A stretch of 64,000 bases of DNA from positions 660,599 to 724,598 of the forward strand of contig NZ_JAHKQN010000013.1 of the NCBI RefSeq assembly GCF_018861125.1. Direction: 5' to 3'. The position numbers were made by a program, and so were the translations under genes. The notes below the pieces were generated by a model. The model worked only from the letters and a program-made list of their open reading frames with translations, made no database searches and had not been told where the DNA came from. Of this stretch, positions 1-64,000 are shown in pieces; position 1 is the stretch's first letter, and each line of letters begins with the position of its first letter. Origin of the DNA: Cellulophaga baltica. Its GTDB lineage: Bacteria > Bacteroidota > Bacteroidia > Flavobacteriales > Flavobacteriaceae.

Positions 1-3000
1 TGGTGTTGCAGTAACAGGATTAATAGTAATTCCTACAATAATATCTTCATCATCAGCATTACAAGTAACCGTATTAACAATACTCACCGTAGGATCAGAT
101 ATTGCTACAAAAGGATCAATTGTAGTTGTTGTGAAATTTGTACAACCCATATCGTCGTAAACAGTAATGGTATAATTTCCACCTGATAAATTTGTTTCAG
201 TGTATGTTGTATTAGCACCATCTTGAACAACTGTTGAGGTTGTCGTATTTTCAAATACATAACGTACATAATTTCCAGAACCACCAGTTGCCAATCCTGT
301 AACATCAATAGTTGCATAATTAGTAGTATTTGCCGTAGTACAATTGTATTGAGTTACGGTTGGTGTTGCTACTGTTAATGCACTTGTTGGTTGCGAGATA
401 GTTTGGGTAATAGTATTAGTACAATCATTACTTCCAGTTACTGTAATAACATATCCAGTACCAGTTGTATTTTCGAGATTTTCAAAAACAGCACTAGTAT
501 TTGTTGCACTAGTAGGTGCAATATTTACTGTAGTACCATCTTTATCAGTAATTTCAAAAGTATAAGGATCAATACCATTATCTGTTACACTTACAGCAAT
601 AGTTCCGTTATTATCACCAAAACAAGTTACATTAGTAAATGCATCAATAGTTGGAGTTGGTAGTAAAACAGCAGGCGCTAAAGTTTTATTAATAGAGAAC
701 GAACATGTACCATCAGTAATTGTAAATGAATATTCACCATCAAGAGTTAAGTTTGTAAAAATTCCATCCGTATTCGGAGTAAGTGGATTTCCACTAGGAT
801 CAGTACCTGTATAGCTATAGGTACCAGAACCACCAGTTTGTGAAATTGTAATTTCACCACCAGGAGTAGCAGTACAATCAATAGTTTTTACAGTAGTTGC
901 TAAAGGAACTATTTCTTCATATAAATCAATAGTATTAGTAGTTGTACCAGTACAACCCCACTGATCTGTAATAACTACTTGATATTGCCCTTCACCTAAA
1001 TCGCTAAAAGTATCGTTAGTTTGAATAGCTCTTAAGTCTACAAAGTTAGAACCATCAAAACGTTGTAGTTGGTAACTGTAGTTAGCACCTTGCCCACCTG
1101 TTTGATTAATCACTTGTAATTCGCCTTTAAAGTTGGTACAATTTTCATTGTTTAATTGAAGATCAGCAGTAATAGGAGTTGGATTAACTAAAGTAATATC
1201 AGTTAATCGTAAAGCACACCCTCTACTATCAATCACCCAAATTTCATAGGTACCTGCAACTAAGTTTTCAAACTTAGGCGTAGCCACATAATTAGAAGCA
1301 TCGTTAGAATCAGGATTAGGTGTTGTACTTACATAGTAAGAATAATCACCCCAGCCACCAGTTACATTGACAATTTCAATAGTTCCATTATCGGTGGGAT
1401 TACAAGTAATATCCGTTACAATAGAAGTACCAGCTGCTAAAGCATTCTCAGGTTCTGCAATGCTAAACGGTTCTTGATTATCACAAGTAGGCACACCATC
1501 TTGGGTAAAAGTTACATAGTATTCACCAGCTATTAAACCAGTAGCAGTAAAATCAGCAGAAGTACCAATAATACTAGTAGTAGTACTATCACTATTAAAT
1601 ACTTCCCAAGAATAAGTACCAGTATAAGTAACATCATTCACATTGAAAGTAGCAGTACCAGTAGCAGAACCTTTACAAATAACATCAGTAGTTACTGGAG
1701 TATCTACTGTAAAAGTATTAGGATCAGTAATATTTATAGATGTGAATAATTCACAATTAGTATCTATATGTCTGACTAAGAAGTTATGAGTACCAACACC
1801 TAAATTAGGGAATATATTAGATGTTTGCCAAGATGCACCATTATCATTACTATATTCAAATTTGGTAGTATCATTATTTGTAGAAGTTACTGAAATAGTT
1901 ACTTCTCCATCATTACCAGGAGTACAAGTTATTGCACTTGTAATACTAGAATCTATTGTTAATAACTCATCAAAAGCATCAATTGTTGCTGTAGCAGTAC
2001 CAATACAACCATTGTCATCGTAAACAGATATTGTATAATTTCCACCATTTCTATCTGTCTCGATATATTCAATATTCGTACCATCTTGAACAATTGTTGA
2101 GGTAGTTGTATTTTCAAATACATAGCGTGTAAATGTACCTGAACCACCACTTACTGTATTTACAGTAATACTAGCATTGTTATCAGTATTCGTATCAGGA
2201 ATACAAGTAAATTGTACAACATCAACTAAAGGATCAATTGATATGCTTATTGCAGTTGGTTCATTAATTATTATTGATGAACTGTCAGTACTACAATTAT
2301 TTGTTGCATCAGCAGTTACTGTTACAATATATCCATCAGTTGTTGTGGTTGGTGCAAGATTAGTAAATGTAGCTGAAGTATTTGTTGTTGTGGTTGGAGC
2401 TATACTTGTTGCTGTACCATCTAAAGATGTAATTTCAAAAGTATATGGACCCGTACCATTATCTAAAGCTGTTACCGTTATAGTTCCATCATCATCACCA
2501 ATACAAGTAATTGGTGTAGAATTTGTTGTATCTATAATAGGTTCAACAGCATCTTCAACATCTATTGTAAATACTCTTGAGCATTCAGGACCAGTAGTAT
2601 CGTTATCATAAACAGTTACTGTATAAGTTTCAACAACTGTTACACTAGCTACAAAAGGGTTCGTAGTTAATGCTGTTCTTGATACTACAGTACCTAACGT
2701 ATTCGTAATTTCATAATCATAATTACCAGAACCATTGATTGCTTCAATTGTAATTTCAGCAGTACCAGGAGTACAATCCATTAATTTTGTAAGCTGAACA
2801 TTAGCTTCTAATACAGGATGTATTATTGCTGTATCCGTTGCAGTACATCCATTACTATCTTTTATTGAAACAGTATAAGTACCATCAGTTAAATTTGTAA
2901 ATAAACCGCCATTATCAAGATATGTTACACCACCATCAATAGAATATAAAATTTCAGTAGCTGTACTTGTTGCATTAATAGTTAATGAATTAGGGTTTGC

Positions 3001-6000
3001 ACAATTATTAATTTCAATACTATCTATTGTAGGGTTAGGAGTTAATGTCATTATAACATCTCCCAAATCCTTAGAGCAACTATATTGATCTTGAATTGTT
3101 ACATTATAACTTCCTGCTGGTGAATTAGCTGGAATTTCTATTGGATTATCAGTAGTTCCTGTTATAGTTAAAAAAGGTAAAGGTCCGGCAACTGTATAAC
3201 TATAATTACCGCCACCACCATTAATATTTTGTATTTCTATAAGTCCTGGTGTAGCACAAGAAATATCTTCAATTTTATTTAAATCTGCAGTTATTTCTTC
3301 TAACTCTTCTAATAATAGATTTTCTGATGCAGATACACAACTATCTACTCCACTATCTCTTTCAGTTACTTCAATAAAATATTCTCCTTCACCTAAACCA
3401 GAAACTGTTACTGATTGTGGAGAAGAAAATGCCACATTACCTCCACTATTAGTTACAGATACAGGTGTACCAGTAGACATATTATATACTTCATATCTAT
3501 ATTCTGTACCAAAAGGAGCTTCATTATCAGTAATAGTATATGTAATACTACCATTAGTCATACCAAAACAAGCTGGTATTGAAGTTGATGTAATTTCTAA
3601 TGGTAACGTAATTAAATCATTTACATTAATATCACTTTGACGAATACATCCGTTAGCATCTCTTACAAAAAATACATATGTTCTTCCAGGTACTAAACCT
3701 GTAAATGTATGAGGATCTGATAATCCTTTAGCAGGTGTTGTCCAAGGATTACTAGGTGTAGTTGCATCAAAGTTAACAGGATCATCTGTATAAGTATATT
3801 GATAAGGAGCTGTACCTTCATTACCTTGTACACTTACTTGTAGTTCATTACAATTGACAATAATAGCTGCAATTGTAATATCCAAATTATCTAATGGATA
3901 TTTAATAATATACCTAGGTAAATCTAATCGACATAATGTATTACCAGAGGCATCTACCGTTCTTATAGAAGGATCTACAGCATCACCTGAAGTTAAAGTA
4001 TATGCTGGAGCATCAAAAACATCAGAAGTTTGCCATGTAGCACCACCATCATGACTAAACTCTAATGTTCCATTTAAAGTTGTAGTATAATTTATAAATG
4101 TAAACCCTGTTGCAGGATCACAATCATCTGTTAAGTTAGATTCAATATCTGTTACTAGTTCATCAGGATTATTAATGGTTACAGGAGTAGTTTGAATAGT
4201 ACAACCACTAGCATCAGTTACATTAATTGTATAATTACCAGGAGATAAATTGAAAAATGTTTTTGTATTATTTATAACATTTGTTGCTGTTTCATCTGAA
4301 GCTCCTCCGTTATCTAAATCAATAATTTCATACGTATATGGAGCAATACCTGAACTTACGTTAATATCAATAGTTCCAGTACCATCATAACATTCAGGAT
4401 CTGTAGGTATTGCAGTATACGTTAATGTTGTTGCAGGATCTACTGTAACTGTATCTGTATATTCACAATGTGGATCTATTGCATTATTATCCCAAACATA
4501 TACATCATAATCTCCAGAATTTAAAGCATCAACTGTATAAGAATTAGAACTAATAAAATCTATACTAGTAACTGTTGTTCCAGTTGTTACAAAAGCATAC
4601 ATCAAATTACCATCTCCACCAGTTGCATTAACAGTGATATTTCCATCATCACATGAACTAACGTGAGTAACATCTATTGTTGCATTTATTGTAGAATTTA
4701 TCACTACCGTTTCTTGTACTGCTTCACAGCCAAAACCATCTTTTACATCAATAGTATATGAACCGCTTGCTAAGCCTGTAAAAGTATACGTTGTTGCTGT
4801 AGAAGTATTTGGAGTTATCCAAGGATTACCATTAATACTAAATTGGAAATTTCCATTACCAGGTATTGAAGTAACATCTACTTGTATTGTACCATCATTT
4901 TCACCAGAATAACATGCAGTTGGTGTAGCAGTAAAAGTTGGTACTTGTGGTACATCAACTGTTATAGGTGCATCAATAGGATCTTCACAATTATTACTAT
5001 CTCTAGCAACCACAATATAATCACCAGCAGTAAGATTAGTAAATACAGTATTATCACCATTAGATATAAAATCATAAGTACCAATAATGTTACCTGAAGC
5101 ATCTTCAAGTTGGTATTCATAAGTTGGTGTACCTCCAGAAGCACTAGCAGTAATAGTTGCACCAGTATTAGAACAAGTAAATTCTGTTGTTTTAATTGCA
5201 CTAGCAATAAGCTCAGTTGGTTCAGTTATATCTTCGGTTAATATAACAGCACATATTGTAGGGTTATCAATATCTCTAACTGTAATTGAATAATTTTGAG
5301 CAGTAAGACCAGTTACCGTTTCAGAAGTTGTGAATGGACCAAAGAAATTTGTCCCATCTAAAGAATATTCATAACCATTACTTCCAAAATTTGAAGCGTT
5401 TATTGTAAATCCACCGTTACTATCTCCAAAACAAGTAACATTTATTGGGTTAGTAATAGAAGCTGTAAATTCTTTTCCAGCTTCGACATTTACAGTAATA
5501 CTAGTTGTACACTCACTACCATAATTTACTTCAATAGTATGGGTACCTGTAGCAATATCATTAAATATATTAGCATCAGTTCCGGTTTGTGGAGTTCCAC
5601 CATCTATTGCATAGGTATAAGAAGCATCAAAAGGAGTAATTGTAATATTACCTGTACCATCACAATTGTAAGTAATAGTATCTTCTAAAGTTGGAACTGT
5701 TGGTAAAGGATCAATAATAACATCAGTTAGTGTAGTTACACAACTAGTTGCATTTGCATCTCTAACTTGGATAGTATAAGTACCATCTGTTAATCCTGTA
5801 AAAATTGTACCCCCAGTAGTTGAAGTAGTCCAAGAACCACCATTAATATTATATTGATAATTACCAGAACCACCAGTTGTAGCGGTTACACTACCTACAG
5901 TAATTTCAGCTTCGCCACTAGGTAAACAAGTATAGTCTCTAGTTTGTATGGCTTCAGCAACAATTTCATTAGGTTCACTTACTGTAATAGTTTTTGTTTC

Positions 6001-9000
6001 AGTACAGCCATCAGCATCTTGAACAAGAATATCATAATCACCAGCAGATAAATTAGAAAAAGTCGCATTAGTATCTAAAGTTCCACCATCAATACTGTAT
6101 GAATATGGTACATTACCACCAGTAATATCAACAGAAATGGTACCATTAGTATCACCAAAACAAGTTACATCAGTTACCGTTTCAGTAATCACTAAAGGAT
6201 CATTTTTAGTAATAGTAATGGTATTAGTAGCTTCACAATAATCAGAAACACCAGCTGCATCTCTCACATATACATCATAATCACCAGTAATAGAGATAGC
6301 AACAGGATTAGTAGTTGAGAAATCTGAATCAGTAACAGTTGTTCCATCAGTAACAATAGCATATACATAATTACCATCACCACCAGTAGTTGTAAAAGTA
6401 ACATCAGTAGTAGTAGCACATGAAGTAATAGCACTAGCATTAGCAGTTACACTTAAACTAGGATTAATAGTTATAGTTTGAGGACCAGCCTCACATCCAA
6501 ATTGATCTTTAACATTGATAATATAATCACCAGAAGCTAAATTATCAAAAGTATACGTTGAAGCGGTAGTAGGATTAGGTGCTTCATAGGCTCCGTTATT
6601 AATACTAAATAATAGGCCACCGTTACCACCAGTAACAGTTACCAAAATTTCAGCATCACTAGCACCTGCATAACAAGAACTAGGAGAAGCTGTAAAAGTT
6701 ATTGCTTCAGGATCTTCAACTGTAATAGGTAAATCAATAGGATCTTCACAATTGCTAGAATCTCTGGCAATTACAATATAATCCCCAGTAGGAAGGTCAA
6801 TAAAAGTTGTATTAGTTCCATTAGATGCAAAATCATAAGAACCAATTATGTTCCCTAAAGTATCTTCAAGTTGATATTCATAAGTAGGTAAACCACCTGT
6901 AGCACTAGCGGTAATAGTTGCACCAGTATTATCACAAGTAAATTCTGTAGTTATTGAAGCACTTGCAAGAACAGCAGTAGGTTCTGTAATATCTCTTATA
7001 ATTTGTGAAATACAAGTTTGTTCATTAACTCTTCTAATATCAATAGTTTGTGTACCTGCACCTAAAATTGCAGGTGTAGTTACTGGAGAAATTGTAGAAG
7101 TATAAGATGTTACCCAATTATCATTTGAATATTCAAAACCTGTTGCAGGATCAAAATTAAAAACTTCAAAAGTTATTGTACCATCAGTATCACCATTACA
7201 AGTAACATTTGTAGATGATATAAAGTTGGTTCTAAATTCTTGATCTTCCTCAACAATAACAGTGGTTTCAACGGATAATGGACAAACTTCTGGAATTTGA
7301 TAAATTTCAATGTCATCTAAAGCAAAATCATTTCCATTATTTCCTACTTTTTCAGAACGAATAATAAATTCTAATTCTGTGTTATTCCCAGGATTTAAAT
7401 CTACACTAAAACTTTCCCATTGTTCTGTTTTTGGTATATCTCCAGTTCTAATTGATTGAACAACTGTACCTGTAGTTGTTGCAATTTCTATAGTTAAATC
7501 TGGATCTAAAATTGTACTTGAACTATTTACAAGATTAAATATGAATAATGATATGTTTATATCTTGATTAGGAATAACATCATTAATTTCTTTAGAATAA
7601 ATTACTTGTCCTGGTGAAGGTGTACCAACATTTATTACTAAATATCTACCATTGGTATCAGTACCATTACTGGTATGATCATCAGGGTTTAACCAAGTAC
7701 CAAAAGGTGCAACTATGCTATTTGTTACAGAATATTCAAAATCATTTATATTTCTATCAGAATCACCAGGAGCATCCGTAGTTTGATCTTCGTAAGTATA
7801 TCCTATAGTATTGTTACTTGATGTTGTTGTACCACTACCAAAATCTTCTACCAATAATTGACTTGGCGTTGGTGGTGTTTGAGACGAATAATTTGTTGTT
7901 ATATTATAAGTACCTGGTGCAATATTGCTAAATATATTAGAGCTTTCATCAGGACTATTTAATACACCATCTAATTCATAAGTATAATCATAAGTGTCAA
8001 TATCTGAATTAACAGTAATGTTTCCTGTACCATCACAATTGTAATCAACATCAGTTGTAATTGTTGGTTCTACGGGAAAATCTTCAACAAAAACATCAAT
8101 AGCAAATTCACACCCTAAGGCATCTTTTACAACTAAGGTGTTGTAATTACCTGGAGGAAGTATCGCTGTGCTAGAAGTACCAAATGTACTACCGCCATCA
8201 AAACTATAAGTATATGGTGATTGTCCACCTATTACGTTTGTAAATCTAACTTCTGCTCCTGCAGGATCACAAGTTACGTCTCTAGAAACACCTGCAGAAG
8301 CAGATAAAGTTTCTGGTTCATCAATAGTATATTCTAATGTTTCTGAACATCCAGAGCTATCTAAAACAGATATATAGTAGGTATCTGGCTCTAAGTTTAA
8401 AAATGTATTATTGTCTTGGTAACTAGCTCCATTGTCAATACTATATTCATATGGAGCAACACCGTTTGATGTATTTATTACAATACTAGCATCTGAACTA
8501 CTATTACATGTTATTGGTGTAGATGCAGTTGCATCTATTGAAATAGTCATGGTACCATTATCTTCTAATGTAACACTGTTAGATGCTATAAAACAGTTAT
8601 TAGCATCAACAACCACAAATTCGTAAATACCATCTTCACCAGCATAATATTCGTCTACATCATCAAAATCTGTATCTCTATAACCAAATTCAAAAATAGG
8701 ATCTGCAGTATATGCTGATGCAGGAATATCATCAATAGATGTGTAGAAATCTGTACCATCTTTACTCCATATTGCATATGAATATTCAGGATCAGGAAAA
8801 CCACCTGTAGCAGTTAATTCTATAGTACCAGCTGTACAACCAATATGTGATAATACGGCTGCAGTAAGTTTAATATCATCAACCTCACCAACTGTAATAT
8901 TTTGTGTGCTTTCACAACCATCTTGTGTTGTTACTACTACAATATAATCATCAGCATTTAAATTGTAAAAAGTATGATCATTACTTGTTTCAGCGGTAAC

Positions 9001-11787
9001 AATGTTTACTCTGGTACCAGTACCATATGAGTTTGTTGTTCCGTCATCAAAACGAAGATCATAAGTATAATTAGCTCTTACATTTAATACTTGAATATTT
9101 ATAGAACCACCTTCATTACAATTTGCTTCGGTTGTTTCTATATCTACCTGAAACTCTCTATCTCTAATACCAATTTCATCACTTGAAAACTCACAAGAAT
9201 TTTCAATTGGGTCTCCATTGCTATCTAATTGACGAATATCAATTTGGTAATTACCTGCATTGGCAATATCAAAACTTGGTCCTTGTCCAGCACTAAATGG
9301 AACCTCAGCACTATCTGTATCTAAATTGTATAATTGAAAGCCATACCCAGAACCCAAATTTGTTACTGTTATATTACCATCAGTATCACAAAAAATATCA
9401 TTTTGAGATGTAATTATTTCCAAATCATTTTTAAAAGCACTGAAATAGAAACGGCTTGAACATCCATCTTCATAATTAATAACTAAACGATATTTACCAG
9501 AACCTGTAAGTGTATATGCATTTCCTGTTTGAATGGTTGAATAACATGAATTACTTTTATTAGGACAAGCAGCATCTGTTGAAGAACAAGAAGCTTCATC
9601 TAATTTTTGCCATTCAATACTATCTGCGTCTGGTATATTTACTTCTAATAGTTCCGTATCATTTGAACCACATAAAAATATTTCTACAGTTGATTCACCA
9701 TCAATGGAACACCTTAAAATTTCACCTTGGATATCATTTGTTAGGTCTGAATCACTATTTTGGTCGTTAAAATAGTCAATAATTGGACTGGTTTGCGTAG
9801 TACCAAATAATTTGACTGTTATAATTTCTTGGAAACCTTTACAAGGATCAGCTACTATTTTGTCAACAATATAGGTTCCCGTTTGATCTACAAGAAAAGT
9901 ACTTAAATCATTATCAGAATTGCCATCATCTAAAACAGTATCTGTGCCTAAATCGATAAGTCCGTTTTCATTTACATCTAAATACCAGATATAATCATCA
10001 AAATTCTCACCTGCTTCTAATAAAACATCATCACCACAAAGCAATACTTCTCTTGAAAAATCACAATCAGATAAATCGTCTAATAAAAAGTTTGTTGCTC
10101 CTGGAGTAACAAAACCACATGAATCAAAATCAGTAACACTAGGATCTTCAGTTATTACGTTATCATTTTCTACACCTTGATACGTTGAATAAGCTACATT
10201 TTCAATTTGATCAGAACATGCATCAATAAAATCAAAACAATTTTCAGCAACCTTTACTTCCATACGAATACTTTCAACAGGCGCACCTTCTGTTATATAT
10301 TCATCAGGTATTGTGAAAATTATAGTTCTTGTTGCTTCATCAAAAGTATAAGTTACACCATCAGGTAGATTACCATCTACGGCTAAACTAGCTTCATTTA
10401 AAGTAACATTTAAGGGTAAAATATCTTTTATTGTATAGTTTGTAGCATCATCATTACCAATATTTTCAAAAGATAATATGTATTTTAAATTATCGCCTAA
10501 ATTTACACCAGCACCTGTTAAGTCCTCTGTTTCAGCTAGATCTGTAACTTTTTTTTCTAAAACTATTTCTGGCTCAATTATTTCAATATTGAAAGAGTTA
10601 AAGAATGGATAATATTGATCTCCACTTGATGTAAACCTAAAGGTAGCTTCAGTTGCATCATTATCAATAATTGAGTTTGCAGTATTATTTAATAGAAATA
10701 TATCAGTATCATAACCTAACGTATTAATACTATTAGGAGTTCTGCCTGTAGTCACAGTCCCATTATAAGATATATTACTATTGAAAAAGTTATTTGTTGG
10801 GTTTGCACCATTATTTACTGTAACAAAAGGATCCGAATTTTTTTCTCTAATTTGAAGTTGATCGCCCGATATGTTGTAATCTCCTTCTAATACAGCAGCA
10901 CCTAAATTTGCATTAACTTGACCTGAAGGAATGGTTAAAAAACCACTATAATTAATATCAACGTTTGGATTTGTACTATTTACTCTAGCAAAACCATCAT
11001 AAGTTGTTATTAATTTACCACTTAAAGTAGGGTTTTCATAAACAATCACAATTGTCCAACCTGCTGCAGCTCCTCCTGAAAGATCACCTAGGGCTGCCCT
11101 TACGTTTGCAATAGTGTATTCACCTGTTGGATCATCTAATGCCGTTAACTGGCTTGTAACGTCTGCATAACAAGCATATGGACTGTTTGTTTTATTATCA
11201 TTATCTGCTGCGGTAAAACCATCATATAAAATTTCATCTGCCGTAATATCAACATAAGAACCACCAGGTACTTTTAATTTTACTTGGTTAAAATCTGTTT
11301 GTCTATTAGTACCTACTGCATCTGATGCAAGTTCACTTGGGTAAGTTGCTGACCAATATAAGGCTGCATATCTTATTTGGTTACAATCTATTTCAGGAAA
11401 ATCTAACGTTGCACTACTTGAACTAAATGTTGATAAATCATTATCAACATCAATATACTGCATATCTTTGCTGTCGTTATAGTTATTAGCACCTCCAGTC
11501 TCATCATCATTATAATCAGATGGTGTTCGTCCTCTAGTTATTATAACAGCTTGATTGTCGTATGGGTCTTCGGGTTCTGTAGTTGTTGTGCCGCCATCAC
11601 GATTAAGAATATTGTTGGCTATAAATATTAAATCACCTTTGATATTGTTCTGATACCTATAATTTTCTCCTGAGTCATATGTTCTAGTAAATGGAGTATA
11701 TTCTTGCCCATAACTGCTATATGTTAAACCTATAATCAATAATAGGAATAAGATAAATGTTGGTTTTTTTGAAAATAAATTTTTCAT
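1..11787 (-). CDS. Giant SprB-repeat surface adhesin, T9SS-associated, 3' end outside window
   Basis: An open frame of 3929 codons without a stop runs from an ATG at 11787 off the left edge, so the C-terminus is not visible. Residues 1-27 form a Sec signal peptide (basic start, Leu/Ile core, SYG before Gln). An extracellular N-terminal domain follows to about 400, then a DUF11-like conserved repeat (about 405-515, start LEKKVTDLAE). From about 790 onward there are some 34 SprB-type modules of 80-95 residues. Each opens with a TCxGDxDGxI-like motif and has a later YxYSIDGG-like strand and a YxVxVxDxxGC strand. A jelly-roll-like domain (about 1305-1500, LVEDFGSG start) interrupts module 6. SprB is the mobile gliding adhesin of Flavobacterium johnsoniae, and such proteins leave the cell by T9SS. 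The type B C-terminal signal is expected but lies outside the window. It has its own promoter at 11864-11931 and a PorP/SprF-like gene just upstream. Adhesion or gliding is an inference. Confidence 0.88.
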   Translation of the reverse strand, partial: MKNLFSKKPTFILFLLLIIGLTYSSYGQEYTPFTRTYDSGENYRYQNNIKGDLIFIANNILNRDGGTTTTEPEDPYDNQAVIITRGRTPSDYNDDETGGANNYNDSKDMQYIDVDNDLSTFSSSSATLDFPEIDCNQIRYAALYWSATYPSELASDAVGTNRQTDFNQVKLKVPGGSYVDITADEILYDGFTAADNDNKTNSPYACYADVTSQLTALDDPTGEYTIANVRAALGDLSGGAAAGWTIVIVYENPTLSGKLITTYDGFARVNSTNPNVDINYSGFLTIPSGQVNANLGAAVLEGDYNISGDQLQIREKNSDPFVTVNNGANPTNNFFNSNISYNGTVTTGRTPNSINTLGYDTDIFLLNNTANSIIDNDATEATFRFTSSGDQYYPFFNSFNIEIIEPEIVLEKKVTDLAETEDLTGAGVNLGDNLKYILSFENIGNDDATNYTIKDILPLNVTLNEASLAVDGNLPDGVTYTFDEATRTIIFTIPDEYITEGAPVESIRMEVKVAENCFDFIDACSDQIENVAYSTYQGVENDNVITEDPSVTDFDSCGFVTPGATNFLLDDLSDCDFSREVLLCGDDVLLEAGENFDDYIWYLDVNENGLIDLGTDTVLDDGNSDNDLSTFLVDQTGTYIVDKIVADPCKGFQEIITVKLFGTTQTSPIIDYFNDQNSDSDLTNDIQGEILRCSIDGESTVEIFLCGSNDTELLEVNIPDADSIEWQKLDEASCSSTDAACPNKSNSCYSTIQTGNAYTLTGSGKYRLVINYEDGCSSRFYFSAFKNDLEIITSQNDIFCDTDGNITVTNLGSGYGFQLYNLDTDSAEVPFSAGQGPSFDIANAGNYQIDIRQLDSNGDPIENSCEFSSDEIGIRDREFQVDIETTEANCNEGGSINIQVLNVRANYTYDLRFDDGTTNSYGTGTRVNIVTAETSNDHTFYNLNADDYIVVVTTQDGCESTQNITVGEVDDIKLTAAVLSHIGCTAGTIELTATGGFPDPEYSYAIWSKDGTDFYTSIDDIPASAYTADPIFEFGYRDTDFDDVDEYYAGEDGIYEFVVVDANNCFIASNSVTLEDNGTMTISIDATASTPITCNSSSDASIVINTSNGVAPYEYSIDNGASYQDNNTFLNLEPDTYYISVLDSSGCSETLEYTIDEPETLSASAGVSRDVTCDPAGAEVRFTNVIGGQSPYTYSFDGGSTFGTSSTAILPPGNYNTLVVKDALGCEFAIDVFVEDFPVEPTITTDVDYNCDGTGNITVNSDIDTYDYTYELDGVLNSPDESSNIFSNIAPGTYNITTNYSSQTPPTPSQLLVEDFGSGTTTSSNNTIGYTYEDQTTDAPGDSDRNINDFEYSVTNSIVAPFGTWLNPDDHTSNGTDTNGRYLVINVGTPSPGQVIYSKEINDVIPNQDINISLFIFNLVNSSSTILDPDLTIEIATTTGTVVQSIRTGDIPKTEQWESFSVDLNPGNNTELEFIIRSEKVGNNGNDFALDDIEIYQIPEVCPLSVETTVIVEEDQEFRTNFISSTNVTCNGDTDGTITFEVFNFDPATGFEYSNDNWVTSYTSTISPVTTPAILGAGTQTIDIRRVNEQTCISQIIRDITEPTAVLASASITTEFTCDNTGATITASATGGLPTYEYQLEDTLGNIIGSYDFASNGTNTTFIDLPTGDYIVIARDSSNCEDPIDLPITVEDPEAITFTASPSSCYAGASDAEILVTVTGGNGGLLFSINNGAYEAPNPTTASTYTFDNLASGDYIINVKDQFGCEAGPQTITINPSLSVTANASAITSCATTTDVTFTTTGGDGNYVYAIVTDGTTVTDSDFSTTNPVAISITGDYDVYVRDAAGVSDYCEATNTITITKNDPLVITETVTDVTCFGDTNGTISVDITGGNVPYSYSIDGGTLDTNATFSNLSAGDYDILVQDADGCTETKTITVSEPNEIVAEAIQTRDYTCLPSGEAEITVGSVTATTGGSGNYQYNINGGSWTTSTTGGTIFTGLTDGTYTIQVRDANATSCVTTLTDVIIDPLPTVPTLEDTITYNCDGTGNITITPFDASYTYAIDGGTPQTGTDANIFNDIATGTHTIEVNYGSECTTSITVNVEAGKEFTASITNPINVTCFGDSNGGFTINASNFGSNGYEYSLDGTNFFGPFTTSETVTGLTAQNYSITVRDIDNPTICAVILTEDITEPTELIASAIKTTEFTCSNTGATITASASGGTPTYEYQLEDASGNIIGTYDFISNGDNTVFTNLTAGDYIVVARDSNNCEDPIDAPITVDVPQVPTFTATPTACYSGENDGTIQVDVTSIPGNGNFQFSINGNPWITPNTSTATTYTFTGLASGSYTIDVKDGFGCEAVQETVVINSTINATIDVTHVSSCDDGNITVNATGGDGNLMYAFVTTGTTVTSIDFISSNSYTVDALNSGDYDVYVWDNNAIDPHCEYTDTVTVDPATTLTYTAIPTDPECYDGTGTIDINVSSGIAPYTYEIIDLDNGGASDETATNVINNTKTFFNLSPGNYTINVTDASGCTIQTTPVTINNPDELVTDIESNLTDDCDPATGFTFINYTTTLNGTLEFSHDGGATWQTSDVFDAPAYTLTSGDAVDPSIRTVDASGNTLCRLDLPRYIIKYPLDNLDITIAAIIVNCNELQVSVQGNEGTAPYQYTYTDDPVNFDATTPSNPWTTPAKGLSDPHTFTGLVPGRTYVFFVRDANGCIRQSDINVNDLITLPLEITSTSIPACFGMTNGSITYTITDNEAPFGTEYRYEVYNMSTGTPVSVTNSGGNVAFSSPQSVTVSGLGEGEYFIEVTERDSGVDSCVSASENLLLEELEEITADLNKIEDISCATPGLIEIQNINGGGGNYSYTVAGPLPFLTITGTTDNPIEIPANSPAGSYNVTIQDQYSCSKDLGDVIMTLTPNPTIDSIEINNCANPNSLTINATSTATEILYSIDGGVTYLDNGGLFTNLTDGTYTVSIKDSNGCTATDTAIIHPVLEANVQLTKLMDCTPGTAEITIEAINGSGNYDYEITNTLGTVVSRTALTTNPFVASVTVVETYTVTVYDNDTTGPECSRVFTIDVEDAVEPIIDTTNSTPITCIGDDDGTITVTALDNGTGPYTFEITSLDGTATSIAPTTTTNTSATFTNLAPTTTTDGYIVTVTADATNNCSTDSSSIIINEPTAISISIDPLVDVVQFTCIPDTNTDNNASITVNTVSGGSGTFTRYVFENTTTSTIVQDGTNIEYIETDRNGGNYTISVYDDNGCIGTATATIDAFDELLTIDSSITSAITCTPGNDGEVTISVTSTNNDTTKFEYSNDNGASWQTSNIFPNLGVGTHNFLVRHIDTNCELFTSINITDPNTFTVDTPVTTDVICKGSATGTATFNVNDVTYTGTYSWEVFNSDSTTTSIIGTSADFTATGLIAGEYYVTFTQDGVPTCDNQEPFSIAEPENALAAGTSIVTDITCNPTDNGTIEIVNVTGGWGDYSYYVSTTPNPDSNDASNYVATPKFENLVAGTYEIWVIDSRGCALRLTDITLVNPTPITADLQLNNENCTNFKGELQVINQTGGQGANYSYQLQRFDGSNFVDLRAIQTNDTFSDLGEGQYQVVITDQWGCTGTTTNTIDLYEEIVPLATTVKTIDCTATPGGEITISQTGGSGTYSYTGTDPSGNPLTPNTDGIFTNLTLDGEYSFTITDGTCSFSINKTLAPAVLLPTPTIDAFTNVTCFGDNNGTIAVSVTDNGIDPYTFEITDKDGTTVNIAPTSATNTSAVFENLENTTGTGYVITVTGSNDCTNTITQTISQPTSALTVATPTVTQYNCTTANTTNYATIDVTGLATGGSGNYVRYVFENTTTSTVVQDGANTTYTETNLSGGNYTITVYDDMGCTNFTTTTIDPFVAISDPTVSIVNTVTCNADDEDIIVGITINPVTATP
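100..2620 (-). repeat. Second seven-module duplication in the adhesin
   Basis: Modules 25-27 (bases about 1920-2620) resemble modules 32-34 (bases about 1-700). Both contain the sequence RYVFENTTTST followed by VVQDG or IVQDG, and a preceding module with a DPYTFEIT or GPYTFEIT strand. The DNA anchor gtattttcaaatacata lies at 245 and 2108, an offset of 1863 bp or 621 codons. In the module count this is again a shift of seven. Confidence 0.6.
4450..7900 (-). repeat. Seven-module higher-order duplication in the adhesin
   Basis: Modules 5-11 and 12-18 of the adhesin match in order: RDVTC/RDYTC, YNCDGTGNIT in both, TEFTC with NTGATITASA in both, then paired SSCYAG/TACYSG modules. The clearest anchor is the DNA for the CEDPID module, gatcttcaca at 6741 and again at 4980, an offset of 1761 bp or 587 codons. 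Proteins are more alike than the DNA, so the duplication is old and in frame. Confidence 0.7.
7290..7875 (-). other. Jelly-roll-like (MAM/CBM-type) domain inserted in adhesin module 6
   Basis: These bases encode about residues 1305-1500 of the giant adhesin. The segment begins near LVEDFGSG and ends near FALDDIEIYQIPE, a pattern typical of beta-sandwich lectin or MAM-like domains in secreted Bacteroidota proteins. The paralogous module 13 (bases about 5450-5680) runs straight from a TIEVNY strand into the next Cys, whereas module 6 has this extra domain between its TNY strand and the next Cys. Ligand binding is an inference. Confidence 0.6.
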
Positions 11788-11863
11788 TTATTGGTATAGA
11801 GTTTAATACTCGTAGTTAAATTGGCTTTTTCATTTTCATTTTTTGCGTAATGAGAATGAATAA

Positions 11864-11931
11864 CAAATATGATTTTAAAACACTAGGTTTAGAATTTAAT
11901 GTTGTGGTTTAGTTTGTTTATGTTGTGAAAG
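11864..11931 (-). promoter_or_regulatory. Adhesin promoter with paired ACAACAT sites
   Basis: Read on the minus strand, CTTTCACAACAT (11931-11920) is followed after 14 bp by ACAACATTAAAT (11905-11894), then after exactly 21 bp by TCATATTTG (11872-11864), a near match to the Bacteroidota -7 box TAnnTTTG. No TTTG is present at the -33 position. The start codon is about 70 bp from the predicted transcription start. The same arrangement, with identical spacings, precedes the 752-residue gene at 16884-16951. Direct heptamers 21 bp apart without a -33 box suggest an activator-dependent promoter. The geometry resembles LytTR-type response-regulator sites, but the regulator is unknown. Confidence 0.72.
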
Positions 11932-12056
11932 TCTTTTTATCTATGGTTTCTGTTTTAAAGAACCAAGGCTCATTTTACTTAAATTCAGATTTTGAAAGTT
12001 GCATTTAATCTGTACATAATTTGTAATCAAGTGTATATATTTAGTTTTTGAGCACT
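11932..12056. other. Gene-free stretch upstream of adhesin promoter
   Basis: No open frame, RNA gene or repeat could be recognised between the shared promoter element and the terminator at 12057. Together with 11788-11931 it forms the 333-bp gap before the adhesin gene. Confidence 0.5.
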
Positions 12057-12097
12057 AAAAAAAGCCTATAAATAAGTATTATTTATAGGCTTTTTTT
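12057..12097 (-). terminator. Bidirectional intrinsic terminator after the SprF-SPOR gene
   Basis: A perfect 19-bp stem (12057-12075 with 12079-12097) closes a GTA loop and is flanked by A and T runs, so it can work on either strand. It lies 24 bp after the stop of the SprF-like gene and separates that operon from the adhesin promoter. Confidence 0.88.
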
Positions 12098-12120
12098 AAA
12101 TTGTGTGAGGCTTTATTTTA

Positions 12121-14472
12121 TTAGGTTATTTGACCTGGTGTTACTTTCATAATCCACATTCTTTGATCATATGCATTATTAATTTTTGAGTAATATGATA
12201 TTAATGCATTATTCCAGTCTCCATGTTTTTTTAAGTAAACATATCTGTAATTATTTTCAGGATTTATAAAATAACTAGCATTTAATCCTTGAGAATTTAA
12301 CAGTTTTACAAAGTTGTTAGCGTTTCTTGCACTTGCAAATACATTGGCAATTATATAGTAACCATTACCTATACCTCTCAAATTATAATTTTTTATAACA
12401 GGTTGACTAGATGATGCAACGTTGTCTTTTGTAATAGTATTTGTTTTTAATCTATCTGTATTATATTTTGATGATTTTTCTTTAATTTTAACTGAATTAC
12501 TGGCATAAGCAGTATCTGAATAAGTAGAGTTATCAACATTCATGATCCACATTGCAGCATCATAATTATCATCCATTCTAGATTCGTAAGAACTTAAAGC
12601 ATCTTCCCATGAATCACTACGCTTTAAATACACATACTTTAAACCATTATTTTTATTTTCAAAATAATCAGCTTCAATTCCGTTTTCTTCTAATTCATTA
12701 ATAAAGTTGTTCATGTAGTGCTCATTTTTATACACATTTGCTACTACATAATATCCTTCATTTACACCATCAAGATTTTTAAATTTTCTAGTTTTTACAT
12801 TGCTATTTTTAGCAATTTTAGTAAAAGCATCTACCTTTTTTTCTGGTTGTACTGTATTTTCTCTTGTGTCAATTGATTGCTTATTACTAATAGTTTTCTT
12901 TGGATCTTCTAGAAGATCTTTTACAGTAGTTTTTTCAGTATGAGTAGTATTTGATACTAATTGTGAGTCATTTTGATCATCATAGTTTACACTGTTATAT
13001 ACTGGTTTATTTGTTTTATCTTCATTAGAAGCAGCATTTTTTACAATAGGTTTTTCAGTATCAGAAGTATTTGATACTAATTGTGAGCCATTTTGATCGT
13101 TATAGTTTACGCCGTTATATACTGGTTTATTTGTTTTAACTTCATTAGAAGTAGCATTTTTTACGTTGTTGTTTAATGGATTATTTGACACTAGCTCAGT
13201 ACCATCGTCATCTTTTAAGTTATTTAGTAAATACATTTGTTTAGCACGTTCTTCTAAATCAGGGTTTTCACCATTTGTTTCTCTTCGAACCATTCGCATA
13301 ACCATATCAAAACGTTGTTCTAAATCTCTATTTCTACTAGCTTCAATAGAATCTTGTCTATACATCATCTCTGCAACAATTTCATTGTTTTCAGCTAATG
13401 CATTTTTAAGATTTTCAATTTCAATATCTTTTTCAGTTATAGGTTCAGGCTCTTCAAATAAATCACTATTATCAGCTAACTCTTCTGTATCTTCAAGCAT
13501 TACCCTATCTTCAGTTAAGTTAGGTGTAATAGAATATGCAAATGAGATTTCATGAGTTACACCAAAATTATCGAAACTATTACTTAAGCCTTTTTCCATT
13601 GTATATCCTATAGATATTCTTTTATTTAAGTTAATTCCTAAACCTGCTGCCGCACCATAGTATGAATCATAACCCCCTTGTACCCAACCAAGTTTAGGTA
13701 AATCTAATATTAGACTACCACCAAGAATTATATCATCATCTAAGCTTTCATATTTAGCTCCTGCTTTTCTTACTCTTAATAATGGCATTAATCTACCACC
13801 ATCTAAAATACTATTAGTGCTACTAGCATCAAGTTCATGTGTATATTGTAAATGAGCAGCATATGTTTTATCACCAAATTCCGTTATTGATTCGCTAGTT
13901 TTTAAGTTATAGTCAAATAAATTTTCAGCAAATACACCAAAATCAAATTTGCCGTATGATAGGTTAAAACCTGGTTGAAATGATATTAAATTACTGTCTT
14001 GTAGGCCACTTAATAATGGATCATCAGCATCTACTGTTGTACTTCTACTTTCATCAAAACCACTTCTGTAATAAGAGAAATTGGCACCAAAAGTAAAATT
14101 GCTTTTATCACTCAACTTTAATCCATACGCATAATTTGCAAGTACACCATAGTTGCTAAGTGTACCTAATTGTTGTGAATAAATACTTAAACCTAAACCA
14201 GTCCTATCATTCATACGCCCACTATAACTTAAAAAATAAGTTTGGTTATTATCATCAAACGTTGCTGACTGGTTTCTATGTAAGAGATTTATATAAGACT
14301 TATCTTCCCTTACTGTTGAAAACGTAGGGTTAATTAAAAATCTATTAAACTTCAACAAGTTTTGAGAAGCAACATCGTATGTAATATACGGGTTTGTACT
14401 GTCATCTTGAGCACTCATTTTTGTGAGTGCTAAGATGCATAATAGTAGGTATAGATATTTTGGTTTAAACAT
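12121..14472 (-). CDS. PorP/SprF-like outer-membrane protein with two C-terminal SPOR-like domains
   Basis: This 783-residue protein starts with a signal peptide (about 1-21, MSAQ before the mature part). A PorP/SprF-family region (about 22-320) follows, with the usual INPTF start, repeated GLGLSIYSQQ- and FGANFSYY-type barrel strands, and an SIGYTMEKGL strand. Residues 320-570 are an acidic, coiled-coil and Asn/Lys-rich linker with a 40-residue repeat. Two SPOR-like domains end the protein (about 574-655 and 705-783); both contain a GYYxxANV strand, an NNF helix and KYVYLK/RYVYLK. PorP/SprF proteins work with T9SS in the outer membrane, and F. johnsoniae SprF is needed to export SprB. SPOR domains usually bind glycan strands lacking stem peptides. 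The gene follows the type B sorting protein by 28 bp (one operon) and sits beside the giant adhesin, so it probably serves both. The family call is firm; the role of the SPOR tails is inferred. Confidence 0.85.
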   Translation of the reverse strand: MFKPKYLYLLLCILALTKMSAQDDSTNPYITYDVASQNLLKFNRFLINPTFSTVREDKSYINLLHRNQSATFDDNNQTYFLSYSGRMNDRTGLGLSIYSQQLGTLSNYGVLANYAYGLKLSDKSNFTFGANFSYYRSGFDESRSTTVDADDPLLSGLQDSNLISFQPGFNLSYGKFDFGVFAENLFDYNLKTSESITEFGDKTYAAHLQYTHELDASSTNSILDGGRLMPLLRVRKAGAKYESLDDDIILGGSLILDLPKLGWVQGGYDSYYGAAAGLGINLNKRISIGYTMEKGLSNSFDNFGVTHEISFAYSITPNLTEDRVMLEDTEELADNSDLFEEPEPITEKDIEIENLKNALAENNEIVAEMMYRQDSIEASRNRDLEQRFDMVMRMVRRETNGENPDLEERAKQMYLLNNLKDDDGTELVSNNPLNNNVKNATSNEVKTNKPVYNGVNYNDQNGSQLVSNTSDTEKPIVKNAASNEDKTNKPVYNSVNYDDQNDSQLVSNTTHTEKTTVKDLLEDPKKTISNKQSIDTRENTVQPEKKVDAFTKIAKNSNVKTRKFKNLDGVNEGYYVVANVYKNEHYMNNFINELEENGIEADYFENKNNGLKYVYLKRSDSWEDALSSYESRMDDNYDAAMWIMNVDNSTYSDTAYASNSVKIKEKSSKYNTDRLKTNTITKDNVASSSQPVIKNYNLRGIGNGYYIIANVFASARNANNFVKLLNSQGLNASYFINPENNYRYVYLKKHGDWNNALISYYSKINNAYDQRMWIMKVTPGQIT
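12930..13170 (-). repeat. 120-bp tandem repeat in the SprF-SPOR linker
   Basis: Two near-identical 120-bp (40-codon) units start at about 12946 and 13066 on the plus strand, each carrying agtatttgatactaattg and ctggtttatttgtttta. A decayed third edge is visible on both sides. They encode the NKPVYNxVNYxDQNxSQLV repeat of the periplasmic linker. Confidence 0.8.
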
Positions 14473-14500
14473 TTTGATTAGGTGTGATTTGGGGTTTGGG

Positions 14501-16759
14501 TTATTTTATAACGGTAATAGTCCCCTGTTTTATTATATCTGACCCTTCATTTATTTTATAATAGAATATCATATTCTGTGATGGGAAAGACGTAGAAGAC
14601 TCTGGCCAATTGTTTTGATAATTATTAGTGTTTATTATTACTTGTCCGTTTTCATTATATATAGTAACAGTAATATCTTCTTGGTTTGAGTATGAATTTG
14701 GTATAACCCATAAGTCATTAATTCCATCTCCATTTACTGTTATAACGTTTGGTATTTTAAATGTGTCTTTATAACTAACCGTAATTTCTTTTATAACAGC
14801 ACAATCGTCAATATAAGCAGTTAAAAAGTACGTTCCTTCTTCTGTAAAAGTTGCTGATGTTGAAGCACTTATAATATTATTATCACTATCTCTCCATTGG
14901 TATGCAGTACCACCACTTGCTGTAATAGTCTTGGTACTACCTTCAATAATTACAACGTTTAGTGCATCATCTAAAGTAATTAAAGATTCATCTAATGCCT
15001 CTATTGTAACTTCATTTGATAGTATAGGGCAACCATCTTTAATTAAAACTAATTGGTATACTCCTGTTTCTGTTATAGATAATTCTGTAGTACTTATTCC
15101 TAAATCTGAACCATCTTTGTACCAAGTATATGTTTCGCTACTTAAGTCTGTTGTTGTGCTTATTGTAATAGCTTCAGAAGAATTACATGCAATTAAGCTT
15201 GAAGCCTCAATTTCAACCAATAAGTTGTTTTTTAATACTACATCTAAGCTATTTGAAATAGCGCTAAAGCTTTCAATTGATGCATCAAGAGTATAACTAC
15301 CATTCTCTGAATTATCAGCTAAACTGATGCTTGATCCTGTAGAACCACTGATATCAGTATTATCTTTTTTCCATTGGTATGTTAAATTGTCCATTAAATC
15401 AGTAGTTACATCTGTTTCTGATCCATCTTCTGCAATGGCATATATGTTTGATACACCTAATAAAACCGATGTGTTTATACAATCTTCATATGAATTTGTA
15501 TAATCAATTACTATTTCAAAAGATACTGGTGCAACTACGCTTGTTTTTTCTGAATTTTGACTTGTTGTACATGCACCTGTCTCTGTTAATTCAACATAAT
15601 ATTCACCTTCTTCACTTATTGCTAAAGAACTAGATGTTTCACCTGTTATTGCTATGTCATCTTTGTACCATTGGTATGTTGGTGATGTTGCTGTTGTTGT
15701 AACACTTAATATTTCTGTATTTCCTGGTAGAATTACCATTTCTAATTCATTAACAACAGTAACTGTGAATTCTCCTGTTTTGCTTATTGTTAAAGCTGGT
15801 GTCGTTTCTGTACATACGCCATCACCATCAACTTTTACTGTATAATCACCAGAAAAGTCTGCAGTATTGGTATCTATAGTATAAGCATAAGCTCCTTGTG
15901 TTCTTGCCTCAACTTCTACATCATCTTTATACCAAGTATAATACAAATCAGCTTCAGCAATAGTTGCCTCTAGTGGATCTGCTGTTTCACCTTCACAAAA
16001 AGTTGTAGTAGTTGGTTCATTTATTGTTACACCAAGTGCTGTTCCTGTTTCTACGGTAATCATATTTGAAAGTGTACCTGCTGATCCAGAACATGTTAAT
16101 CCATAATCTATTTCAGCAGTATAACTACCGGCTTCTGAAACTGTTATTGAATAACTAGTTTCAGATAATATTGTTGAACTTCTTCTCCATATATACTGGT
16201 AAGTGTCTGCATCTGGTACATTATCTACTTCTATTACTGCACTATTTCCATCACAAATTGATATGGTACCATCTCCTATTGTTCCACTACCATCTTCGGT
16301 AATGCTTATGGGATTTTTATAATCTATATAATACATTTCAAAAGCATCCGTTTCTGGGCTATATAACTCAGGGTTGGTACTTTTTACTCTTAATTTGTAG
16401 TTATCACCACGTGTAGTTATTGGAATGGCAAATTCTATATCAAAATCTGTAGTACTGTTTTTATCAGTAACTGTAGCTAAGGTAGTTGGTGAATTAAAAT
16501 TACCATCAGCATCAGATAATTCTAGTATAAATGAGTTGTCACTATCAACGCTTGGTGTTGGTGACCACGTAAAATTCACAAAATATTCATTAAATGTTGA
16601 TGATGCACAAATAGCTGTCCAAGGATCGCCACCGCTACCGAAGTTGGGGTTTGCTATTGGTTCTGGTTGGTTTAAAGTTTGACCAACCATACCTATACTT
16701 ATCATTATAAATGACAGTAATAGTAGTGTTTTTTTTGAAAATGTAGTAGGTTTTTTCAT
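14501..16759 (-). CDS. Ig-like repeat surface protein with T9SS type B C-terminal domain
   Basis: This 752-residue protein has a signal peptide (about 1-26, GMVGQ at the cleavage region). Its body is a string of Ig/PKD-like beta domains with YxWYKDxxx strands and paired Cys residues (for example TYQWYKDD and YTWYKDGSD). The last 85 or so residues begin IPNVITVNGDGINDLW and contain a VTIYNENGQVI strand, which marks the CHU_C / gliding motility-associated C-terminal domain. That domain is the type B signal for T9SS export. It is the first gene of an operon with the SprF-like gene 28 bp downstream, and type B cargo is known to need SprF-like partners. Its promoter matches that of the giant adhesin. 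A co-secreted partner or surface adhesin is likely, but no ligand can be read from the sequence. Confidence 0.85.
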   Translation of the reverse strand: MKKPTTFSKKTLLLLSFIMISIGMVGQTLNQPEPIANPNFGSGGDPWTAICASSTFNEYFVNFTWSPTPSVDSDNSFILELSDADGNFNSPTTLATVTDKNSTTDFDIEFAIPITTRGDNYKLRVKSTNPELYSPETDAFEMYYIDYKNPISITEDGSGTIGDGTISICDGNSAVIEVDNVPDADTYQYIWRRSSTILSETSYSITVSEAGSYTAEIDYGLTCSGSAGTLSNMITVETGTALGVTINEPTTTTFCEGETADPLEATIAEADLYYTWYKDDVEVEARTQGAYAYTIDTNTADFSGDYTVKVDGDGVCTETTPALTISKTGEFTVTVVNELEMVILPGNTEILSVTTTATSPTYQWYKDDIAITGETSSSLAISEEGEYYVELTETGACTTSQNSEKTSVVAPVSFEIVIDYTNSYEDCINTSVLLGVSNIYAIAEDGSETDVTTDLMDNLTYQWKKDNTDISGSTGSSISLADNSENGSYTLDASIESFSAISNSLDVVLKNNLLVEIEASSLIACNSSEAITISTTTDLSSETYTWYKDGSDLGISTTELSITETGVYQLVLIKDGCPILSNEVTIEALDESLITLDDALNVVIIEGSTKTITASGGTAYQWRDSDNNIISASTSATFTEEGTYFLTAYIDDCAVIKEITVSYKDTFKIPNVITVNGDGINDLWVIPNSYSNQEDITVTIYNENGQVIINTNNYQNNWPESSTSFPSQNMIFYYKINEGSDIIKQGTITVIK

Positions 16760-16883
16760 TTTGCTTAAGCTTTAGTTTTCATTGGGTTCTTACTAGTATT
16801 AAATACTTAATTACACGTTGTTGCATTTCATCGATTAAAAAACGCATAATGTCCATATCTATCAGAACTACAGTTCTTAATAT

Positions 16884-16951
16884 CAAATATGAAACTTATT
16901 TTAGCCTTTATGCATTTAATGTTGTAGGTCATATTAAATATGTTGTGAAAG
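16884..16951 (-). promoter_or_regulatory. Operon promoter with paired ACAACAT sites (twin of adhesin promoter)
   Basis: On the minus strand CTTTCACAACAT (16951-16940), a 14-bp gap, ACAACATTAAAT (16925-16914), a 21-bp gap and TCATATTTG (16892-16884) repeat the layout found before the giant adhesin at 11864-11931. The spacers differ in sequence but not in length. No TTTG sits at -33. The leader to the ATG at 16759 is about 118 nt and starts near the small palindrome AGAACTACAGTTCT (16864-16877). Confidence 0.72.
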
Positions 16952-17005
16952 CCAATTTTTCTAATGTGAATATTTTTTTGACTAGTGCTATAACTGCAAT
17001 TTTCC

Positions 17006-17013
17006 TACCTTTG
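17006..17013 (+). promoter_or_regulatory. glnS -7 box TACCTTTG
   Basis: A perfect TAnnTTTG box lies 18 bp before the glnS ATG, giving a very short leader. No TTTG occurs at the usual 19-bp spacing, so only the -7 element is supported. Confidence 0.55.
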
Positions 17014-17031
17014 TATCACAAATAAAAAGTA

Positions 17032-18714
17032 ATGAGTGAAGCAGAAAAGTCTCTAAATTTTATAGAGCATATAATAGAGGATGATTTGTCTTCTGGTTTT
17101 CCAAAAGATAAATTGAGATTTCGTTTTCCGCCAGAACCAAATGGGTATTTACATATTGGACATGCCAGCTCAATATGTTTAAATTTTGGACTTGGTTTAC
17201 GTTATAATTCTCCTGTTAATCTTCGTTTTGATGATACAAATCCTGCAAAAGAAGAACAAGAATATGTTGATGCTATTAAGCGTGATGTAGACTGGTTAGG
17301 TTTTTCTTGGGATTCAGAAGTTTATGCATCTGATTATTTTCAACAGTTATATGATTGGGCTGTAAAATTAATAAAAGATGGAAAAGCTTACGTTGATAGT
17401 CAATCTGCTGAGCAAATTGCTGAACAAAAAGGTACACCTACTGAAGATGGACAAAATAGCCCGTTTAGAGATAGATCTATTGAAGAAAACTTAACACTTT
17501 TTTCAGATATGAAAGAAGGTAAATTTAAAGAAGGTGAGCACGTTTTACGTGCTAAAATAGACATGACTTCTAGTAATATGTTAATGCGTGATCCTTTAAT
17601 GTATCGTATTTTACATAAAGCACATCATAGAACTAATACCGATTGGTGTATTTACCCAATGTATGATTGGACACACGGTGAGAGTGACTACTTGGAACAA
17701 GTTTCACACTCATTTTGTACACTTGAATTTGCTATGCATAGAGAACTTTATGATTGGTTTTTAGATCAAGTAGTTGTTAAGACCAAAGTAAGACCAAAAC
17801 AACGAGAATTTGCTCGTAGAAATTTTAGTCATACTGTTGTAAGTAAACGTAAATTATTACAACTTGTTGAAGAAGATGTTGTTACAGGTTGGGACGATCC
17901 TCGTATGCCAACCATTTCTGGTTTACGTAGAAAGGGTTATACAGCTACTGCAATTCGTAATTTTGCCAATACTATTGGTATTGCTAAACGTGAAAATGTA
18001 GTTGATGTATCTCTTTTAGAATTTTCTATCCGCGAAGATTTAAATAAAATTGCACCTCGTGTAATGGCTGTATTAAATCCTATAAAATTAGTCATTACTA
18101 ATTATCCTGATGGAGAAGAAGAATGGTTAGATGCAGAAAATAACCCTGGTGATGAAACTGCAGGATACCGTACGGTACCTTTTTCTAGAGAACTTTATAT
18201 TGAAAAAGAAGATTTTAGAGAACAAGCAAATAAAAAGTTTTTCAGACTTAAATTAGGTGGTGAAGTTCGTTTAAAAAACGGTTACATTGTTAAAGCTGAA
18301 TCTTGTACAAAAGATGAAGATGGTAATATTACAGAAATTCAATGTACTTATGACCCAAAAAGTAAAAGTGGTAGTGGTACCGAAGAAAGTTTGCGTAAAG
18401 TAAAAGGTACCTTACACTGGGTTTCTATAAAACATGCAATACCATCTGAAGTTCGTTTGTACGATCGTTTGTTTAATGACGAAACACCTGATCATCATAA
18501 AGACAAAGATTTTATGGAATTTGTTAATCCAGATTCTTTAAAGGTCATTACTGGTTTTGTTGAACCAAGTTTGAAAACTGCAAAAGTTGAAGATATTTTT
18601 CAATTTCAAAGAATTGGATATTTTAACATAGATAAAGATTCTTCTGCAGATAATTTAGTTTTTAATAAAACTGTTGGTTTAAGAGATACATGGGCAAAAT
18701 TACAGCAAAAATAG
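17032..18714 (+). CDS. glnS: Glutaminyl-tRNA synthetase
   Basis: This 560-residue class I synthetase charges tRNA-Gln with glutamine in the cytoplasm. The HIGH signature is at residues 41-44 within PPEPNGYLHIGHA, the form typical of GlnRS. The VVSKRKL segment near 269-275 is the KMSKS-equivalent loop. The length and the C-terminal anticodon-binding beta-barrel region (from about 340) fit the family. The PEPNGYL and VVSKRKL forms separate it from gltX, which is present at 19972-21474. Having GlnRS means Gln-tRNA can be made directly and not only by the amidotransferase route. The gene is monocistronic, with its own -7 box and a palindromic terminator 6 bp downstream. Confidence 0.97.
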   Translation: MSEAEKSLNFIEHIIEDDLSSGFPKDKLRFRFPPEPNGYLHIGHASSICLNFGLGLRYNSPVNLRFDDTNPAKEEQEYVDAIKRDVDWLGFSWDSEVYASDYFQQLYDWAVKLIKDGKAYVDSQSAEQIAEQKGTPTEDGQNSPFRDRSIEENLTLFSDMKEGKFKEGEHVLRAKIDMTSSNMLMRDPLMYRILHKAHHRTNTDWCIYPMYDWTHGESDYLEQVSHSFCTLEFAMHRELYDWFLDQVVVKTKVRPKQREFARRNFSHTVVSKRKLLQLVEEDVVTGWDDPRMPTISGLRRKGYTATAIRNFANTIGIAKRENVVDVSLLEFSIREDLNKIAPRVMAVLNPIKLVITNYPDGEEEWLDAENNPGDETAGYRTVPFSRELYIEKEDFREQANKKFFRLKLGGEVRLKNGYIVKAESCTKDEDGNITEIQCTYDPKSKSGSGTEESLRKVKGTLHWVSIKHAIPSEVRLYDRLFNDETPDHHKDKDFMEFVNPDSLKVITGFVEPSLKTAKVEDIFQFQRIGYFNIDKDSSADNLVFNKTVGLRDTWAKLQQK

Positions 18715-18720
18715 CATTAT

Positions 18721-18758
18721 AAAATAAATTGATTAATTTAAATTAATCAATTTATTTT
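18721..18758 (+). terminator. Perfect 38-bp palindrome, probable glnS terminator
   Basis: The 38 bases form an exact palindrome with no spacer (arms 18721-18739 and 18740-18758), starting 6 bp after the glnS stop. It is almost all A/T, and its T-rich 3' arm would serve as the U tract. Confidence 0.65.
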
Positions 18759-18915
18759 AGCTATTAAAAACGACTTTTTTTAAGTATTATTTGACATAGA
18801 AATAATTTTACTTAATATGATTGTAATGCTAAATGGTTAAAAGTTTACTAGAAGGCCTTATTTTAAGTTTTTAACCTAATCTATATATTTTTATAAATAA
18901 ATATTATTGAAATTT

Positions 18916-18962
18916 AAAAGCCAATCAATAAATCTAATTGAATTTATTGATTGGCTTTTTTT
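18916..18962 (-). terminator. Terminator after the SPFH gene
   Basis: An 18-bp stem (18916-18933 with 18942-18959) has an 8-nt loop and A/T runs on both sides. It lies 12 bp beyond the stop of the minus-strand SPFH gene and may also catch transcripts from the left. Confidence 0.85.
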
Positions 18963-18974
18963 GTTTAAAATTTA

Positions 18975-19904
18975 CTATTCTTTATCTATCTGTTTAGGTT
19001 TTTGTTTTTTCATACTTTCACCTATCATGTTACTAGCTGTAAATGAAGCAACCATATTATTTAACATATCACTACCTGTTTGTGGTGAGTTTGGTAGTAA
19101 AATTAAATTACTGTTTGTCTCTTCACCAATAGATTGTAAAGTATCATAATGTTGAGTAACTACTATTAGAGCAGATGCTTCTTGAGAATTTATTCCAACT
19201 TTATTTAATACTTCTACAGATTCTTCTAAACCTCTAGCAATTTCTCTACGTTGATCAGCAATACCTTGACCTTGTAATCTTTTTGATTCTGCTTCTGCTT
19301 TTGCTTTTTCAACAATTAAAATACGTGCAGCATCACCTTCAAATTGTGCTGCAATTTTCTCTCTTTCTGAAGCATTAATGCGATTCATAGCTTCTTTTAC
19401 CTGTGCATCAGGATCAATATCAGTAACTAAGGTTTTGATAATATCATATCCGTAATCAAGCATTGCATCTTGTAATTCCCCTTTTACAGCAATGGCAATA
19501 TCGTCCTTTTTAACAAATACATCATCCAATTTCATTTTAGGAACTTCAGCACGAACAACATCAAATACATATGAAGTAATTTGATCATGTGGATATTCTA
19601 ATTTGTAAAAAGCCTCATATACTTTACTTTTAATTACTACGTATTGTACTGATACTTTAAGTTTTACAAATACATCATCTAACGTTTTTGTTTCTATTAT
19701 TACATCTAATTGTTGAATTTTAAGTCCTACACGTGATACAATTCTATCTACAATCGGAATTTTCATTTGTAAGCCCGATGTTCTAACGCTATTAAATTTT
19801 CCAAATCTTTCTATTATTGCAGCAGTTTGCTGTTTTACAGTAAAAAAAGAAGAAAATAAAATTACTAATCCGAAAAAAATAAGTGGTATTAATAAGTATC
19901 CCAT
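18975..19904 (-). CDS. SPFH domain / stomatin-like (slipin) membrane protein
   Basis: This 309-residue protein has one N-terminal membrane segment (about 2-20) and then a band 7/SPFH domain. The features are QQTAAIIERFGKF, the VKLKVSVQYVV strand and VFDVVRAEVPKMKLDDVF. A charged, coiled-coil flotillin-type region follows (about 180-240, with EREKIAAQFEGDAAR and AKAEAESKRLQGQG). The protein oligomerises at membranes in known stomatin and slipin relatives and often organises proteases or microdomains. No nfeD-type partner gene lies next to it. It is on the same strand as gltX 67 bp upstream, so it may be read in that transcript. The function beyond membrane scaffolding is not determined here. 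Confidence 0.9.
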   Translation of the reverse strand: MGYLLIPLIFFGLVILFSSFFTVKQQTAAIIERFGKFNSVRTSGLQMKIPIVDRIVSRVGLKIQQLDVIIETKTLDDVFVKLKVSVQYVVIKSKVYEAFYKLEYPHDQITSYVFDVVRAEVPKMKLDDVFVKKDDIAIAVKGELQDAMLDYGYDIIKTLVTDIDPDAQVKEAMNRINASEREKIAAQFEGDAARILIVEKAKAEAESKRLQGQGIADQRREIARGLEESVEVLNKVGINSQEASALIVVTQHYDTLQSIGEETNSNLILLPNSPQTGSDMLNNMVASFTASNMIGESMKKQKPKQIDKE

Positions 19905-19971
19905 AGTTTTAAATTTATTGGTTTATAATTATATGTATTAAAATACTTATAATTGTTACAGTTATCTCTTT

Positions 19972-21474
19972 TTATTTTAAATAATCGATAGCTTTTTCTA
20001 TTCTTTTAATAGTTTCTTCTTTCCCAATTACTTCTAATATATCAAAAATATGTGGTCCTTTCATAGCACCAACTATTACTAAACGTAAAGGTGGCATTAC
20101 TCTACCAAACGATAATTCTTGTTCTCCAATCCATTGTTTTACAATCTTTTCTGTATTTTCAGTACTAAAATCATCAATCGTTTTAATTACTTCTATTAAT
20201 GAAGTCATTATATCACAAGTACCATCTTTCCATTGTTTTTTTGAAGCTTTTTCTTCATAAGAAGTTGGAGTAACAAAAAAGTAGTCTGATAACTCATAAA
20301 AGTCTGATGGAAATACGGCTCTTTCTTTTATTAGACCAATTACCTTTTCTATTAAAGCTTCATTTTCAACTCTAATATTATTTGATTTTAGTATGTCCTT
20401 ATATATAGGTACTAATTCATAATTCGTTTTTTCTTGTAAATAATGTTGATTGTACCACTTTGTTTTGTCAGGATCAAAACGAGCTCCAGATTTATTTACT
20501 CTTTCTAAAGAAAATAGTTCAGTAAGATCTTTTAAAGAGAATATTTCTTGCTCTGTACCAGGGTTCCAACCTAATAAAGCTAAAAAGTTGATTACTGCTT
20601 CAGGAAAATATCCTTCTTCTCTGTAACCTTTAGATTCCTTCCATGATAAAGGAAAAACAGGAAATCCTAATTTATCTCCATCTCTTTTACTTAATTTCCC
20701 TTTTCCTACGGGCTTCATTATCAATGGTAAGTGAGCAAATTCAGGTACTTCCCATTCAAATGCTTTGTATAATTGATAGTGTAATGCTAATGATGGTAAC
20801 CATTCTTCACCTCTAATTACATGCGAAATACCCATCAAATGATCGTCAACAATATTCGCTAAATGATAGGTAGGCATACCGTCACTTTTAAATAAAACTT
20901 TATCATCTAAAATATTAGAGTCTATTGTCATATTCCCTCGAATAATATCTACTAATTCTATTTTTTCATCTTGAGGTGTTAAAAAACGTATCACATAATC
21001 ATCTCCTTTTTCGATTTTAGCCTTTACATCTTCAGGCATCATTGATAAAGAGTTATCTAACTTTAATCTATTGTGCCAGTTATAGATGAATGTTTTACTT
21101 TCCTTTTCGTGATCTTTTCTGTGCGTATCTAGTGATTCAGAACTATCAAATGCATAATAAGCTTTACCTTCTTCTATTAGCTTAAGAGCATACTTTTTAT
21201 ACATTGGCTTTCTCTCACTTTGCCTGTATGGTCCACAATCTGCTTCTTTTCCTGGTCCCTCATCAAAAGGAATATTACACCAATTTAAAGCATCAATTAT
21301 ATATTTTTCAGCTCCTTCTACATATCTATTTTGATCTGTATCTTCAATACGTAAAATAAATTCTCCACCATTTTTTTTGGCGAATAAGTAATTAAAAAGT
21401 GCTGTTCTTACACCGCCTATATGTAGCGGTCCCGTTGGGCTAGGTGCAAACCTAACACGGACTTTTTTGCTCAT
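19972..21474 (-). CDS. gltX: Glutamyl-tRNA synthetase
   Basis: This 500-residue cytoplasmic class I synthetase attaches glutamate to tRNA-Glu. The start VRVRFAPSPTGPLHIGG carries the HIGH motif as HIGG. The KLSKRDG loop (near 260) is the KMSKS signature. The SGARFDPDK segment and the C-terminal helical anticodon domain are those of bacterial discriminating or non-discriminating GluRS. Presence of glnS upstream suggests it can be discriminating, though sequence alone does not prove it. A perfect TATATTTG -7 box lies 16 bp before the ATG. Confidence 0.97.
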   Translation of the reverse strand: MSKKVRVRFAPSPTGPLHIGGVRTALFNYLFAKKNGGEFILRIEDTDQNRYVEGAEKYIIDALNWCNIPFDEGPGKEADCGPYRQSERKPMYKKYALKLIEEGKAYYAFDSSESLDTHRKDHEKESKTFIYNWHNRLKLDNSLSMMPEDVKAKIEKGDDYVIRFLTPQDEKIELVDIIRGNMTIDSNILDDKVLFKSDGMPTYHLANIVDDHLMGISHVIRGEEWLPSLALHYQLYKAFEWEVPEFAHLPLIMKPVGKGKLSKRDGDKLGFPVFPLSWKESKGYREEGYFPEAVINFLALLGWNPGTEQEIFSLKDLTELFSLERVNKSGARFDPDKTKWYNQHYLQEKTNYELVPIYKDILKSNNIRVENEALIEKVIGLIKERAVFPSDFYELSDYFFVTPTSYEEKASKKQWKDGTCDIMTSLIEVIKTIDDFSTENTEKIVKQWIGEQELSFGRVMPPLRLVIVGAMKGPHIFDILEVIGKEETIKRIEKAIDYLK

Positions 21475-21490
21475 AACTAATAATTTGTGA

Positions 21491-21498
21491 CAAATATA
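21491..21498 (-). promoter_or_regulatory. gltX -7 box TATATTTG
   Basis: On the minus strand this is a perfect TAnnTTTG match, 16 bp before the gltX ATG. At the -33 position TTAG is found, three of four matches to TTTG at 19-bp spacing. Confidence 0.6.
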
Positions 21499-21622
21499 AT
21501 AAAAGCAATATGCCTAACTAATTTATAATTGTTTTCTATTTACAAATATTTTAACCTTAAATTACTAACAATCAATTAACTACATTTAACATTGTAATGT
21601 TCTTTTATACCAATCTATTTTA

Positions 21623-21630
21623 TAATTTTG
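21623..21630 (+). promoter_or_regulatory. DUF4175 operon -7 box TAATTTTG
   Basis: A perfect TAnnTTTG match 67 bp before the TTG start of the DUF4175 gene; it would drive the DUF4175-ybeY-mnmG operon. No good -33 box is visible. Confidence 0.5.
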
Positions 21631-21697
21631 CAAGTTGGCAATTTATGCACAATTCATTGGTTTTATTTGTTAATAAGTTGTTTTTTAATCCAATTAT

Positions 21698-24600
21698 TTG
21701 AGTCAATTAGATATTATAAAAAGTAATTTAAACAAATTTGTATATAAGTTTTATACAAATAAGCTTTTAAAAGGAGTACTTCTTTTTTTAGGCCTAGGAT
21801 TGTTATGTTTTATTATTTTTTTAAGTTTTGAATATTTCCTATGGTTAAATACAACATCAAGGTTTGTTTTATTTTTAACAATTCTAGTTGTTGAATTATT
21901 TTTATTGGTATTTTTTATAATTAGACCATTAATTTATTTATTAAAATTTAAAAACGGAATTAATAATAAGGATGCATCTTTACTAATTGGGAAACACTTC
22001 CCTGATATTTCTGACAAATTATTAAATTTACTTGAATTATCAGACACTAATGTTTTATCTAATGAATTACTAATTGCTAGTATTGAACAACGTAGCAATT
22101 CTTTATCCGTTTTTAATTTTAGTAATGCTATTAATTTTAAAGGCAATCTTAAATATTTAAAGTATATTTTTATTCCTTTAACTATTGTTCTACTAATTTG
22201 GTTATCAGGTAGTTTATCTTCTTTTTTTAATAGTTATAATCGTGTTATAAATTACGATTTAGCTTTTGAGAAACCTGCACCTTTTAATTTTAATTTATTA
22301 GATAATCAACTTAAGGCTATTAAAAATGACGACTATACTATAAGCGTTGGTATAAATGGTAAAATACTTCCTGATGAAGTTTCTGTTATGATTAATGGAG
22401 AAAACTTTTTGATGACTAAGAACAATGAGATCTTTGAATACACTATCAAATCTGTTCAAGAAGATATATTATTTAATTTTATTGCTAATGATTATACATC
22501 AAATAGTTATAAATTAAATGTTCTAAAAACTCCTTTTATAACTACGTTTTATCTTGAATTAAATTATCCAGATTATACAAATAAAAAAACTGAATTAATT
22601 TCTGGAACAGGTAATGCAACGCTTTTAGAGGGAACTAAAGTTAGCTTGAAATTAAATACATTATATACCGATGTTGTTTTTTTAGAAACCAAAGATTCTA
22701 TTTATTCTTTTAATAAGGATAATGATAGTTTTTTAATGAGTACGTATATCTTTAATAACATTGATTATTCTATTACCACATCTAATAAAGATGTTAAAAA
22801 TTTTGAAAGTTTAGATTATAATTTTACCGTTATAAAAGATGAATTTCCCCAAATTGAAGTTGAAGAAGTTATTGATTCATTAACTACTAATCAATTTTAT
22901 TATAATGGTATTGTTTCAGATGATTACGCTGTAACTAACTTAAAATTAATATGTTATGAGTCTGATAATATTGAAAATAGGCAAGAAATATCTCTTTTAA
23001 ATTCAACTAATACTATAGAAAAATTTTATTATACTTTCCCTTCAGGATTAAATATAGATTCAAATAAAAACTATAATTACTATTTTGTTGTTACTGATAA
23101 TGACGCTTTACATAAAGGTAAAACAAGTAAAAGTAAAATGTTTAATTCTTTTATCCTTAACGATAATCAAATCCGTAATAAAAATTTAGAACAACAGAAT
23201 AATATTTTATCAGAGTTAGATAAATCTGTTGAAAATCTAAAAGAACAATCTAAATCTTTAAAAAAACTTACCGATCAACATAAAGAAAAAAAATCTTTAA
23301 GTTTTAATGATAAGAATAAAGTAAATAGTTTTTTGAACAAACAAAAAATACAAGAAGCTCAGATGCAAGAATTTTCTAAACTTTTAAAAGAAAATTTGAA
23401 GAAGGGTAGTGCTGATGCTAAATTAAATAAATTATTACAAGAGCGTTTAGAACGACAAGAACTTAAAGCTGAGAAGAATAAGAAGTTTTTAGAAGAATTA
23501 AAAAAAATTGCTGATAAACTCACAAAAGAAGAATTAACTAAAAAGCTGGATGAAATAGCTAGAAAACAAAAAGGTAGTGAACGTAATTTAGAACAATTAT
23601 TAGAATTGACTAAACGATATTACATCAAAGAAGCTTTATCTCAACTTGCAAAAGACCTTAAAGATTTAGCAAAAGAACAAAATCAACTCTCTGATAATGA
23701 GATGATTAATAAATTTTCTGAATCTAAACAAGATAGTTTAAATAAACAATTTAATAAGCTATCAGAAAAATTCAATGAATTATTAAAGGACAATGGAGGA
23801 TTAAATAAACCATTAAAGATTCATAATAATACTGATGAGTATAAAAAAATTAAGAAAGAACAAGCAGAAGCTAAATCGAATTTAAGTAAAGATATTAATG
23901 CTTCAAAAGCTAAAAAATCTAACACTACTAAAAATATACAAAATTCTATATCAAAGAAAATTGATGAATTAAGTAAACAATTAGAGAGTTCATCTTCCGA
24001 CAGTAGCTCTTCAACAGTAACCGAAAATGCTAATGTTCTTAGACAAATATTAGATAATTTAATTGATTTTACTTTTAAACAAGAACAGTTGATTAATAGT
24101 TTAGATATTAATGAGGGGACTTTTGATAATCAATCTTTTACTATTAAAAAACAACAAAATTTAAAAGCCCTTTTTGAACATATTGATGACAGTTTATTTG
24201 CGTTATCATTACGAGTTCCTGAAATATCAGAAAAAATAAATAAAGAAGTTGTTGAAATATATTATAATGTTGATAAGACTATTGATAATTTAACAGAATC
24301 AAGAATATACCAAAGTGTTTCTTATCAAAAATACACACTAAATTCTGGTAATTCTTTATCTGCTTTATTGGCTGACATTCTTGATAATATGAATGAGAGT
24401 ACAAAAATAGGTCAAGGATCTGGTCAAAATGGTGATTTTCAATTACCAGATATAATTAAATCTCAGCGTGGAATATCTGATAAAATGAAAAATTCTGGTC
24501 AAGGTAAACCTAAATCATCATCTGAATCTGGTAAAAATGGAAATTCTGGTGAATCAGGTAATGATGGAAAAAAAGGTAATAAAGATATAAATTCAAATTC

Positions 24601-25144
24601 TGAAGGGAATAATGGTGGTGAATCTAATTCTAAAATTATTCCTAAGTCGCAAAATAACAGTGAAGGTAAAGGTAAATCTGGTTCAAATTTAAGCTCAGGG
24701 AATGGTAATTCTAACCTGACTGAGTCCGAACTAAAAGAATTATATGACATTTATAAGCAACAAGAAGAACTTAAAAATCATCTTGAAGATCAGTTAAAAA
24801 ACATAATTAATGGTTCTGATCGTAAACTTGCTTCTAAATTAATTCAACAAATGAATGAATTTCAAGATAATTTACTTGAAAATGGTATAACAAAATCAAC
24901 CATAGAAAAAGCAAATATTATAGAATATCAATTAATAAAATTAGAAGGTGCTGCTTTAAAACAAGGAGAAATAAAAGAAAGAGAAAGTAATGTTTTTCAA
25001 AATTCATTTAAAAACCCTTTACTTTCTATACCTGAATTATTGAAGAATAATGAAAATGAAAACGAAATCTTAAATAGGCAAGTGCTACCTTTACAACAAA
25101 ATTATCAAAATAAACTTAAAAATTATTTTAAAAATAATGATTGA
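21698..25144 (+). CDS. DUF4175 family membrane protein, TTG start
   Basis: This 1148-residue protein has two adjacent N-terminal membrane helices (about 26-48 and 57-80) and a third at about 154-172. A beta-rich extracytoplasmic part runs to about 490. Long Lys/Glu/Gln coiled coils follow (about 495-720), then a Gly/Ser/Asn/Lys-rich linker (about 905-1005) and a helical C-terminus. The layout is that of the large Bacteroidota DUF4175 family, often found before ybeY and mnmG as here; its function is unknown. The frame opens just upstream after a TAA at 21686-21688, and the only usable initiation codon is TTG at 21698, since no ATG occurs in the first 200 codons. The stop overlaps the ybeY start by 8 bp, so the two are translationally coupled. 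Confidence 0.85.
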   Translation: MSQLDIIKSNLNKFVYKFYTNKLLKGVLLFLGLGLLCFIIFLSFEYFLWLNTTSRFVLFLTILVVELFLLVFFIIRPLIYLLKFKNGINNKDASLLIGKHFPDISDKLLNLLELSDTNVLSNELLIASIEQRSNSLSVFNFSNAINFKGNLKYLKYIFIPLTIVLLIWLSGSLSSFFNSYNRVINYDLAFEKPAPFNFNLLDNQLKAIKNDDYTISVGINGKILPDEVSVMINGENFLMTKNNEIFEYTIKSVQEDILFNFIANDYTSNSYKLNVLKTPFITTFYLELNYPDYTNKKTELISGTGNATLLEGTKVSLKLNTLYTDVVFLETKDSIYSFNKDNDSFLMSTYIFNNIDYSITTSNKDVKNFESLDYNFTVIKDEFPQIEVEEVIDSLTTNQFYYNGIVSDDYAVTNLKLICYESDNIENRQEISLLNSTNTIEKFYYTFPSGLNIDSNKNYNYYFVVTDNDALHKGKTSKSKMFNSFILNDNQIRNKNLEQQNNILSELDKSVENLKEQSKSLKKLTDQHKEKKSLSFNDKNKVNSFLNKQKIQEAQMQEFSKLLKENLKKGSADAKLNKLLQERLERQELKAEKNKKFLEELKKIADKLTKEELTKKLDEIARKQKGSERNLEQLLELTKRYYIKEALSQLAKDLKDLAKEQNQLSDNEMINKFSESKQDSLNKQFNKLSEKFNELLKDNGGLNKPLKIHNNTDEYKKIKKEQAEAKSNLSKDINASKAKKSNTTKNIQNSISKKIDELSKQLESSSSDSSSSTVTENANVLRQILDNLIDFTFKQEQLINSLDINEGTFDNQSFTIKKQQNLKALFEHIDDSLFALSLRVPEISEKINKEVVEIYYNVDKTIDNLTESRIYQSVSYQKYTLNSGNSLSALLADILDNMNESTKIGQGSGQNGDFQLPDIIKSQRGISDKMKNSGQGKPKSSSESGKNGNSGESGNDGKKGNKDINSNSEGNNGGESNSKIIPKSQNNSEGKGKSGSNLSSGNGNSNLTESELKELYDIYKQQEELKNHLEDQLKNIINGSDRKLASKLIQQMNEFQDNLLENGITKSTIEKANIIEYQLIKLEGAALKQGEIKERESNVFQNSFKNPLLSIPELLKNNENENEILNRQVLPLQQNYQNKLKNYFKNND

Positions 25145-25556
25145 ATTTAATTATGAAACTGATTTTAAACTAAATTCTGAAGATAAAAATATCTCTTGGA
25201 TTCAAGAAATTATTAGTTCTGAAGGTAAAACAGAAGGTGATGTATCTTTTATTTTTTGTAATGATAAGTATTTATTGGATATAAATCAAAGGTATTTAGA
25301 TCATGATACCTACACAGATATTATCACTTTTGATTATTGTGAAGGTGATTTAATTTCTTCAGATATCTTTATATCTGTTGAAAGGGTAGAAGAAAATTCT
25401 AAGATATTTAATGTTTCTTTTGATAAAGAAATGAGTAGAGTTATGGCTCATGGAGTTCTTCATTTGATTGGTTACAATGATAAAACAGATGAACAATCTG
25501 TTGAAATGAAAAAAAAAGAAGAAGAAAAAATTAAAATGTTCCACGTGGAACACTAG
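25137..25556 (+). CDS. ybeY: Endoribonuclease YbeY (rRNA maturation)
   Basis: This 139-residue cytoplasmic metalloprotein acts in 16S rRNA 3' maturation and ribosome quality control. The metal-binding helix reads [17 protein letters not shown]: the first two histidines are present, but the third ligand position, usually His in GYDH, is Asp. This substitution is common in Bacteroidota YbeY. The TDIITFDY strand is also conserved. It overlaps the DUF4175 gene by 8 bp and ends 5 bp before mnmG. The last codons, for MFHVEH, contain a perfect parS palindrome (25537-25552), so the C-terminus is shaped by a DNA site. Confidence 0.95.
25537..25552. other. parS centromere site 1 (inside ybeY)
   Basis: TGTTCCACGTGGAACA is a perfect 16-bp palindrome and matches the ParB-binding parS consensus (TGTTnCACGTGnAACA form). 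It overlaps the final codons of ybeY. A second identical copy lies at 27497-27512. Confidence 0.88.
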
Positions 25557-25561
25557 TTATT

Positions 25562-27430
25562 ATGTTTGATAAAGAGTATGATGTTATTGTTGTAGGCGCA
25601 GGGCATGCAGGTTGTGAAGCTGCTGCAGCTGCCGCAAATATGGGTTCAAAGGTTTTATTGGTAACAATGAACCTACAAACTATTGGCCAAATGTCTTGTA
25701 ATCCTGCAATGGGAGGTATTGCAAAAGGTCAAATTGTTAGAGAAATTGACGCTCTTGGTGGCTATAGTGGAATTATTTCTGATAAATCTGCCATTCAATT
25801 TAAGATGCTAAACAAGTCAAAAGGGCCTGCAATGTGGAGTCCTAGGACACAAAATGACCGTATGCGTTTTGCTGAAGAATGGCGCTTGGCTTTAGAAAGC
25901 ACACCTAATGTTGACTTCTACCAAGAGATGGTTTCTGGTTTAATTATTGAAAGCGGAAAGGCTTGTGGAGTTAAAACATCGCTAGGAATTAGTATTAAAT
26001 CTAAGTCTGTAGTACTTACAAATGGGACTTTTTTGAATGGTTTGATTCATATAGGAGATAAACAATTAGGTGGTGGTAGAGCTGGAGAAAAGGCTTCAAC
26101 TGGTATTACAGAACAGTTAGTTCAACTCGGTTTTGAGAGTGGTAGAATGAAGACTGGAACACCTCCAAGAGTTGATGGTAGATCATTAGATTACACAAAA
26201 ATGATTGTTCAACCAGGTGATTTAATACCTGAAAAATTCAGTTATTCCAATACTAAATCATTAGTTAATCAACGTGATTGTCATATGTCTCATACTAGTG
26301 AATTAGTTCATGATTTACTCCGTGAAGGCTTTGATAGATCACCTATGTTCAACGGTCGAATTAAGAGTTTAGGACCTCGTTATTGTCCTTCAATTGAAGA
26401 TAAAATTAATAGGTTTTCTGATAAAAATAGCCATCAATTATTTGTTGAACCAGAGGGATGGGATACAGTAGAAGTTTATGTAAATGGCTTCTCAACTTCA
26501 CTACCAGAAGACGTACAATTTAAAGCTTTACGTTCAGTTGTTGGATTTGAAAATGTGAAGTTTTTTAGACCTGGTTATGCTATTGAATATGATTATTTTC
26601 CACCCATACAATTGAAACATACACTTGAAACTAAGCTTGTAAATAACCTTTATTTTGCAGGTCAAATTAATGGTACAACTGGGTATGAAGAAGCAGCATC
26701 TCAAGGGCTGATGGCAGGTATAAATGCCCATCTAAAACAGAACGAAAAAGAGGACTTTATACTTAAAAGAGACGAAGCTTATATTGGTGTTCTGATTGAT
26801 GATTTGATAACAAAAGGTACTGAAGAACCATATAGAATGTTTACTTCAAGAGCTGAATATCGAACTTTATTACGTCAAGATAACGCAGATTTGAGACTTA
26901 CACCAAAAGGTTTTCAAATAGGTTTAGCTACAGAAGATCGTTTAAAAAGAATGGAAGAAAAGCAGTCTAAGTCAGACTTGTTTGTGAAGTTCTTTAAAGA
27001 CACTAGTGTGCTTCCAGATCAGATAAACCCTATACTTGAGAGTGTTAACTCTTCTTTAGTTAAACAATCTGATAAAATGTTTAAGTCTTTTTCTAGACCT
27101 AATGTTACTATGAAACATATGCTTCAAATTGATACTGTTTCAGATTTTGTGGCTGAACATAATCTTGATAGGGAAGTTCTAGAACAAACCGAAGTTCAAG
27201 TTAAATATTCAGGGTACATTGCTAAAGAGAAAAATAATGCTGATAAATTACAGCGTTTAGAGAATGTAAAAATCCCTGCTAATTTTGATTATACACAACT
27301 TAAATCTCTCTCTTATGAAGCTAGAGAAAAGTTCTCCAAAATTCAACCTGTTACAATTTCACAAGCATCTAGAATTAGTGGAGTTTCACCAAGTGATATT
27401 AGTGTGCTTTTAGTATTTCTAGGGCGATAA
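25562..27430 (+). CDS. mnmG: tRNA uridine-5-carboxymethylaminomethyl synthesis enzyme MnmG (GidA)
   Basis: This 622-residue FAD enzyme works with MnmE to install the cmnm5 group on wobble U34 of certain tRNAs. The N-terminal dinucleotide fold reads [34 protein letters not shown] and the [17 protein letters not shown] block are family signatures. The C-terminal MnmE/tRNA-binding helical domain ends with [16 protein letters not shown]. Full length. It is the last gene of the DUF4175-ybeY-mnmG operon, followed by a strong terminator, and is flanked on both sides by parS sites. Confidence 0.98.
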
Positions 27431-27450
27431 TTTTTTTATTAAATAAGATT

Positions 27451-27488
27451 AAAAGAGTCATTACATTTTTTGTTGTAATGACTCTTTT
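27451..27488 (+). terminator. mnmG terminator
   Basis: A 15-bp perfect stem (27451-27465 with 27474-27488) with an 8-nt loop and a following T run starts 20 bp after the mnmG stop. Confidence 0.92.
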
Positions 27489-27496
27489 TTATTCAA

Positions 27497-27512
27497 TGTT
27501 CCACGTGGAACA
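27497..27512. other. parS centromere site 2
   Basis: A second perfect TGTTCCACGTGGAACA palindrome lies just beyond the mnmG terminator, 1960 bp from the first. Two exact copies so close together support a real ParB loading zone and suggest the window is in the origin-proximal part of the chromosome. Confidence 0.9.
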
Positions 27513-28014
27513 ATTTTGTTTTTTTGAATTTTCACTACCTACTATTTTGTTTTTAAGAAACAATAATTTTCAATTTTGTAATGCTTTTTTTGATTTGTTT
27601 TTTGTGAATTATATTTGAGATTTTTAGTTACTTGTTTTTTTGTTTTTTCATCTCTTTTTTAAAATCTTTTTATTCGTTTTTTGTAACTTCTTTTTTTATT
27701 TTATCCGCAATTTCTATTTTAGAATATTTTGATTTTGATTTAAGTTTTTGTTTCAAAATTTGAATTTTTTTTATAAAAAAATGACTGATCAGATTTAGAT
27801 TTATTTTCATATTATAGTATCAAATAATCTTATTTTAGGTTCCGATTTTTAATCATAAAATTTTTTTCTTTTTTCAATAATGATTTTTATAAAGATGAAT
27901 TTTTTCTTTTTTAAAATTAGATTGATTTGTTTTCTGAATTTCATTTTTTGATAGTTTGCTTTTAAAGTATCTTCGTGTTTTTAAAATTTAATTTTTTTGT
28001 AATTTATTTTTTTG
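27513..28014. other. T-rich gene-free stretch next to parS
   Basis: This 500-bp stretch is extremely AT-rich with a strong T excess on the plus strand; for example bases 27541-27600 hold 34 T and 16 A. It is full of T5-T8 runs. No frame longer than a few dozen codons is open and no RNA gene was recognised. A single TTATCCGCA (one mismatch to a DnaA box) lies near 27701. It may be a decayed minus-strand Lys-rich gene or a structural spacer. Confidence 0.6.
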
Positions 28015-28851
28015 ATGAAGACCTATTTAAAAACGAAAGACTTTTCTGTGAGCAATGAAGATTTTGATTTGCTTTATGATGAAGATTTTGAAATGTTGAT
28101 TACAAATCCTGTTCCACAAAATTTAAGTTCGTATTATGAAAGTGAAAATTATATTTCACACACTGATGCATCAAAAAATTTTACAGATAGAATTTATCAA
28201 AAAGTAAAAAAAATAAATCTTAAAAATAAAATCACTCTTGTTCAAAAATTTACTGACGCTAAAAATATTTTAGATGTCGGAGCAGGAACTGGAGATTTTT
28301 TAGTTGTGGCTAAAAATTTTGGTTTTCAAGTTTCAGGTGTTGAGCCAAATTTTAAAGCAAAAGAAAAAGCAATTGAAAAGGGGATTGATTTAAAATCTAG
28401 TTTAGATGATTTTGAAAATTCCACTTTTGATGTAATTACACTTTGGCATGTATTAGAACATTTACCAAATCTAGAAGAGCAAGTTTCAAAACTCTCAAAT
28501 TTACTTTCAGAAAATGGAGTGCTAATAATTGCAGTGCCAAATTTTAAATCTTATGATGCTAAATTTTATAAAATCCATTGGGCAGCTTTTGATGTTCCTC
28601 GACACCTTTGGCATTTTTCAAAATCAAGTATTCAAAAACTTTTTTCAAAAACAGGTTTTGAGTTGGTGAAAACTTTTCCAATGATTTTTGATTCGTTTTA
28701 TGTTTCTCTTCTTTCAGAAAAATATAAAAAAGGAAAAAAGAATTTCGTGCTTGCTTTTTTTGTGGGATTAATTTCAAATTTGAAAGCTATGCGTTCAAAA
28801 GAATATTCTTCATTAATTTATGTACTTAAAAGAAGTGAAAAGTTATTTTAA
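28015..28851 (+). CDS. Class I SAM-dependent methyltransferase
   Basis: This protein of 278 residues has a Methyltransf_23-type Rossmann fold. Motif I reads ILDVGAGTGDFL, the acidic strand end SGVEPN follows, and TLWHVLEHLPNLEEQ is motif IV-like. The segment FDVPRHLWHFS after the core is typical of Bacteroidota relatives placed after mnmG or in surface-glycan loci. The substrate is unknown. The ATG at 28015 is preferred to the TTG directly before it (28012). It stands alone between two gene-poor gaps (27431-28014 and 28852-29272), and the T-rich upstream DNA shows no clear promoter. Confidence 0.85.
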   Translation: MKTYLKTKDFSVSNEDFDLLYDEDFEMLITNPVPQNLSSYYESENYISHTDASKNFTDRIYQKVKKINLKNKITLVQKFTDAKNILDVGAGTGDFLVVAKNFGFQVSGVEPNFKAKEKAIEKGIDLKSSLDDFENSTFDVITLWHVLEHLPNLEEQVSKLSNLLSENGVLIIAVPNFKSYDAKFYKIHWAAFDVPRHLWHFSKSSIQKLFSKTGFELVKTFPMIFDSFYVSLLSEKYKKGKKNFVLAFFVGLISNLKAMRSKEYSSLIYVLKRSEKLF

Positions 28852-29272
28852 AGGCTTTTAATCGGCTTTATGCTCACTTCTGGAATATTGTTATGCTTAA
28901 ATTATATTAGTTGATTTAAGGCTTGTTTTAGAGAGCTATTTTCGATTGGTTTAACTTATTAAAAATATTTTTAATATAGATATTTATTATATGGAGTTCT
29001 TCTGTGATTTAGTCAATTCTTATTACTTTTTTTTAAGTAAAACTTGATGATAATTAATTATTATAAATCTTAATACTCAGAATCTATTTTAATTATCCCA
29101 AACAGTTCATTTGTTCTTTTAAAAGCTTCTAATGGATTTTAATGGCGTGACCTAACAAAGTATATTGATTTATTTTTTTAGTTTAAAATAGTGTTGTTTT
29201 AAGCATCTAAAGTTAATTGTGTTTATTTATTTAAATGTTATTTTTAATAGTTTGTGTCTATGATTGAATTTT
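28852..29272. other. Intergenic gap with no recognised feature
   Basis: About 420 bp of AT-rich DNA separates the convergent methyltransferase and helical-repeat genes. No terminator with a clear stem, no RNA gene and no open frame of useful length were seen. Confidence 0.5.
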
Positions 29273-30769
29273 CTAATTTTTTGAATCTTTTTTCACATAA
29301 TCTAAAGTTGTTTGATACACATCTAATTTTAAAACTTTTGATTTTAACCAAGCATAAAATGTTTGTATGAATAAATCTTCATTTTTATAATTTTCTGCAG
29401 AGAGCTTATTTTTTATTTTTTTCATAAAATAGTTTGATTCATTTTTTTGTTTGTTATAAAAATATTGAGTTGCTAATGACAGAAAATTTAAAACTCTAGT
29501 TTCTCCAATTGTGGTTAAAAATTCTCCGTGTTTTTTTCTAAAACTTTTTATTCTTGATTCAGCCAAGTCTATATTTTCACTTTCTAAGTAAAATATAATT
29601 TCTGTCATATTTTTTTTCACCACCCAAATCTCGCCTGCTTTTTGTGTGTACCAATTATCACTATGATTAAATTCTTTTATGACCTTAAAAGCTTGTTTAT
29701 GTTCATTTTGTTGGAATAGAATCATCGCTGTTGTTAACTTTAAATCTAATAAGTATGAGATTTGTTGTTTATGTATTGTAAAATCAAAACTATTTATAAG
29801 ATTTAAGGCATTTTTAGCTTGTCCTGTGTAATTATAATTTAAAATTCTTACTAGAGTGTATTGTGGTAAAAAACGGCTGTAATACGTCTTATTTTGTTTT
29901 TGCATTTCAGAGTACATCTTGTCTAAATATTCAACTGAAGTTTCAAATTCTTTATTCCTGAAATACGAATTTGCTATGTAGTATAAGATTTGAATGTGAT
30001 AGAATAAATGCTTTTCAGAAAGTTTTTTCTTAAGCTCAATCTCTTTATTAACTTTTTCAATAAATGGGAGTATAGAATAAAAGTTACGTGTAATAGTTGC
30101 AGCTTTATTATTTATTTCAACAATCTTAAATAATGACCTATAGCTCAACCCATTTTCAATAGACAAATCGAACTTAGCTAATGTTCTTGACATAGTTTCA
30201 CTAACACTTTTACTTTTCGTTAGTAATTGATTTTGCACTGTAGCATAAAAGAGGTTTAAGTTTTCTTCTTGTTGACATAATAATTTATTCGATTTAAAAC
30301 GGCTTATTAAATCATTTAAGGCAATGGTTTTATCTAAATGCGCATATTGTATTCGAGTGTAATAAATCTCATTTAAAATGCTGTACAATTCATATTGCTT
30401 TGCTTTTAATTCGGCTTTTTTAATAATTTTTAAAGCTACTTTAAATGCTTTTTGTTCAAAAAGGATTCTACTTGCCAGCAATAACTTAATAATTTCCATT
30501 TCTTGGGTTTGTTCGCCTTCAAAGTTTTTAGTGGCAACAAAGTCAATCAATGAATCAAATAAACGCTTACTTAAAGCATGATAAGCTCCTTTTGCACTTT
30601 TTCCATATAGTTGTACATCTATATCTTTTGCATTGGGTTGGCTTTCCAATAATTTGAATAACTGAATGTTTTTAGTGTCTTTCCTTTTATTTTTTTTGCT
30701 CAATAGATTAACAAAAGCTTTTCGATCTTCAATACTTAATGTTGAAATTATAGCAACAATTACATTCAT
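29273..30769 (-). CDS. Conserved hypothetical helical-repeat (TPR-like) protein
   Basis: This 498-residue protein has no signal peptide or membrane segment and is predicted cytoplasmic. It is almost all alpha-helical, with TPR-like helix pairs such as FYHIQILYYIANSYF followed by FETSVEYLDKMYSEM, and many Lys, Tyr and Phe residues. The N-terminus ISTLSIEDRKAFVNLLSKKNKR with LYGKSAKGAYHALSKRLFDSL recalls a family of uncharacterised flavobacterial proteins of about 500 residues. I cannot assign a function. It has its own transcription unit, convergent with the methyltransferase. Confidence 0.7.
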   Translation of the reverse strand: MNVIVAIISTLSIEDRKAFVNLLSKKNKRKDTKNIQLFKLLESQPNAKDIDVQLYGKSAKGAYHALSKRLFDSLIDFVATKNFEGEQTQEMEIIKLLLASRILFEQKAFKVALKIIKKAELKAKQYELYSILNEIYYTRIQYAHLDKTIALNDLISRFKSNKLLCQQEENLNLFYATVQNQLLTKSKSVSETMSRTLAKFDLSIENGLSYRSLFKIVEINNKAATITRNFYSILPFIEKVNKEIELKKKLSEKHLFYHIQILYYIANSYFRNKEFETSVEYLDKMYSEMQKQNKTYYSRFLPQYTLVRILNYNYTGQAKNALNLINSFDFTIHKQQISYLLDLKLTTAMILFQQNEHKQAFKVIKEFNHSDNWYTQKAGEIWVVKKNMTEIIFYLESENIDLAESRIKSFRKKHGEFLTTIGETRVLNFLSLATQYFYNKQKNESNYFMKKIKNKLSAENYKNEDLFIQTFYAWLKSKVLKLDVYQTTLDYVKKDSKN

Positions 30770-30948
30770 TATATCGTAATTAAATTTTAATGTAAATATA
30801 TTAATAACAATTATTTAGTATTATTTTTAATAATATATATCGTAAGTTTTTATATAAATTAGAGTTTTTTCAACCTTGAATCTAATGCATCTTTGTAGCG
30901 TTGAAACAAATTAATTCAACAAATAATTAATCATCAAAATCAATTATT

Positions 30949-31413
30949 ATGAATTACAATTTTAGTAACGAGATTAAAGAAGAAGCTAGTAAAAAAATTA
31001 ATAAAGAGTTTGACAACAAACCCACACCTGCTTTTATAGGAGCTTCTTGGGTAGCTTTAATTGCAGGAATGTTAGCGTTTTGTACAGGTTTGTCAAATGC
31101 AGCAATGATGTTGAATGAAAAAGGATACTACTTAACAATTTTGTTATTTGGATTGTTTTCAGCAGTGTCAGTTCAAAAAAATGTACGTGATAAATTAGAA
31201 GGTATTGAGGTTACTGATATGTATTATGGAATAAGCTGGTTTGCTACTTTAGCGTCAATATCATTATTAGTTGTCGGGTTATGGAATGCTGATTTAGAGT
31301 TGAGTGAAAAAGGTTTTTACGGTATGTCATTCTTACTAAGTTTATTTGCTGCAATAGCGGTACAAAAAAATACACGTGATAAAAAGTTTATTGAAAGCAC
31401 AGAGGAAGAATAA
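30949..31413 (+). CDS. YiaA/YiaB family inner-membrane protein
   Basis: This 154-residue integral membrane protein has two copies of the YiaAB two-helix domain. Repeat one covers about 25-90 (SWVALIAGMLAFCTGLSNA, YLTILLFGLFSAVSVQKNVRDK) and repeat two about 91-147 (SWFATLASISLLVVGLWNA, GMSFLLSLFAAIAVQKNTRDK). Each repeat ends in the QKNxRDK signature. The family is widespread and its role is unknown. A weak -7-like CATCTTTG lies at 30888-30895, with TTTT at the -33 spacing. Two terminator-like hairpins follow the gene. Confidence 0.88.
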   Translation: MNYNFSNEIKEEASKKINKEFDNKPTPAFIGASWVALIAGMLAFCTGLSNAAMMLNEKGYYLTILLFGLFSAVSVQKNVRDKLEGIEVTDMYYGISWFATLASISLLVVGLWNADLELSEKGFYGMSFLLSLFAAIAVQKNTRDKKFIESTEEE

Positions 31414-31427
31414 ATTCAAAAGAAGAA

Positions 31428-31500
31428 ATTACCAATATTGGTAGATTCTTTTTTTGATGATTAGAAAAGGCAATTGCATTTATGCAGTTGTCTTTTTTTT
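31428..31500 (+). terminator. Tandem terminator hairpins after the YiaA-like gene
   Basis: The first hairpin centres on the palindrome TACCAATATTGGTA with T7 after it (about 31428-31456). The second pairs AAAAGGCAATTGCAT (31465-31479) with ATGCAGTTGTCTTTT (31482-31496), with G-T pairs, before a long T run. Together they would stop transcription strongly. Confidence 0.75.
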
Positions 31501-31799
31501 TTTGACTTTAAATTTAACTATAAATAGTTTTAAATATATCGTAATCATATTTATTCAGAGTCTTACCGCTTGTATTTTGTAGTATTTATAGGCTTTTAAC
31601 AGTTATGTTTTTTTAAAATTTATTATAGTTTATATTTTGATACTGGAGGTGAATGGGAGACAGGTTTGTTATAGGCATAGTTTATAATATTTTGGTAAGA
31701 CTTTTAGGCTTAGCACTTCCATTTTTTATATAATCGAATGTATTTATAATAAAATTAAGAGATATATTTAAAGCTTTATAACTGAGTTTTTACAATATA
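31501..31799. other. Intergenic region before ompH
   Basis: No open frame or RNA gene was recognised. The motif GGAGGTGAATGGGAGACAGG near 31645 is an unusually G-rich patch for this genome, but no reading frame follows it. Confidence 0.4.
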
Positions 31800-31825
31800 T
31801 CGCAAAAGCTTTTCTATTTTTGCGA
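31800..31825 (+). promoter_or_regulatory. ompH promoter within an inverted repeat
   Basis: The -7 box TATTTTTG (31815-31822) overlaps the right arm of a perfect 8-bp inverted repeat, TCGCAAAA (31800-31807) and TTTTGCGA (31818-31825). The ATG is 21 bp further on. The repeat could be an operator for a dimeric regulator. Confidence 0.5.
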
Positions 31826-31843
31826 AACACTTAAATATAAATA

Positions 31844-32350
31844 ATGAAGAAAATAGTTATCGCTTTAGCACTTTTTAGTGTTTTTGCATGCCAAGAAAGT
31901 AAAATCGGATTTGTTGATACTCAAAAAGTAATGAATGACTATCAAGAAAAAATGGATTTAGAAGAAAGCTTAAAAGTAAAAATGGAAGCTTTCGGAAAAA
32001 AGAGAGATAGTATTTCTCAAAGTTTTCAAGCTAAAGCTCAAGCTTTTCAAACGAGAGCTCAAAAAATGGCGCAATCAAAAGCAGAGGAAGAATATGCGCA
32101 ATTGCAACAACAAGGTCAAATAATTGGTCAACAATTGCAACAAGAAGAGCAAAAGTTACAAATGGAAAGTCAGACTGAAATGGATAGCTTAATCAGTAAA
32201 GTAAAAAAAGAGATTAATGCTTACGGTAAATCTAACGGTTACACATATATTTTAGGTGGTGGCGAAGGTGGAAGCGTACTTTATGGTGCTGAAGCTAATG
32301 ATGTTACAGATCCAGTTTTAAAAGTTTTAAACGACGGATATAAAAAATAA
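31844..32350 (+). CDS. OmpH/Skp-family periplasmic chaperone-like lipoprotein
   Basis: This 168-residue protein has a lipoprotein signal, with Cys16 in SVFACQES, and then the OmpH core. IGFVDTQKVMNDYQ is the usual first strand and helix. A long Lys/Gln/Glu coiled coil follows (about 40-125) and the C-terminal strands read GYTYILGGGEGGSVLYG. Skp/OmpH trimers hold unfolded outer-membrane proteins in the periplasm. Here the lipid anchor implies membrane attachment. It is monocistronic, with a clear -7 box and terminator. Confidence 0.9.
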   Translation: MKKIVIALALFSVFACQESKIGFVDTQKVMNDYQEKMDLEESLKVKMEAFGKKRDSISQSFQAKAQAFQTRAQKMAQSKAEEEYAQLQQQGQIIGQQLQQEEQKLQMESQTEMDSLISKVKKEINAYGKSNGYTYILGGGEGGSVLYGAEANDVTDPVLKVLNDGYKK

Positions 32351-32376
32351 GCTCTAATTTAGTATTAGAAATTTAG

Positions 32377-32407
32377 AAGCCTCAACTTAAAGTTGGGGCT
32401 TTTTTTA
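32377..32407 (+). terminator. Bidirectional terminator between ompH and DoxX-like gene
   Basis: A 12-bp stem (32377-32388 with 32389-32400, one G-T pair) is followed by T7. It sits between convergent genes, and its T run overlaps the last codons of the minus-strand gene. Confidence 0.8.
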
Positions 32408-32800
32408 TTGTAATAAGTAAACTAATAAAACAATTGGTATAAAATATATAACAATGGTTTTAGCTCCTTCATAATCTTTCGCCATGCGTTGACCAAAAAG
32501 TAAACATAACAGTGTTATACTTGATAAAATTGCAGCATAGAAAGCAAATTCTGTTTTACTACTCGTAAAAATCTGGTAAATACCTGCAAAGCATAGTAAT
32601 GCAGTAATCATTTCTAAAATTACCAAAACAACTAATAGTTGTGGTACAATATTCTTAAACGGACTTTCGGAAAAATGACCTTTTAGCCAAGTAACATTGC
32701 CTTTCCAGTCTAACAATTTATCAATACCACTTTGTAAAAATGTAATAATTAAAAATGCCAGAATTAGTAATTCAGTAGCAAACGATAAAAATTGATGCAT
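32405..32800 (-). CDS. DoxX-like four-helix membrane protein
   Basis: This 131-residue protein has four hydrophobic segments (about 8-28, 50-72, 83-103 and 111-130). The first helix ends in FLQSGIDKLLDW and is followed by NVTWLKGHFSESPF. These are DoxX-family features (SGxxKLxxx). Family members are small integral membrane proteins with poorly known redox-linked roles. It starts 19 bp after the holB stop on the same strand, so the two are probably co-transcribed. Confidence 0.75.
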   Translation of the reverse strand: MHQFLSFATELLILAFLIITFLQSGIDKLLDWKGNVTWLKGHFSESPFKNIVPQLLVVLVILEMITALLCFAGIYQIFTSSKTEFAFYAAILSSITLLCLLFGQRMAKDYEGAKTIVIYFIPIVLLVYLLQ

Positions 32801-32819
32801 AAGTCTATTTCAAAATTAG

Positions 32820-33980
32820 TTAAGAAACTACAGATGGTTTTTTGTGGAGTAACCTAGTAAGTTTTATTGAAAGATCTGTGAAAACCAATTTAGCATTACC
32901 ATTCCGTTCAATATGGTACATTGCTTTTTCAAGTTCATCTGTAATTTCTATAATGTTATTTTCATGTACAAAAGGCGCAAACTTATTAATATCAAAACCT
33001 TCTACATGTACACGCATGTAAGCAAGCTCTTTGACATTAAAATTAATTAACATGGCTTGGCGCATCATAGCAATGCAAAATAAGATGAAGTTTTTTTGTG
33101 TTTCTCTACCAGTTTTAGCAAGATCAGAGCTCCACATAATTAAATCATGAATAGCGGCTTTATTTCCTTTTGCTTTAAAAGCACTACGTACCCATTGCAC
33201 AAACCACTTTTCAAACACTAAATCTTCCGAATCATTATTCATTAAATCAAGTGCTTTGTTATAGTTTCCGTTAGCCTCATTTGCAATTCGTAAAGCCTGC
33301 TCTTGTGTCAAACCTTTTTCTACAAGTCCGCCTGCAATAGCATCAGCAGCTAATGGCGGAAAATGTAATACTTGGCATCTTGATCGGATTGTTTGTATAA
33401 TCTGTTCTTCATCTTGTGCAATTAAAATAAAAACAGTTTTGTTAGGTGGTTCTTCAATAAGTTTTAGAAGTTTATTTGAAGCTGAAGAATTCATTTTGTC
33501 AGCCATCCAAATAATACAAACCTTATAACCACCTTCGTATGATTTTAAAGATAGTTTTTTTACAATATCTTGAGCTTCATCAACACCAATTTGACCTTGT
33601 TTTTTTTCAATTCCAATTTGTAAATACCAATCAAAAAGGTTTCCGTAAGGTTGTTCTTTTACAAACTCACGAAAATCTTGAATGTAATTATCACTTACAG
33701 CATGGCTTTTTACTTTGTCAGAATTAGACACCGGAAAAGCAAAATGCATATCTGGGTGAGTTAGTGAATTGCATTTTAAATTGCAAGCATTTATAGCATC
33801 TTCAACTTTCCCTTCCGTTGTGTTGCAAAGTATATATTGAGCATAAGCAATCGCCATTGGTAAGGTACCACAACCTTCTGCTCCAATAAACAATTGAGCA
33901 TGTGGTGTACGGCCTGCATCAGCACTTAATTTTAGATGGTTTTTTATATGAGATAAACCAAGAATTTCATCAAATAACAT
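32820..33980 (-). CDS. holB: DNA polymerase III delta' subunit
   Basis: This 386-residue clamp-loader subunit takes part in loading the beta sliding clamp. It begins MLFDEILGLSHIKNHL, and HAQLFIGAEGCGTLPMA replaces a true P-loop, as expected for the non-ATPase delta' subunit. Zinc-region cysteines (CNTTEG, NACNLKC) and the SASNKLLKLIEEPP sensor block with the SRC motif (IRSRCQVLHFPP) are present. The C-terminal helical collar domain is full length. A perfect -7 box (33985-33992) ends only 4 bp before the ATG, so the mRNA may be leaderless. It probably forms an operon with the DoxX-like gene. Confidence 0.93.
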   Translation of the reverse strand: MLFDEILGLSHIKNHLKLSADAGRTPHAQLFIGAEGCGTLPMAIAYAQYILCNTTEGKVEDAINACNLKCNSLTHPDMHFAFPVSNSDKVKSHAVSDNYIQDFREFVKEQPYGNLFDWYLQIGIEKKQGQIGVDEAQDIVKKLSLKSYEGGYKVCIIWMADKMNSSASNKLLKLIEEPPNKTVFILIAQDEEQIIQTIRSRCQVLHFPPLAADAIAGGLVEKGLTQEQALRIANEANGNYNKALDLMNNDSEDLVFEKWFVQWVRSAFKAKGNKAAIHDLIMWSSDLAKTGRETQKNFILFCIAMMRQAMLINFNVKELAYMRVHVEGFDINKFAPFVHENNIIEITDELEKAMYHIERNGNAKLVFTDLSIKLTRLLHKKPSVVS

Positions 33981-33984
33981 GATT

Positions 33985-33992
33985 CAAATATA
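33985..33992 (-). promoter_or_regulatory. holB -7 box TATATTTG, possible leaderless start
   Basis: A perfect TAnnTTTG on the minus strand ends 4 bp before the holB ATG. With the usual distance from box to start site, transcription would begin at or next to the A of the ATG. Confidence 0.45.
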
Positions 33993-34094
33993 AGGTTTTT
34001 GATATTATCGAACCGCTATTGTTAAACGCTTTAAAATTTGATATAAATACGAAAACGTTAGAAATCTTAAAGTGTTTACCGAATTCTTAGAATT

Positions 34095-34130
34095 ATTGAT
34101 GATTTAGCAAGTTTCTGTTAAATCATCAAT
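34095..34130. repeat. 12-bp inverted repeat between holB and pgk
   Basis: ATTGATGATTTA (34095-34106) and TAAATCATCAAT (34119-34130) form a perfect 12-bp stem with a 12-nt loop. No T run follows on either strand, so it is not a standard terminator. Its place between divergent promoters suggests an operator. Confidence 0.55.
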
Positions 34131-34171
34131 AATAAGACGGTGTCAATTACTTATCGCTACACATAAATTTT

Positions 34172-34179
34172 TACATTTG
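34172..34179 (+). promoter_or_regulatory. pgk -7 box TACATTTG
   Basis: A perfect TAnnTTTG match lies 24 bp before the pgk ATG. The -33 position has no clear TTTG. Confidence 0.55.
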
Positions 34180-34203
34180 TGACTATTCAAATAATCATTA
34201 AGA

Positions 34204-35391
34204 ATGAAAACGGTAGACAATTTTAATTTTAAAGACAAAAAAGCATTAATTAGAGTAGATTTTAATGTGCCATTAGATGGTGATTTAAATGTTACTGATA
34301 CAAGTAGAATTGAAGCTGCAAAACCAACAATTATAAAAGTTTTAGAAGATGGTGGTAGTGCAATTTTAATGAGCCATTTAGGAAGACCAAAAGGTCAAGT
34401 AAATCCTGATATGTCTTTAAAGCACATTACAAGTAAAGTTGCTGATATAATTGGTGTAACAGTAAAATTTGCTGAAGATTGTGTAGGTAGTACTGCCGAA
34501 GAAGCTGTAAGTAATTTAAAAAGTGGAGAGGTTCTTTTATTAGAAAATCTTCGTTTTCATGCTGCAGAAGAAAAAGGTGATAAAGAGTTTGCTGCTCAAT
34601 TAGCAAAATTAGGTGATGTTTATGTAAACGACGCTTTTGGTACTGCCCATAGAGCACATGCCTCAACAACTATAGTTGCAGAATCTTTTTCTGAAGATAA
34701 ATGTTTTGGTTATTTATTAGCAAAAGAAATTGAATCTATTGACAAAGTGATGCAAACAGGAGAAAAGCCTGTAACTGCAATTTTAGGAGGTTCAAAAGTA
34801 TCTTCAAAAATTACAATTATTGAAAATATACTTGATAAAGTTGATCATTTAATTATTGGTGGCGGAATGACGTACACGTTTATTAAAGCTCAAGGGGGTA
34901 AAGTAGGTAATTCTATTTGTGAAGATGACAAGCAAGAATTGGCTTTAAATATTTTAAAACAAGCTAAAGAAAAAGGAGTTGAAGTTCATATTCCTGTTGA
35001 CGTTTTAGCTGCAGATGATTTTAGCAATGATGCTAATACAAAAGTAGTTCCTGTAAATGAAATTCCTGATGGTTGGGAAGGCTTAGATGCTGGTCCAAAA
35101 ACATTAGAGAACTTTAAAGAAGTAATTTTAAAGTCTAAAACTATTCTTTGGAACGGACCAATTGGTGTTTTTGAATTGCCAACTTTTGCAAAAGGTACTA
35201 TTGCAATTGGTAATTTTATTGATGAAGCTACTTCAAAAGGGGCGTTTTCATTAGTAGGTGGTGGTGACTCTGTTGCGGCTGTTAAGCAATTTGGTTTTGA
35301 AGATAAAGTAAGTTATGTATCAACCGGTGGTGGTGCAATGTTAGAAAGTTTAGAGGGAAAAACCTTACCAGGTATTGCCGCAATACTTTAA
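34204..35391 (+). CDS. pgk: Phosphoglycerate kinase
   Basis: This 395-residue cytoplasmic glycolytic enzyme transfers phosphate from 1,3-bisphosphoglycerate to ADP. The N-terminal [11 protein letters not shown] and SHLGRPKG motifs bind the phosphoglycerate. [28 protein letters not shown] and [12 protein letters not shown] follow in order. The C-terminal nucleotide site includes WNGPIGVFE and GGGDSVAAV. Length is normal. It has its own -7 box. No clear terminator follows, and the mltD-like gene begins 125 bp later on the same strand after a long inverted-repeat leader. Confidence 0.98.
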
Positions 35392-35414
35392 TATTTAACA
35401 AATTATAATTTAAG

Positions 35415-35512
35415 AGACCTTTAACATCTAGTATTGGCAGGCTTTTACAGTAAAAATTTTATATTCTGTAAAAAAAACACGATTTTCGCCAACTGCTTAT
35501 TGTTAAAGGTCT
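35415..35512 (+). promoter_or_regulatory. Nested inverted-repeat leader before the lytic transglycosylase gene
   Basis: Three nested complementary pairs share nearly the same centre. The outer is AGACCTTTAACA (35415-35426) with TGTTAAAGGTCT (35501-35512), 12 bp. The middle is TTGGC (35434-35438) with GCCAA (35488-35492). The inner is TTTTACAG (35443-35450) with CTGTAAAA (35466-35473). The 3' outer arm contains AAAGG 7 nt before the ATG at 35517, so folding would hide a likely ribosome-binding site. A cis-acting RNA control element is inferred. Confidence 0.55.
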
Positions 35513-35516
35513 TATT

Positions 35517-37157
35517 ATGATAAAAAATACAGCTAAATATTTAGCACTTTACTCTTCATTGTTTTTAAGTGTAAATTTAGTGGCCCAAGAGATTGATTCA
35601 ATTACTCCTTCAGGTAATAAAATTAGAATTATTCAGGCCAAAGATATTCCCTTAGATAGTACTGTTCGAGTACAAAATGTCATACCTGATTCTACTACTA
35701 TACTATCAATAGGTACAAAAGATGCTCCTGGTTTTTTAGTGAAAAATGGTGAAAAATTTCAATTACCAGATAATCCATTAGCCGCTAAATACGATAGTAT
35801 TTGGTTAAAAGAAATGTCTGATAGTGCTCATTTGTTTGATGAAATGTATGAAGAAGTTTCTACAATAACTTTAGATGAAAATGGAGAAGATGTATACGCA
35901 TCTATAGATACAGAAACTTTAAAAATTCGTTTAGAAAAACTAAACCAAAAAACGCCTTTTAATGTTGAATATAATGCTTCACTTGAAAGTGTTATTAATT
36001 CGTATTTGAAAAGAAGAAGAGGGTTAATAGAACGTATGCTTACTTTAAGCCAGTTTTATTTTCCATTATTTGAGCAAGAATTAGCTAATTATAATATTCC
36101 ATTAGAGCTTAAGTATTTGGCTGTAATTGAATCTGCATTAAACCCTAAAGCAAAATCTAGAGTAGGAGCAACGGGCTTATGGCAATTCATGTACCCTACA
36201 GGTAAAATGTATGACTTAGATGTAAGTAGTTACGTTGATGAACGTAGTGACCCTATAAAGTCAACACAAGCTGCATGTAAATATTTAGCAAAATTGTATG
36301 GCATTTTTGAAGATTGGGATTTAGCATTAGCAGCATATAATTCTGGACCAGGAAACGTAAATAAAGCGATTAGACGGTCAGGTGGTTATACCAACTACTG
36401 GAATATTAGAAAAAATTTACCACGTGAAACTGCTGGTTATGTACCTGCATTTTTAGCCACTATGTATTTATTTGAGTACGCTAAAGAACATGGTATAAAC
36501 CCTAAAAACGCTGAGCGACCTTATTTTCAAACCGATACTATTTTAATTAAAAAGAATATCTCTTTTAAACATGTATCTGAATTAGTAAATGTTTCTGAGG
36601 AAGAATTGGAGGTCTTAAACCCATCTTATAAATTGAATATTATACCTTATGTTGATGGTGAAGATTATGCATTGCGTTTACCAATTACGGCTATTGGTAA
36701 GTTTGTAAGTAATGAAGATGCAATTTATGCATATGCTGAAAAAGAATCTAAAACAGAAGAAAAACCATTACCACAGTTTGTAAATACTAAAGACCAAATT
36801 CGCTATTATGTAAAAAGTGGTGATTATTTAGGTAAAATTGCAGAAAGTCATGGTGTTGGTGTCAGCCAATTAAAAAGATGGAATAATTTAAGAAGTAATA
36901 GATTAAAAATTGGTCAACGATTATTAATCTATGGGAAAACTCGACCTGCAGTTGCTAAAAATGCAAGTAAATCGTCAACAAATAGAGTAATCCCTAAGGG
37001 CACAAAAATACATACAGTTTCTCAAGGAGACTCACTTTGGACCATCTCAAGAAAATACCCTGGACTAACTGTTGATAATTTAAAAAAGTGGAACGGAATT
37101 AGTGGTAACAATTTAAAATTAGGCACGAAACTTGTGTTATGTGATTGTCAACCATAA
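35517..37157 (+). CDS. Membrane-bound lytic murein transglycosylase D-like, with two LysM domains
   Basis: This 546-residue protein is exported (signal peptide about 1-23, NLVAQ at the cleavage zone). An SLT/GH23 domain covers about 165-320: LKYLAVIESALNPKAKS with the catalytic Glu near 205, then GATGLWQFM and LALAAYNSGPGNVNKAI. Two LysM glycan-binding domains end the protein: about 425-475 (YYVKSGDYLGKIAESH) and about 495-543 (HTVSQGDSLWTISRKYPG). MltD-type enzymes cleave the glycan backbone with formation of 1,6-anhydroMurNAc, for wall remodelling. It follows pgk and precedes the DUF4837 lipoprotein by 13 bp. Its leader carries a large inverted repeat that covers the ribosome-binding site. 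Confidence 0.92.
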   Translation: MIKNTAKYLALYSSLFLSVNLVAQEIDSITPSGNKIRIIQAKDIPLDSTVRVQNVIPDSTTILSIGTKDAPGFLVKNGEKFQLPDNPLAAKYDSIWLKEMSDSAHLFDEMYEEVSTITLDENGEDVYASIDTETLKIRLEKLNQKTPFNVEYNASLESVINSYLKRRRGLIERMLTLSQFYFPLFEQELANYNIPLELKYLAVIESALNPKAKSRVGATGLWQFMYPTGKMYDLDVSSYVDERSDPIKSTQAACKYLAKLYGIFEDWDLALAAYNSGPGNVNKAIRRSGGYTNYWNIRKNLPRETAGYVPAFLATMYLFEYAKEHGINPKNAERPYFQTDTILIKKNISFKHVSELVNVSEEELEVLNPSYKLNIIPYVDGEDYALRLPITAIGKFVSNEDAIYAYAEKESKTEEKPLPQFVNTKDQIRYYVKSGDYLGKIAESHGVGVSQLKRWNNLRSNRLKIGQRLLIYGKTRPAVAKNASKSSTNRVIPKGTKIHTVSQGDSLWTISRKYPGLTVDNLKKWNGISGNNLKLGTKLVLCDCQP

Positions 37158-37170
37158 ACTAAAGGGGAAC

Positions 37171-38181
37171 ATGAAAAAATTGAAAATTTTAAGCATTGCT
37201 TTACTGCTTGTAATTACTGCTTGTAAAGATGAGAAAAAAGTAAAATACCTACCAGAATCTACTGGCGCAATTAATTCATTAGCTGTGGTTATGGATAATG
37301 AACTTTGGCAAGGTGAGGTAGGTGACAGGGTAAGAGAACATTTTGCAGCTCCTGTTGTAGGTTTAACTTTAGAAGAACCTTTGTTTACAATTAATTACAT
37401 GCCACAATCTGTTTTTTCGGGTACTATTCGACATTCACGTTCAGTATTATTTGTGGCTAAAGACAGTACAAGTAAAGCTTTATTGAAAAAAGATGTTTAT
37501 GCTAGACCACAGAATGTAGCGGTAATTTCAGGTAGTACCGTTGATGAAATAATAACTAATATTGATGCTAAAGCCTCTGAAATTATAGAAACATTTAAAG
37601 AATTAGAAATTACTGAGGCTCAAAATAGATTTAGAAGATCATTAAATAAAGAGCAAGCCCTTAAAAATAATTTTGGCATTACTTTAGATATTCCATCAGC
37701 CTATAGAGTAGGGAAGCAAGAACGTAATTTTGTGTGGATTGATCGTCAAGTTCCTAAAGGAACTATGAATCTTGTGGTTTACGAAATGCCAGAAGACTAT
37801 TTTAAGTCTGACACTACTTTAGTTAAAGACATTATTAGAATGCGTGATTCTATTGGTGCATATTATATTCCAGGCGAAGATATTCCAGGAAAAAAGAATC
37901 ATATGGTTTCAGAGAAAAATTTAGCACCACATGTTTACCCTGTTGAAGTTTCAGGAAAAAAAGCTGTAGAAGTAAGAGGGTTGTGGGAAATGAGTGATTA
38001 TCCTATGGGAGGCCCGTACTTAACGTATATTATAAATGATAAGGGAAATCACCGAAAACTTATAATTGAGGGCTTTACGTTCGCTCCTGCTACCCAAAAA
38101 AGAGATAATATGTTTGAACTTGAAGCAATCATCAAAACATTAAAGTTTGATTCAATAGAAGAAACTACTCCAAAAGAATAA
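37171..38181 (+). CDS. DUF4837 family lipoprotein
   Basis: The ATG at 37171 is preceded by AAAGGGGAAC and gives a clean lipoprotein signal (MKKLKILSIALLLVITAC, Cys18). An ATG 39 bp earlier inside the mltD-like gene would add an unlikely leader. The 336-residue protein contains SLAVVMDNELWQGEVGD, NFGITLDIPSAYRVGK and VWIDRQVPKGTMNLVVYE, all typical of DUF4837, a Bacteroidota-specific family of unknown function. It is probably co-transcribed with the transglycosylase upstream, which hints at an envelope role. A strong terminator follows. Confidence 0.88.
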   Translation: MKKLKILSIALLLVITACKDEKKVKYLPESTGAINSLAVVMDNELWQGEVGDRVREHFAAPVVGLTLEEPLFTINYMPQSVFSGTIRHSRSVLFVAKDSTSKALLKKDVYARPQNVAVISGSTVDEIITNIDAKASEIIETFKELEITEAQNRFRRSLNKEQALKNNFGITLDIPSAYRVGKQERNFVWIDRQVPKGTMNLVVYEMPEDYFKSDTTLVKDIIRMRDSIGAYYIPGEDIPGKKNHMVSEKNLAPHVYPVEVSGKKAVEVRGLWEMSDYPMGGPYLTYIINDKGNHRKLIIEGFTFAPATQKRDNMFELEAIIKTLKFDSIEETTPKE

Positions 38182-38204
38182 TATCTCTATTTCTTAAAAT
38201 AAAA

Positions 38205-38238
38205 AACCCCAATAACATTTGTTATTGGGGTTAATTTT
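38205..38238 (+). terminator. Terminator after DUF4837 gene
   Basis: A perfect 12-bp stem (38205-38216 with 38221-38232) with an ATTT loop and a T run follows 24 bp after the stop. It also lies just beyond the minus-strand DUF6747 gene and can serve both. Confidence 0.9.
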
Positions 38239-38254
38239 TGTCGAAATTTAAATG

Positions 38255-38425
38255 CTATTGAAAAGCATATCCTGTAGATATTCTATATACAAGCGCAAAT
38301 ATTGAAACAGCAATTAATGCAAAACAAAACCATGAATAAAATTTCATGTAGTTTTTTATTAGAAAACTCCCCAGGTTTCTAAATGCTTCAAAATAAATTT
38401 CTTTAACGAGTAAAATATTCCTCAT
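38255..38425 (-). CDS. Small membrane protein, DUF6747-like
   Basis: This protein of 56 residues is read from the ATG at 38425 (MRNILLVKEIYFEAFRN). An ATG 42 bp upstream would add 14 residues but breaks the conserved start. One membrane helix spans about 31-50 (FYSWFCFALIAVSIFALVY) and the protein ends RISTGYAFQ. The pattern resembles the small flavobacterial proteins grouped as DUF6747, recalled from memory. The function is unknown. A TAAATTTG -7 box lies at 38553-38560. Confidence 0.68.
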   Translation of the reverse strand: MRNILLVKEIYFEAFRNLGSFLIKNYMKFYSWFCFALIAVSIFALVYRISTGYAFQ

Positions 38426-38552
38426 AATCCCCAAATTATAAATTAACAATACTGCAAGTTCATGCAATGCTTTTTCTTGTTAAATTTTATTGGTTAAAAA
38501 GAGCATATATCAGGTATAAAAAAATTATTATTTTTAATTTTCTATGTAAAGC

Positions 38553-38560
38553 AAATTTAC
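38553..38560 (-). promoter_or_regulatory. -7 box TAAATTTG for DUF6747 gene
   Basis: A perfect TAnnTTTG on the minus strand about 128 bp before the small gene's ATG; no -33 match. Confidence 0.4.
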
Positions 38561-38582
38561 TCGTTGAAAGTAGCGTAATACG

Positions 38583-38612
38583 AAAAGAGCAGACTATTCA
38601 GTCTGCTCTTTT
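38583..38612 (-). terminator. Strong terminator downstream of scoB
   Basis: A perfect 13-bp stem (38583-38595 with 38100 offset partner 38600-38612) closes an ATTC loop with A and T runs on both sides. The nearest upstream minus-strand gene is scoB, whose stop is 290 bp away, so either scoB has a long 3' region or an unannotated short transcript ends here. Confidence 0.85.
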
Positions 38613-38901
38613 TGTATCTAATTTTTTAATTTCAAGTTTTATAACATGAAAAGTTTTTTCATTAAAACTATAATTCCACTGAGGAAGTTGTTTTTATAAA
38701 CTTGTATTTCTTCTTGTTGTGCGTTTGTTTGATTTATCTGAGCGTCCATAGGTTGAATGGTTTTTTAAATTAATACTAAATAAACTTGGGGTTTTATGTT
38801 TGTTTCGTAAACTTAAGAAAAAAAGTTTTTTTAATATAATTTATTGTTGTGAAATACATATAAATTAATGGTCAATTAATCTAAATATGATGTTTGTAAA
38901 A

Positions 38902-39555
38902 TTATATTATCATTTCTGGGATATCTTCATCAACAATTAACGTACCTTCTGTAGCATTAATAATTTGTTGCACGCTTACGCCAGGTGCACGTTCTAATAA
39001 TTTAAAACCTTTATTAGTAACTTCTATAACAGCTAAGTTGGTCACAATTTTTTTTACGCATCCAACACCAGTTAAGGGTAAACTACATTTTTTTAATAAT
39101 TTAGATGCTCCAGTTCTATTGGTATGCATCATAGCAACTATTATATTTTCCGCTGAGGCTACAAGATCCATTGCACCACCCATACCTTTAACCATTTTAC
39201 CAGGAATTTTCCAGTTTGCTATATCACCACCCTCAGAGACTTCCATTGCGCCTAAAATGGTTAAATCGACATGTTGACCCCTAATCATACTAAAACTCGT
39301 TACAGAGTCAAAAAAAGACGCTCCAGGCAATGTTGTAATGGTTTGCTTACCTGCATTTATAATATCAGCATCTTCTTCTCCTTCAAATGGAAAAGCTCCC
39401 ATTCCTAACACACCATTTTCACTTTGGAATTCTACACTAATATTTTGGTCTACATAATTTGCGACTAAAGTTGGTATGCCTATACCTAAGTTTACGTAGT
39501 AACCGTCTCTAACTTCTTTTGCTATGCGTTTTGCAATTCCTATTTTATCTAACAT
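38902..39555 (-). CDS. scoB: 3-oxoacid CoA-transferase subunit B
   Basis: This 217-residue subunit pairs with subunit A to move CoA between succinyl-CoA and acetoacetate. GIGIPTLVANYV is the family start. The SENGVLGMG block carries the Glu that forms the covalent thioester in this enzyme class. KMVKGMGGAMDLVASA and LPLTGVGCVKKI follow as in other ScoB proteins. The gene is 16 bp downstream of scoA in one operon. It allows use or production of acetoacetate in ketone-body or branched-chain amino acid breakdown. Confidence 0.94.
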   Translation of the reverse strand: MLDKIGIAKRIAKEVRDGYYVNLGIGIPTLVANYVDQNISVEFQSENGVLGMGAFPFEGEEDADIINAGKQTITTLPGASFFDSVTSFSMIRGQHVDLTILGAMEVSEGGDIANWKIPGKMVKGMGGAMDLVASAENIIVAMMHTNRTGASKLLKKCSLPLTGVGCVKKIVTNLAVIEVTNKGFKLLERAPGVSVQQIINATEGTLIVDEDIPEMII

Positions 39556-39571
39556 ATCAATATTTTAAAAT

Positions 39572-40279
39572 CTATGGGTTATGATCTGTTCTCACCGTTA
39601 GTTGCTCAATTCTTTTTTCATATTTTGACCCTTCAAAAATTCGCTGTATAAAAATGCCAGGTACGTGAATTTCATTCGGGTCTAATTCTCCCACGGGAAC
39701 TAACTCTTCTACTTCAGCAACTGTGATTTTTGATGCTCCACACATGCATGGATTAAAATTTCTTGCTGTTCCCTTAAAAATTAAATTACCTGCTTCGTCA
39801 CCTTTCCACGCTTTTACAAATGAAAAGTCAGATGTATATGCTTTTTCAAGCACATACATTTTGCCATTAAATTCTCGAACCTCTTTACCTTCAGCAACTT
39901 CGGTTCCGTAACCTGCTGGAGTATAAAATGCTGGAAAACCTGATTGTGCTGCTCTGCATTTTTCCGCTAATGTGCCTTGAGGAGTAAGTTCTACTTCTAG
40001 TTCTCCACTAAGCATTTGGCGTTCAAATTCAGCATTTTCTCCAACATATGAAGAAATCATTTTTTTTATCTGATGCTTTTGCAATAACAGGCCTAAACCG
40101 AAGTTATCAACTCCTGCGTTGTTTGAAATACAAGTAATGTTTTTCACACCTAACGTAACAAGTTCTGCTATTGCTTTTTCAGGTATACCACATAAGCCAA
40201 AACCACCAAGCATAAATGTCATGCCATTTTCAACACCTTTTAACGCTTGTTGTACATCAGAGACAGTTTTAAGTATCAT
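39572..40279 (-). CDS. scoA: 3-oxoacid CoA-transferase subunit A
   Basis: This 235-residue subunit has the [13 protein letters not shown] glycine-rich start and [15 protein letters not shown], both diagnostic of the alpha subunit. [18 protein letters not shown] and [10 protein letters not shown] follow, with [15 protein letters not shown] near the end. It is the first gene of the scoA-scoB operon. No consensus -7 box could be placed in the 105-bp gap before it, which also holds the mrcA terminator. Confidence 0.94.
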
Positions 40280-40329
40280 AATTAATTTTTATTAAATTGA
40301 GTTCTTTCTAAAATACTGAAATTAAATTA

Positions 40330-40364
40330 AAAAGCCCTTACTGTATTAAAAGTAAGGGCTTTTT
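40330..40364 (-). terminator. Terminator of the ricT-gldH-mrcA operon
   Basis: A perfect 13-bp stem (40330-40342 with 40351-40363) followed by T run lies 21 bp after the mrcA stop and before the scoA start. Confidence 0.9.
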
Positions 40365-40384
40365 GATTGGATAATCCATTTTTA

Positions 40385-42727
40385 TTAGAAGTCTAAATCT
40401 TCTAAATCATCATTTGCAGGAGCACTTTCTTCTGTTTTCTCTTCAAGTATTTTTTTACAATCTAATTCGATTGACATATTTTTAGGTTTCTTAAAGTCCC
40501 CATCAGAAACATCTAATTCTTTATTTGCATAATTTTTAGTCATATATAAGCCCCAAATCGGCAATGCCATTGATGCTCCTTGACCGTAAGTGATACTTTT
40601 GAAGTGAGTCGCTCGTTCTTCACCACCAACCCATACACCAGTGACTAGGTTTGGAACCATACCCATGAACCAACCATCACTATTATTTTGAGTAGTACCT
40701 GTTTTACCGGCTATAGGATTATTTAGGTTATAAGGATAGCCTGTAATAATCTCTTTATAAACATGATTGTTTTTATTGTAGTTGTGACGTAATCGTCCTC
40801 CAGAACCAGATTGAACTACACCTTTCATAAGGTCAACCATTGCATAGGCAACTTCATTACTCATTACGTCTCTAGTTTCAGGAACATACTCATAAAGTAC
40901 TGTTCCATTTTTATCTTCAATACGTGTAACTAAAACAGGTTTTACATAAACACCTGCATTTGCAAATGTCCCAAAAGCACCAACCATTTCATAAACATTT
41001 ACATCAGGTGTACCTAATGCAATTGAAGGAACCTCGGGTATTTCTCTAGTGATTCCCATATTTTTAGCCATGTTTGCAACTGTTCTTGGTCCAACTTTAT
41101 CCATTAATTGAGCAGTCACTGTATTAACAGAACCAGCTAAAGCTTCTTTTAATGTCATGTTTTTTAAAGAATATTTACCGTCCGAATTTTTAGGGCACCA
41201 TGCTTCTTGATTTCCATGCTTTCCAGCCTCAATACAATACTCATCATCGTATATTGTTTCACAAGGCGAAAGTCGTAATTGGTCAATTGCGCTTGCATAC
41301 ACAAATGGTTTGAATGTTGAACCTGCTTGTCTAGCACCTTGAATCACATTATCATACTGAAAGTGTTTGTAATTTAAACCACCAACCCATGCTTTTACAT
41401 GCCCAGTTTGTGGCTCCATAGACATCATTGCGGTTCTTAGAAATGATTTGTAATAGCGAATAGAGTCTATAGGAGTCATGATGGTATCTTTTTCATTACC
41501 CTCACTATTCCAATCAAACACAACCATTGGTGTTGGTTTTTTGAAAGATGCTCTTATTTCTTTTTCAGATTTCTTTTTCGCTTTCATTTCTCTCCAACGA
41601 TCTGAATTTTTCATAGCACGTTCCAAAATACGACTTATTTGTTTAGAGTTTAAATCTAAAAATGGAGCGGTTTTATTACGATCAGGAGTATTTTGATGAA
41701 AAAATTCTGCTTGCAAACGTTTCATATGTTCTTTTACAGCATCTTCTGCGTTTTGTTGCATGCGAGAATCAATAGTAGTATATATTTTTAAACCATCTAA
41801 ATAGATATTCCATTTATCTCTTTCACCTTCAAGGGCAGGTTTAGGGTTTTTTTCAATCCAATCATTTAAAAATTTTTGCAAGTGCATTCTAAAATACGTA
41901 GCTAAACCATCTTGGTGTGATTCTGGAGAAAATCGTAAACCTAACGGAATTTTTTGTAGCGAATCTTTTACTTTTTCGTCTAAATAGCCATATTTAGCCA
42001 TTTGAGATAAAACGGTATTTCTACGAGTAACTACCATTTCTTCTCTTCTTACTGGGTTGTAAAGTGATGAATTTTTAAACATACCTACAAGCATAGCTGC
42101 TTCTTGCGTGTTTAATTCATGTGGCTCTTTACTAAAGTATATTTTAGCAGCAGAACGTATACCATCAGCATTGTAATTAAAATCATATATATTAAAATAC
42201 ATGGCAATGATTTCATCTTTAGTATACTGTCTTTCTAAACGAGTAGCAATAACCCATTCTTTAATTTTTTGAGTGTAACGCTGCCAGCCCGTTGATGCTC
42301 TACCTGTAAACAATTGTTTAGCCAACTGCTGAGAAATGGTACTTGCTCCACCTTTTTTTCCTAAAAATACGAAAGCTCTTAGTGTTCCACGTGCGTCAAT
42401 ACCTGAATGATCATAATATCTAGCGTCTTCAGTTGCAACAAGTGCGTCAACTAAGTTTTTTGGTAATTCTTCAAATGGAATTGGTGTTCGGTTATCATCT
42501 AAATAATATTTACCTAGCGTAATGCCGTCAGATGATATAATTTCGGTTGCCAAATTTGTTTGAGGATTTTCAAGTCTTTCAAAGGTTGGAAGTTCTCCGA
42601 ACCAGCCCCAAGAAGCTGCTAAAAAAACCAATACAGGTATTATTAAACCTGTGATAAATAAAATCCAAAACCATTTAATAAATTTAAAATAGTTGTTTGT
42701 TGTTTTTTTCTTTTTAGCCGTTGCCAT
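40385..42727 (-). CDS. mrcA: Penicillin-binding protein 1A (transglycosylase/transpeptidase)
   Basis: This 780-residue bifunctional class A PBP polymerises and cross-links peptidoglycan. A short basic N-terminus precedes one membrane helix (about 18-40). The GT51 domain includes EDARYYDHSGIDARG and ASTISQQLAKQLF. The transpeptidase domain has the Ser-x-x-Lys nucleophile motif in GSTFKPF (Ser near 467), the SVN motif in ALAGSVNTVTA and the KTGTTQNNSDGWF box. An acidic C-terminal tail ends in DLEDLDF. It begins 4 bp after gldH and is the last gene of the ricT-gldH-mrcA operon. Confidence 0.96.
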   Translation of the reverse strand: MATAKKKKTTNNYFKFIKWFWILFITGLIIPVLVFLAASWGWFGELPTFERLENPQTNLATEIISSDGITLGKYYLDDNRTPIPFEELPKNLVDALVATEDARYYDHSGIDARGTLRAFVFLGKKGGASTISQQLAKQLFTGRASTGWQRYTQKIKEWVIATRLERQYTKDEIIAMYFNIYDFNYNADGIRSAAKIYFSKEPHELNTQEAAMLVGMFKNSSLYNPVRREEMVVTRRNTVLSQMAKYGYLDEKVKDSLQKIPLGLRFSPESHQDGLATYFRMHLQKFLNDWIEKNPKPALEGERDKWNIYLDGLKIYTTIDSRMQQNAEDAVKEHMKRLQAEFFHQNTPDRNKTAPFLDLNSKQISRILERAMKNSDRWREMKAKKKSEKEIRASFKKPTPMVVFDWNSEGNEKDTIMTPIDSIRYYKSFLRTAMMSMEPQTGHVKAWVGGLNYKHFQYDNVIQGARQAGSTFKPFVYASAIDQLRLSPCETIYDDEYCIEAGKHGNQEAWCPKNSDGKYSLKNMTLKEALAGSVNTVTAQLMDKVGPRTVANMAKNMGITREIPEVPSIALGTPDVNVYEMVGAFGTFANAGVYVKPVLVTRIEDKNGTVLYEYVPETRDVMSNEVAYAMVDLMKGVVQSGSGGRLRHNYNKNNHVYKEIITGYPYNLNNPIAGKTGTTQNNSDGWFMGMVPNLVTGVWVGGEERATHFKSITYGQGASMALPIWGLYMTKNYANKELDVSDGDFKKPKNMSIELDCKKILEEKTEESAPANDDLEDLDF

Positions 42728-42731
42728 TGCT

Positions 42732-43217
42732 TTATTTATTGCTTTTTTCTATTTGATAACCGACATCTGTAATGCCTTCTAAATCTATGATACCATTAAC
42801 CTTACCATTTTTGCGCATGGCATGAGATATTTTTAAACTGTATACACCTTGAGTAGGGAAAACAAAGTTTTCTTTATACCAAAGCTTATTTTCTTTAATA
42901 CTTCCATAACCTTTTCCAAGCCATTGCCCATCAGGTAAAGTCATTTCGTATTCTAAAGTGTCTTTTACTGATGCACCGTTAGGATAATCTAATTCTGCAA
43001 TTAAAAAAATATTACTGTAAGCAAATGTTTCATCGTTTCTTAGGTTGATAAAAACATTGTGCGATTGTATTGTATCAATATCTGAAATTTTAAATTCAAT
43101 ACTATCATCTTTCTCCCAACTTCCATCAGAAGTGGTCTTGTATTCAGATTTTACAATTTCACCATTACAAGATGCTAAAAGAGTTAAAATGAGAAGCGAA
43201 AAAAAATATTTAGTCAT
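42732..43217 (-). CDS. gldH: Gliding motility lipoprotein GldH
   Basis: The ATG at 43217 overlaps the ricT stop by 8 bp and gives a lipoprotein signal, MTKYFFSLLILTLLASC (Cys17). The open frame continues upstream for 108 codons, but that part is ricT read in another frame. The 161-residue protein contains HNVFINLRNDETFAYSN, DTLEYEMTLPDGQWLGKG and HAMRKNGKVNGIIDLEGIT, all characteristic of GldH. In F. johnsoniae, GldH is needed for gliding and for stability of the gliding/T9SS machinery. Its presence is consistent with the T9SS cargo genes at 1-16759. It sits between ricT and mrcA. Confidence 0.93.
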   Translation of the reverse strand: MTKYFFSLLILTLLASCNGEIVKSEYKTTSDGSWEKDDSIEFKISDIDTIQSHNVFINLRNDETFAYSNIFLIAELDYPNGASVKDTLEYEMTLPDGQWLGKGYGSIKENKLWYKENFVFPTQGVYSLKISHAMRKNGKVNGIIDLEGITDVGYQIEKSNK

Positions 43218-44622
43218 TGTTCGCGGGTCTTTTTCTATTGTTTCTTCTTTTATTATTAGGGTTAGGTTTTTTTGTTCCTTGCCCTTTTTGCTCTTCTTTC
43301 TGTGGGTTACCTTGTTTTTTAGATTGCTGTTTTTGAGCAGGCTTTTGTCCGCGATTTTGGTTTGGAGTTCCAGCTTGCTTTTGACCTCCTGCAGGTTTAG
43401 GTTTATTGTTTTGTTTTGCCCTTGGAGTATTTGGTCTGTTGTTTTTTTGATTTGGGTTGTTCTTGTTCGCATTAGAATTAGGGTTTTTATTGTTCCCTTT
43501 TTTCTTATTGCGATTGTTTCTTCTTTGTTTAGGTTTGTCAAAACGTGTTAAACTATCTTGACCTACAACATTTTCAAAAACTTTTTCAGTTTCTTCAACA
43601 GGTACAATAGCAAATTCTTCTAATGCACTTACTTTTTCTTTACGCTTATTTTTCTCAAGCATTTCATTTACTTGATCTTTTGATAATGCATGCCAGTTTG
43701 CCCAATCATCTTTATAGCAAAACCAAAGTGTAGCTTTAAAGATATCTACTTTTTGACATATTGCTAAGCCTTTCTCAGTCATTATTTTAGTGTCTTGAGA
43801 AGGGAAATCCTTTAATGCATCTAAATAAACATCAAGTTCGTAATTTAAACAACATTTTAGTTTACCACATTGGCCTGCCAATTTTTGCGGATTCAACGAT
43901 AATTGTTGGTAACGTGCTGCTGAGGTACTTACAGATCTAAAATCTGTTAACCAAGTAGAGCAACAAAGTTCACGACCACATGAGCCAATACCACCTAAAC
44001 GCTGTGCTTCCTGTCTGTAGCCTATCTGGCGCATTTCAATACGAATACCAAATGCTTTGGCCATATCTTTAATCAGTTGTCTAAAATCAACACGTTCTTC
44101 TGCTGTGTAATAAAATGTAGCTTTTGATCCATCACCTTGAAATTCAACATCAGAAAGTTTCATTTGCAAGTTTAGTGCAATTGCTAATTCACGAGAGCGT
44201 TTTTGTATTTCAGGTTCACGATTACGGCATTTCTGCCAAATATCTATATCTTTTTGTGATGCTTTACGGTATAGTTTAGGGACTTCAGATGATTTATAAT
44301 CAACCTTTTTCTTTTTCATTTGAACTTTTACAAGTTCGCCTGTTAATGTAACCATACCAATATCATGGCCAGATTGTGCTTGAGTAGCTACAACATCTCC
44401 GATGGCCAATGATAAGTTTTCTGTATTTCTAAAAAATTCTTTTCTACTATTTTTAAAACGGACTTCAACACAATCAAACGGTTTTTCTCCATTTGGTAAT
44501 GACATGTTTGAAAGCCAATCAAAAACTGTTAATTTATTACAACCATCAGTGCCACAAGTACCATTGTTCTTACAGCCTTTTGGTTGTCCGTCTTTACCAG
44601 TTGAACAACTGCTACAACCCAT
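43210..44622 (-). CDS. ricT: PSP1/RicT-family protein with low-complexity tail
   Basis: This 470-residue cytoplasmic protein has a Cys-rich start (CSSC, CKNNGTC, CNKL within the first 30 residues). The PSP1 domain (about 60-310) includes DVVATQAQSGHDIGMV, YYTAEERVDFRQLIKDMAKAFG and the Cys cluster GSCGRELCCSTWL with LAGQCGKLKCCLNYELD. RicT (YaaT) of Bacillus is part of an Fe-S-containing complex that affects RNA maturation. Whether that holds in Bacteroidota is unknown. Residues 360-470 are an Asn/Lys/Gln/Pro-rich, probably disordered basic tail with KKGN and KPAGGQKQAG-like stretches. It is first in the ricT-gldH-mrcA operon. An inverted repeat lies 15-47 bp before the ATG. Confidence 0.9.
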   Translation of the reverse strand: MGCSSCSTGKDGQPKGCKNNGTCGTDGCNKLTVFDWLSNMSLPNGEKPFDCVEVRFKNSRKEFFRNTENLSLAIGDVVATQAQSGHDIGMVTLTGELVKVQMKKKKVDYKSSEVPKLYRKASQKDIDIWQKCRNREPEIQKRSRELAIALNLQMKLSDVEFQGDGSKATFYYTAEERVDFRQLIKDMAKAFGIRIEMRQIGYRQEAQRLGGIGSCGRELCCSTWLTDFRSVSTSAARYQQLSLNPQKLAGQCGKLKCCLNYELDVYLDALKDFPSQDTKIMTEKGLAICQKVDIFKATLWFCYKDDWANWHALSKDQVNEMLEKNKRKEKVSALEEFAIVPVEETEKVFENVVGQDSLTRFDKPKQRRNNRNKKKGNNKNPNSNANKNNPNQKNNRPNTPRAKQNNKPKPAGGQKQAGTPNQNRGQKPAQKQQSKKQGNPQKEEQKGQGTKKPNPNNKRRNNRKRPANND

Positions 44623-44636
44623 ATTATATATATTGA

Positions 44637-44669
44637 TTTCTTGATAAATTTTATCAAATTTTCAAGAAA
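44637..44669. promoter_or_regulatory. Overlapping inverted repeats before ricT
   Basis: TTGATAAATTTTATCAA (44641-44657) is a palindrome around a single T. It overlaps a wider pair, TTTCTTGA (44637-44644) and TCAAGAAA (44662-44669). The place, 15-47 bp before the ricT ATG, would suit an operator or a leader hairpin. AT-rich chance symmetry is possible. Confidence 0.35.
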
Positions 44670-44734
44670 AAAGGTTCATACTAAAATTTATTATCTGTAA
44701 AGATAGTGATTTTTCAATTCGATAAAAATTATTG

Positions 44735-44776
44735 AAAAATGAGCTAATCTATTCTAAAATAGATTAGCTCATTTTT
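44735..44776 (-). terminator. trhO terminator
   Basis: A perfect 19-bp stem (44735-44753 with 44758-44776) with a CTAA loop and A/T runs lies 51 bp beyond the trhO stop. It separates trhO from the ricT operon. Confidence 0.92.
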
Positions 44777-44826
44777 GTAGATTTATAAGTATGTATGATG
44801 TTCTTTTTTGAAATAATAGATTTAAA

Positions 44827-45858
44827 TTATTTTTTATATTTAAGAACCTCAGATCTTCCTTTTTTGAAAATTTTATTACTAACAGTTTTACCTTTTCTCA
44901 ATGCTTTTTGTTCCTCAAAAGGTAATGCATGAATTTCTTTACATTCTGTTGAGCAACAATTGTTCATTTCTTTTGCGCATTCTTCACACTGGATAAATAA
45001 TAAATGGCAAGCTTCATTGGCACAATTTTCATGAGTATCACAAGGTTTACCGCATTGGTGACAGTTAGATATTATATCATCAGTAATACGTTCACCTCTT
45101 CTATGGTCAAAAACAAAGTTTTTACCCATAAATTTATTTTCAAGATTCTTATTTTGAACCTGTCTTGTATATTCAATAATACCACCTTCAAGCTGGTAAA
45201 CTTGCTGAAAACCTTTGTGTTTGTAATATGCACTAGCTTTTTCACATCGAATACCTCCAGTACAATACATGACTAATTTTTTGTCTACTTTATGGTCTTT
45301 TAAATCATTTTCAATAATATCTAAAGAGTCTCTAAACGTATCAACATCTGGTGTAACGGCATTTTTAAAATGACCAATTTCACTTTCGTAATGATTACGC
45401 ATATCAACTAAAACCGTATCAGGATCTTCAATAAGTTCATTGAATTTTTTAGCATCAACATGAATTCCCTTTTTGGTGACATCAAAAGTATTGTCATCTA
45501 AACCATCAGCAACAATTTTCTTACGGACTTTCACTTTTAGTTTTAAGAAAGATTTATTGTCTTGTTCAATGGCGATATTTAACCGCACATTTTCTAAAAA
45601 TGAAATACTGTCTAAATGTTTTTTAAAAGGTTCAAAATTTTCTGCTGGTACAGATAATTGTGCGTTTATACCTTCTTTGGCAACATAAATACGGCCTAAA
45701 ACATCAAGTTCATTCCAAGTAATAAACAGGTGGTTTCTAAATAATTCTGGGTTTTCAATACGCGCATATTTGTAGAAAGAGATTGTAAGACGTTCTTTAC
45801 CAGCTTCTTCAATAAGTGCTGCTCTTTCTTTTGCGCTCAAAGTATTGTACAGTTGCAT
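44827..45858 (-). CDS. trhO: tRNA uridine(34) hydroxylase TrhO (YceA-type rhodanese protein)
   Basis: This 343-residue cytoplasmic protein makes 5-hydroxyuridine at tRNA position 34 by an oxygen-dependent route in its family. An acylphosphatase-like N-terminal domain (about 25-110, GRIYVAKEGINAQLS) precedes the rhodanese domain (about 125-240). The active loop is MYCTGGIRCEKA, with the catalytic Cys first. The C-terminal part (about 255-310) is Cys-rich (CHQCGKPCDTHENC, CEECAKEMNNCCSTEC) and probably binds zinc. It is monocistronic, with a perfect two-part Bacteroidota promoter and a strong terminator. Confidence 0.94.
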   Translation of the reverse strand: MQLYNTLSAKERAALIEEAGKERLTISFYKYARIENPELFRNHLFITWNELDVLGRIYVAKEGINAQLSVPAENFEPFKKHLDSISFLENVRLNIAIEQDNKSFLKLKVKVRKKIVADGLDDNTFDVTKKGIHVDAKKFNELIEDPDTVLVDMRNHYESEIGHFKNAVTPDVDTFRDSLDIIENDLKDHKVDKKLVMYCTGGIRCEKASAYYKHKGFQQVYQLEGGIIEYTRQVQNKNLENKFMGKNFVFDHRRGERITDDIISNCHQCGKPCDTHENCANEACHLLFIQCEECAKEMNNCCSTECKEIHALPFEEQKALRKGKTVSNKIFKKGRSEVLKYKK

Positions 45859-45899
45859 GCTATACTAATTTTTCGCGTTAAAGATTATTTTTCGAACTG

Positions 45900-45930
45900 C
45901 AAATTTATAAAATTAGAACCCATAGGCAAA
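45900..45930 (-). promoter_or_regulatory. trhO promoter, full TTTG-N19-TAnnTTTG
   Basis: On the minus strand TTTG (45930-45927) is followed after exactly 19 bp by TAAATTTG (45907-45900). This is the best match in the window to the Bacteroidota -33/-7 consensus. The leader to the ATG at 45858 is about 35 nt. Confidence 0.8.
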
Positions 45931-46023
45931 TAAAAATCTTGATGATGTTTCGTAAAAAGGTTGTGTATCAAATTGCGATATGCAAAAAGAAATGGTAATT
46001 TAGCCATTCTAATTAGGAAAAAA

Positions 46024-47031
46024 ATGAGTGCAGAAAAAGAAGCAAAATTAAAAGCATTAAAGCTTACCTTAGATAAACTTGATAAAACTTACGGTAAAGG
46101 TGCTGTAATGAAAATGGGTGATAGCGTTGTTGAAGACGTTGAAGTTATTCCTTCAGGTTCGTTAGGTTTAGATGTAGCATTAGGTGTTGGTGGTTACCCA
46201 AGAGGTAGAGTTATTGAAATATATGGTCCGGAATCTTCAGGTAAAACTACATTAACATTACATGCTATTGCTGAAGCACAGAAAAAAGGTGGTATAGCTG
46301 CATTTATTGATGCAGAGCATGCTTTTGATCGTTTTTATGCTGCTAAATTAGGTGTTGATATTGATAATCTTATAATCTCACAACCAGATAATGGTGAGCA
46401 AGGTTTAGAAATTGCAGATAATTTAATTCGTTCAGGAGCTATTGATATAGTTGTTGTCGATTCTGTTGCGGCATTAACTCCAAAGAGTGAAATTGAAGGT
46501 GAAATGGGAGATTCTAAAATGGGACTTCATGCACGTTTAATGTCACAAGCACTTAGAAAGCTTACAAGCTCAATTAGTAAAACACATTGTACCGTTATTT
46601 TTATTAACCAATTACGTGAAAAAATTGGTGTAATGTTTGGTAACCCTGAAACAACAACAGGTGGTAACGCATTGAAATTTTATGCTTCCGTTCGTTTGGA
46701 TATAAGAAGATCAACTCAAATTAAAGATACTGATGGTAATGTTAAGGGTAACAAGACCAGAGTAAAAGTGGTTAAGAATAAAGTTGCTCCTCCTTTCCGT
46801 CAAACTGAGTTTGATATCATGTATGGAGAAGGAATATCTAAAGTTGGTGAGATAATCGATTTAGGTGTTGAGTTTGAAATTGTAAAGAAAAGTGGATCTT
46901 GGTTTAGTTATGGTGATACCAAACTTGGGCAAGGTAGAGATGCTGTCAAAAACTTATTACTCGATAATCCTGAGCTTTTTGAAGAGCTCGATGTTAAAAT
47001 ACGAGAAGCTATTTCAACAGTAAAGTCTTAA
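46024..47031 (+). CDS. recA: Recombinase RecA
   Basis: This 335-residue ATP-dependent strand-exchange protein starts at the ATG at 46024 ([13 protein letters not shown]), as in other Bacteroidota. An earlier in-frame ATG at 45961 would add 21 atypical residues. The Walker A motif is GPESSGKTT, Walker [10 protein letters not shown], and the L2-region block [17 protein letters not shown] is intact. The C-terminus is full length. The start [21 protein letters not shown] suits the N-terminal polymerisation helix. A near-consensus -7 box (TAATTTAG, 45996-46003) lies about 20 bp before the start. A terminator follows 4 bp after the stop. No LexA-type operator was recognised. Confidence 0.98.
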
Positions 47032-47035
47032 TATT

Positions 47036-47066
47036 AAATCCCGATGAAAATCGGGATTTTTCTTTT
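47036..47066 (+). terminator. recA terminator
   Basis: A 10-bp stem (47036-47045 with 47050-47059... AAATCCCGAT and ATCGGGATTT) with a GAAA loop is followed by a T-rich tail 4 bp after the recA stop. Confidence 0.9.
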
Positions 47067-47110
47067 TATAACGCAACCTATCAGCATTATATACATCTTC
47101 AAATAAAATA

Positions 47111-47542
47111 ATGCGGTCTATGGTGAAGAAATTATCCTTTTCGTTTGTTTTATTATTAGTGTTGAGCCTTTTTGGTTGCAGTTTAGAAGATCAAGAAAAT
47201 TTCCAGTTTGTTGCATTGCCAATTACGGCTGTTACTATGCCAGAATCATTTGTTTTGAATGAAACGTATGAGATTAATGTGACGTATGATAGAACATCAA
47301 GTTGCGCTTTTTTTGAAGGTTTTGAAGTTACTAAAGAGGCCGATACTATCAGAAATGTTGTTGTTGCTGGTTCACTATTAATTAGTTCGGACGATAATTG
47401 TGATGAAATATCTGATGAAGTAGAAGCTACATTTAATTTTATTGTGCTGTATAATAACACCTATGTTTTTAAATTTTTAAAAGGAAATAATGAAGCTGGT
47501 AAAGCTGAATATATTGAAATTGAAGTGCCTGTTGTAGAATAA
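47111..47542 (+). CDS. Hypothetical lipoprotein
   Basis: This 143-residue protein has a lipoprotein signal ending LSLFGCSLEDQ, with Cys near residue 24. The start may be the ATG at 47111 or the one at 47120 (MVKKLSFSF); both give a workable signal. The mature part looks like a single beta-sandwich with strands such as YEINVTYDRTSSCAFFEGF and EATFNFIVLYNNTYVFKF, and a Cys pair (SSC and DDNC). I do not recognise a named family. Small lipoproteins like this are often found after recA in flavobacteria, recalled from memory. An ECF sigma gene follows after 65 bp, and the two may share a transcript. Confidence 0.75.
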   Translation: MRSMVKKLSFSFVLLLVLSLFGCSLEDQENFQFVALPITAVTMPESFVLNETYEINVTYDRTSSCAFFEGFEVTKEADTIRNVVVAGSLLISSDDNCDEISDEVEATFNFIVLYNNTYVFKFLKGNNEAGKAEYIEIEVPVVE

Positions 47543-47607
47543 AATTAGATAAAGATCTAAAATGTTGTATTTTTCAAATAGTAAAATCTTAAACTTATAC
47601 ACAAAAT

Positions 47608-48144
47608 TTGAGTCTAGAAGAACTCATACATAATTGCAAAAAAGGCAATAGGCAAGCACAAGAACAAATGTACCGAGAATACTCTCGTGTACTGTTTGGG
47701 ATATGCCTAAAATATTCAAAAAATAAAACTGAGGCAGAAGATAATTTGCATGATAGTTTTATGACCATCTTTAATAAAATCCATCAATATAAATTTAAAG
47801 GCTCTTTTGAAGGGTGGATAAAAAGAATTACTGTAAATACAGTATTACAAAAATATAGAAAGGAAACAAATTTAAGTGTTGTTTCTGAAGAGGTTGAGGA
47901 AATTGAAGAAGTAGATTCAAGTTATTCTGATGTAAGCTTACCAAGCCTTTTAAAATACATACAAGAGTTGCCAAATAAATATAGAATTACATTTAATATG
48001 TATGTTTTAGATGGCTATTCACATCATGAAATTAGTGAGCTTTTAGGTACTTCTATTGGCACTTCAAAATCAAACCTAGCTAGAGCTAGAAAAATATTAA
48101 AAGAGAAGATAGAAACAAGTATAAAACAAGATGTTATTTCTTAA
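47608..48144 (+). CDS. ECF-type RNA polymerase sigma factor, TTG start
   Basis: This 178-residue protein has sigma-70 region 2 (about 20-90, MYREYSRVLFGICLKYS, DNLHDSFMTIFNKIHQY) and region 4 (about 115-170, LPNKYRITFNMYVLDGYSHHEISELLGTSIGTSKSNLARAR). There is no region 3, as in ECF factors. The only possible initiation codon is TTG at 47608, because a stop lies in frame just upstream at 47590-47592. It begins MSLEELI. The downstream gene, 45 bp away, encodes its probable anti-sigma and barrel partner. The target promoters are unknown. Confidence 0.92.
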   Translation: MSLEELIHNCKKGNRQAQEQMYREYSRVLFGICLKYSKNKTEAEDNLHDSFMTIFNKIHQYKFKGSFEGWIKRITVNTVLQKYRKETNLSVVSEEVEEIEEVDSSYSDVSLPSLLKYIQELPNKYRITFNMYVLDGYSHHEISELLGTSIGTSKSNLARARKILKEKIETSIKQDVIS

Positions 48145-48189
48145 AAAATAATATATAAAGTATAGCACTATTGTGCAATAGATTAGAGT

Positions 48190-49662
48190 ATGAGTAAACG
48201 GAACATAGACGAATTGTTTAAAGAGCAATTCAAAGATTTTGATGCAATTCCAGACGAGAAAATTTGGAGTGCAATCGAGACGTCTTTAGAAAAAAAGAAG
48301 TCTCGAAAAATAATTCCTGTCTGGTGGAAGTTAGGTGGGGTGGCTGCTGTATTGGCAGGATTTATTTTTACAATTCAATTGTTCAAAAATGAATTTTCAG
48401 ATAGTGATATTGAGATTACAAATAGTAAAACTAATAGTTATAAAGAGCATAAAAATTTAATTGAAGAAAAGGGTAATAAAAACCTAAGCACTATTAAATC
48501 AGATAGTAATCAAACCAATAAAAAAGAAAAAATCAATTATAGAAAAGAACCTTCTTACGTTGTTGATGAAATTAAAAATACCAATCAGAACATAAAAAAT
48601 GTAGGTTTAAACAATAGTCATAAAAGTAGTACACCTGTATACAATGAGATTGTTGGAGACTCAAATAAAAACAATGCTTCGGGAGCTAATTTTAATGACA
48701 ATAATACAGTTGTTAGTAAAGATGAAAATGAGTCTAATAAAGAAATTTTAGTAGGGCAAGGTCAAACTAAAAACTCAGCTATAGCTTCTAATCATAATAA
48801 AGCTAAAGAAGGAATTTCAAATAAAAATGATGTTGCAGTAGATGAAGGAGTAGGAGAGAAAGAGTTTAAAAAGAAATCTATTTTCGATGAAATTTATAAA
48901 GATGATGAAGAAACTGTTGAAGTAGAGAAAATAGATAGTAAGTGGTCAGTTGGGCCAAGTGTTGCACCAGTATATTTTAATTCGTTAGGTGAAGGATCTT
49001 CTTTTAATGAATCATTTGTTCAAAATGCTAAATCTGGTGAGGTTAATTTAAGCTACGGTGTTTCTGTTGCTTATGAGGTTAGTAAAAAATTAAAAATTAG
49101 ATCGGGTATTCATAAAGTTGAATACGGGTATACAACCAATCAAATAGAATATACCTCTTCGTTTAATAACGAATCGATAGGTAAATTAGAAAATATAAGT
49201 TACAATTCTAATGCTACAAATATTGCTGTGAGTAGTTCACTAAATAATATTGATTCTGAATTAATTGTTTCAAATGATGTTACTGCAAAAAGTAGTTCAT
49301 ATGAAGGTGGTTTATTGCAGCAATTTGGTTACATAGAAGTTCCTTTTGAGCTTAATTATGCTTTAATAGACAAACGTTTCGGGTTTGATGTAATTGGAGG
49401 TTTAAGTTCTTTATTTTTAATTGATAATAGTGTTTATTTAAATTCAGGTGATCAAAGAACTGAAGTAGGGGAAGCTAACAATATTAATTCTATAAACTTT
49501 AGTACTAATGTTGGTTTTGGTTTTAATTATAAAATTACTGAAAAATTTATGTTTAATGTAGAGCCACTTTTCAAATACCAATTAAATACGTTCTCAAATA
49601 CTTCAGGTGAATTTCAACCTTTTTCACTTGGTATTTATAGTGGTGTTAATTATAAATTTTAA
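48190..49662 (+). CDS. Membrane-spanning anti-sigma-like protein with C-terminal outer-membrane beta-barrel
   Basis: This 490-residue protein has a 46-residue cytoplasmic start (NIDELFKEQFKDFDAIPDE, IWSAIETSL), one membrane helix (about 47-65) and a long Asn/Lys/Ser-rich linker (about 70-245). The end is a predicted eight-strand-type outer-membrane barrel (about 250-490, SKWSVGPSVAPVYF, YGVSVAYEVSKKLKIRSGI, FGFDVIGGLSSLF, FSLGIYSGVNYKF). Database entries often call such proteins porin family or outer membrane beta-barrel proteins. The position after an ECF sigma gene suggests the short N-terminus holds the sigma factor. The linker could cross the periplasm. Both points are inferred from context and topology. 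Confidence 0.75.
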   Translation: MSKRNIDELFKEQFKDFDAIPDEKIWSAIETSLEKKKSRKIIPVWWKLGGVAAVLAGFIFTIQLFKNEFSDSDIEITNSKTNSYKEHKNLIEEKGNKNLSTIKSDSNQTNKKEKINYRKEPSYVVDEIKNTNQNIKNVGLNNSHKSSTPVYNEIVGDSNKNNASGANFNDNNTVVSKDENESNKEILVGQGQTKNSAIASNHNKAKEGISNKNDVAVDEGVGEKEFKKKSIFDEIYKDDEETVEVEKIDSKWSVGPSVAPVYFNSLGEGSSFNESFVQNAKSGEVNLSYGVSVAYEVSKKLKIRSGIHKVEYGYTTNQIEYTSSFNNESIGKLENISYNSNATNIAVSSSLNNIDSELIVSNDVTAKSSSYEGGLLQQFGYIEVPFELNYALIDKRFGFDVIGGLSSLFLIDNSVYLNSGDQRTEVGEANNINSINFSTNVGFGFNYKITEKFMFNVEPLFKYQLNTFSNTSGEFQPFSLGIYSGVNYKF

Positions 49663-49668
49663 TAATTT

Positions 49669-50403
49669 TTAGTTTTTTAGTTCAGTTAAAATAACTGTTC
49701 TTATTTCTTCTTTTAATGAGGCTTTATTTACTTCATTTAAATCATCGGTTTTAAAAAAACGATGAATAGTAGCTCTAGTTCTTCCTGGTTTTCCTTCCGT
49801 AAAAGTAAATGGTAACCTTGCTTTATTATCATGAAAAGTCATAGGTACAATAGAAATTTTATGAGCAATAGCCATTCGAAAAGCTCCATCTTTAAACTGA
49901 TCTAAAACAATATCTTCATCAGGAACGCCTCCTTCAGGAAATATACAAATACTAAATCCGTCTTTTAGTCTTTTTTGAGCGCTACGGTATACAGCAGTTC
50001 TACTTTTAGGATCACTACGGTCAACCAAAATAGATACACGTTTGTAAAAGAATCCAAAAACAGGAATTTTTGAAAGCTCTTTTTTGCCTACAAATACAAA
50101 AGGGTTTCTACTTAATTTTAGCATCAGCATAATATCTAACATGCTCGTGTGGTTAGCCACTAGCATATAGCTTTCTCCTTTTTTTATTCTTTCTTCTCTT
50201 TTAACAACAGGAATACAACCCATACCATATATTATAAAGTTTGCCCAAATATTCCTTGCAATCCAAAAGAAATACGGGTATCCTTTTTCTGAAATTGTAA
50301 AGAGGATTAGTAATGGCCAAAGAATCAAAATAGGAATCGCTACAAGAATATAAAACCATATTTGGTATAAAGCACTGCCTATTTTTTGTAGAAATTTTAT
50401 CAT
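49669..50403 (-). CDS. plsC: 1-acyl-sn-glycerol-3-phosphate acyltransferase
   Basis: This 244-residue membrane-associated enzyme transfers an acyl group to lysophosphatidic acid in phospholipid synthesis. The HxxxxD catalytic motif is NHTSMLD (near 87-93). The substrate-binding block is FPEGGVPDED (about 152-161), and VPMTFHDN is motif IV. A hydrophobic N-terminal segment (about 12-38) anchors it. It is convergent with the anti-sigma-barrel gene (6 bp apart). A -7 box directly before the ATG suggests a leaderless message. Confidence 0.92.
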   Translation of the reverse strand: MIKFLQKIGSALYQIWFYILVAIPILILWPLLILFTISEKGYPYFFWIARNIWANFIIYGMGCIPVVKREERIKKGESYMLVANHTSMLDIMLMLKLSRNPFVFVGKKELSKIPVFGFFYKRVSILVDRSDPKSRTAVYRSAQKRLKDGFSICIFPEGGVPDEDIVLDQFKDGAFRMAIAHKISIVPMTFHDNKARLPFTFTEGKPGRTRATIHRFFKTDDLNEVNKASLKEEIRTVILTELKN

Positions 50404-50408
50404 GAAAT

Positions 50409-50416
50409 CAAAAATA
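50409..50416 (-). promoter_or_regulatory. plsC -7 box TATTTTTG, possible leaderless start
   Basis: A perfect TAnnTTTG on the minus strand ends 5 bp before the plsC ATG, the same short spacing as at holB. Transcription would start at or beside the initiation codon. Confidence 0.4.
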
Positions 50417-50550
50417 ACATTTTAAAACTTTTAAAGCTCTTTAGTAGGTTTAAATAACTGTATCGTAAACTATTTTTTATTGTAATTTCAACTAGCTAAA
50501 ATTTAGAGAAACATTGTGCCGATTCAATTTTTGTTTTTTATGAATTGTTT

Positions 50551-50558
50551 TACCTTTA
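50551..50558 (+). promoter_or_regulatory. trpS -7-like box TACCTTTA
   Basis: Seven of eight positions fit TAnnTTTG, with TTTG 17 bp upstream (50530-50533). The ATG is 21 bp further on. Confidence 0.4.
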
Positions 50559-50578
50559 CAAGCTAATTATACAGTAAA

Positions 50579-51547
50579 ATGGCTCGAGTTTTAACAGGAA
50601 TACAAAGCACAGGAACACCACATTTAGGGAATATTTTAGGTGCTGTTATGCCAGCAATAGAAATGGCTAATGACCCAAATAATGAATCATTTTTGTTTAT
50701 TGCAGATATGCATTCGTTAACTCAAATCAAAAACGGTGAAGAATTAAGGTATAACACCTATGCAGTTGCTGCAACTTGGCTTGCTTTTGGTTTAGATATT
50801 AATAAAACTGTTTTTTATCGCCAAAGTGATGTTCCACAAACTACTGAGCTTTCATGGTACCTTAGTTGTTTTTTTCCATATCAACGTTTGACTTTAGCGC
50901 ATTCATTTAAAGATAAAGCAGATAGGTTAGATGATGTAAATGCAGGTTTATTTACTTACCCAATGTTAATGGCGGCAGATATCTTATTGTATGATGCTGA
51001 AATTATACCTGTTGGTAAAGATCAATTGCAACACGTTGAAATGACACGTGATGTAGCTTCTCGTTTTCATGCGAAATTAGGAGAAACATTTGTATTACCT
51101 GAAGGTAAGATTCAAGAAGAAACTATGTATATACCGGGTACAGATGGATCAAAAATGAGTAAGAGTAAAAATAATTTGATTAACCTTTTTCAAACAGATA
51201 AAAAGTTAAGAAAACAAATTATGGGTATTCAAACGGATAGTACTCCAATAGAAGACCCTAAAGACCCAGATACCGATAATGTTTTTGCTTTATATAAAAT
51301 TTTGGCTAGTGAAGAGCAAGTAGCTGAAATGAGAGCAAATTACATTAATGGTAATTATGGTTACGGACATGCAAAACAAGCCTTATATGAAGTTGTTGTC
51401 GATAAATTTGCTGATGCTCGTGAGAAGTTTGATTATTACATTAACAATACAGATGAAATTGATAAAGTATTGAAAATTGGAGCAGAGAAAGCTGGTAAAA
51501 TAGCTGATGAGGTGCTTGTAAGAGTTCGTGAAAAAGTTGGATATTAA
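50579..51547 (+). CDS. trpS: Tryptophanyl-tRNA synthetase
   Basis: This 322-residue class Ic synthetase charges tRNA-Trp. The HIGH-equivalent is PHLGN (in STGTPHLGNILG), and the KMSKS motif is exact in GTDGSKMSKSKNN. YPMLMAADILLYDA and GKDQLQHVEMTRD are the tryptophan-binding blocks of the bacterial family. Length and C-terminal helices are normal. Monocistronic, with a terminator 28 bp downstream. Confidence 0.97.
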   Translation: MARVLTGIQSTGTPHLGNILGAVMPAIEMANDPNNESFLFIADMHSLTQIKNGEELRYNTYAVAATWLAFGLDINKTVFYRQSDVPQTTELSWYLSCFFPYQRLTLAHSFKDKADRLDDVNAGLFTYPMLMAADILLYDAEIIPVGKDQLQHVEMTRDVASRFHAKLGETFVLPEGKIQEETMYIPGTDGSKMSKSKNNLINLFQTDKKLRKQIMGIQTDSTPIEDPKDPDTDNVFALYKILASEEQVAEMRANYINGNYGYGHAKQALYEVVVDKFADAREKFDYYINNTDEIDKVLKIGAEKAGKIADEVLVRVREKVGY

Positions 51548-51574
51548 TATTTATACCTAAATATCAAGAAATAG

Positions 51575-51602
51575 AAAAACCGACTAAAGAGTCGGTTTTT
51601 TG
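51575..51602 (+). terminator. trpS terminator
   Basis: An 11-bp perfect stem (51575-51585 with 51590-51600) with an AAAG loop and T run follows the trpS stop. Confidence 0.92.
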
Positions 51603-51789
51603 TTTTATAAAGCTTTTGAAATTATACGGATGTATAGATTTAGTTTCACTTTTTAAGGTTGAACTGCTTTAAAAACTCAATTTCATTATTGAATTTTTAA
51701 AATACAAACTATTCAGTTGGTTATTTGTCACTATTTATTGGAGGAATTATTAAGTGTTTGTGTATTATTTTGATGAACATGCTAGGTTT

Positions 51790-52893
51790 TTATAAAGCTT
51801 CAAACAGTTTTCCTGGTAATGGTCTAATCACACCTTTCATTTCCATGTTTAATAATGTAGATGATACTTTAAAAATTGGCATTTGACAATCAAGTGCAAT
51901 ACTATCTAAAAGTTGCTTCCCATTTGATTGTAGGTAATTGTGAATCTTTTGTTCGCTTTCATCTAAATCAATAAACAGTTGTCTCTGTATTGTTTTATTT
52001 TTTTTGTCGTCTAATTGCCAACCTAGCGCATATACCAAATCAGCTGCTGAGGTTAACATTTGTGCTTTTTGTTGTTTTATAAGTGTATTGCAACCTGCAC
52101 TATATTTATCACCAGCACGACCAGGAACAGCAAAAACATCTCGATTATAACTATGTGCGATATCTGCTGTAACTAAACTTCCTCCTTTTTCTGCAGATTC
52201 TACAACAATTGTAGCTTCACTCATTCCGGCAACTATTCTATTCCTTTTTAAGAAATTTTCACGCTCAGGGCTACTATTTGACCAAAATTCTGTGAAAAAG
52301 CCACCATTTTGTTCAACTTCTGATGTATATTTAGCATGAACTTTAGGGTAAATCTGGTTTAAACCATGTGCTAAACACCCAATAGTTTGCAAACCGTGTT
52401 TAATTGCTGCTTTCTGGATGCAAATATCAACGCCATAAGCAAATCCACTTACTATTATTGGGTTTAATGGTGCTAAATCTTCAATTAATTTTTCGCAAAA
52501 AGCTGTGCCATAACTTGTGATTTTTCGTGTACCAACAACACCTATAATTTTTCTGTTTTCAAGTTGTATATTCCCTTTTTTGAATAGGAGTATCGGGCCA
52601 TCAATACAATGCTTTAAATAATTAGGATAATCAGCATCTAAAAAATAGGTTACCTTAATATTTTCCTGTTTAATATATCTAAATTCTTCTTCAGCTTCCT
52701 TTAAATATTTTTCGTTAAATAAGTTTTTTAAAGTAAAGGTACCAATACCTTCGATTTTTAATAAGTTTTGCAGTTTATCCTCAAAAATTGTAGTGGGACT
52801 TCCACAATGTGAAATAAGTTTTTTCGCTGTTACATCACCAATATTAGGGATTCGTTGCAATCGAAGTGTTGCAAGAAGTTCAGTATCAATCAT
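51790..52893 (-). CDS. dprA: DNA-processing protein DprA
   Basis: This protein of 367 residues is read from the ATG at 52893, which lies 28 bp downstream of the predicted start site at a TAAATTTG box. A TTG at 52920 would add nine residues and is less likely. It begins with a helix-hairpin-helix region (LQRIPNIGDVTAKKLI, IEGIGTFTLKNLF). The Rossmann domain follows (IGVVGTRKITSYG, IIVSGFAYGVDICIQKAA, NRIVAGMSEATIVVESAEKGGSLVTADIA). A C-terminal winged helix (about 300-367, IHNYLQSNGKQLLDSIAL) ends it. DprA binds single-stranded DNA and loads RecA during natural transformation. Confidence 0.95.
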   Translation of the reverse strand: MIDTELLATLRLQRIPNIGDVTAKKLISHCGSPTTIFEDKLQNLLKIEGIGTFTLKNLFNEKYLKEAEEEFRYIKQENIKVTYFLDADYPNYLKHCIDGPILLFKKGNIQLENRKIIGVVGTRKITSYGTAFCEKLIEDLAPLNPIIVSGFAYGVDICIQKAAIKHGLQTIGCLAHGLNQIYPKVHAKYTSEVEQNGGFFTEFWSNSSPERENFLKRNRIVAGMSEATIVVESAEKGGSLVTADIAHSYNRDVFAVPGRAGDKYSAGCNTLIKQQKAQMLTSAADLVYALGWQLDDKKNKTIQRQLFIDLDESEQKIHNYLQSNGKQLLDSIALDCQMPIFKVSSTLLNMEMKGVIRPLPGKLFEAL

Positions 52894-52927
52894 TTGTTTT
52901 GGTTCGTATTTGGCCCACAAAATACAT

Positions 52928-52935
52928 CAAATTTA
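52928..52935 (-). promoter_or_regulatory. dprA -7 box TAAATTTG
   Basis: A perfect TAnnTTTG on the minus strand, 34 bp before the preferred ATG and only 7 bp before the rejected TTG. It helps decide the dprA start. Confidence 0.5.
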
Positions 52936-52997
52936 ATGTTAATAAAAAGTAATCTTAAAGGTTTTAGTTCCGCTAAATTTTTACAATCTTTGTCTCG

Positions 52998-53969
52998 ATG
53001 AGACTAGAACACTACATTGAAGAATTATTATATAGGTACAATTGTGTAATGGTACCAGAATTTGGTGCATTTTTAACACAAACAAAATCTGCATATATAA
53101 AAGAAGCAAATCACACGTTTCACCCACCTTCAAAAGTGGTTTCTTTCAACGAACAACTACAATCCAATGACGGTTTGTTGGTTTCTTACGTTGCTGATGC
53201 TGAAAAAACAACATACGAAGATATGTTAACTCAAATAGCTGAGGTTTCAAAAGAGTGGAAGAACAAACTCAATAATGGCGAGCGTTTACTTTTAGGTAGT
53301 ATTGGTAAATTATGGTTTAATAAAGAAGGCAAACTTCAGTTTGAACCAGCAAATCAAGAAAATTACTTAACAACTTCTTTCGGCCTTTCTTCATGCGTTT
53401 CTCCAATAATTACTCGTGAGCAACTAAAGGAAGAAGTAGTAGCTTTAGAAGAAGAAATTCCTTTTATAATTACTCCTGAAAAAAGAGAGAAAAATCAATT
53501 TAGATCATACTTAAAATATGCGGCAGTAGTTTTATTGGGTGTATCTGTAGGTTTATCTGGTTTTAAAGTTTTTAAGGATAATAAATTTAATTCACAGTTA
53601 GCACAACAAACAGCACAGAAAGAAGTATCAAAAAATATAGAAGAAGCTACATTTTTCGATACAACACCGTTAGAGTTACCAGCTTTGAATTTAAAAGCCA
53701 GAGTTTTAGCCTCAACTGAAGAGGCTATAGAAACACCTAATACAATGACATATTATATTATTGCTGGTGCTTTTAAAGTAAAAGAAAATGCAGATAAAAA
53801 AATCACGGCATTACAGCGTAAAGGTTATAATGCAAGTTATATTGGTGTAAATAAATTTGGTTTTCATGTGGTAAGTTTTGAAAACTTTACCGACTCAAAT
53901 GATGCAGTAAACTATCTTAGAAAAATTAAGCGTACAGAATCAAGTGACGCTTGGTTGTTTCAACAATAA
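52998..53969 (+). CDS. HU (CCDC81-type) domain, membrane helix and SPOR domain protein
   Basis: This 323-residue protein begins RLEHYIEELLYRYNCVMVPEFGAFLTQ, the signature of the prokaryotic CCDC81-like HU domain. A second HU-like part (GERLLLGSIGKLWFNKEGKLQFEP) extends to about 130. A single membrane helix lies at about 172-192 (YAAVVLLGVSVGLSGF). A SPOR domain closes it (about 248-323, YYIIAGAFKVKENADKK, KFGFHVVSFENFTD). The HU part would be cytoplasmic and SPOR periplasmic. SPOR domains bind septal peptidoglycan, so a link between nucleoid or cytosol and the division site is possible but not shown. Divergent from dprA. Confidence 0.88.
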   Translation: MRLEHYIEELLYRYNCVMVPEFGAFLTQTKSAYIKEANHTFHPPSKVVSFNEQLQSNDGLLVSYVADAEKTTYEDMLTQIAEVSKEWKNKLNNGERLLLGSIGKLWFNKEGKLQFEPANQENYLTTSFGLSSCVSPIITREQLKEEVVALEEEIPFIITPEKREKNQFRSYLKYAAVVLLGVSVGLSGFKVFKDNKFNSQLAQQTAQKEVSKNIEEATFFDTTPLELPALNLKARVLASTEEAIETPNTMTYYIIAGAFKVKENADKKITALQRKGYNASYIGVNKFGFHVVSFENFTDSNDAVNYLRKIKRTESSDAWLFQQ

Positions 53970-54027
53970 ATAGTAGGTTTATTTTAATAGATTAAGTTTA
54001 CTATAACTTTCTTAAAATTTTAGAGGT

Positions 54028-54537
54028 ATGATTGCGAAGACTCCGAGTGAATCTAGAACAATAATGACTGATATGGTTTTACCTAGTGAGACCAATCCTT
54101 TAAATAATTTGTTTGGAGGAGAATTATTAGCACGTATGGATCGAGCAGCAAGTATTGCCGCACGTAGACATAGTCGTAGAATTACCGTTACCGCTTCTGT
54201 TAATCATGTAGCCTTTAACCAAGCTGTACCAAATGGTAGTGTTGTAACTGTTGATGCACGTGTTTCAAGAGCTTTTAGAACTTCTATGGAGGTTTATATT
54301 GATGTTTGGGTAGAAGACAGATTTACAGGCTCTAAATCTAAAGCAAATGATGCTATTTATACCTTTGTTGCAGTTGATGATTCTGGTAAGCCTACAGTTG
54401 TTCCGGAAATTAGCCCAGAAACAGAACTAGAGAAAGAGCGTTACGAAGGAGCATTAAGAAGAAAACAACTTAGTTTAGTTTTATCAGGGAAAATGAAACC
54501 TGACGATGCTACAGAATTGAAAGCTTTATTTTCTTAA
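54028..54537 (+). CDS. Acyl-CoA thioesterase (hotdog fold)
   Basis: This 169-residue cytoplasmic enzyme hydrolyses acyl-CoA. The core LFGGELLARMDRAASIAARRH holds the hotdog central helix with the conserved Asp. TVTASVNHVAFNQAVPNGSVV and VYIDVWVEDRFTG are strands of the YciA/BFIT-type subgroup. Its chain-length preference cannot be read from the sequence. It follows the HU-SPOR gene by 58 bp on the same strand and is convergent with the LytM-family gene (11 bp apart). Confidence 0.93.
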   Translation: MIAKTPSESRTIMTDMVLPSETNPLNNLFGGELLARMDRAASIAARRHSRRITVTASVNHVAFNQAVPNGSVVTVDARVSRAFRTSMEVYIDVWVEDRFTGSKSKANDAIYTFVAVDDSGKPTVVPEISPETELEKERYEGALRRKQLSLVLSGKMKPDDATELKALFS

Positions 54538-54548
54538 TATTTATAGAG

Positions 54549-55796
54549 TTACAATTGGTAAATCCATTCTTCAGGATTTAAACGGGAAGTATCTTGATAC
54601 AAGTAGAATTTTAATAGCGTTTGTTTATTAGATCCGTTAGTATAAACTTCTCCTAATGTTTCTTTAGCTTTTACTTTATCTCCTTTTTTTACAGTTACCG
54701 ATGTTAAATTATAATAGGTGCTAATGTAGTTACCGTGTTTAATTTGCACCCCTTTTTTACCACCAGGAACACTTATTACTGCTAGTATTTCACCTTCAAA
54801 AATAGCTCTAGCATTAACACCTTTTTCCGTGGCTATAATTACGCCATTATTTTGGTGTTTTATTCCTGGGTATACTGGGTCTCTGTACACACCAAAACCG
54901 ATACTTTTGATTCCTTTTTCAACAGGCCAAATCAAGCGCCCTTTGTTTGCTGAAAATTTTCCAGCTAATACTTTAGCTTCTGGGGTTAAAATAAATTTAG
55001 CGTTACTAGTAGAGCTATTTTTTGTTGAAGTTGTTTTTCCAGATTTTTTGTTAGCACTTACAATAGCATTCTTAATTAAGTTTTCTATTTGCTGATCAAT
55101 TTTTCGAGCTTCTTGTTCTTTCTTTTTAATAGACGAAGCATACTTGCTTTCGTTTCTTTTGATTGTTGCTAACAGTACATTTTGAGAATTCTTTTCTTTT
55201 TGCAATTCCTTTTTTGCACTTGTATTTTCAGCAATTAATTTGTCTTTCTCTTTTCGTTGTTCTGTAAGTTCAAGATTCAAGTTTTTAAGTTGTTCTGCCT
55301 TTGTAACAATTTGTTCACCTTGCTCTTTCCTAAATTGCGTGTATTGCTTCATGTATTGAAGCCTTTTAAAGCCCTGAAAGAAGCTTTCAGAAGAAAGTAA
55401 GAACATTAGTCTACTTTGTTGTGATTTGTTCTGATATGACTTCTGAATCATTAATGCGTAATCTTCTTTTAATGTTTCTAACTCATTTCTAAGCTTAGCA
55501 ATGTTTCTAATATTTGCATTTAGTTGTCGGTTTAGCAAATTAGATTGCTCATTAGTAACTCTAATAAGTTGCTCACGTACTGAAATCTTTTTATCAAGAG
55601 CGTTCATTTGATCTAAAACGTTTCCTCTTTCTTTCTTTTCAGCGAATAGTAATTTATTTATTTGTTGAATTTCATTTTGTAATTTTTCTCGTTTTGCTTC
55701 AAGGTTTTTTTGTTCAGAAGTTTGAGTATAACCAAAAGCAAAGCATAAGATAAAACTTAAGCTTAATAAAAGACGGTATGTTCTAAGAGGATGCAT
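54549..55796 (-). CDS. EnvC-like coiled-coil protein with degenerate LytM (M23) domain
   Basis: This 415-residue exported protein (signal about 1-24, FGYTQ) has a long coiled coil (about 25-250) and then a LytM/M23-fold domain (about 300-410). The metal site of active M23 peptidases is missing. The HxGxD position reads NNGVI, the region of the YxHLS His reads YYNLTS, and the final HxH reads LLKFY. This matches EnvC/NlpD-type proteins, which activate amidases rather than cutting peptidoglycan themselves. The gene follows DUF4292 by 1 bp in an envelope operon. An amidase-activator role in daughter-cell separation is inferred; no amidase gene is in the window. Confidence 0.88.
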   Translation of the reverse strand: MHPLRTYRLLLSLSFILCFAFGYTQTSEQKNLEAKREKLQNEIQQINKLLFAEKKERGNVLDQMNALDKKISVREQLIRVTNEQSNLLNRQLNANIRNIAKLRNELETLKEDYALMIQKSYQNKSQQSRLMFLLSSESFFQGFKRLQYMKQYTQFRKEQGEQIVTKAEQLKNLNLELTEQRKEKDKLIAENTSAKKELQKEKNSQNVLLATIKRNESKYASSIKKKEQEARKIDQQIENLIKNAIVSANKKSGKTTSTKNSSTSNAKFILTPEAKVLAGKFSANKGRLIWPVEKGIKSIGFGVYRDPVYPGIKHQNNGVIIATEKGVNARAIFEGEILAVISVPGGKKGVQIKHGNYISTYYNLTSVTVKKGDKVKAKETLGEVYTNGSNKQTLLKFYLYQDTSRLNPEEWIYQL

Positions 55797-55797
55797 A

Positions 55798-56562
55798 TTA
55801 CTTTAAAATAATCTCTTTAAAACCATTTGGTATTGAATATGGAAACTTAACTTTTCTATCCAATTCAATATTTCTATATTCAATATCAATATTACTTTCT
55901 TTGCCATCCATTTTGGCGACAATATTAATTTCATTTGGTAATATTCTATTAGACACTTCTTGATAGTTAGAATATTTAATATTTAAAAGATTATTCTTTT
56001 CAGGTTGTGAGATTTGTTGCTTAGCTATTTTAAAATGCTTTGGTTCAACTTGAAATAAGATTTTGAATAAATCAGCAGCGTTTTTTGGTTTCAAATTATA
56101 ACTTTCAGCTGTTACTGTAGCTTGATACTTCCCTTTTTTTAAATCTAAAATTGCTTGGCCCAATAACAAATTCTGAACTTTTTCAAAATCCAAATCCGTA
56201 CCTAATATTTTACTTAAATAACTAAAGTCTCCATCAAAATATGAGTTATCTAATTTATTGTAAAAAGAAACTCTCTCAGGAGTAATATATGCTTTCACAA
56301 TTCCCAATGGTGCACTAATCCATATAGCTTTATCTTTTTCTATTCTAAGACTTACGCTAAAGCCTTGAGAATTCTCACCATCATTATAATCAATTTTCAT
56401 TTTACCAGAAATTGTATTGAAATCTATTTCATTGGCATAATGACTTTTGATTATGGCTTTAGGGCTTAAATTTGTATTTATTGCTCCTCCGGTTACAACT
56501 TTTGTTGATTTACAAGATGTTATAAATAAAAGTATAACAATTGGTATTATTTTTTTTATCAC
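55798..56562 (-). CDS. DUF4292 family lipoprotein
   Basis: This 254-residue protein has a lipoprotein signal (MIKKIIPIVILLFITSC, Cys17). The body has LolA/LolB-like alternating strands: GKMKIDYNDGENSQGFSVSLRI, DKAIWISAPLGIVKAYITPE and VSFYNKLDNSYFDGDFSYL. DUF4292 is a Bacteroidota family thought to resemble lipoprotein carriers; the function is not established. It lies 11 bp after the TPR gene and 1 bp before the EnvC-like gene, so the three are certainly co-transcribed. Confidence 0.88.
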   Translation of the reverse strand: MIKKIIPIVILLFITSCKSTKVVTGGAINTNLSPKAIIKSHYANEIDFNTISGKMKIDYNDGENSQGFSVSLRIEKDKAIWISAPLGIVKAYITPERVSFYNKLDNSYFDGDFSYLSKILGTDLDFEKVQNLLLGQAILDLKKGKYQATVTAESYNLKPKNAADLFKILFQVEPKHFKIAKQQISQPEKNNLLNIKYSNYQEVSNRILPNEINIVAKMDGKESNIDIEYRNIELDRKVKFPYSIPNGFKEIILK

Positions 56563-56573
56563 AGAAATATTTT

Positions 56574-57536
56574 TTAAAATCCGGGTTTTATTTTTTGCTT
56601 ATATATTGAAGCCTTTACTGTATTATGAATTGCGGTATATGCATCAACCAGCTCTTCATATATTTTATTTGACAACTTAATATCATCTAGCATATAATCT
56701 AATGATTCTTCTAATACTTGAATAGCTTCACGGTATTTTTTTTTGTGATTTAGCGCGACACCTCTTGCATAATAGAAATAAGGTTGTGCTGGGTAGTTTT
56801 CTAACGCATCTTTTGATAGGTTATCAAGTAAAATATAGCTCTTACTTCGTAGTAAACCTAATATTCTAGTTTTGTAATGCTCAATAGTAGTATTTTCATC
56901 AGTCGAATTACCGCTTTTACTTTTTGTATTGTTTGTAGTACTAAAACTAAAACTTGTTGACTTTTCTTCTGCTTGCTTTATACTGACTTTTAATTTGGAG
57001 TTTAATTTCCTGGTGAAATCAGATGGTTCTAAGGTGTTTAGAACTGCGGTAGTTGCTAAAAAATTATTGTGGTCATAATAAATTTCAGCAAGATTTTGTT
57101 TAAAGATGATATTTCCTTCAGGTATTTGATTTTTAATAGTACCAATGCTACTTCTTTTAGAACTTAAAATTGTAACTAAAGTATTTAAATACCAATAATT
57201 TTCAGGGTCAGAGTTTACAGCGTTTATTGCGTATTCTTCCGCTAAATCATATTGTTTGGTTTCTTTGTATGCTTTAGCTAATTCAAAATCTACTACATTA
57301 TTATCATCTTTTATTCTTTTACAGTCTAGTAATAAATTAATGGTTTTGTCATAATTTTCTATACCTTTTTGTTTTAATGCTTCAAAAAATGCTTCTTGAA
57401 AAGTATCAGAATATTCTTCTAAAAATAATGATGCACTGTCTTCATTGTTTAAAGTGTTTTTTTCTTGCGCAAAGCTAACGCTAGAGATTAGTAAAAACCC
57501 CAAGCAAGAATAAAAACAATTGTGTGCTTTTTTCAT
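56574..57536 (-). CDS. Exported tetratricopeptide-repeat protein
   Basis: This protein of 320 residues is read from the ATG at 57536 (MKKAHNCFYSCLGFLL), which gives a signal peptide ending VSFAQ. An ATG 15 bp upstream is less likely because it would leave the -7 box (57556-57563) only 4 bp away. TPR helix pairs are visible (FELAKAYKETKQYDLAEEYA, NSDPENYWYLNTLVTIL, PYFYYARGVALNHKKKYREAIQVLEESL). A Ser/Thr/Asn-rich spacer (about 185-215) divides them. It is probably periplasmic. It starts the operon with DUF4292 and the EnvC-like protein, so a role in wall or envelope assembly is likely. Confidence 0.88.
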   Translation of the reverse strand: MKKAHNCFYSCLGFLLISSVSFAQEKNTLNNEDSASLFLEEYSDTFQEAFFEALKQKGIENYDKTINLLLDCKRIKDDNNVVDFELAKAYKETKQYDLAEEYAINAVNSDPENYWYLNTLVTILSSKRSSIGTIKNQIPEGNIIFKQNLAEIYYDHNNFLATTAVLNTLEPSDFTRKLNSKLKVSIKQAEEKSTSFSFSTTNNTKSKSGNSTDENTTIEHYKTRILGLLRSKSYILLDNLSKDALENYPAQPYFYYARGVALNHKKKYREAIQVLEESLDYMLDDIKLSNKIYEELVDAYTAIHNTVKASIYKQKIKPGF

Positions 57537-57555
57537 TATAACTCTTAACAATAAT

Positions 57556-57563
57556 CAAAAATA
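57556..57563 (-). promoter_or_regulatory. -7 box TATTTTTG for the TPR-DUF4292-EnvC operon
   Basis: A perfect TAnnTTTG on the minus strand, 19 bp before the ATG at 57536. It follows the terminator of the upstream gene, so the three-gene operon can start here. Confidence 0.5.
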
Positions 57564-57621
57564 AGAATAACTATTGGCAAACAATAAATGTACCAACCTT
57601 AATATGAATTCGTTTAAAACA

Positions 57622-57665
57622 AAAATGTACTAATCGATCATATATTGACCAAATTAGTACATTTT
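57622..57665 (-). terminator. Terminator after the nucleotidyltransferase gene
   Basis: A perfect 13-bp stem (57622-57634 with 57653-57665) with an 18-nt loop and T-rich end on the minus strand lies 23 bp beyond the gene stop. Confidence 0.75.
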
Positions 57666-57688
57666 AAATATTTGTTTTTAAACTTTAA

Positions 57689-58705
57689 CTATTCTAAAAC
57701 AGAATAATCGCCAATACTTACGGTTTCAAAATTACCATTGTATTTTGCATGGTTACCAATCATTGCATTATCAAGATTGGCGTTTGTTATTTTTGTATTT
57801 GTTTGTATGATGCTGTTTTTTATAGTAGAATTTTCTATTTCAGTATTATCACCTATTGATACAAAAGGCCCTACAGTTGTATTTTTTAATACTACATTCT
57901 CACCAATAAAACAAGGTTCAACAATATTTGCATTTTCTAATTTTACAGTTTTTGAAATTAATGTCTCTCCATCTTTTTCTAAAAACCCTAACATTCTTTG
58001 GTTAGTTTCAACAGTAACATTTTTGTTACCACAATCCATCCATTCACTTACAGTACCCGTTTTAAATATTTTACCATTTTGCATCATACGTTTAATACCA
58101 TCATTAATTTGGTATTCACCGCCATGAATAATGTTATTATCCAATACGTATTGCAATTCATTTTTAAGAACCGCAACATCTTTAAAGTAATAGATACCTA
58201 TTACTGCTTGATCACTTACAAATGTTTCTGGTTTTTCTACGAGTTCAACTATCTCTTCTTTCTCGTTTAAATTTACAACACCGTACGCTGAAGGATTTTC
58301 CACTTTCTTAGTCCAAATAACACTATCAGCATCTTTATCTAAATTAAAATCTGCTCGTATCAATGTATCAGCATAGGCGATAACTGCTGGTCCGCTTAGT
58401 GAAGGTTCTGCACACATAATTGCGTGCCCCGTTCCTTTTGGATCTAATTGTCTGTAAATACTTGGTTTTGCACCTAATTCGATTGCTAATTCTTTTAAGC
58501 TCTCGACAACATCTTCCCCAAAAAATGCTGGATCACCTAATATAAAAGCAATTTCATCAATATCTTCATTTAATACTCCTGCAATGTCTGAAACCAATCT
58601 GTGTACAATCGGTTTTCCTGCAACTGGTATTAATGGTTTAGGTACTGTTAAAGTATGAGGCCTTAATCGTGAACCACGACCAGCCATCGGTACTATAATT
58701 TTCAT
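57689..58705 (-). CDS. Sugar-phosphate nucleotidyltransferase with left-handed beta-helix tail
   Basis: This 338-residue cytoplasmic enzyme starts MKIIVPMAGRGSRLRPHT, the NTP-transferase signature, with PKPLIPVAGKPI. The catalytic region includes DPKGTGHAI and AYADTLIRADF. From about 245 a hexapeptide-repeat helix follows (IVEPCFIGENVVLKN, TVGPFVSIGDNTEIEN, STIKNSIIQTNTKI). It joins a sugar-1-phosphate to a nucleotide for glycan precursors, probably dTDP- or UDP-sugar type; the exact substrate is not determined. It is the third gene in the flippase-dut-nucleotidyltransferase group. Confidence 0.88.
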   Translation of the reverse strand: MKIIVPMAGRGSRLRPHTLTVPKPLIPVAGKPIVHRLVSDIAGVLNEDIDEIAFILGDPAFFGEDVVESLKELAIELGAKPSIYRQLDPKGTGHAIMCAEPSLSGPAVIAYADTLIRADFNLDKDADSVIWTKKVENPSAYGVVNLNEKEEIVELVEKPETFVSDQAVIGIYYFKDVAVLKNELQYVLDNNIIHGGEYQINDGIKRMMQNGKIFKTGTVSEWMDCGNKNVTVETNQRMLGFLEKDGETLISKTVKLENANIVEPCFIGENVVLKNTTVGPFVSIGDNTEIENSTIKNSIIQTNTKITNANLDNAMIGNHAKYNGNFETVSIGDYSVLE

Positions 58706-58751
58706 AATGTTTTGTATTTGTTGATACTTATTAATGTAAATACGGTGCTTT

Positions 58752-59186
58752 TTATTTTACACCTGTACTGCCAAAACCACCTTCACCCCTCTTTGTTTCG
58801 GTAAGTTCTGTTACTAAATTCCATTTTGCACGTTCATGTTTAGCTATTACTAGCTGTGCGATTCGTTCTCCGTTTTCTATTACAAATTCATTATTTGATA
58901 AGTTTACAAGTATAACGCCAATTTCTCCTCTATAGTCTGCATCTATGGTTCCTGGTGCATTCAAAACGGTAATTCCTTTTTTTACCGCCAATCCACTTCT
59001 TGGTCTAACTTGTGCTTCAAACCCTATGGGTAATTCAATAAAAAGTCCAGTCTTTACAATTATACGTTCTAAGGGTTTAAGTGTTATTACTTGAGCCAAA
59101 TTGGCTCTTAAATCCATTCCTGCCGAAGCTAAAGTTTCATATTCAGGTAAGTCGTGATTTGATTTATTAATAATTTTTATTTCCAT
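58752..59186 (-). CDS. dut: dUTP diphosphatase
   Basis: This 144-residue trimeric enzyme splits dUTP to dUMP and pyrophosphate. It keeps the five dUTPase motifs: AGMDLRANL (1), RPRSGLA (2), [17 protein letters not shown] (3, with the catalytic Asp), GERIAQLV (4) and [10 protein letters not shown] (5). Length is normal. It starts 22 bp after the flippase gene and ends 46 bp before the nucleotidyltransferase, as part of one minus-strand operon. Confidence 0.97.
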
Positions 59187-59208
59187 CTGATGTGTTGTTT
59201 TTTGTAAA

Positions 59209-60672
59209 CTATTTTTTTTTGATAAAAACTTGTCTTAGTTTTTCATTTTCAAGTTTATAAGTCATTCCTAAAAATATAATTAATAATACACTCCCTGCTA
59301 TAAGGTTTCTATTAAAAACATAAAATGATAGTATTGAAAATAGGATTGATATTGATAAATAAAATCCTATTTTTCTAAGATTATATGGTATCGGATAATT
59401 TTTTTTCCCAAACCAATAGGAGAGTATCATCATTGTTCCGTAAGCTAACAATGTTGCAATTGCTGATGCCATGTAACTTAATGTTGGTATTAATATTAAA
59501 TTTATTATTAATGTTATTGCAGCCCCTATACATGATATAAATGCACCATATCTTGTTTTATCGGTCACTTTGTACCAAACGGAGAGATTGTGGTATATTC
59601 CTAAAAAAAAATTTGCTAGTATTATAAGTGGTACAATTTTCATTGCTTCCCAGTATGCTTCATTGTTCACAAAAATGTATTTTAAAACATCTGAAAAAAC
59701 AATAACAGATAATAAAATTACTGATCCTATAATTACAAAATAATCTGTAATTTGAGCATAAGCTTTTTGCGGATTTTTTGTGTTTGAATGACTAAAAAAG
59801 AAAGGTTCTATTCCCATTCTAAATGCTGTAGCAAACAATGTCATAAATAATGCTAGTTTATAACAAGCTGCATATTTTCCGATTTCTATTTCTGCTATTT
59901 TCTCTGGTAACAACCAGCTTAGTAAAATTCTATCAAAAACTTCATTTATTGTATACGCAATTCCAGCAACTAAAACAGGCATTGCATAGTTCATCATCTT
60001 TCTCCAAAGCTCTTTGTTAAAAATGTACTTATTTTTTATATACAAATTGGACATAAATAGAAGCGTTATACTGCTTGCAAATAAATTTGATAAGAATATG
60101 TATGATATTTGATAATCTTGCCTGTAAACACTTTCAAAAATTGACTCTGGATTGTTTTCAATCAACTTTGGAAGGAGTATTAAGAAGAATATGTTCAAAC
60201 CTAAATTAATAGAAACATTAGCAATTTTTATAATTGCATATTTCATTGGTTTTTCATTCGCTCTAAGCCAAGAAAAGGGGATTATTACTAAAGTATCTAG
60301 TACTAGTATATAAATTGCATATTCAATGTATTTGACATGAATATTAGAAATGTTTGCAAATTGATTTTTAAATATAAAAGCGAAGGTAAAAAATATGCCT
60401 GTAGATATTAGTATTGAAATTAATGAGGTCGATACTACTTGTGACCTGTCATTAGACTTATGAAAGAATCTAAAAAAAGCGGTTTCCATTCCATAAGCTA
60501 AAAAGACATTAAATATTGCAAACCATGAAAATATAATTGAAACCTCTCCATATAAACCTGGTGGCATAACATCAGTATATAAACGTACCAGAAAAAATGA
60601 CAACATTCTTGGTAGTACTGTAGCTAAACCATATATAAAGGTTTGTTTAAAAAGTTTCTTAAATGGATTCAA
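59209..60672 (-). CDS. Polysaccharide flippase (Wzx/MATE-like oligosaccharide exporter)
   Basis: This 487-residue integral membrane protein has about fourteen hydrophobic segments and the Polysacc_synt start [38 protein letters not shown]. Later stretches ([30 protein letters not shown]) are typical of the flavobacterial homologues. Such proteins move lipid-linked glycans across the inner membrane. Its neighbours, dut and a sugar nucleotidyltransferase, support a surface-glycan role. It is the first gene of the operon; a near -7 motif only partly fits the consensus. Confidence 0.92.
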
Positions 60673-60790
60673 CGTTGAAATATTAGAGCTTAAAAGTACT
60701 TATTTAAAGCCTTAGAACAAAGTAAGTTGTTTTCGTTTAGAAAGAATAGTTTAGCTAATTTATTGTTAAGCTAACCAGCAATTTCTTAAA

Positions 60791-60828
60791 ATAGAAAAAA
60801 CCTCATGTTAAGATGAGGTTTTTTCTAT
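60791..60828 (-). terminator. ATP synthase operon terminator
   Basis: A perfect 16-bp stem (60791-60806 with 60813-60828) with A and T runs lies 20 bp beyond atpG. It ends the operon after atpG, which shows atpD and atpC are elsewhere. Confidence 0.93.
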
Positions 60829-60848
60829 TTTTAAATAATTTGAAGTAT

Positions 60849-61709
60849 TTAGTTATTTAATGCTTCAGCACCACCAACAATTTCTAATATTTCATTAGTA
60901 ATTGCAGCTTGTCTGGCTTTATTATAAGTTAACTTCAATTGATCTCTTAATTCTGTTGCGTTATCTGTTGCTTTATGCATAGCAGTCATACGAGCACCAT
61001 GTTCACTAGCAAATGAATCGCGAATAGCTTTATATAATTGTGTCTTAAGTGACTTTGGTATTAATTGCTCTACAATTTCTAATTTTGATGGCTCATATAC
61101 GTAATCTGCAGCATTTGTTTCTTCAGATGTTACAGGAACAATCGGTAAAAATTGCTCAGTCATGATAATTTGAGTAGCAGCATTTTTGAACTTATTGTAA
61201 ACAATTTCAATTTTATCATAAGAACCATCGGTGAATATCCCCATTAATTCTTCGGCAATTGCAGCTACATTATCAAAAGTAAGCTCGTCATAAATATCGC
61301 TATGGTTATTAATAACGGTATATTTTTTTTCTAAAATATCGTTAGCTTTTTTACCAATAGCCATAAAGTGAACTTGCTTACCTGCGTAAATTTCATTTGC
61401 TAAAACTGTAGTTTGTTTAATGATGTTTGTATTAAAAGCACCACATAAACCTCTGTTTGAAGTTATAGCTACAATCAAAACTTTATTTACTTCGCGGTTA
61501 TCAGCATATTGACTTCCAGATTCAGCATTTAAACTAGCACTTAAACTTTGTAAAAGTTCCGTAAGCTTATCCGAATAAGGACGCATAGCAGTAATTGCAT
61601 CCTGTGCTTTCTTCAGTTTTGCAGCTGATACCATTTTCATAGCACTAGTAATCTGCATCGTTGAAGAAACGGATGATATTCTGTTACGTATTTCTTTTAA
61701 GTTTGCCAT
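60849..61709 (-). CDS. atpG: ATP synthase F1 subunit gamma
   Basis: This 286-residue central stalk subunit starts MANLKEIRNRISSVSSTMQITSAMKMVSAAKL, the usual N-terminal helix. SNRGLCGAFNTNI and the C-terminal SEHGARMTAMHKATDNATEL are diagnostic. It rotates inside the alpha3-beta3 ring. It is the last gene of atpF-atpH-atpA-atpG, 69 bp after atpA, with a terminator following. Confidence 0.97.
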   Translation of the reverse strand: MANLKEIRNRISSVSSTMQITSAMKMVSAAKLKKAQDAITAMRPYSDKLTELLQSLSASLNAESGSQYADNREVNKVLIVAITSNRGLCGAFNTNIIKQTTVLANEIYAGKQVHFMAIGKKANDILEKKYTVINNHSDIYDELTFDNVAAIAEELMGIFTDGSYDKIEIVYNKFKNAATQIIMTEQFLPIVPVTSEETNAADYVYEPSKLEIVEQLIPKSLKTQLYKAIRDSFASEHGARMTAMHKATDNATELRDQLKLTYNKARQAAITNEILEIVGGAEALNN

Positions 61710-61778
61710 TCTGTATTTAGAATTGAGTATTGATTACTATGTTTTTAAATGTAGCAATCAATACTGAATGAAATCTAA

Positions 61779-63353
61779 TTAATATTTTGCTGATAATTCT
61801 TTTGATACTGATACTAAAACATCAATAACTTCATCAGTTAATTTACCTGATTTTAAAGTATCTAATGTATCTCTATGTTTAGCATTTAAGAACTCAATGA
61901 AATCACGTTCAAATTCTTTTACTTTATTAACAGGAACATTTTTTAATAAGTTTTTAGATCCAGCATAAATAATTGCAACCTGATCTTCAACTGTATAAGG
62001 GTCGTTTTGAGCTTGCTTTAAAATCTCAACATTACGACGACCTTTTTCAATTACATTTAAAGTAGCGGCATCTAAATCAGAACCAAACTTTGCGAAAGCT
62101 TCTAGCTCACGGAATTGTGCTTGATCTAGTTTTAATGTACCAGATACTTTTTTCATTGATTTTATCTGTGCGTTACCACCAACACGAGATACAGAAATAC
62201 CTACGTTTATTGCCGGTCGTACACCTTGGTTAAATAAATCTTGTTCTAAGAATATTTGACCATCAGTAATAGAAATTACGTTTGTTGGAATATAAGCAGA
62301 AACATCACCCGCCTGAGTTTCGATAATTGGTAAAGCAGTTAATGAACCACCACCTTTTACGATTGGCTTTAATGCTTCAGGAAGATCATTCATATCTTTT
62401 GCAATAGCATCATTTGCTATAACTTTAGCTGAACGCTCTAATAAACGAGAGTGTAGGTAAAATACATCACCTGGGTAAGCCTCACGTCCTGGTGGTCTTC
62501 TTAATAATAAAGAAACCTCTCTATATGCAACGGCTTGTTTAGATAAATCATCATAAATGATTAATGCAGGTCTACCTGTATCTCTAAAGTACTCACCAAT
62601 TGCTGCACCTGCGAAAGGAGCATAAACTTGCATAGAAGCAGGGTCAGAAGCGTTAGCTGCTACAATAGTAGTATAAGCTAATGCACCGTTATCCTCTAAT
62701 GTTTGAGCAATATTTGCTACTGTAGATGCTTTTTGACCTATAGCAACATATATACAATATACTGGCTTACCAGCATCGTAAAATTCTTTTTGATTTAAGA
62801 TGGCATCAATACAAACAGTTGTTTTACCAGTTTGACGGTCACCAATAACAAGCTCACGTTGACCTCTACCAACAGGAATCATAGCATCAATTGCTTTAAT
62901 ACCAGTTTGTAATGGCTCAGTAACTGGCTCACGATAAACAACACCAGGAGCTTTACGCTCTAATGGTAAATCGTAAAGGTCCCCAGAAATAGCACCTTTA
63001 CCATCTATTGGCTGTCCTAATGTATTAACAACACGACCAACAATACCTTCACCAACTTTTATAGAAGCAATTGTTTGTGTACGTTTTACAACAGTACCTT
63101 CTTTAATATCTCTTGATGGGCTTAACAATACAACACCAACGTTGTCTTCTTCTAAGTTAAGAACGATACCTTGCAATCCGCCTTCAAATTCAACTAACTC
63201 ACCATATTGTGCATTAGATAATCCGTAAACTCTTGCGATACCATCACCAATTTGCAAAACTGTACCTACTTCGTCTAAAGATGCACTAGCTTCAAATCCT
63301 GATAACTGTTGTTTTAATATTGCTGATACTTCAGCGGCTTTTACTCCTGCCAT
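61779..63353 (-). CDS. atpA: ATP synthase F1 subunit alpha
   Basis: This 524-residue subunit has the Walker A motif [13 protein letters not shown] (near 170). [46 protein letters not shown] and the [12 protein letters not shown] block follow in order. Alpha carries the non-catalytic nucleotide sites of F1 at the inner membrane. It lies between atpH (56 bp upstream) and atpG. Confidence 0.99.
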
Positions 63354-63409
63354 GTTATTAAAGATATAAGTTGTGGTACAAATATAATTTTTCTACCACG
63401 TTATTATAA

Positions 63410-63949
63410 TTATAAACTGTTTGTAAATTCTCTTTTTAAATTTCCTAATTTACTCGCGATGCTTGCATCATATTGTAAATCTCCAACTCTAAGTACAAAA
63501 CCACCAAGAATTTTTTCGTCAATTGTATTTTTTACAACAACTTTTTTCCCAGTTAATTCAACTACTTTGTCTAATATTTTTTTCTCTAAATCAGAAGTTA
63601 AAGGTACTGCAGTTGTAACAAAAGCTACACCTTGCCCTTTTAACTCTTCATTTAATATAATATATTTTAGAGCTACTTCATTTAAAAGTCCTACTCTTTT
63701 ATTGTCAATTAAAACATCAACTAAACCTTGAGTGATTTGATTTGAACCTTTAAAAATTTCAGAAATAATGTTCTTTTTATCTGAACTTTTAACAACAGGG
63801 CTATTTAACACATCTGATAGCTCTTTGTTTTCATTTATAGTTTGAGCAATAGAACGCATATCTTCCTCTAAAGCAGGTAATGCTTTATTTTCAACCGCTT
63901 GGTCTAAGGTTGCTTTTGCGTATCGTAATGCTGCTCTAGATTCGCTCAT
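63410..63949 (-). CDS. atpH: ATP synthase F1 subunit delta
   Basis: This 179-residue subunit joins F1 to the peripheral stalk. The start ESRAALRYAKATLDQA is typical, as is the C-terminal ILGGFVLRVGDLQYDASIASKLGNLKREF. It starts 4 bp after the atpF stop and is followed by atpA. Confidence 0.96.
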   Translation of the reverse strand: MSESRAALRYAKATLDQAVENKALPALEEDMRSIAQTINENKELSDVLNSPVVKSSDKKNIISEIFKGSNQITQGLVDVLIDNKRVGLLNEVALKYIILNEELKGQGVAFVTTAVPLTSDLEKKILDKVVELTGKKVVVKNTIDEKILGGFVLRVGDLQYDASIASKLGNLKREFTNSL

Positions 63950-63953
63950 GCTT

Positions 63954-64000
63954 CTAGTTTAATTTGATATCACCTAACATATTTTCAACCAATTGTAATT
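63954..64000 (-). CDS. atpF: ATP synthase F0 subunit b, C-terminal end only
   Basis: Only the last 14 codons and a TAG stop lie in the window (ending VENMLGDIKLN). This end fits AtpF, and the position directly before atpH supports it. The rest lies beyond the right edge. Confidence 0.75.
   Translation of the reverse strand, partial: LQLVENMLGDIKLN

What the first reader, a model, noticed from the sequence alone, without database searches (positions are those of the whole stretch)
11864..16951. Two adhesin-locus promoters share paired ACAACAT sites with exact spacing and no -33 box
Minus-strand elements at 11931-11864 and 16951-16884 read CTTTCACAACAT, 14 bp, ACAACATTAAAT, 21 bp, TCATATTTG in both. 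Spacer lengths are identical while spacer bases differ, so this looks like selection on protein and polymerase contacts and not recent duplication. The heptamers repeat every 21 bp, two helical turns, the geometry of LytTR-type response-regulator sites. The missing -33 TTTG suggests activation is required. It would co-regulate the giant adhesin, the type B Ig-like protein and its SprF-SPOR partner.
Basis: partly seen in the sequence, partly recalled or inferred. Interest (0 to 1): 0.78.

Follow-up and report, generated by a model that had tools for sequence, protein, structure and literature searches.

The report
One switch for adhesins and sRNAs
Two matching DNA switches in front of a giant surface adhesin and its partner genes belong to a control circuit found across many related genera that also drives copies of an unnamed small RNA, most likely through one response regulator, so how these bacteria turn on surface attachment becomes directly testable.

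Summary
Both minus-strand elements read CTTTCACAACAT-N14-ACAACATTAAAT-N21-TCATATTTG, and at up to 3 mismatches in the first 24 fixed letters they are the only two in the 3.9 Mb genome.

The generalised promoter CACAACAw-N14-ACAACAwTAAwT-N22-YAnnTTTR gives 156 hits in 18 of 18 genomes of the genus, against 5 for the reversed pattern. Many hits precede an unnamed multicopy sRNA of about 90 nt: a 24-nt core, then a terminator hairpin. Of 145 copies fetched by the core alone, 125 carry the paired site at exactly this spacing; shuffles gave 0 of 725.

One REC-LytTR response regulator often lies just upstream of such an sRNA. Its orthologue at >=80% identity occurs in exactly the 22 of 149 genera that hold the core; four more genera have it at 57-76% without the core. 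Two other LytTR regulators do not track it.

The adhesin-operon site is kept in 17 further genera. With one exception, the adhesin has its own second site where a terminator or gap separates it.

The LytTR reading is well supported. Binding, activation and sRNA targets remain inference.

The parts
11899..11926 (-). Adhesin-promoter operator: ACAACAT 11926-11920, N14, ACAACAT 11905-11899 (distal and proximal half-sites, 21 bp apart)
11894..11898 (-). Conserved TAAAT tail of the proximal half-site, where a -33 element would otherwise lie
11864..11871 (-). -7 box CATATTTG of the giant-adhesin promoter; start of transcription expected a few bases downstream (inference)
1..11787 (-). Giant adhesin ORF (at least 3929 aa, runs off the window; DUF11-type repeat found; only the first 1000 aa were scanned for families)
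12057..12097 (-). Intrinsic terminator between the SprF-SPOR gene and the adhesin promoter
   Evidence: hairpin -16.3 kcal/mol
12121..14472 (-). PorP/SprF-family protein with C-terminal SPOR domain, 783 aa
14501..16759 (-). T9SS type B (CHU_C) Ig-like protein, 752 aa, first gene of the operon
16919..16946 (-). Operon-promoter operator: ACAACAT 16946-16940, N14, ACAACAT 16925-16919
16914..16918 (-). Conserved TAAAT tail of the proximal half-site of the operon promoter
16884..16891 (-). -7 box CATATTTG of the operon promoter

Best explanation
Each element is an activator-dependent promoter. A dimer of one LytTR response regulator binds the two CACAACAw direct repeats (two helical turns apart, the proximal one abutting the place of the missing -33 box) and recruits RNA polymerase to the -7 box. 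SHOWN from sequence: the exact geometry; its conservation in front of the type B Ig-like / SprF-SPOR operon in this genus and 17 other Flavobacteriaceae genera; the same promoter in front of a multicopy sRNA family, a second sRNA-like family, small ORFs and a glycosyltransferase operon; and the synteny and co-distribution of one REC-LytTR regulator, whose next gene in this genome (after an sRNA) is a TPR / HisKA_2 histidine kinase. INFERRED: that this regulator binds the sites; that phosphorylation by the neighbouring kinase switches it on; that the outcome is activation; that the adhesin, extracellular polysaccharide and sRNAs are co-expressed for surface attachment; and that the sRNAs act post-transcriptionally through their conserved core.
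For: Geometry. Genus: 156 hits in 18 of 18 genomes against 5 reversed-control hits. Family, same 149 genera: the 22 with the regulator at >=80% identity hold 176 sites (4-11 each); 4 with it at 57-76% hold 14; the other 123 hold 9, where the reversed control gave 15. sRNA: at least one exact 24-nt core in 22 of 149 genera, the same 22; 125 of 145 copies fetched by core alone have the N14/N22 site, 0 of 725 shuffles; hairpin of >=6 bp behind the core in 176 of 177 copies, 9 of 11 consensus pairs with compensatory changes in 30 sequences. Synteny: an exact core within 420 bp behind the regulator in 10 of 25 regulator loci read, and the regulator signature 262-615 bp upstream of a core in 31 of 119 named stretches. 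Decoys at E <= 1e-60: two other LytTR regulators of this genome occur in 8 of the 22 plus 3 others, and 11 of the 22 plus 10 others; at that cut-off the candidate occurs in all 22 plus 4 others. Adhesin: of 34 loci, 13 have a second site, each after a terminator (10) or a stretch of at least 325 bp; 18 without one have no terminator.
Against: No binding, expression or RNA data. The genera that carry the system are probably one section of the family, so co-occurrence is not 22 independent events. The 80% identity cut was chosen after seeing the data (80% then 76%); counting everything at 57% or more, 22 of 26 regulator genera hold the core. In 15 of 25 regulator loci no exact core follows within 420 bp, and in this genome the RNA gene behind the regulator has a diverged core, 5 mismatches. 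Only 2 of the other 13 LytTR matches of this genome were tested as decoys, and no AraC- or OmpR-type regulator was. LytTR sites have no common consensus, so the heptamer itself proves nothing. One locus (G175) has a terminator but no second site at <=3 mismatches, only one at 4. 20 of 145 sRNA copies lack the strict geometry (12 other, 8 none). The core shows no convincing complementarity to the leaders of this promoter class (mean z -0.52, 60 leaders).
Confidence: 0.85

Rival explanations
1. The promoter class is real and conserved, but a different regulator binds it, for example an AraC-type protein (direct repeats about 21 bp apart overlapping -35 are typical of AraC; recalled) or another LytTR protein.
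For: The genome has 14 LytTR matches and AraC geometry would fit; binding was not tested.
Against: One LytTR regulator often lies directly upstream of RNA genes bearing the site, and its presence at >=80% identity matches the core in 22 of 22 genera against 0 of 127; two decoy LytTR proteins do not match.
Confidence: 0.11
2. The shared blocks are a recent local duplication or a repeat-element relic with no function.
For: The two window copies are near each other and share long words.
Against: Flanks and spacers do not match; the arrangement is kept at corresponding places in the genus and in 17 other genera and in front of unrelated genes; where the adhesin is separated from the operon it nearly always has its own copy.
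Confidence: 0.01
3. The boxes are the -35 and -10 of an alternative sigma factor and not operator repeats.
For: The -33 box is absent and the arrangement is rigid.
Against: Two like heptamers 21 bp apart, with the proximal one more than 25 bp from the -7 box, do not fit a two-box sigma site; the -7 box still looks like the standard YAnnTTTR.
Confidence: 0.03

Closest known systems
AgrA-RNAIII of Staphylococcus aureus (LytTR regulator that activates a regulatory RNA and also protein genes; PMC4227749, passages read)
   Same: A LytTR response regulator binds two direct repeats upstream of the promoter of a regulatory RNA and also directly activates protein genes.
   Different: Agr has one large RNA and a proximal repeat centred near -60; here there are several copies of an sRNA of about 90 nt, the proximal repeat would be centred near -44 (inferred from the -7 box), the neighbouring kinase is of TPR / HisKA_2 type, and the host is Flavobacteriaceae.
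CiaR-dependent csRNAs of streptococci (PMC3091779, passages including part of the abstract)
   Same: One response regulator, a direct-repeat operator, two to six terminator-ended sRNAs per genome in intergenic regions, plus protein genes.
   Different: Operator TTTAAG-N5-TTTAAG; csRNAs come in 40 types, whereas here one 24-nt core is found exactly in 22 genera; different phylum. That CiaR is OmpR-type is recalled.
FopS sRNA family of Bacteroidaceae (PMC11697453, passages read)
   Same: Multicopy sRNAs in Bacteroidota with a conserved single-stranded 5' stretch and a terminator hairpin.
   Different: FopS genes have canonical sigma-ABfr promoters and at most an unknown regulator; they were deposited in Rfam, whereas no Rfam family reached its gathering score on loci with the new sRNAs.
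Rfp18 of Flavobacterium psychrophilum (PMC9723704, passages read)
   Same: sRNA of Flavobacteriaceae with a predicted adhesin among its targets.
   Different: Described with a strong structure whose third stem-loop pairs with targets; the main text holds the terms LytTR, direct repeat and ACAACA nowhere.

Membership tests
LytTR response regulator and its operator | Receiver domain plus LytTR DNA-binding domain | tested here: met
   REC residues 7-117 (E 1.1e-20) and LytTR 165-245 (E 7.6e-18)
LytTR response regulator and its operator | Operator of two repeats of 9-11 nt separated by 11-13 nt, upstream of the promoter | tested here: met
   ACAACAwnn units 21 bp apart (9 + 12) in front of the -7 box; rule from PMC4847170 and PMC6193735
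LytTR response regulator and its operator | Direct binding of the protein to the repeats | not testable with these tools
   Only synteny and co-distribution
CiaR-type csRNA system | TTTAAG-N5-TTTAAG operator | tested here: not met
   Operator consensus is CACmACAw-N14-ACAACAw
FopS sRNA | Match to its Rfam family and a canonical sigma-ABfr promoter | tested here: not met
   No Rfam family at gathering score and, in two stretches searched with a lax threshold, only hits far below cut-off and none to a family named FopS; the sRNA promoters have the paired-repeat form
AraC-type activation | AraC/XylS regulator that tracks the sites | not tested
   No AraC family search was made
SprB-type gliding adhesin locus | Giant repeat adhesin beside a PorP/SprF partner with T9SS signals | tested here: inconclusive
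   SprF and CHU_C domains met in the neighbours; the adhesin C-terminus lies outside the window and was not read; a role in gliding is not testable

The most novel reading that the evidence does not exclude
One LytTR two-component system is the attachment switch of a whole section of Flavobacteriaceae. It turns on the giant T9SS adhesin and an exopolysaccharide-type operon directly. In parallel it fires a battery of near-identical sRNAs whose conserved core, holding UUUUCAU twice, pairs with AUGAAAA translation starts of other exported proteins, and so clears the secretion route for the adhesin.
Probability: 0.25. Interest if true: 0.88.

Novelty: new variant of a known kind. Interest (0 to 1): 0.78.

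Why it matters
Regulators of giant adhesins and extracellular polysaccharide in marine flavobacteria are, as far as I know (recalled), largely unknown. This names a regulator, its operator with exact spacing, a candidate kinase and the promoters it should act on, and adds an sRNA family whose 24-nt core is found letter for letter in 22 of 149 sampled genera. One regulator knock-out with RNA-seq in any of these genera would test the whole scheme.

Tried and rejected
Recent duplication: rejected because spacers and flanks differ.

Paired heptamers alone as evidence: not enough (2 hits against 1 reversed-control hit).

Direct pairing of the sRNA core with leaders of this promoter class: the window's adhesin start region ranks second of 32 window genes that I picked (-17.4 kcal/mol; the type B gene is seventh), but over 60 leaders the mean z was -0.52, with 5 of 60 below -2, so no support.

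Known RNA family: nothing at gathering score in 15 loci or in the window; weak hits far below cut-off in two short stretches.

Chance members set aside: core matches at 3 mismatches in G130 and G184 have no site and look coding. Site matches in G026, G034, G040 and G051 lie in genomes outside the regulator-bearing set and look like chance. Of 16 relaxed own-genome hits I count 11 as credible; 5 (C26:452, C5:40754, C18:17084, C34:116907, C35:6121) are not explained, and the reversed control gave 4.

Selection caveats: the 24-nt invariance in the 30-sequence alignment is partly by choice, since the copies were found by that core, with 3 mismatches allowed, 56 of 67 places had none. Several places with 1-3 mismatches were not read. 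The split into two site classes used the core, the -7 box and the distal repeat, so those letters of each consensus are partly by construction. The 17 genera were mostly chosen because (or 19) had shown such a site there; G028 was added through its SprF match. Four regulator-bearing genera (G096, G097, G120, G148) were not examined for the operon. The adhesins of other genera were recognised by eye from their N-termini, not by a family search. One search repeats with looser criteria for the SprF end and the terminator, because one search had missed 18 of 34 loci; of its 34 loci 13 have a second site, 18 do not, and 3 are uninformative or contrary (G013, G015, G175). In the genus the operon site was tied to its type B gene by reading the downstream ORF in 16 of 18 genomes (one of them, G005, by identity of its site with that of G017); in G011 by position only; for G001 the list was cut and it was not seen.

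Passages of PMC5395568 and PMC7440613 were read and hold nothing on this system.
Full report
WHAT IS THERE. Both minus-strand elements are exactly as described. Element 1 lies at 11931-11864, 76 bp in front of the giant adhesin ORF (start 11787, at least 3929 aa, running off the window). Element 2 lies at 16951-16884, in front of a 752-aa T9SS type B Ig-like protein followed by a 783-aa PorP/SprF-SPOR protein. The boxes match (33 of 33) and the spacers and flanks do not (11 of 35 in the spacers; 17 of 30 upstream; 10 of 30 downstream). In the 3.92 Mb genome the 24 fixed letters of the two repeat blocks occur only at these two places, even with 3 mismatches.

A PROMOTER CLASS. Comparing hits in relatives showed that a -7 box begins 22 bp after ACAACAwTAAwT in the hits that precede adhesins, sRNAs and small ORFs. 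The generalised pattern CACAACAw-N14-ACAACAwTAAwT-N22-YAnnTTTR with up to 3 mismatches gives 156 hits in 18 of 18 genomes of the genus, against 5 for the reversed pattern. Two forms share the geometry. The adhesin form (43 non-redundant sites) has mostly cATATTTG as -7 box and TTTCACAACA as distal repeat; the sRNA form (135 non-redundant sites) has cACcACAa, TTcACAACAaTaaTTT and TAnnTTt, followed by TGTAATtA (the split itself used the core, the -7 box and the distal repeat).

THE CLIENTS. In this genome a relaxed scan gave 16 places against 4 for the control. I count 11 as credible: the two window promoters; a 597-aa CHU_C protein (C18:157809); sRNA-A genes with the exact core at C26:419466, C35:250030 and C35:250871, and a variant RNA gene with a diverged core behind the regulator at C35:103974; two tandem sRNA-B genes at C33:523067 and 523350; a pair of small ORFs (C35:244226); and an operon start whose first gene reads by eye like a histidine kinase (C35:235287). 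In another species of the genus an operon with such a site encodes a HATPase / receiver / weak Hpt protein, a receiver protein, a HEAT-repeat protein, a family 2 glycosyltransferase, a sulfatase-type protein and a YaiO barrel, which looks like an extracellular polysaccharide system.

THE sRNA. sRNA-A is about 90 nt (start inferred): a short 5' part, the core TTTTCATTTTCATATAGTGTTCTC followed mostly by GTAAAA (141 of 177), then an intrinsic terminator. With 3 mismatches allowed there are 67 places in 24 of 149 family genomes, sampled one per genus; 56 have none, 22 genera have at least one exact copy, and the two others (G130, G184) look like chance. The reversed control gave 1 hit. The terminator stem varies and still pairs: 176 of 177 copies form a hairpin of at least 6 bp and 9 of 11 consensus pairs show compensatory change in 30 sequences. 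No Rfam family reaches its gathering score. Among 145 copies in loci fetched by the core alone, 125 have the paired repeats at exactly N14/N22, 12 another geometry and 8 none; 725 shuffled upstream regions gave none at N14/N22.

THE REGULATOR. A LytTR domain search in 12 genomes showed one response regulator about 210 bp upstream of a core on the same strand in G028, G035, G066 and G072, and upstream of the variant RNA gene in G000. Its full form (L118:597-1364, REC plus LytTR) has an orthologue of 80-94% identity in exactly the genera, besides this one, that hold the exact core, 22 in all, and of 57-76% in four more (G117, G070, G136, G100). The 80% line was drawn after seeing the data. Of 25 regulator loci read, 10 have an exact core within 420 bp behind the gene; in others a diverged RNA gene with a paired site follows, for example in G096 and G143 and, among the diverged genomes, in G117 and G136, and in some nothing recognisable does. 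Site counts follow the same line: 176 sites in the 22 genera, 14 in the four, 9 in the other 123, where the reversed control gave 15. Two other LytTR regulators of the same genome, used as decoys at E <= 1e-60, are distributed differently: 8 of the 22 plus 3 others, and 11 of the 22 plus 10 others; at that cut-off the candidate is in all 22 plus 4 others. In this genome the next gene after the RNA gene is a TPR protein with HisKA_2 and HATPase domains, the likely kinase. Published LytTR sites are repeats of 9-11 nt separated by 11-13 nt (PMC4847170), or 9-bp repeats mostly separated by 12 bp (PMC6193735); these repeats, taken as 9-mers, are separated by 12.

WHY TWO COPIES IN THIS WINDOW. In 17 further genera a site (0 to 3 mismatches) lies in front of the type B gene, followed by SprF-SPOR and, in most where enough sequence was fetched, by an adhesin-like ORF recognised by eye (in G175 the next ORF is a different, glycine-rich protein). 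Between the SprF stop codon and the next gene, 34 loci were read. In 9 genomes of this genus, this one included, a terminator follows the SprF gene and a second site follows the terminator. Four other genera have a second site 325 to 2524 bp behind the stop codon, one of them after a terminator. In 18 loci there is no terminator and no second site; the next ORF was detected 0 to 326 bp behind the stop, several of these starts probably being internal. G013 and G015 are uninformative, and G175 has a terminator but only a 4-mismatch site. So the adhesin usually keeps its link to this promoter class even when it no longer shares a transcript, which argues for co-regulation as the selected trait.

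MECHANISM. Most likely a phosphorylated LytTR dimer binds both repeats on one face of the DNA and contacts polymerase at a promoter without a -33 box. The proximal repeat centre lies about 44 bp upstream of the expected start, closer than in the AgrA promoters P2 and P3 (about -60, PMC4227749). Activation, and not repression, is inferred from the missing -33 box, the weak -7 box and the fixed distance to it. What the sRNAs do is open. Their core is only partly single-stranded in single-sequence folds (mean unpaired probability 0.56), though unpaired in the consensus fold. It holds two UUUUCAU words complementary to AUGAAAA starts, but a test against leaders of this promoter class gave no support.

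LIMITS. There are no expression or binding data. The genera concerned probably form one section of the family, so the co-occurrence counts are not independent events. Only two decoys were run. The genus of the window is not established; nearest fetched named records by blastn include Zobellia, Croceitalea and Cellulophaga, and records very near the window's own genome may have been left out of that scan.

Noticed in passing
L120 (G007:C7:68000-77000), sites at 5744, 5971, 6197, 6422, 6651: A tandem array of five sRNA-A genes about 226 bp apart, each with its own paired site and a terminator-like hairpin.
   Followed up: partly
L117/L387 (own genome C33:523067 and 523350); also L394, L395, L396, L403: Second sRNA-like family behind the same promoter, with repeated GTGTTGxxCCCAAATC-like and CTTAACC-like motifs; CCCAAAT also recurs in leaders of mRNAs of the set. 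It could sponge an RNA-binding protein.
   Followed up: partly
L119:4320-4418 in own genome; L389, L390, L391, L392 in four other genera: A conserved 32-aa ORF, MLYDTYGEEYLxFLxxLNEILSxNxLxELDxx, behind the same promoter class; in this genus it sits after the glycosyltransferase operon. A second small ORF of 35 aa (METQISNLPTEDEVQVYRNDFYSGLVLLLRKIFTL in L401, relatives in L069, L098, L112) has the same promoter.
   Followed up: partly
L191, L192, L198, L199, L203, L206, L207, behind the regulator gene: A variant RNA gene with CCCAAATCTTA followed by a sequence like the sRNA-A core, combining motifs of both sRNA families (seen by eye).
   Followed up: no
window 31844-32350: The start region of this 168-aa ORF has the lowest predicted duplex energy with the sRNA core among 32 window genes (-18.6 kcal/mol), a possible but untested target.
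   Followed up: no
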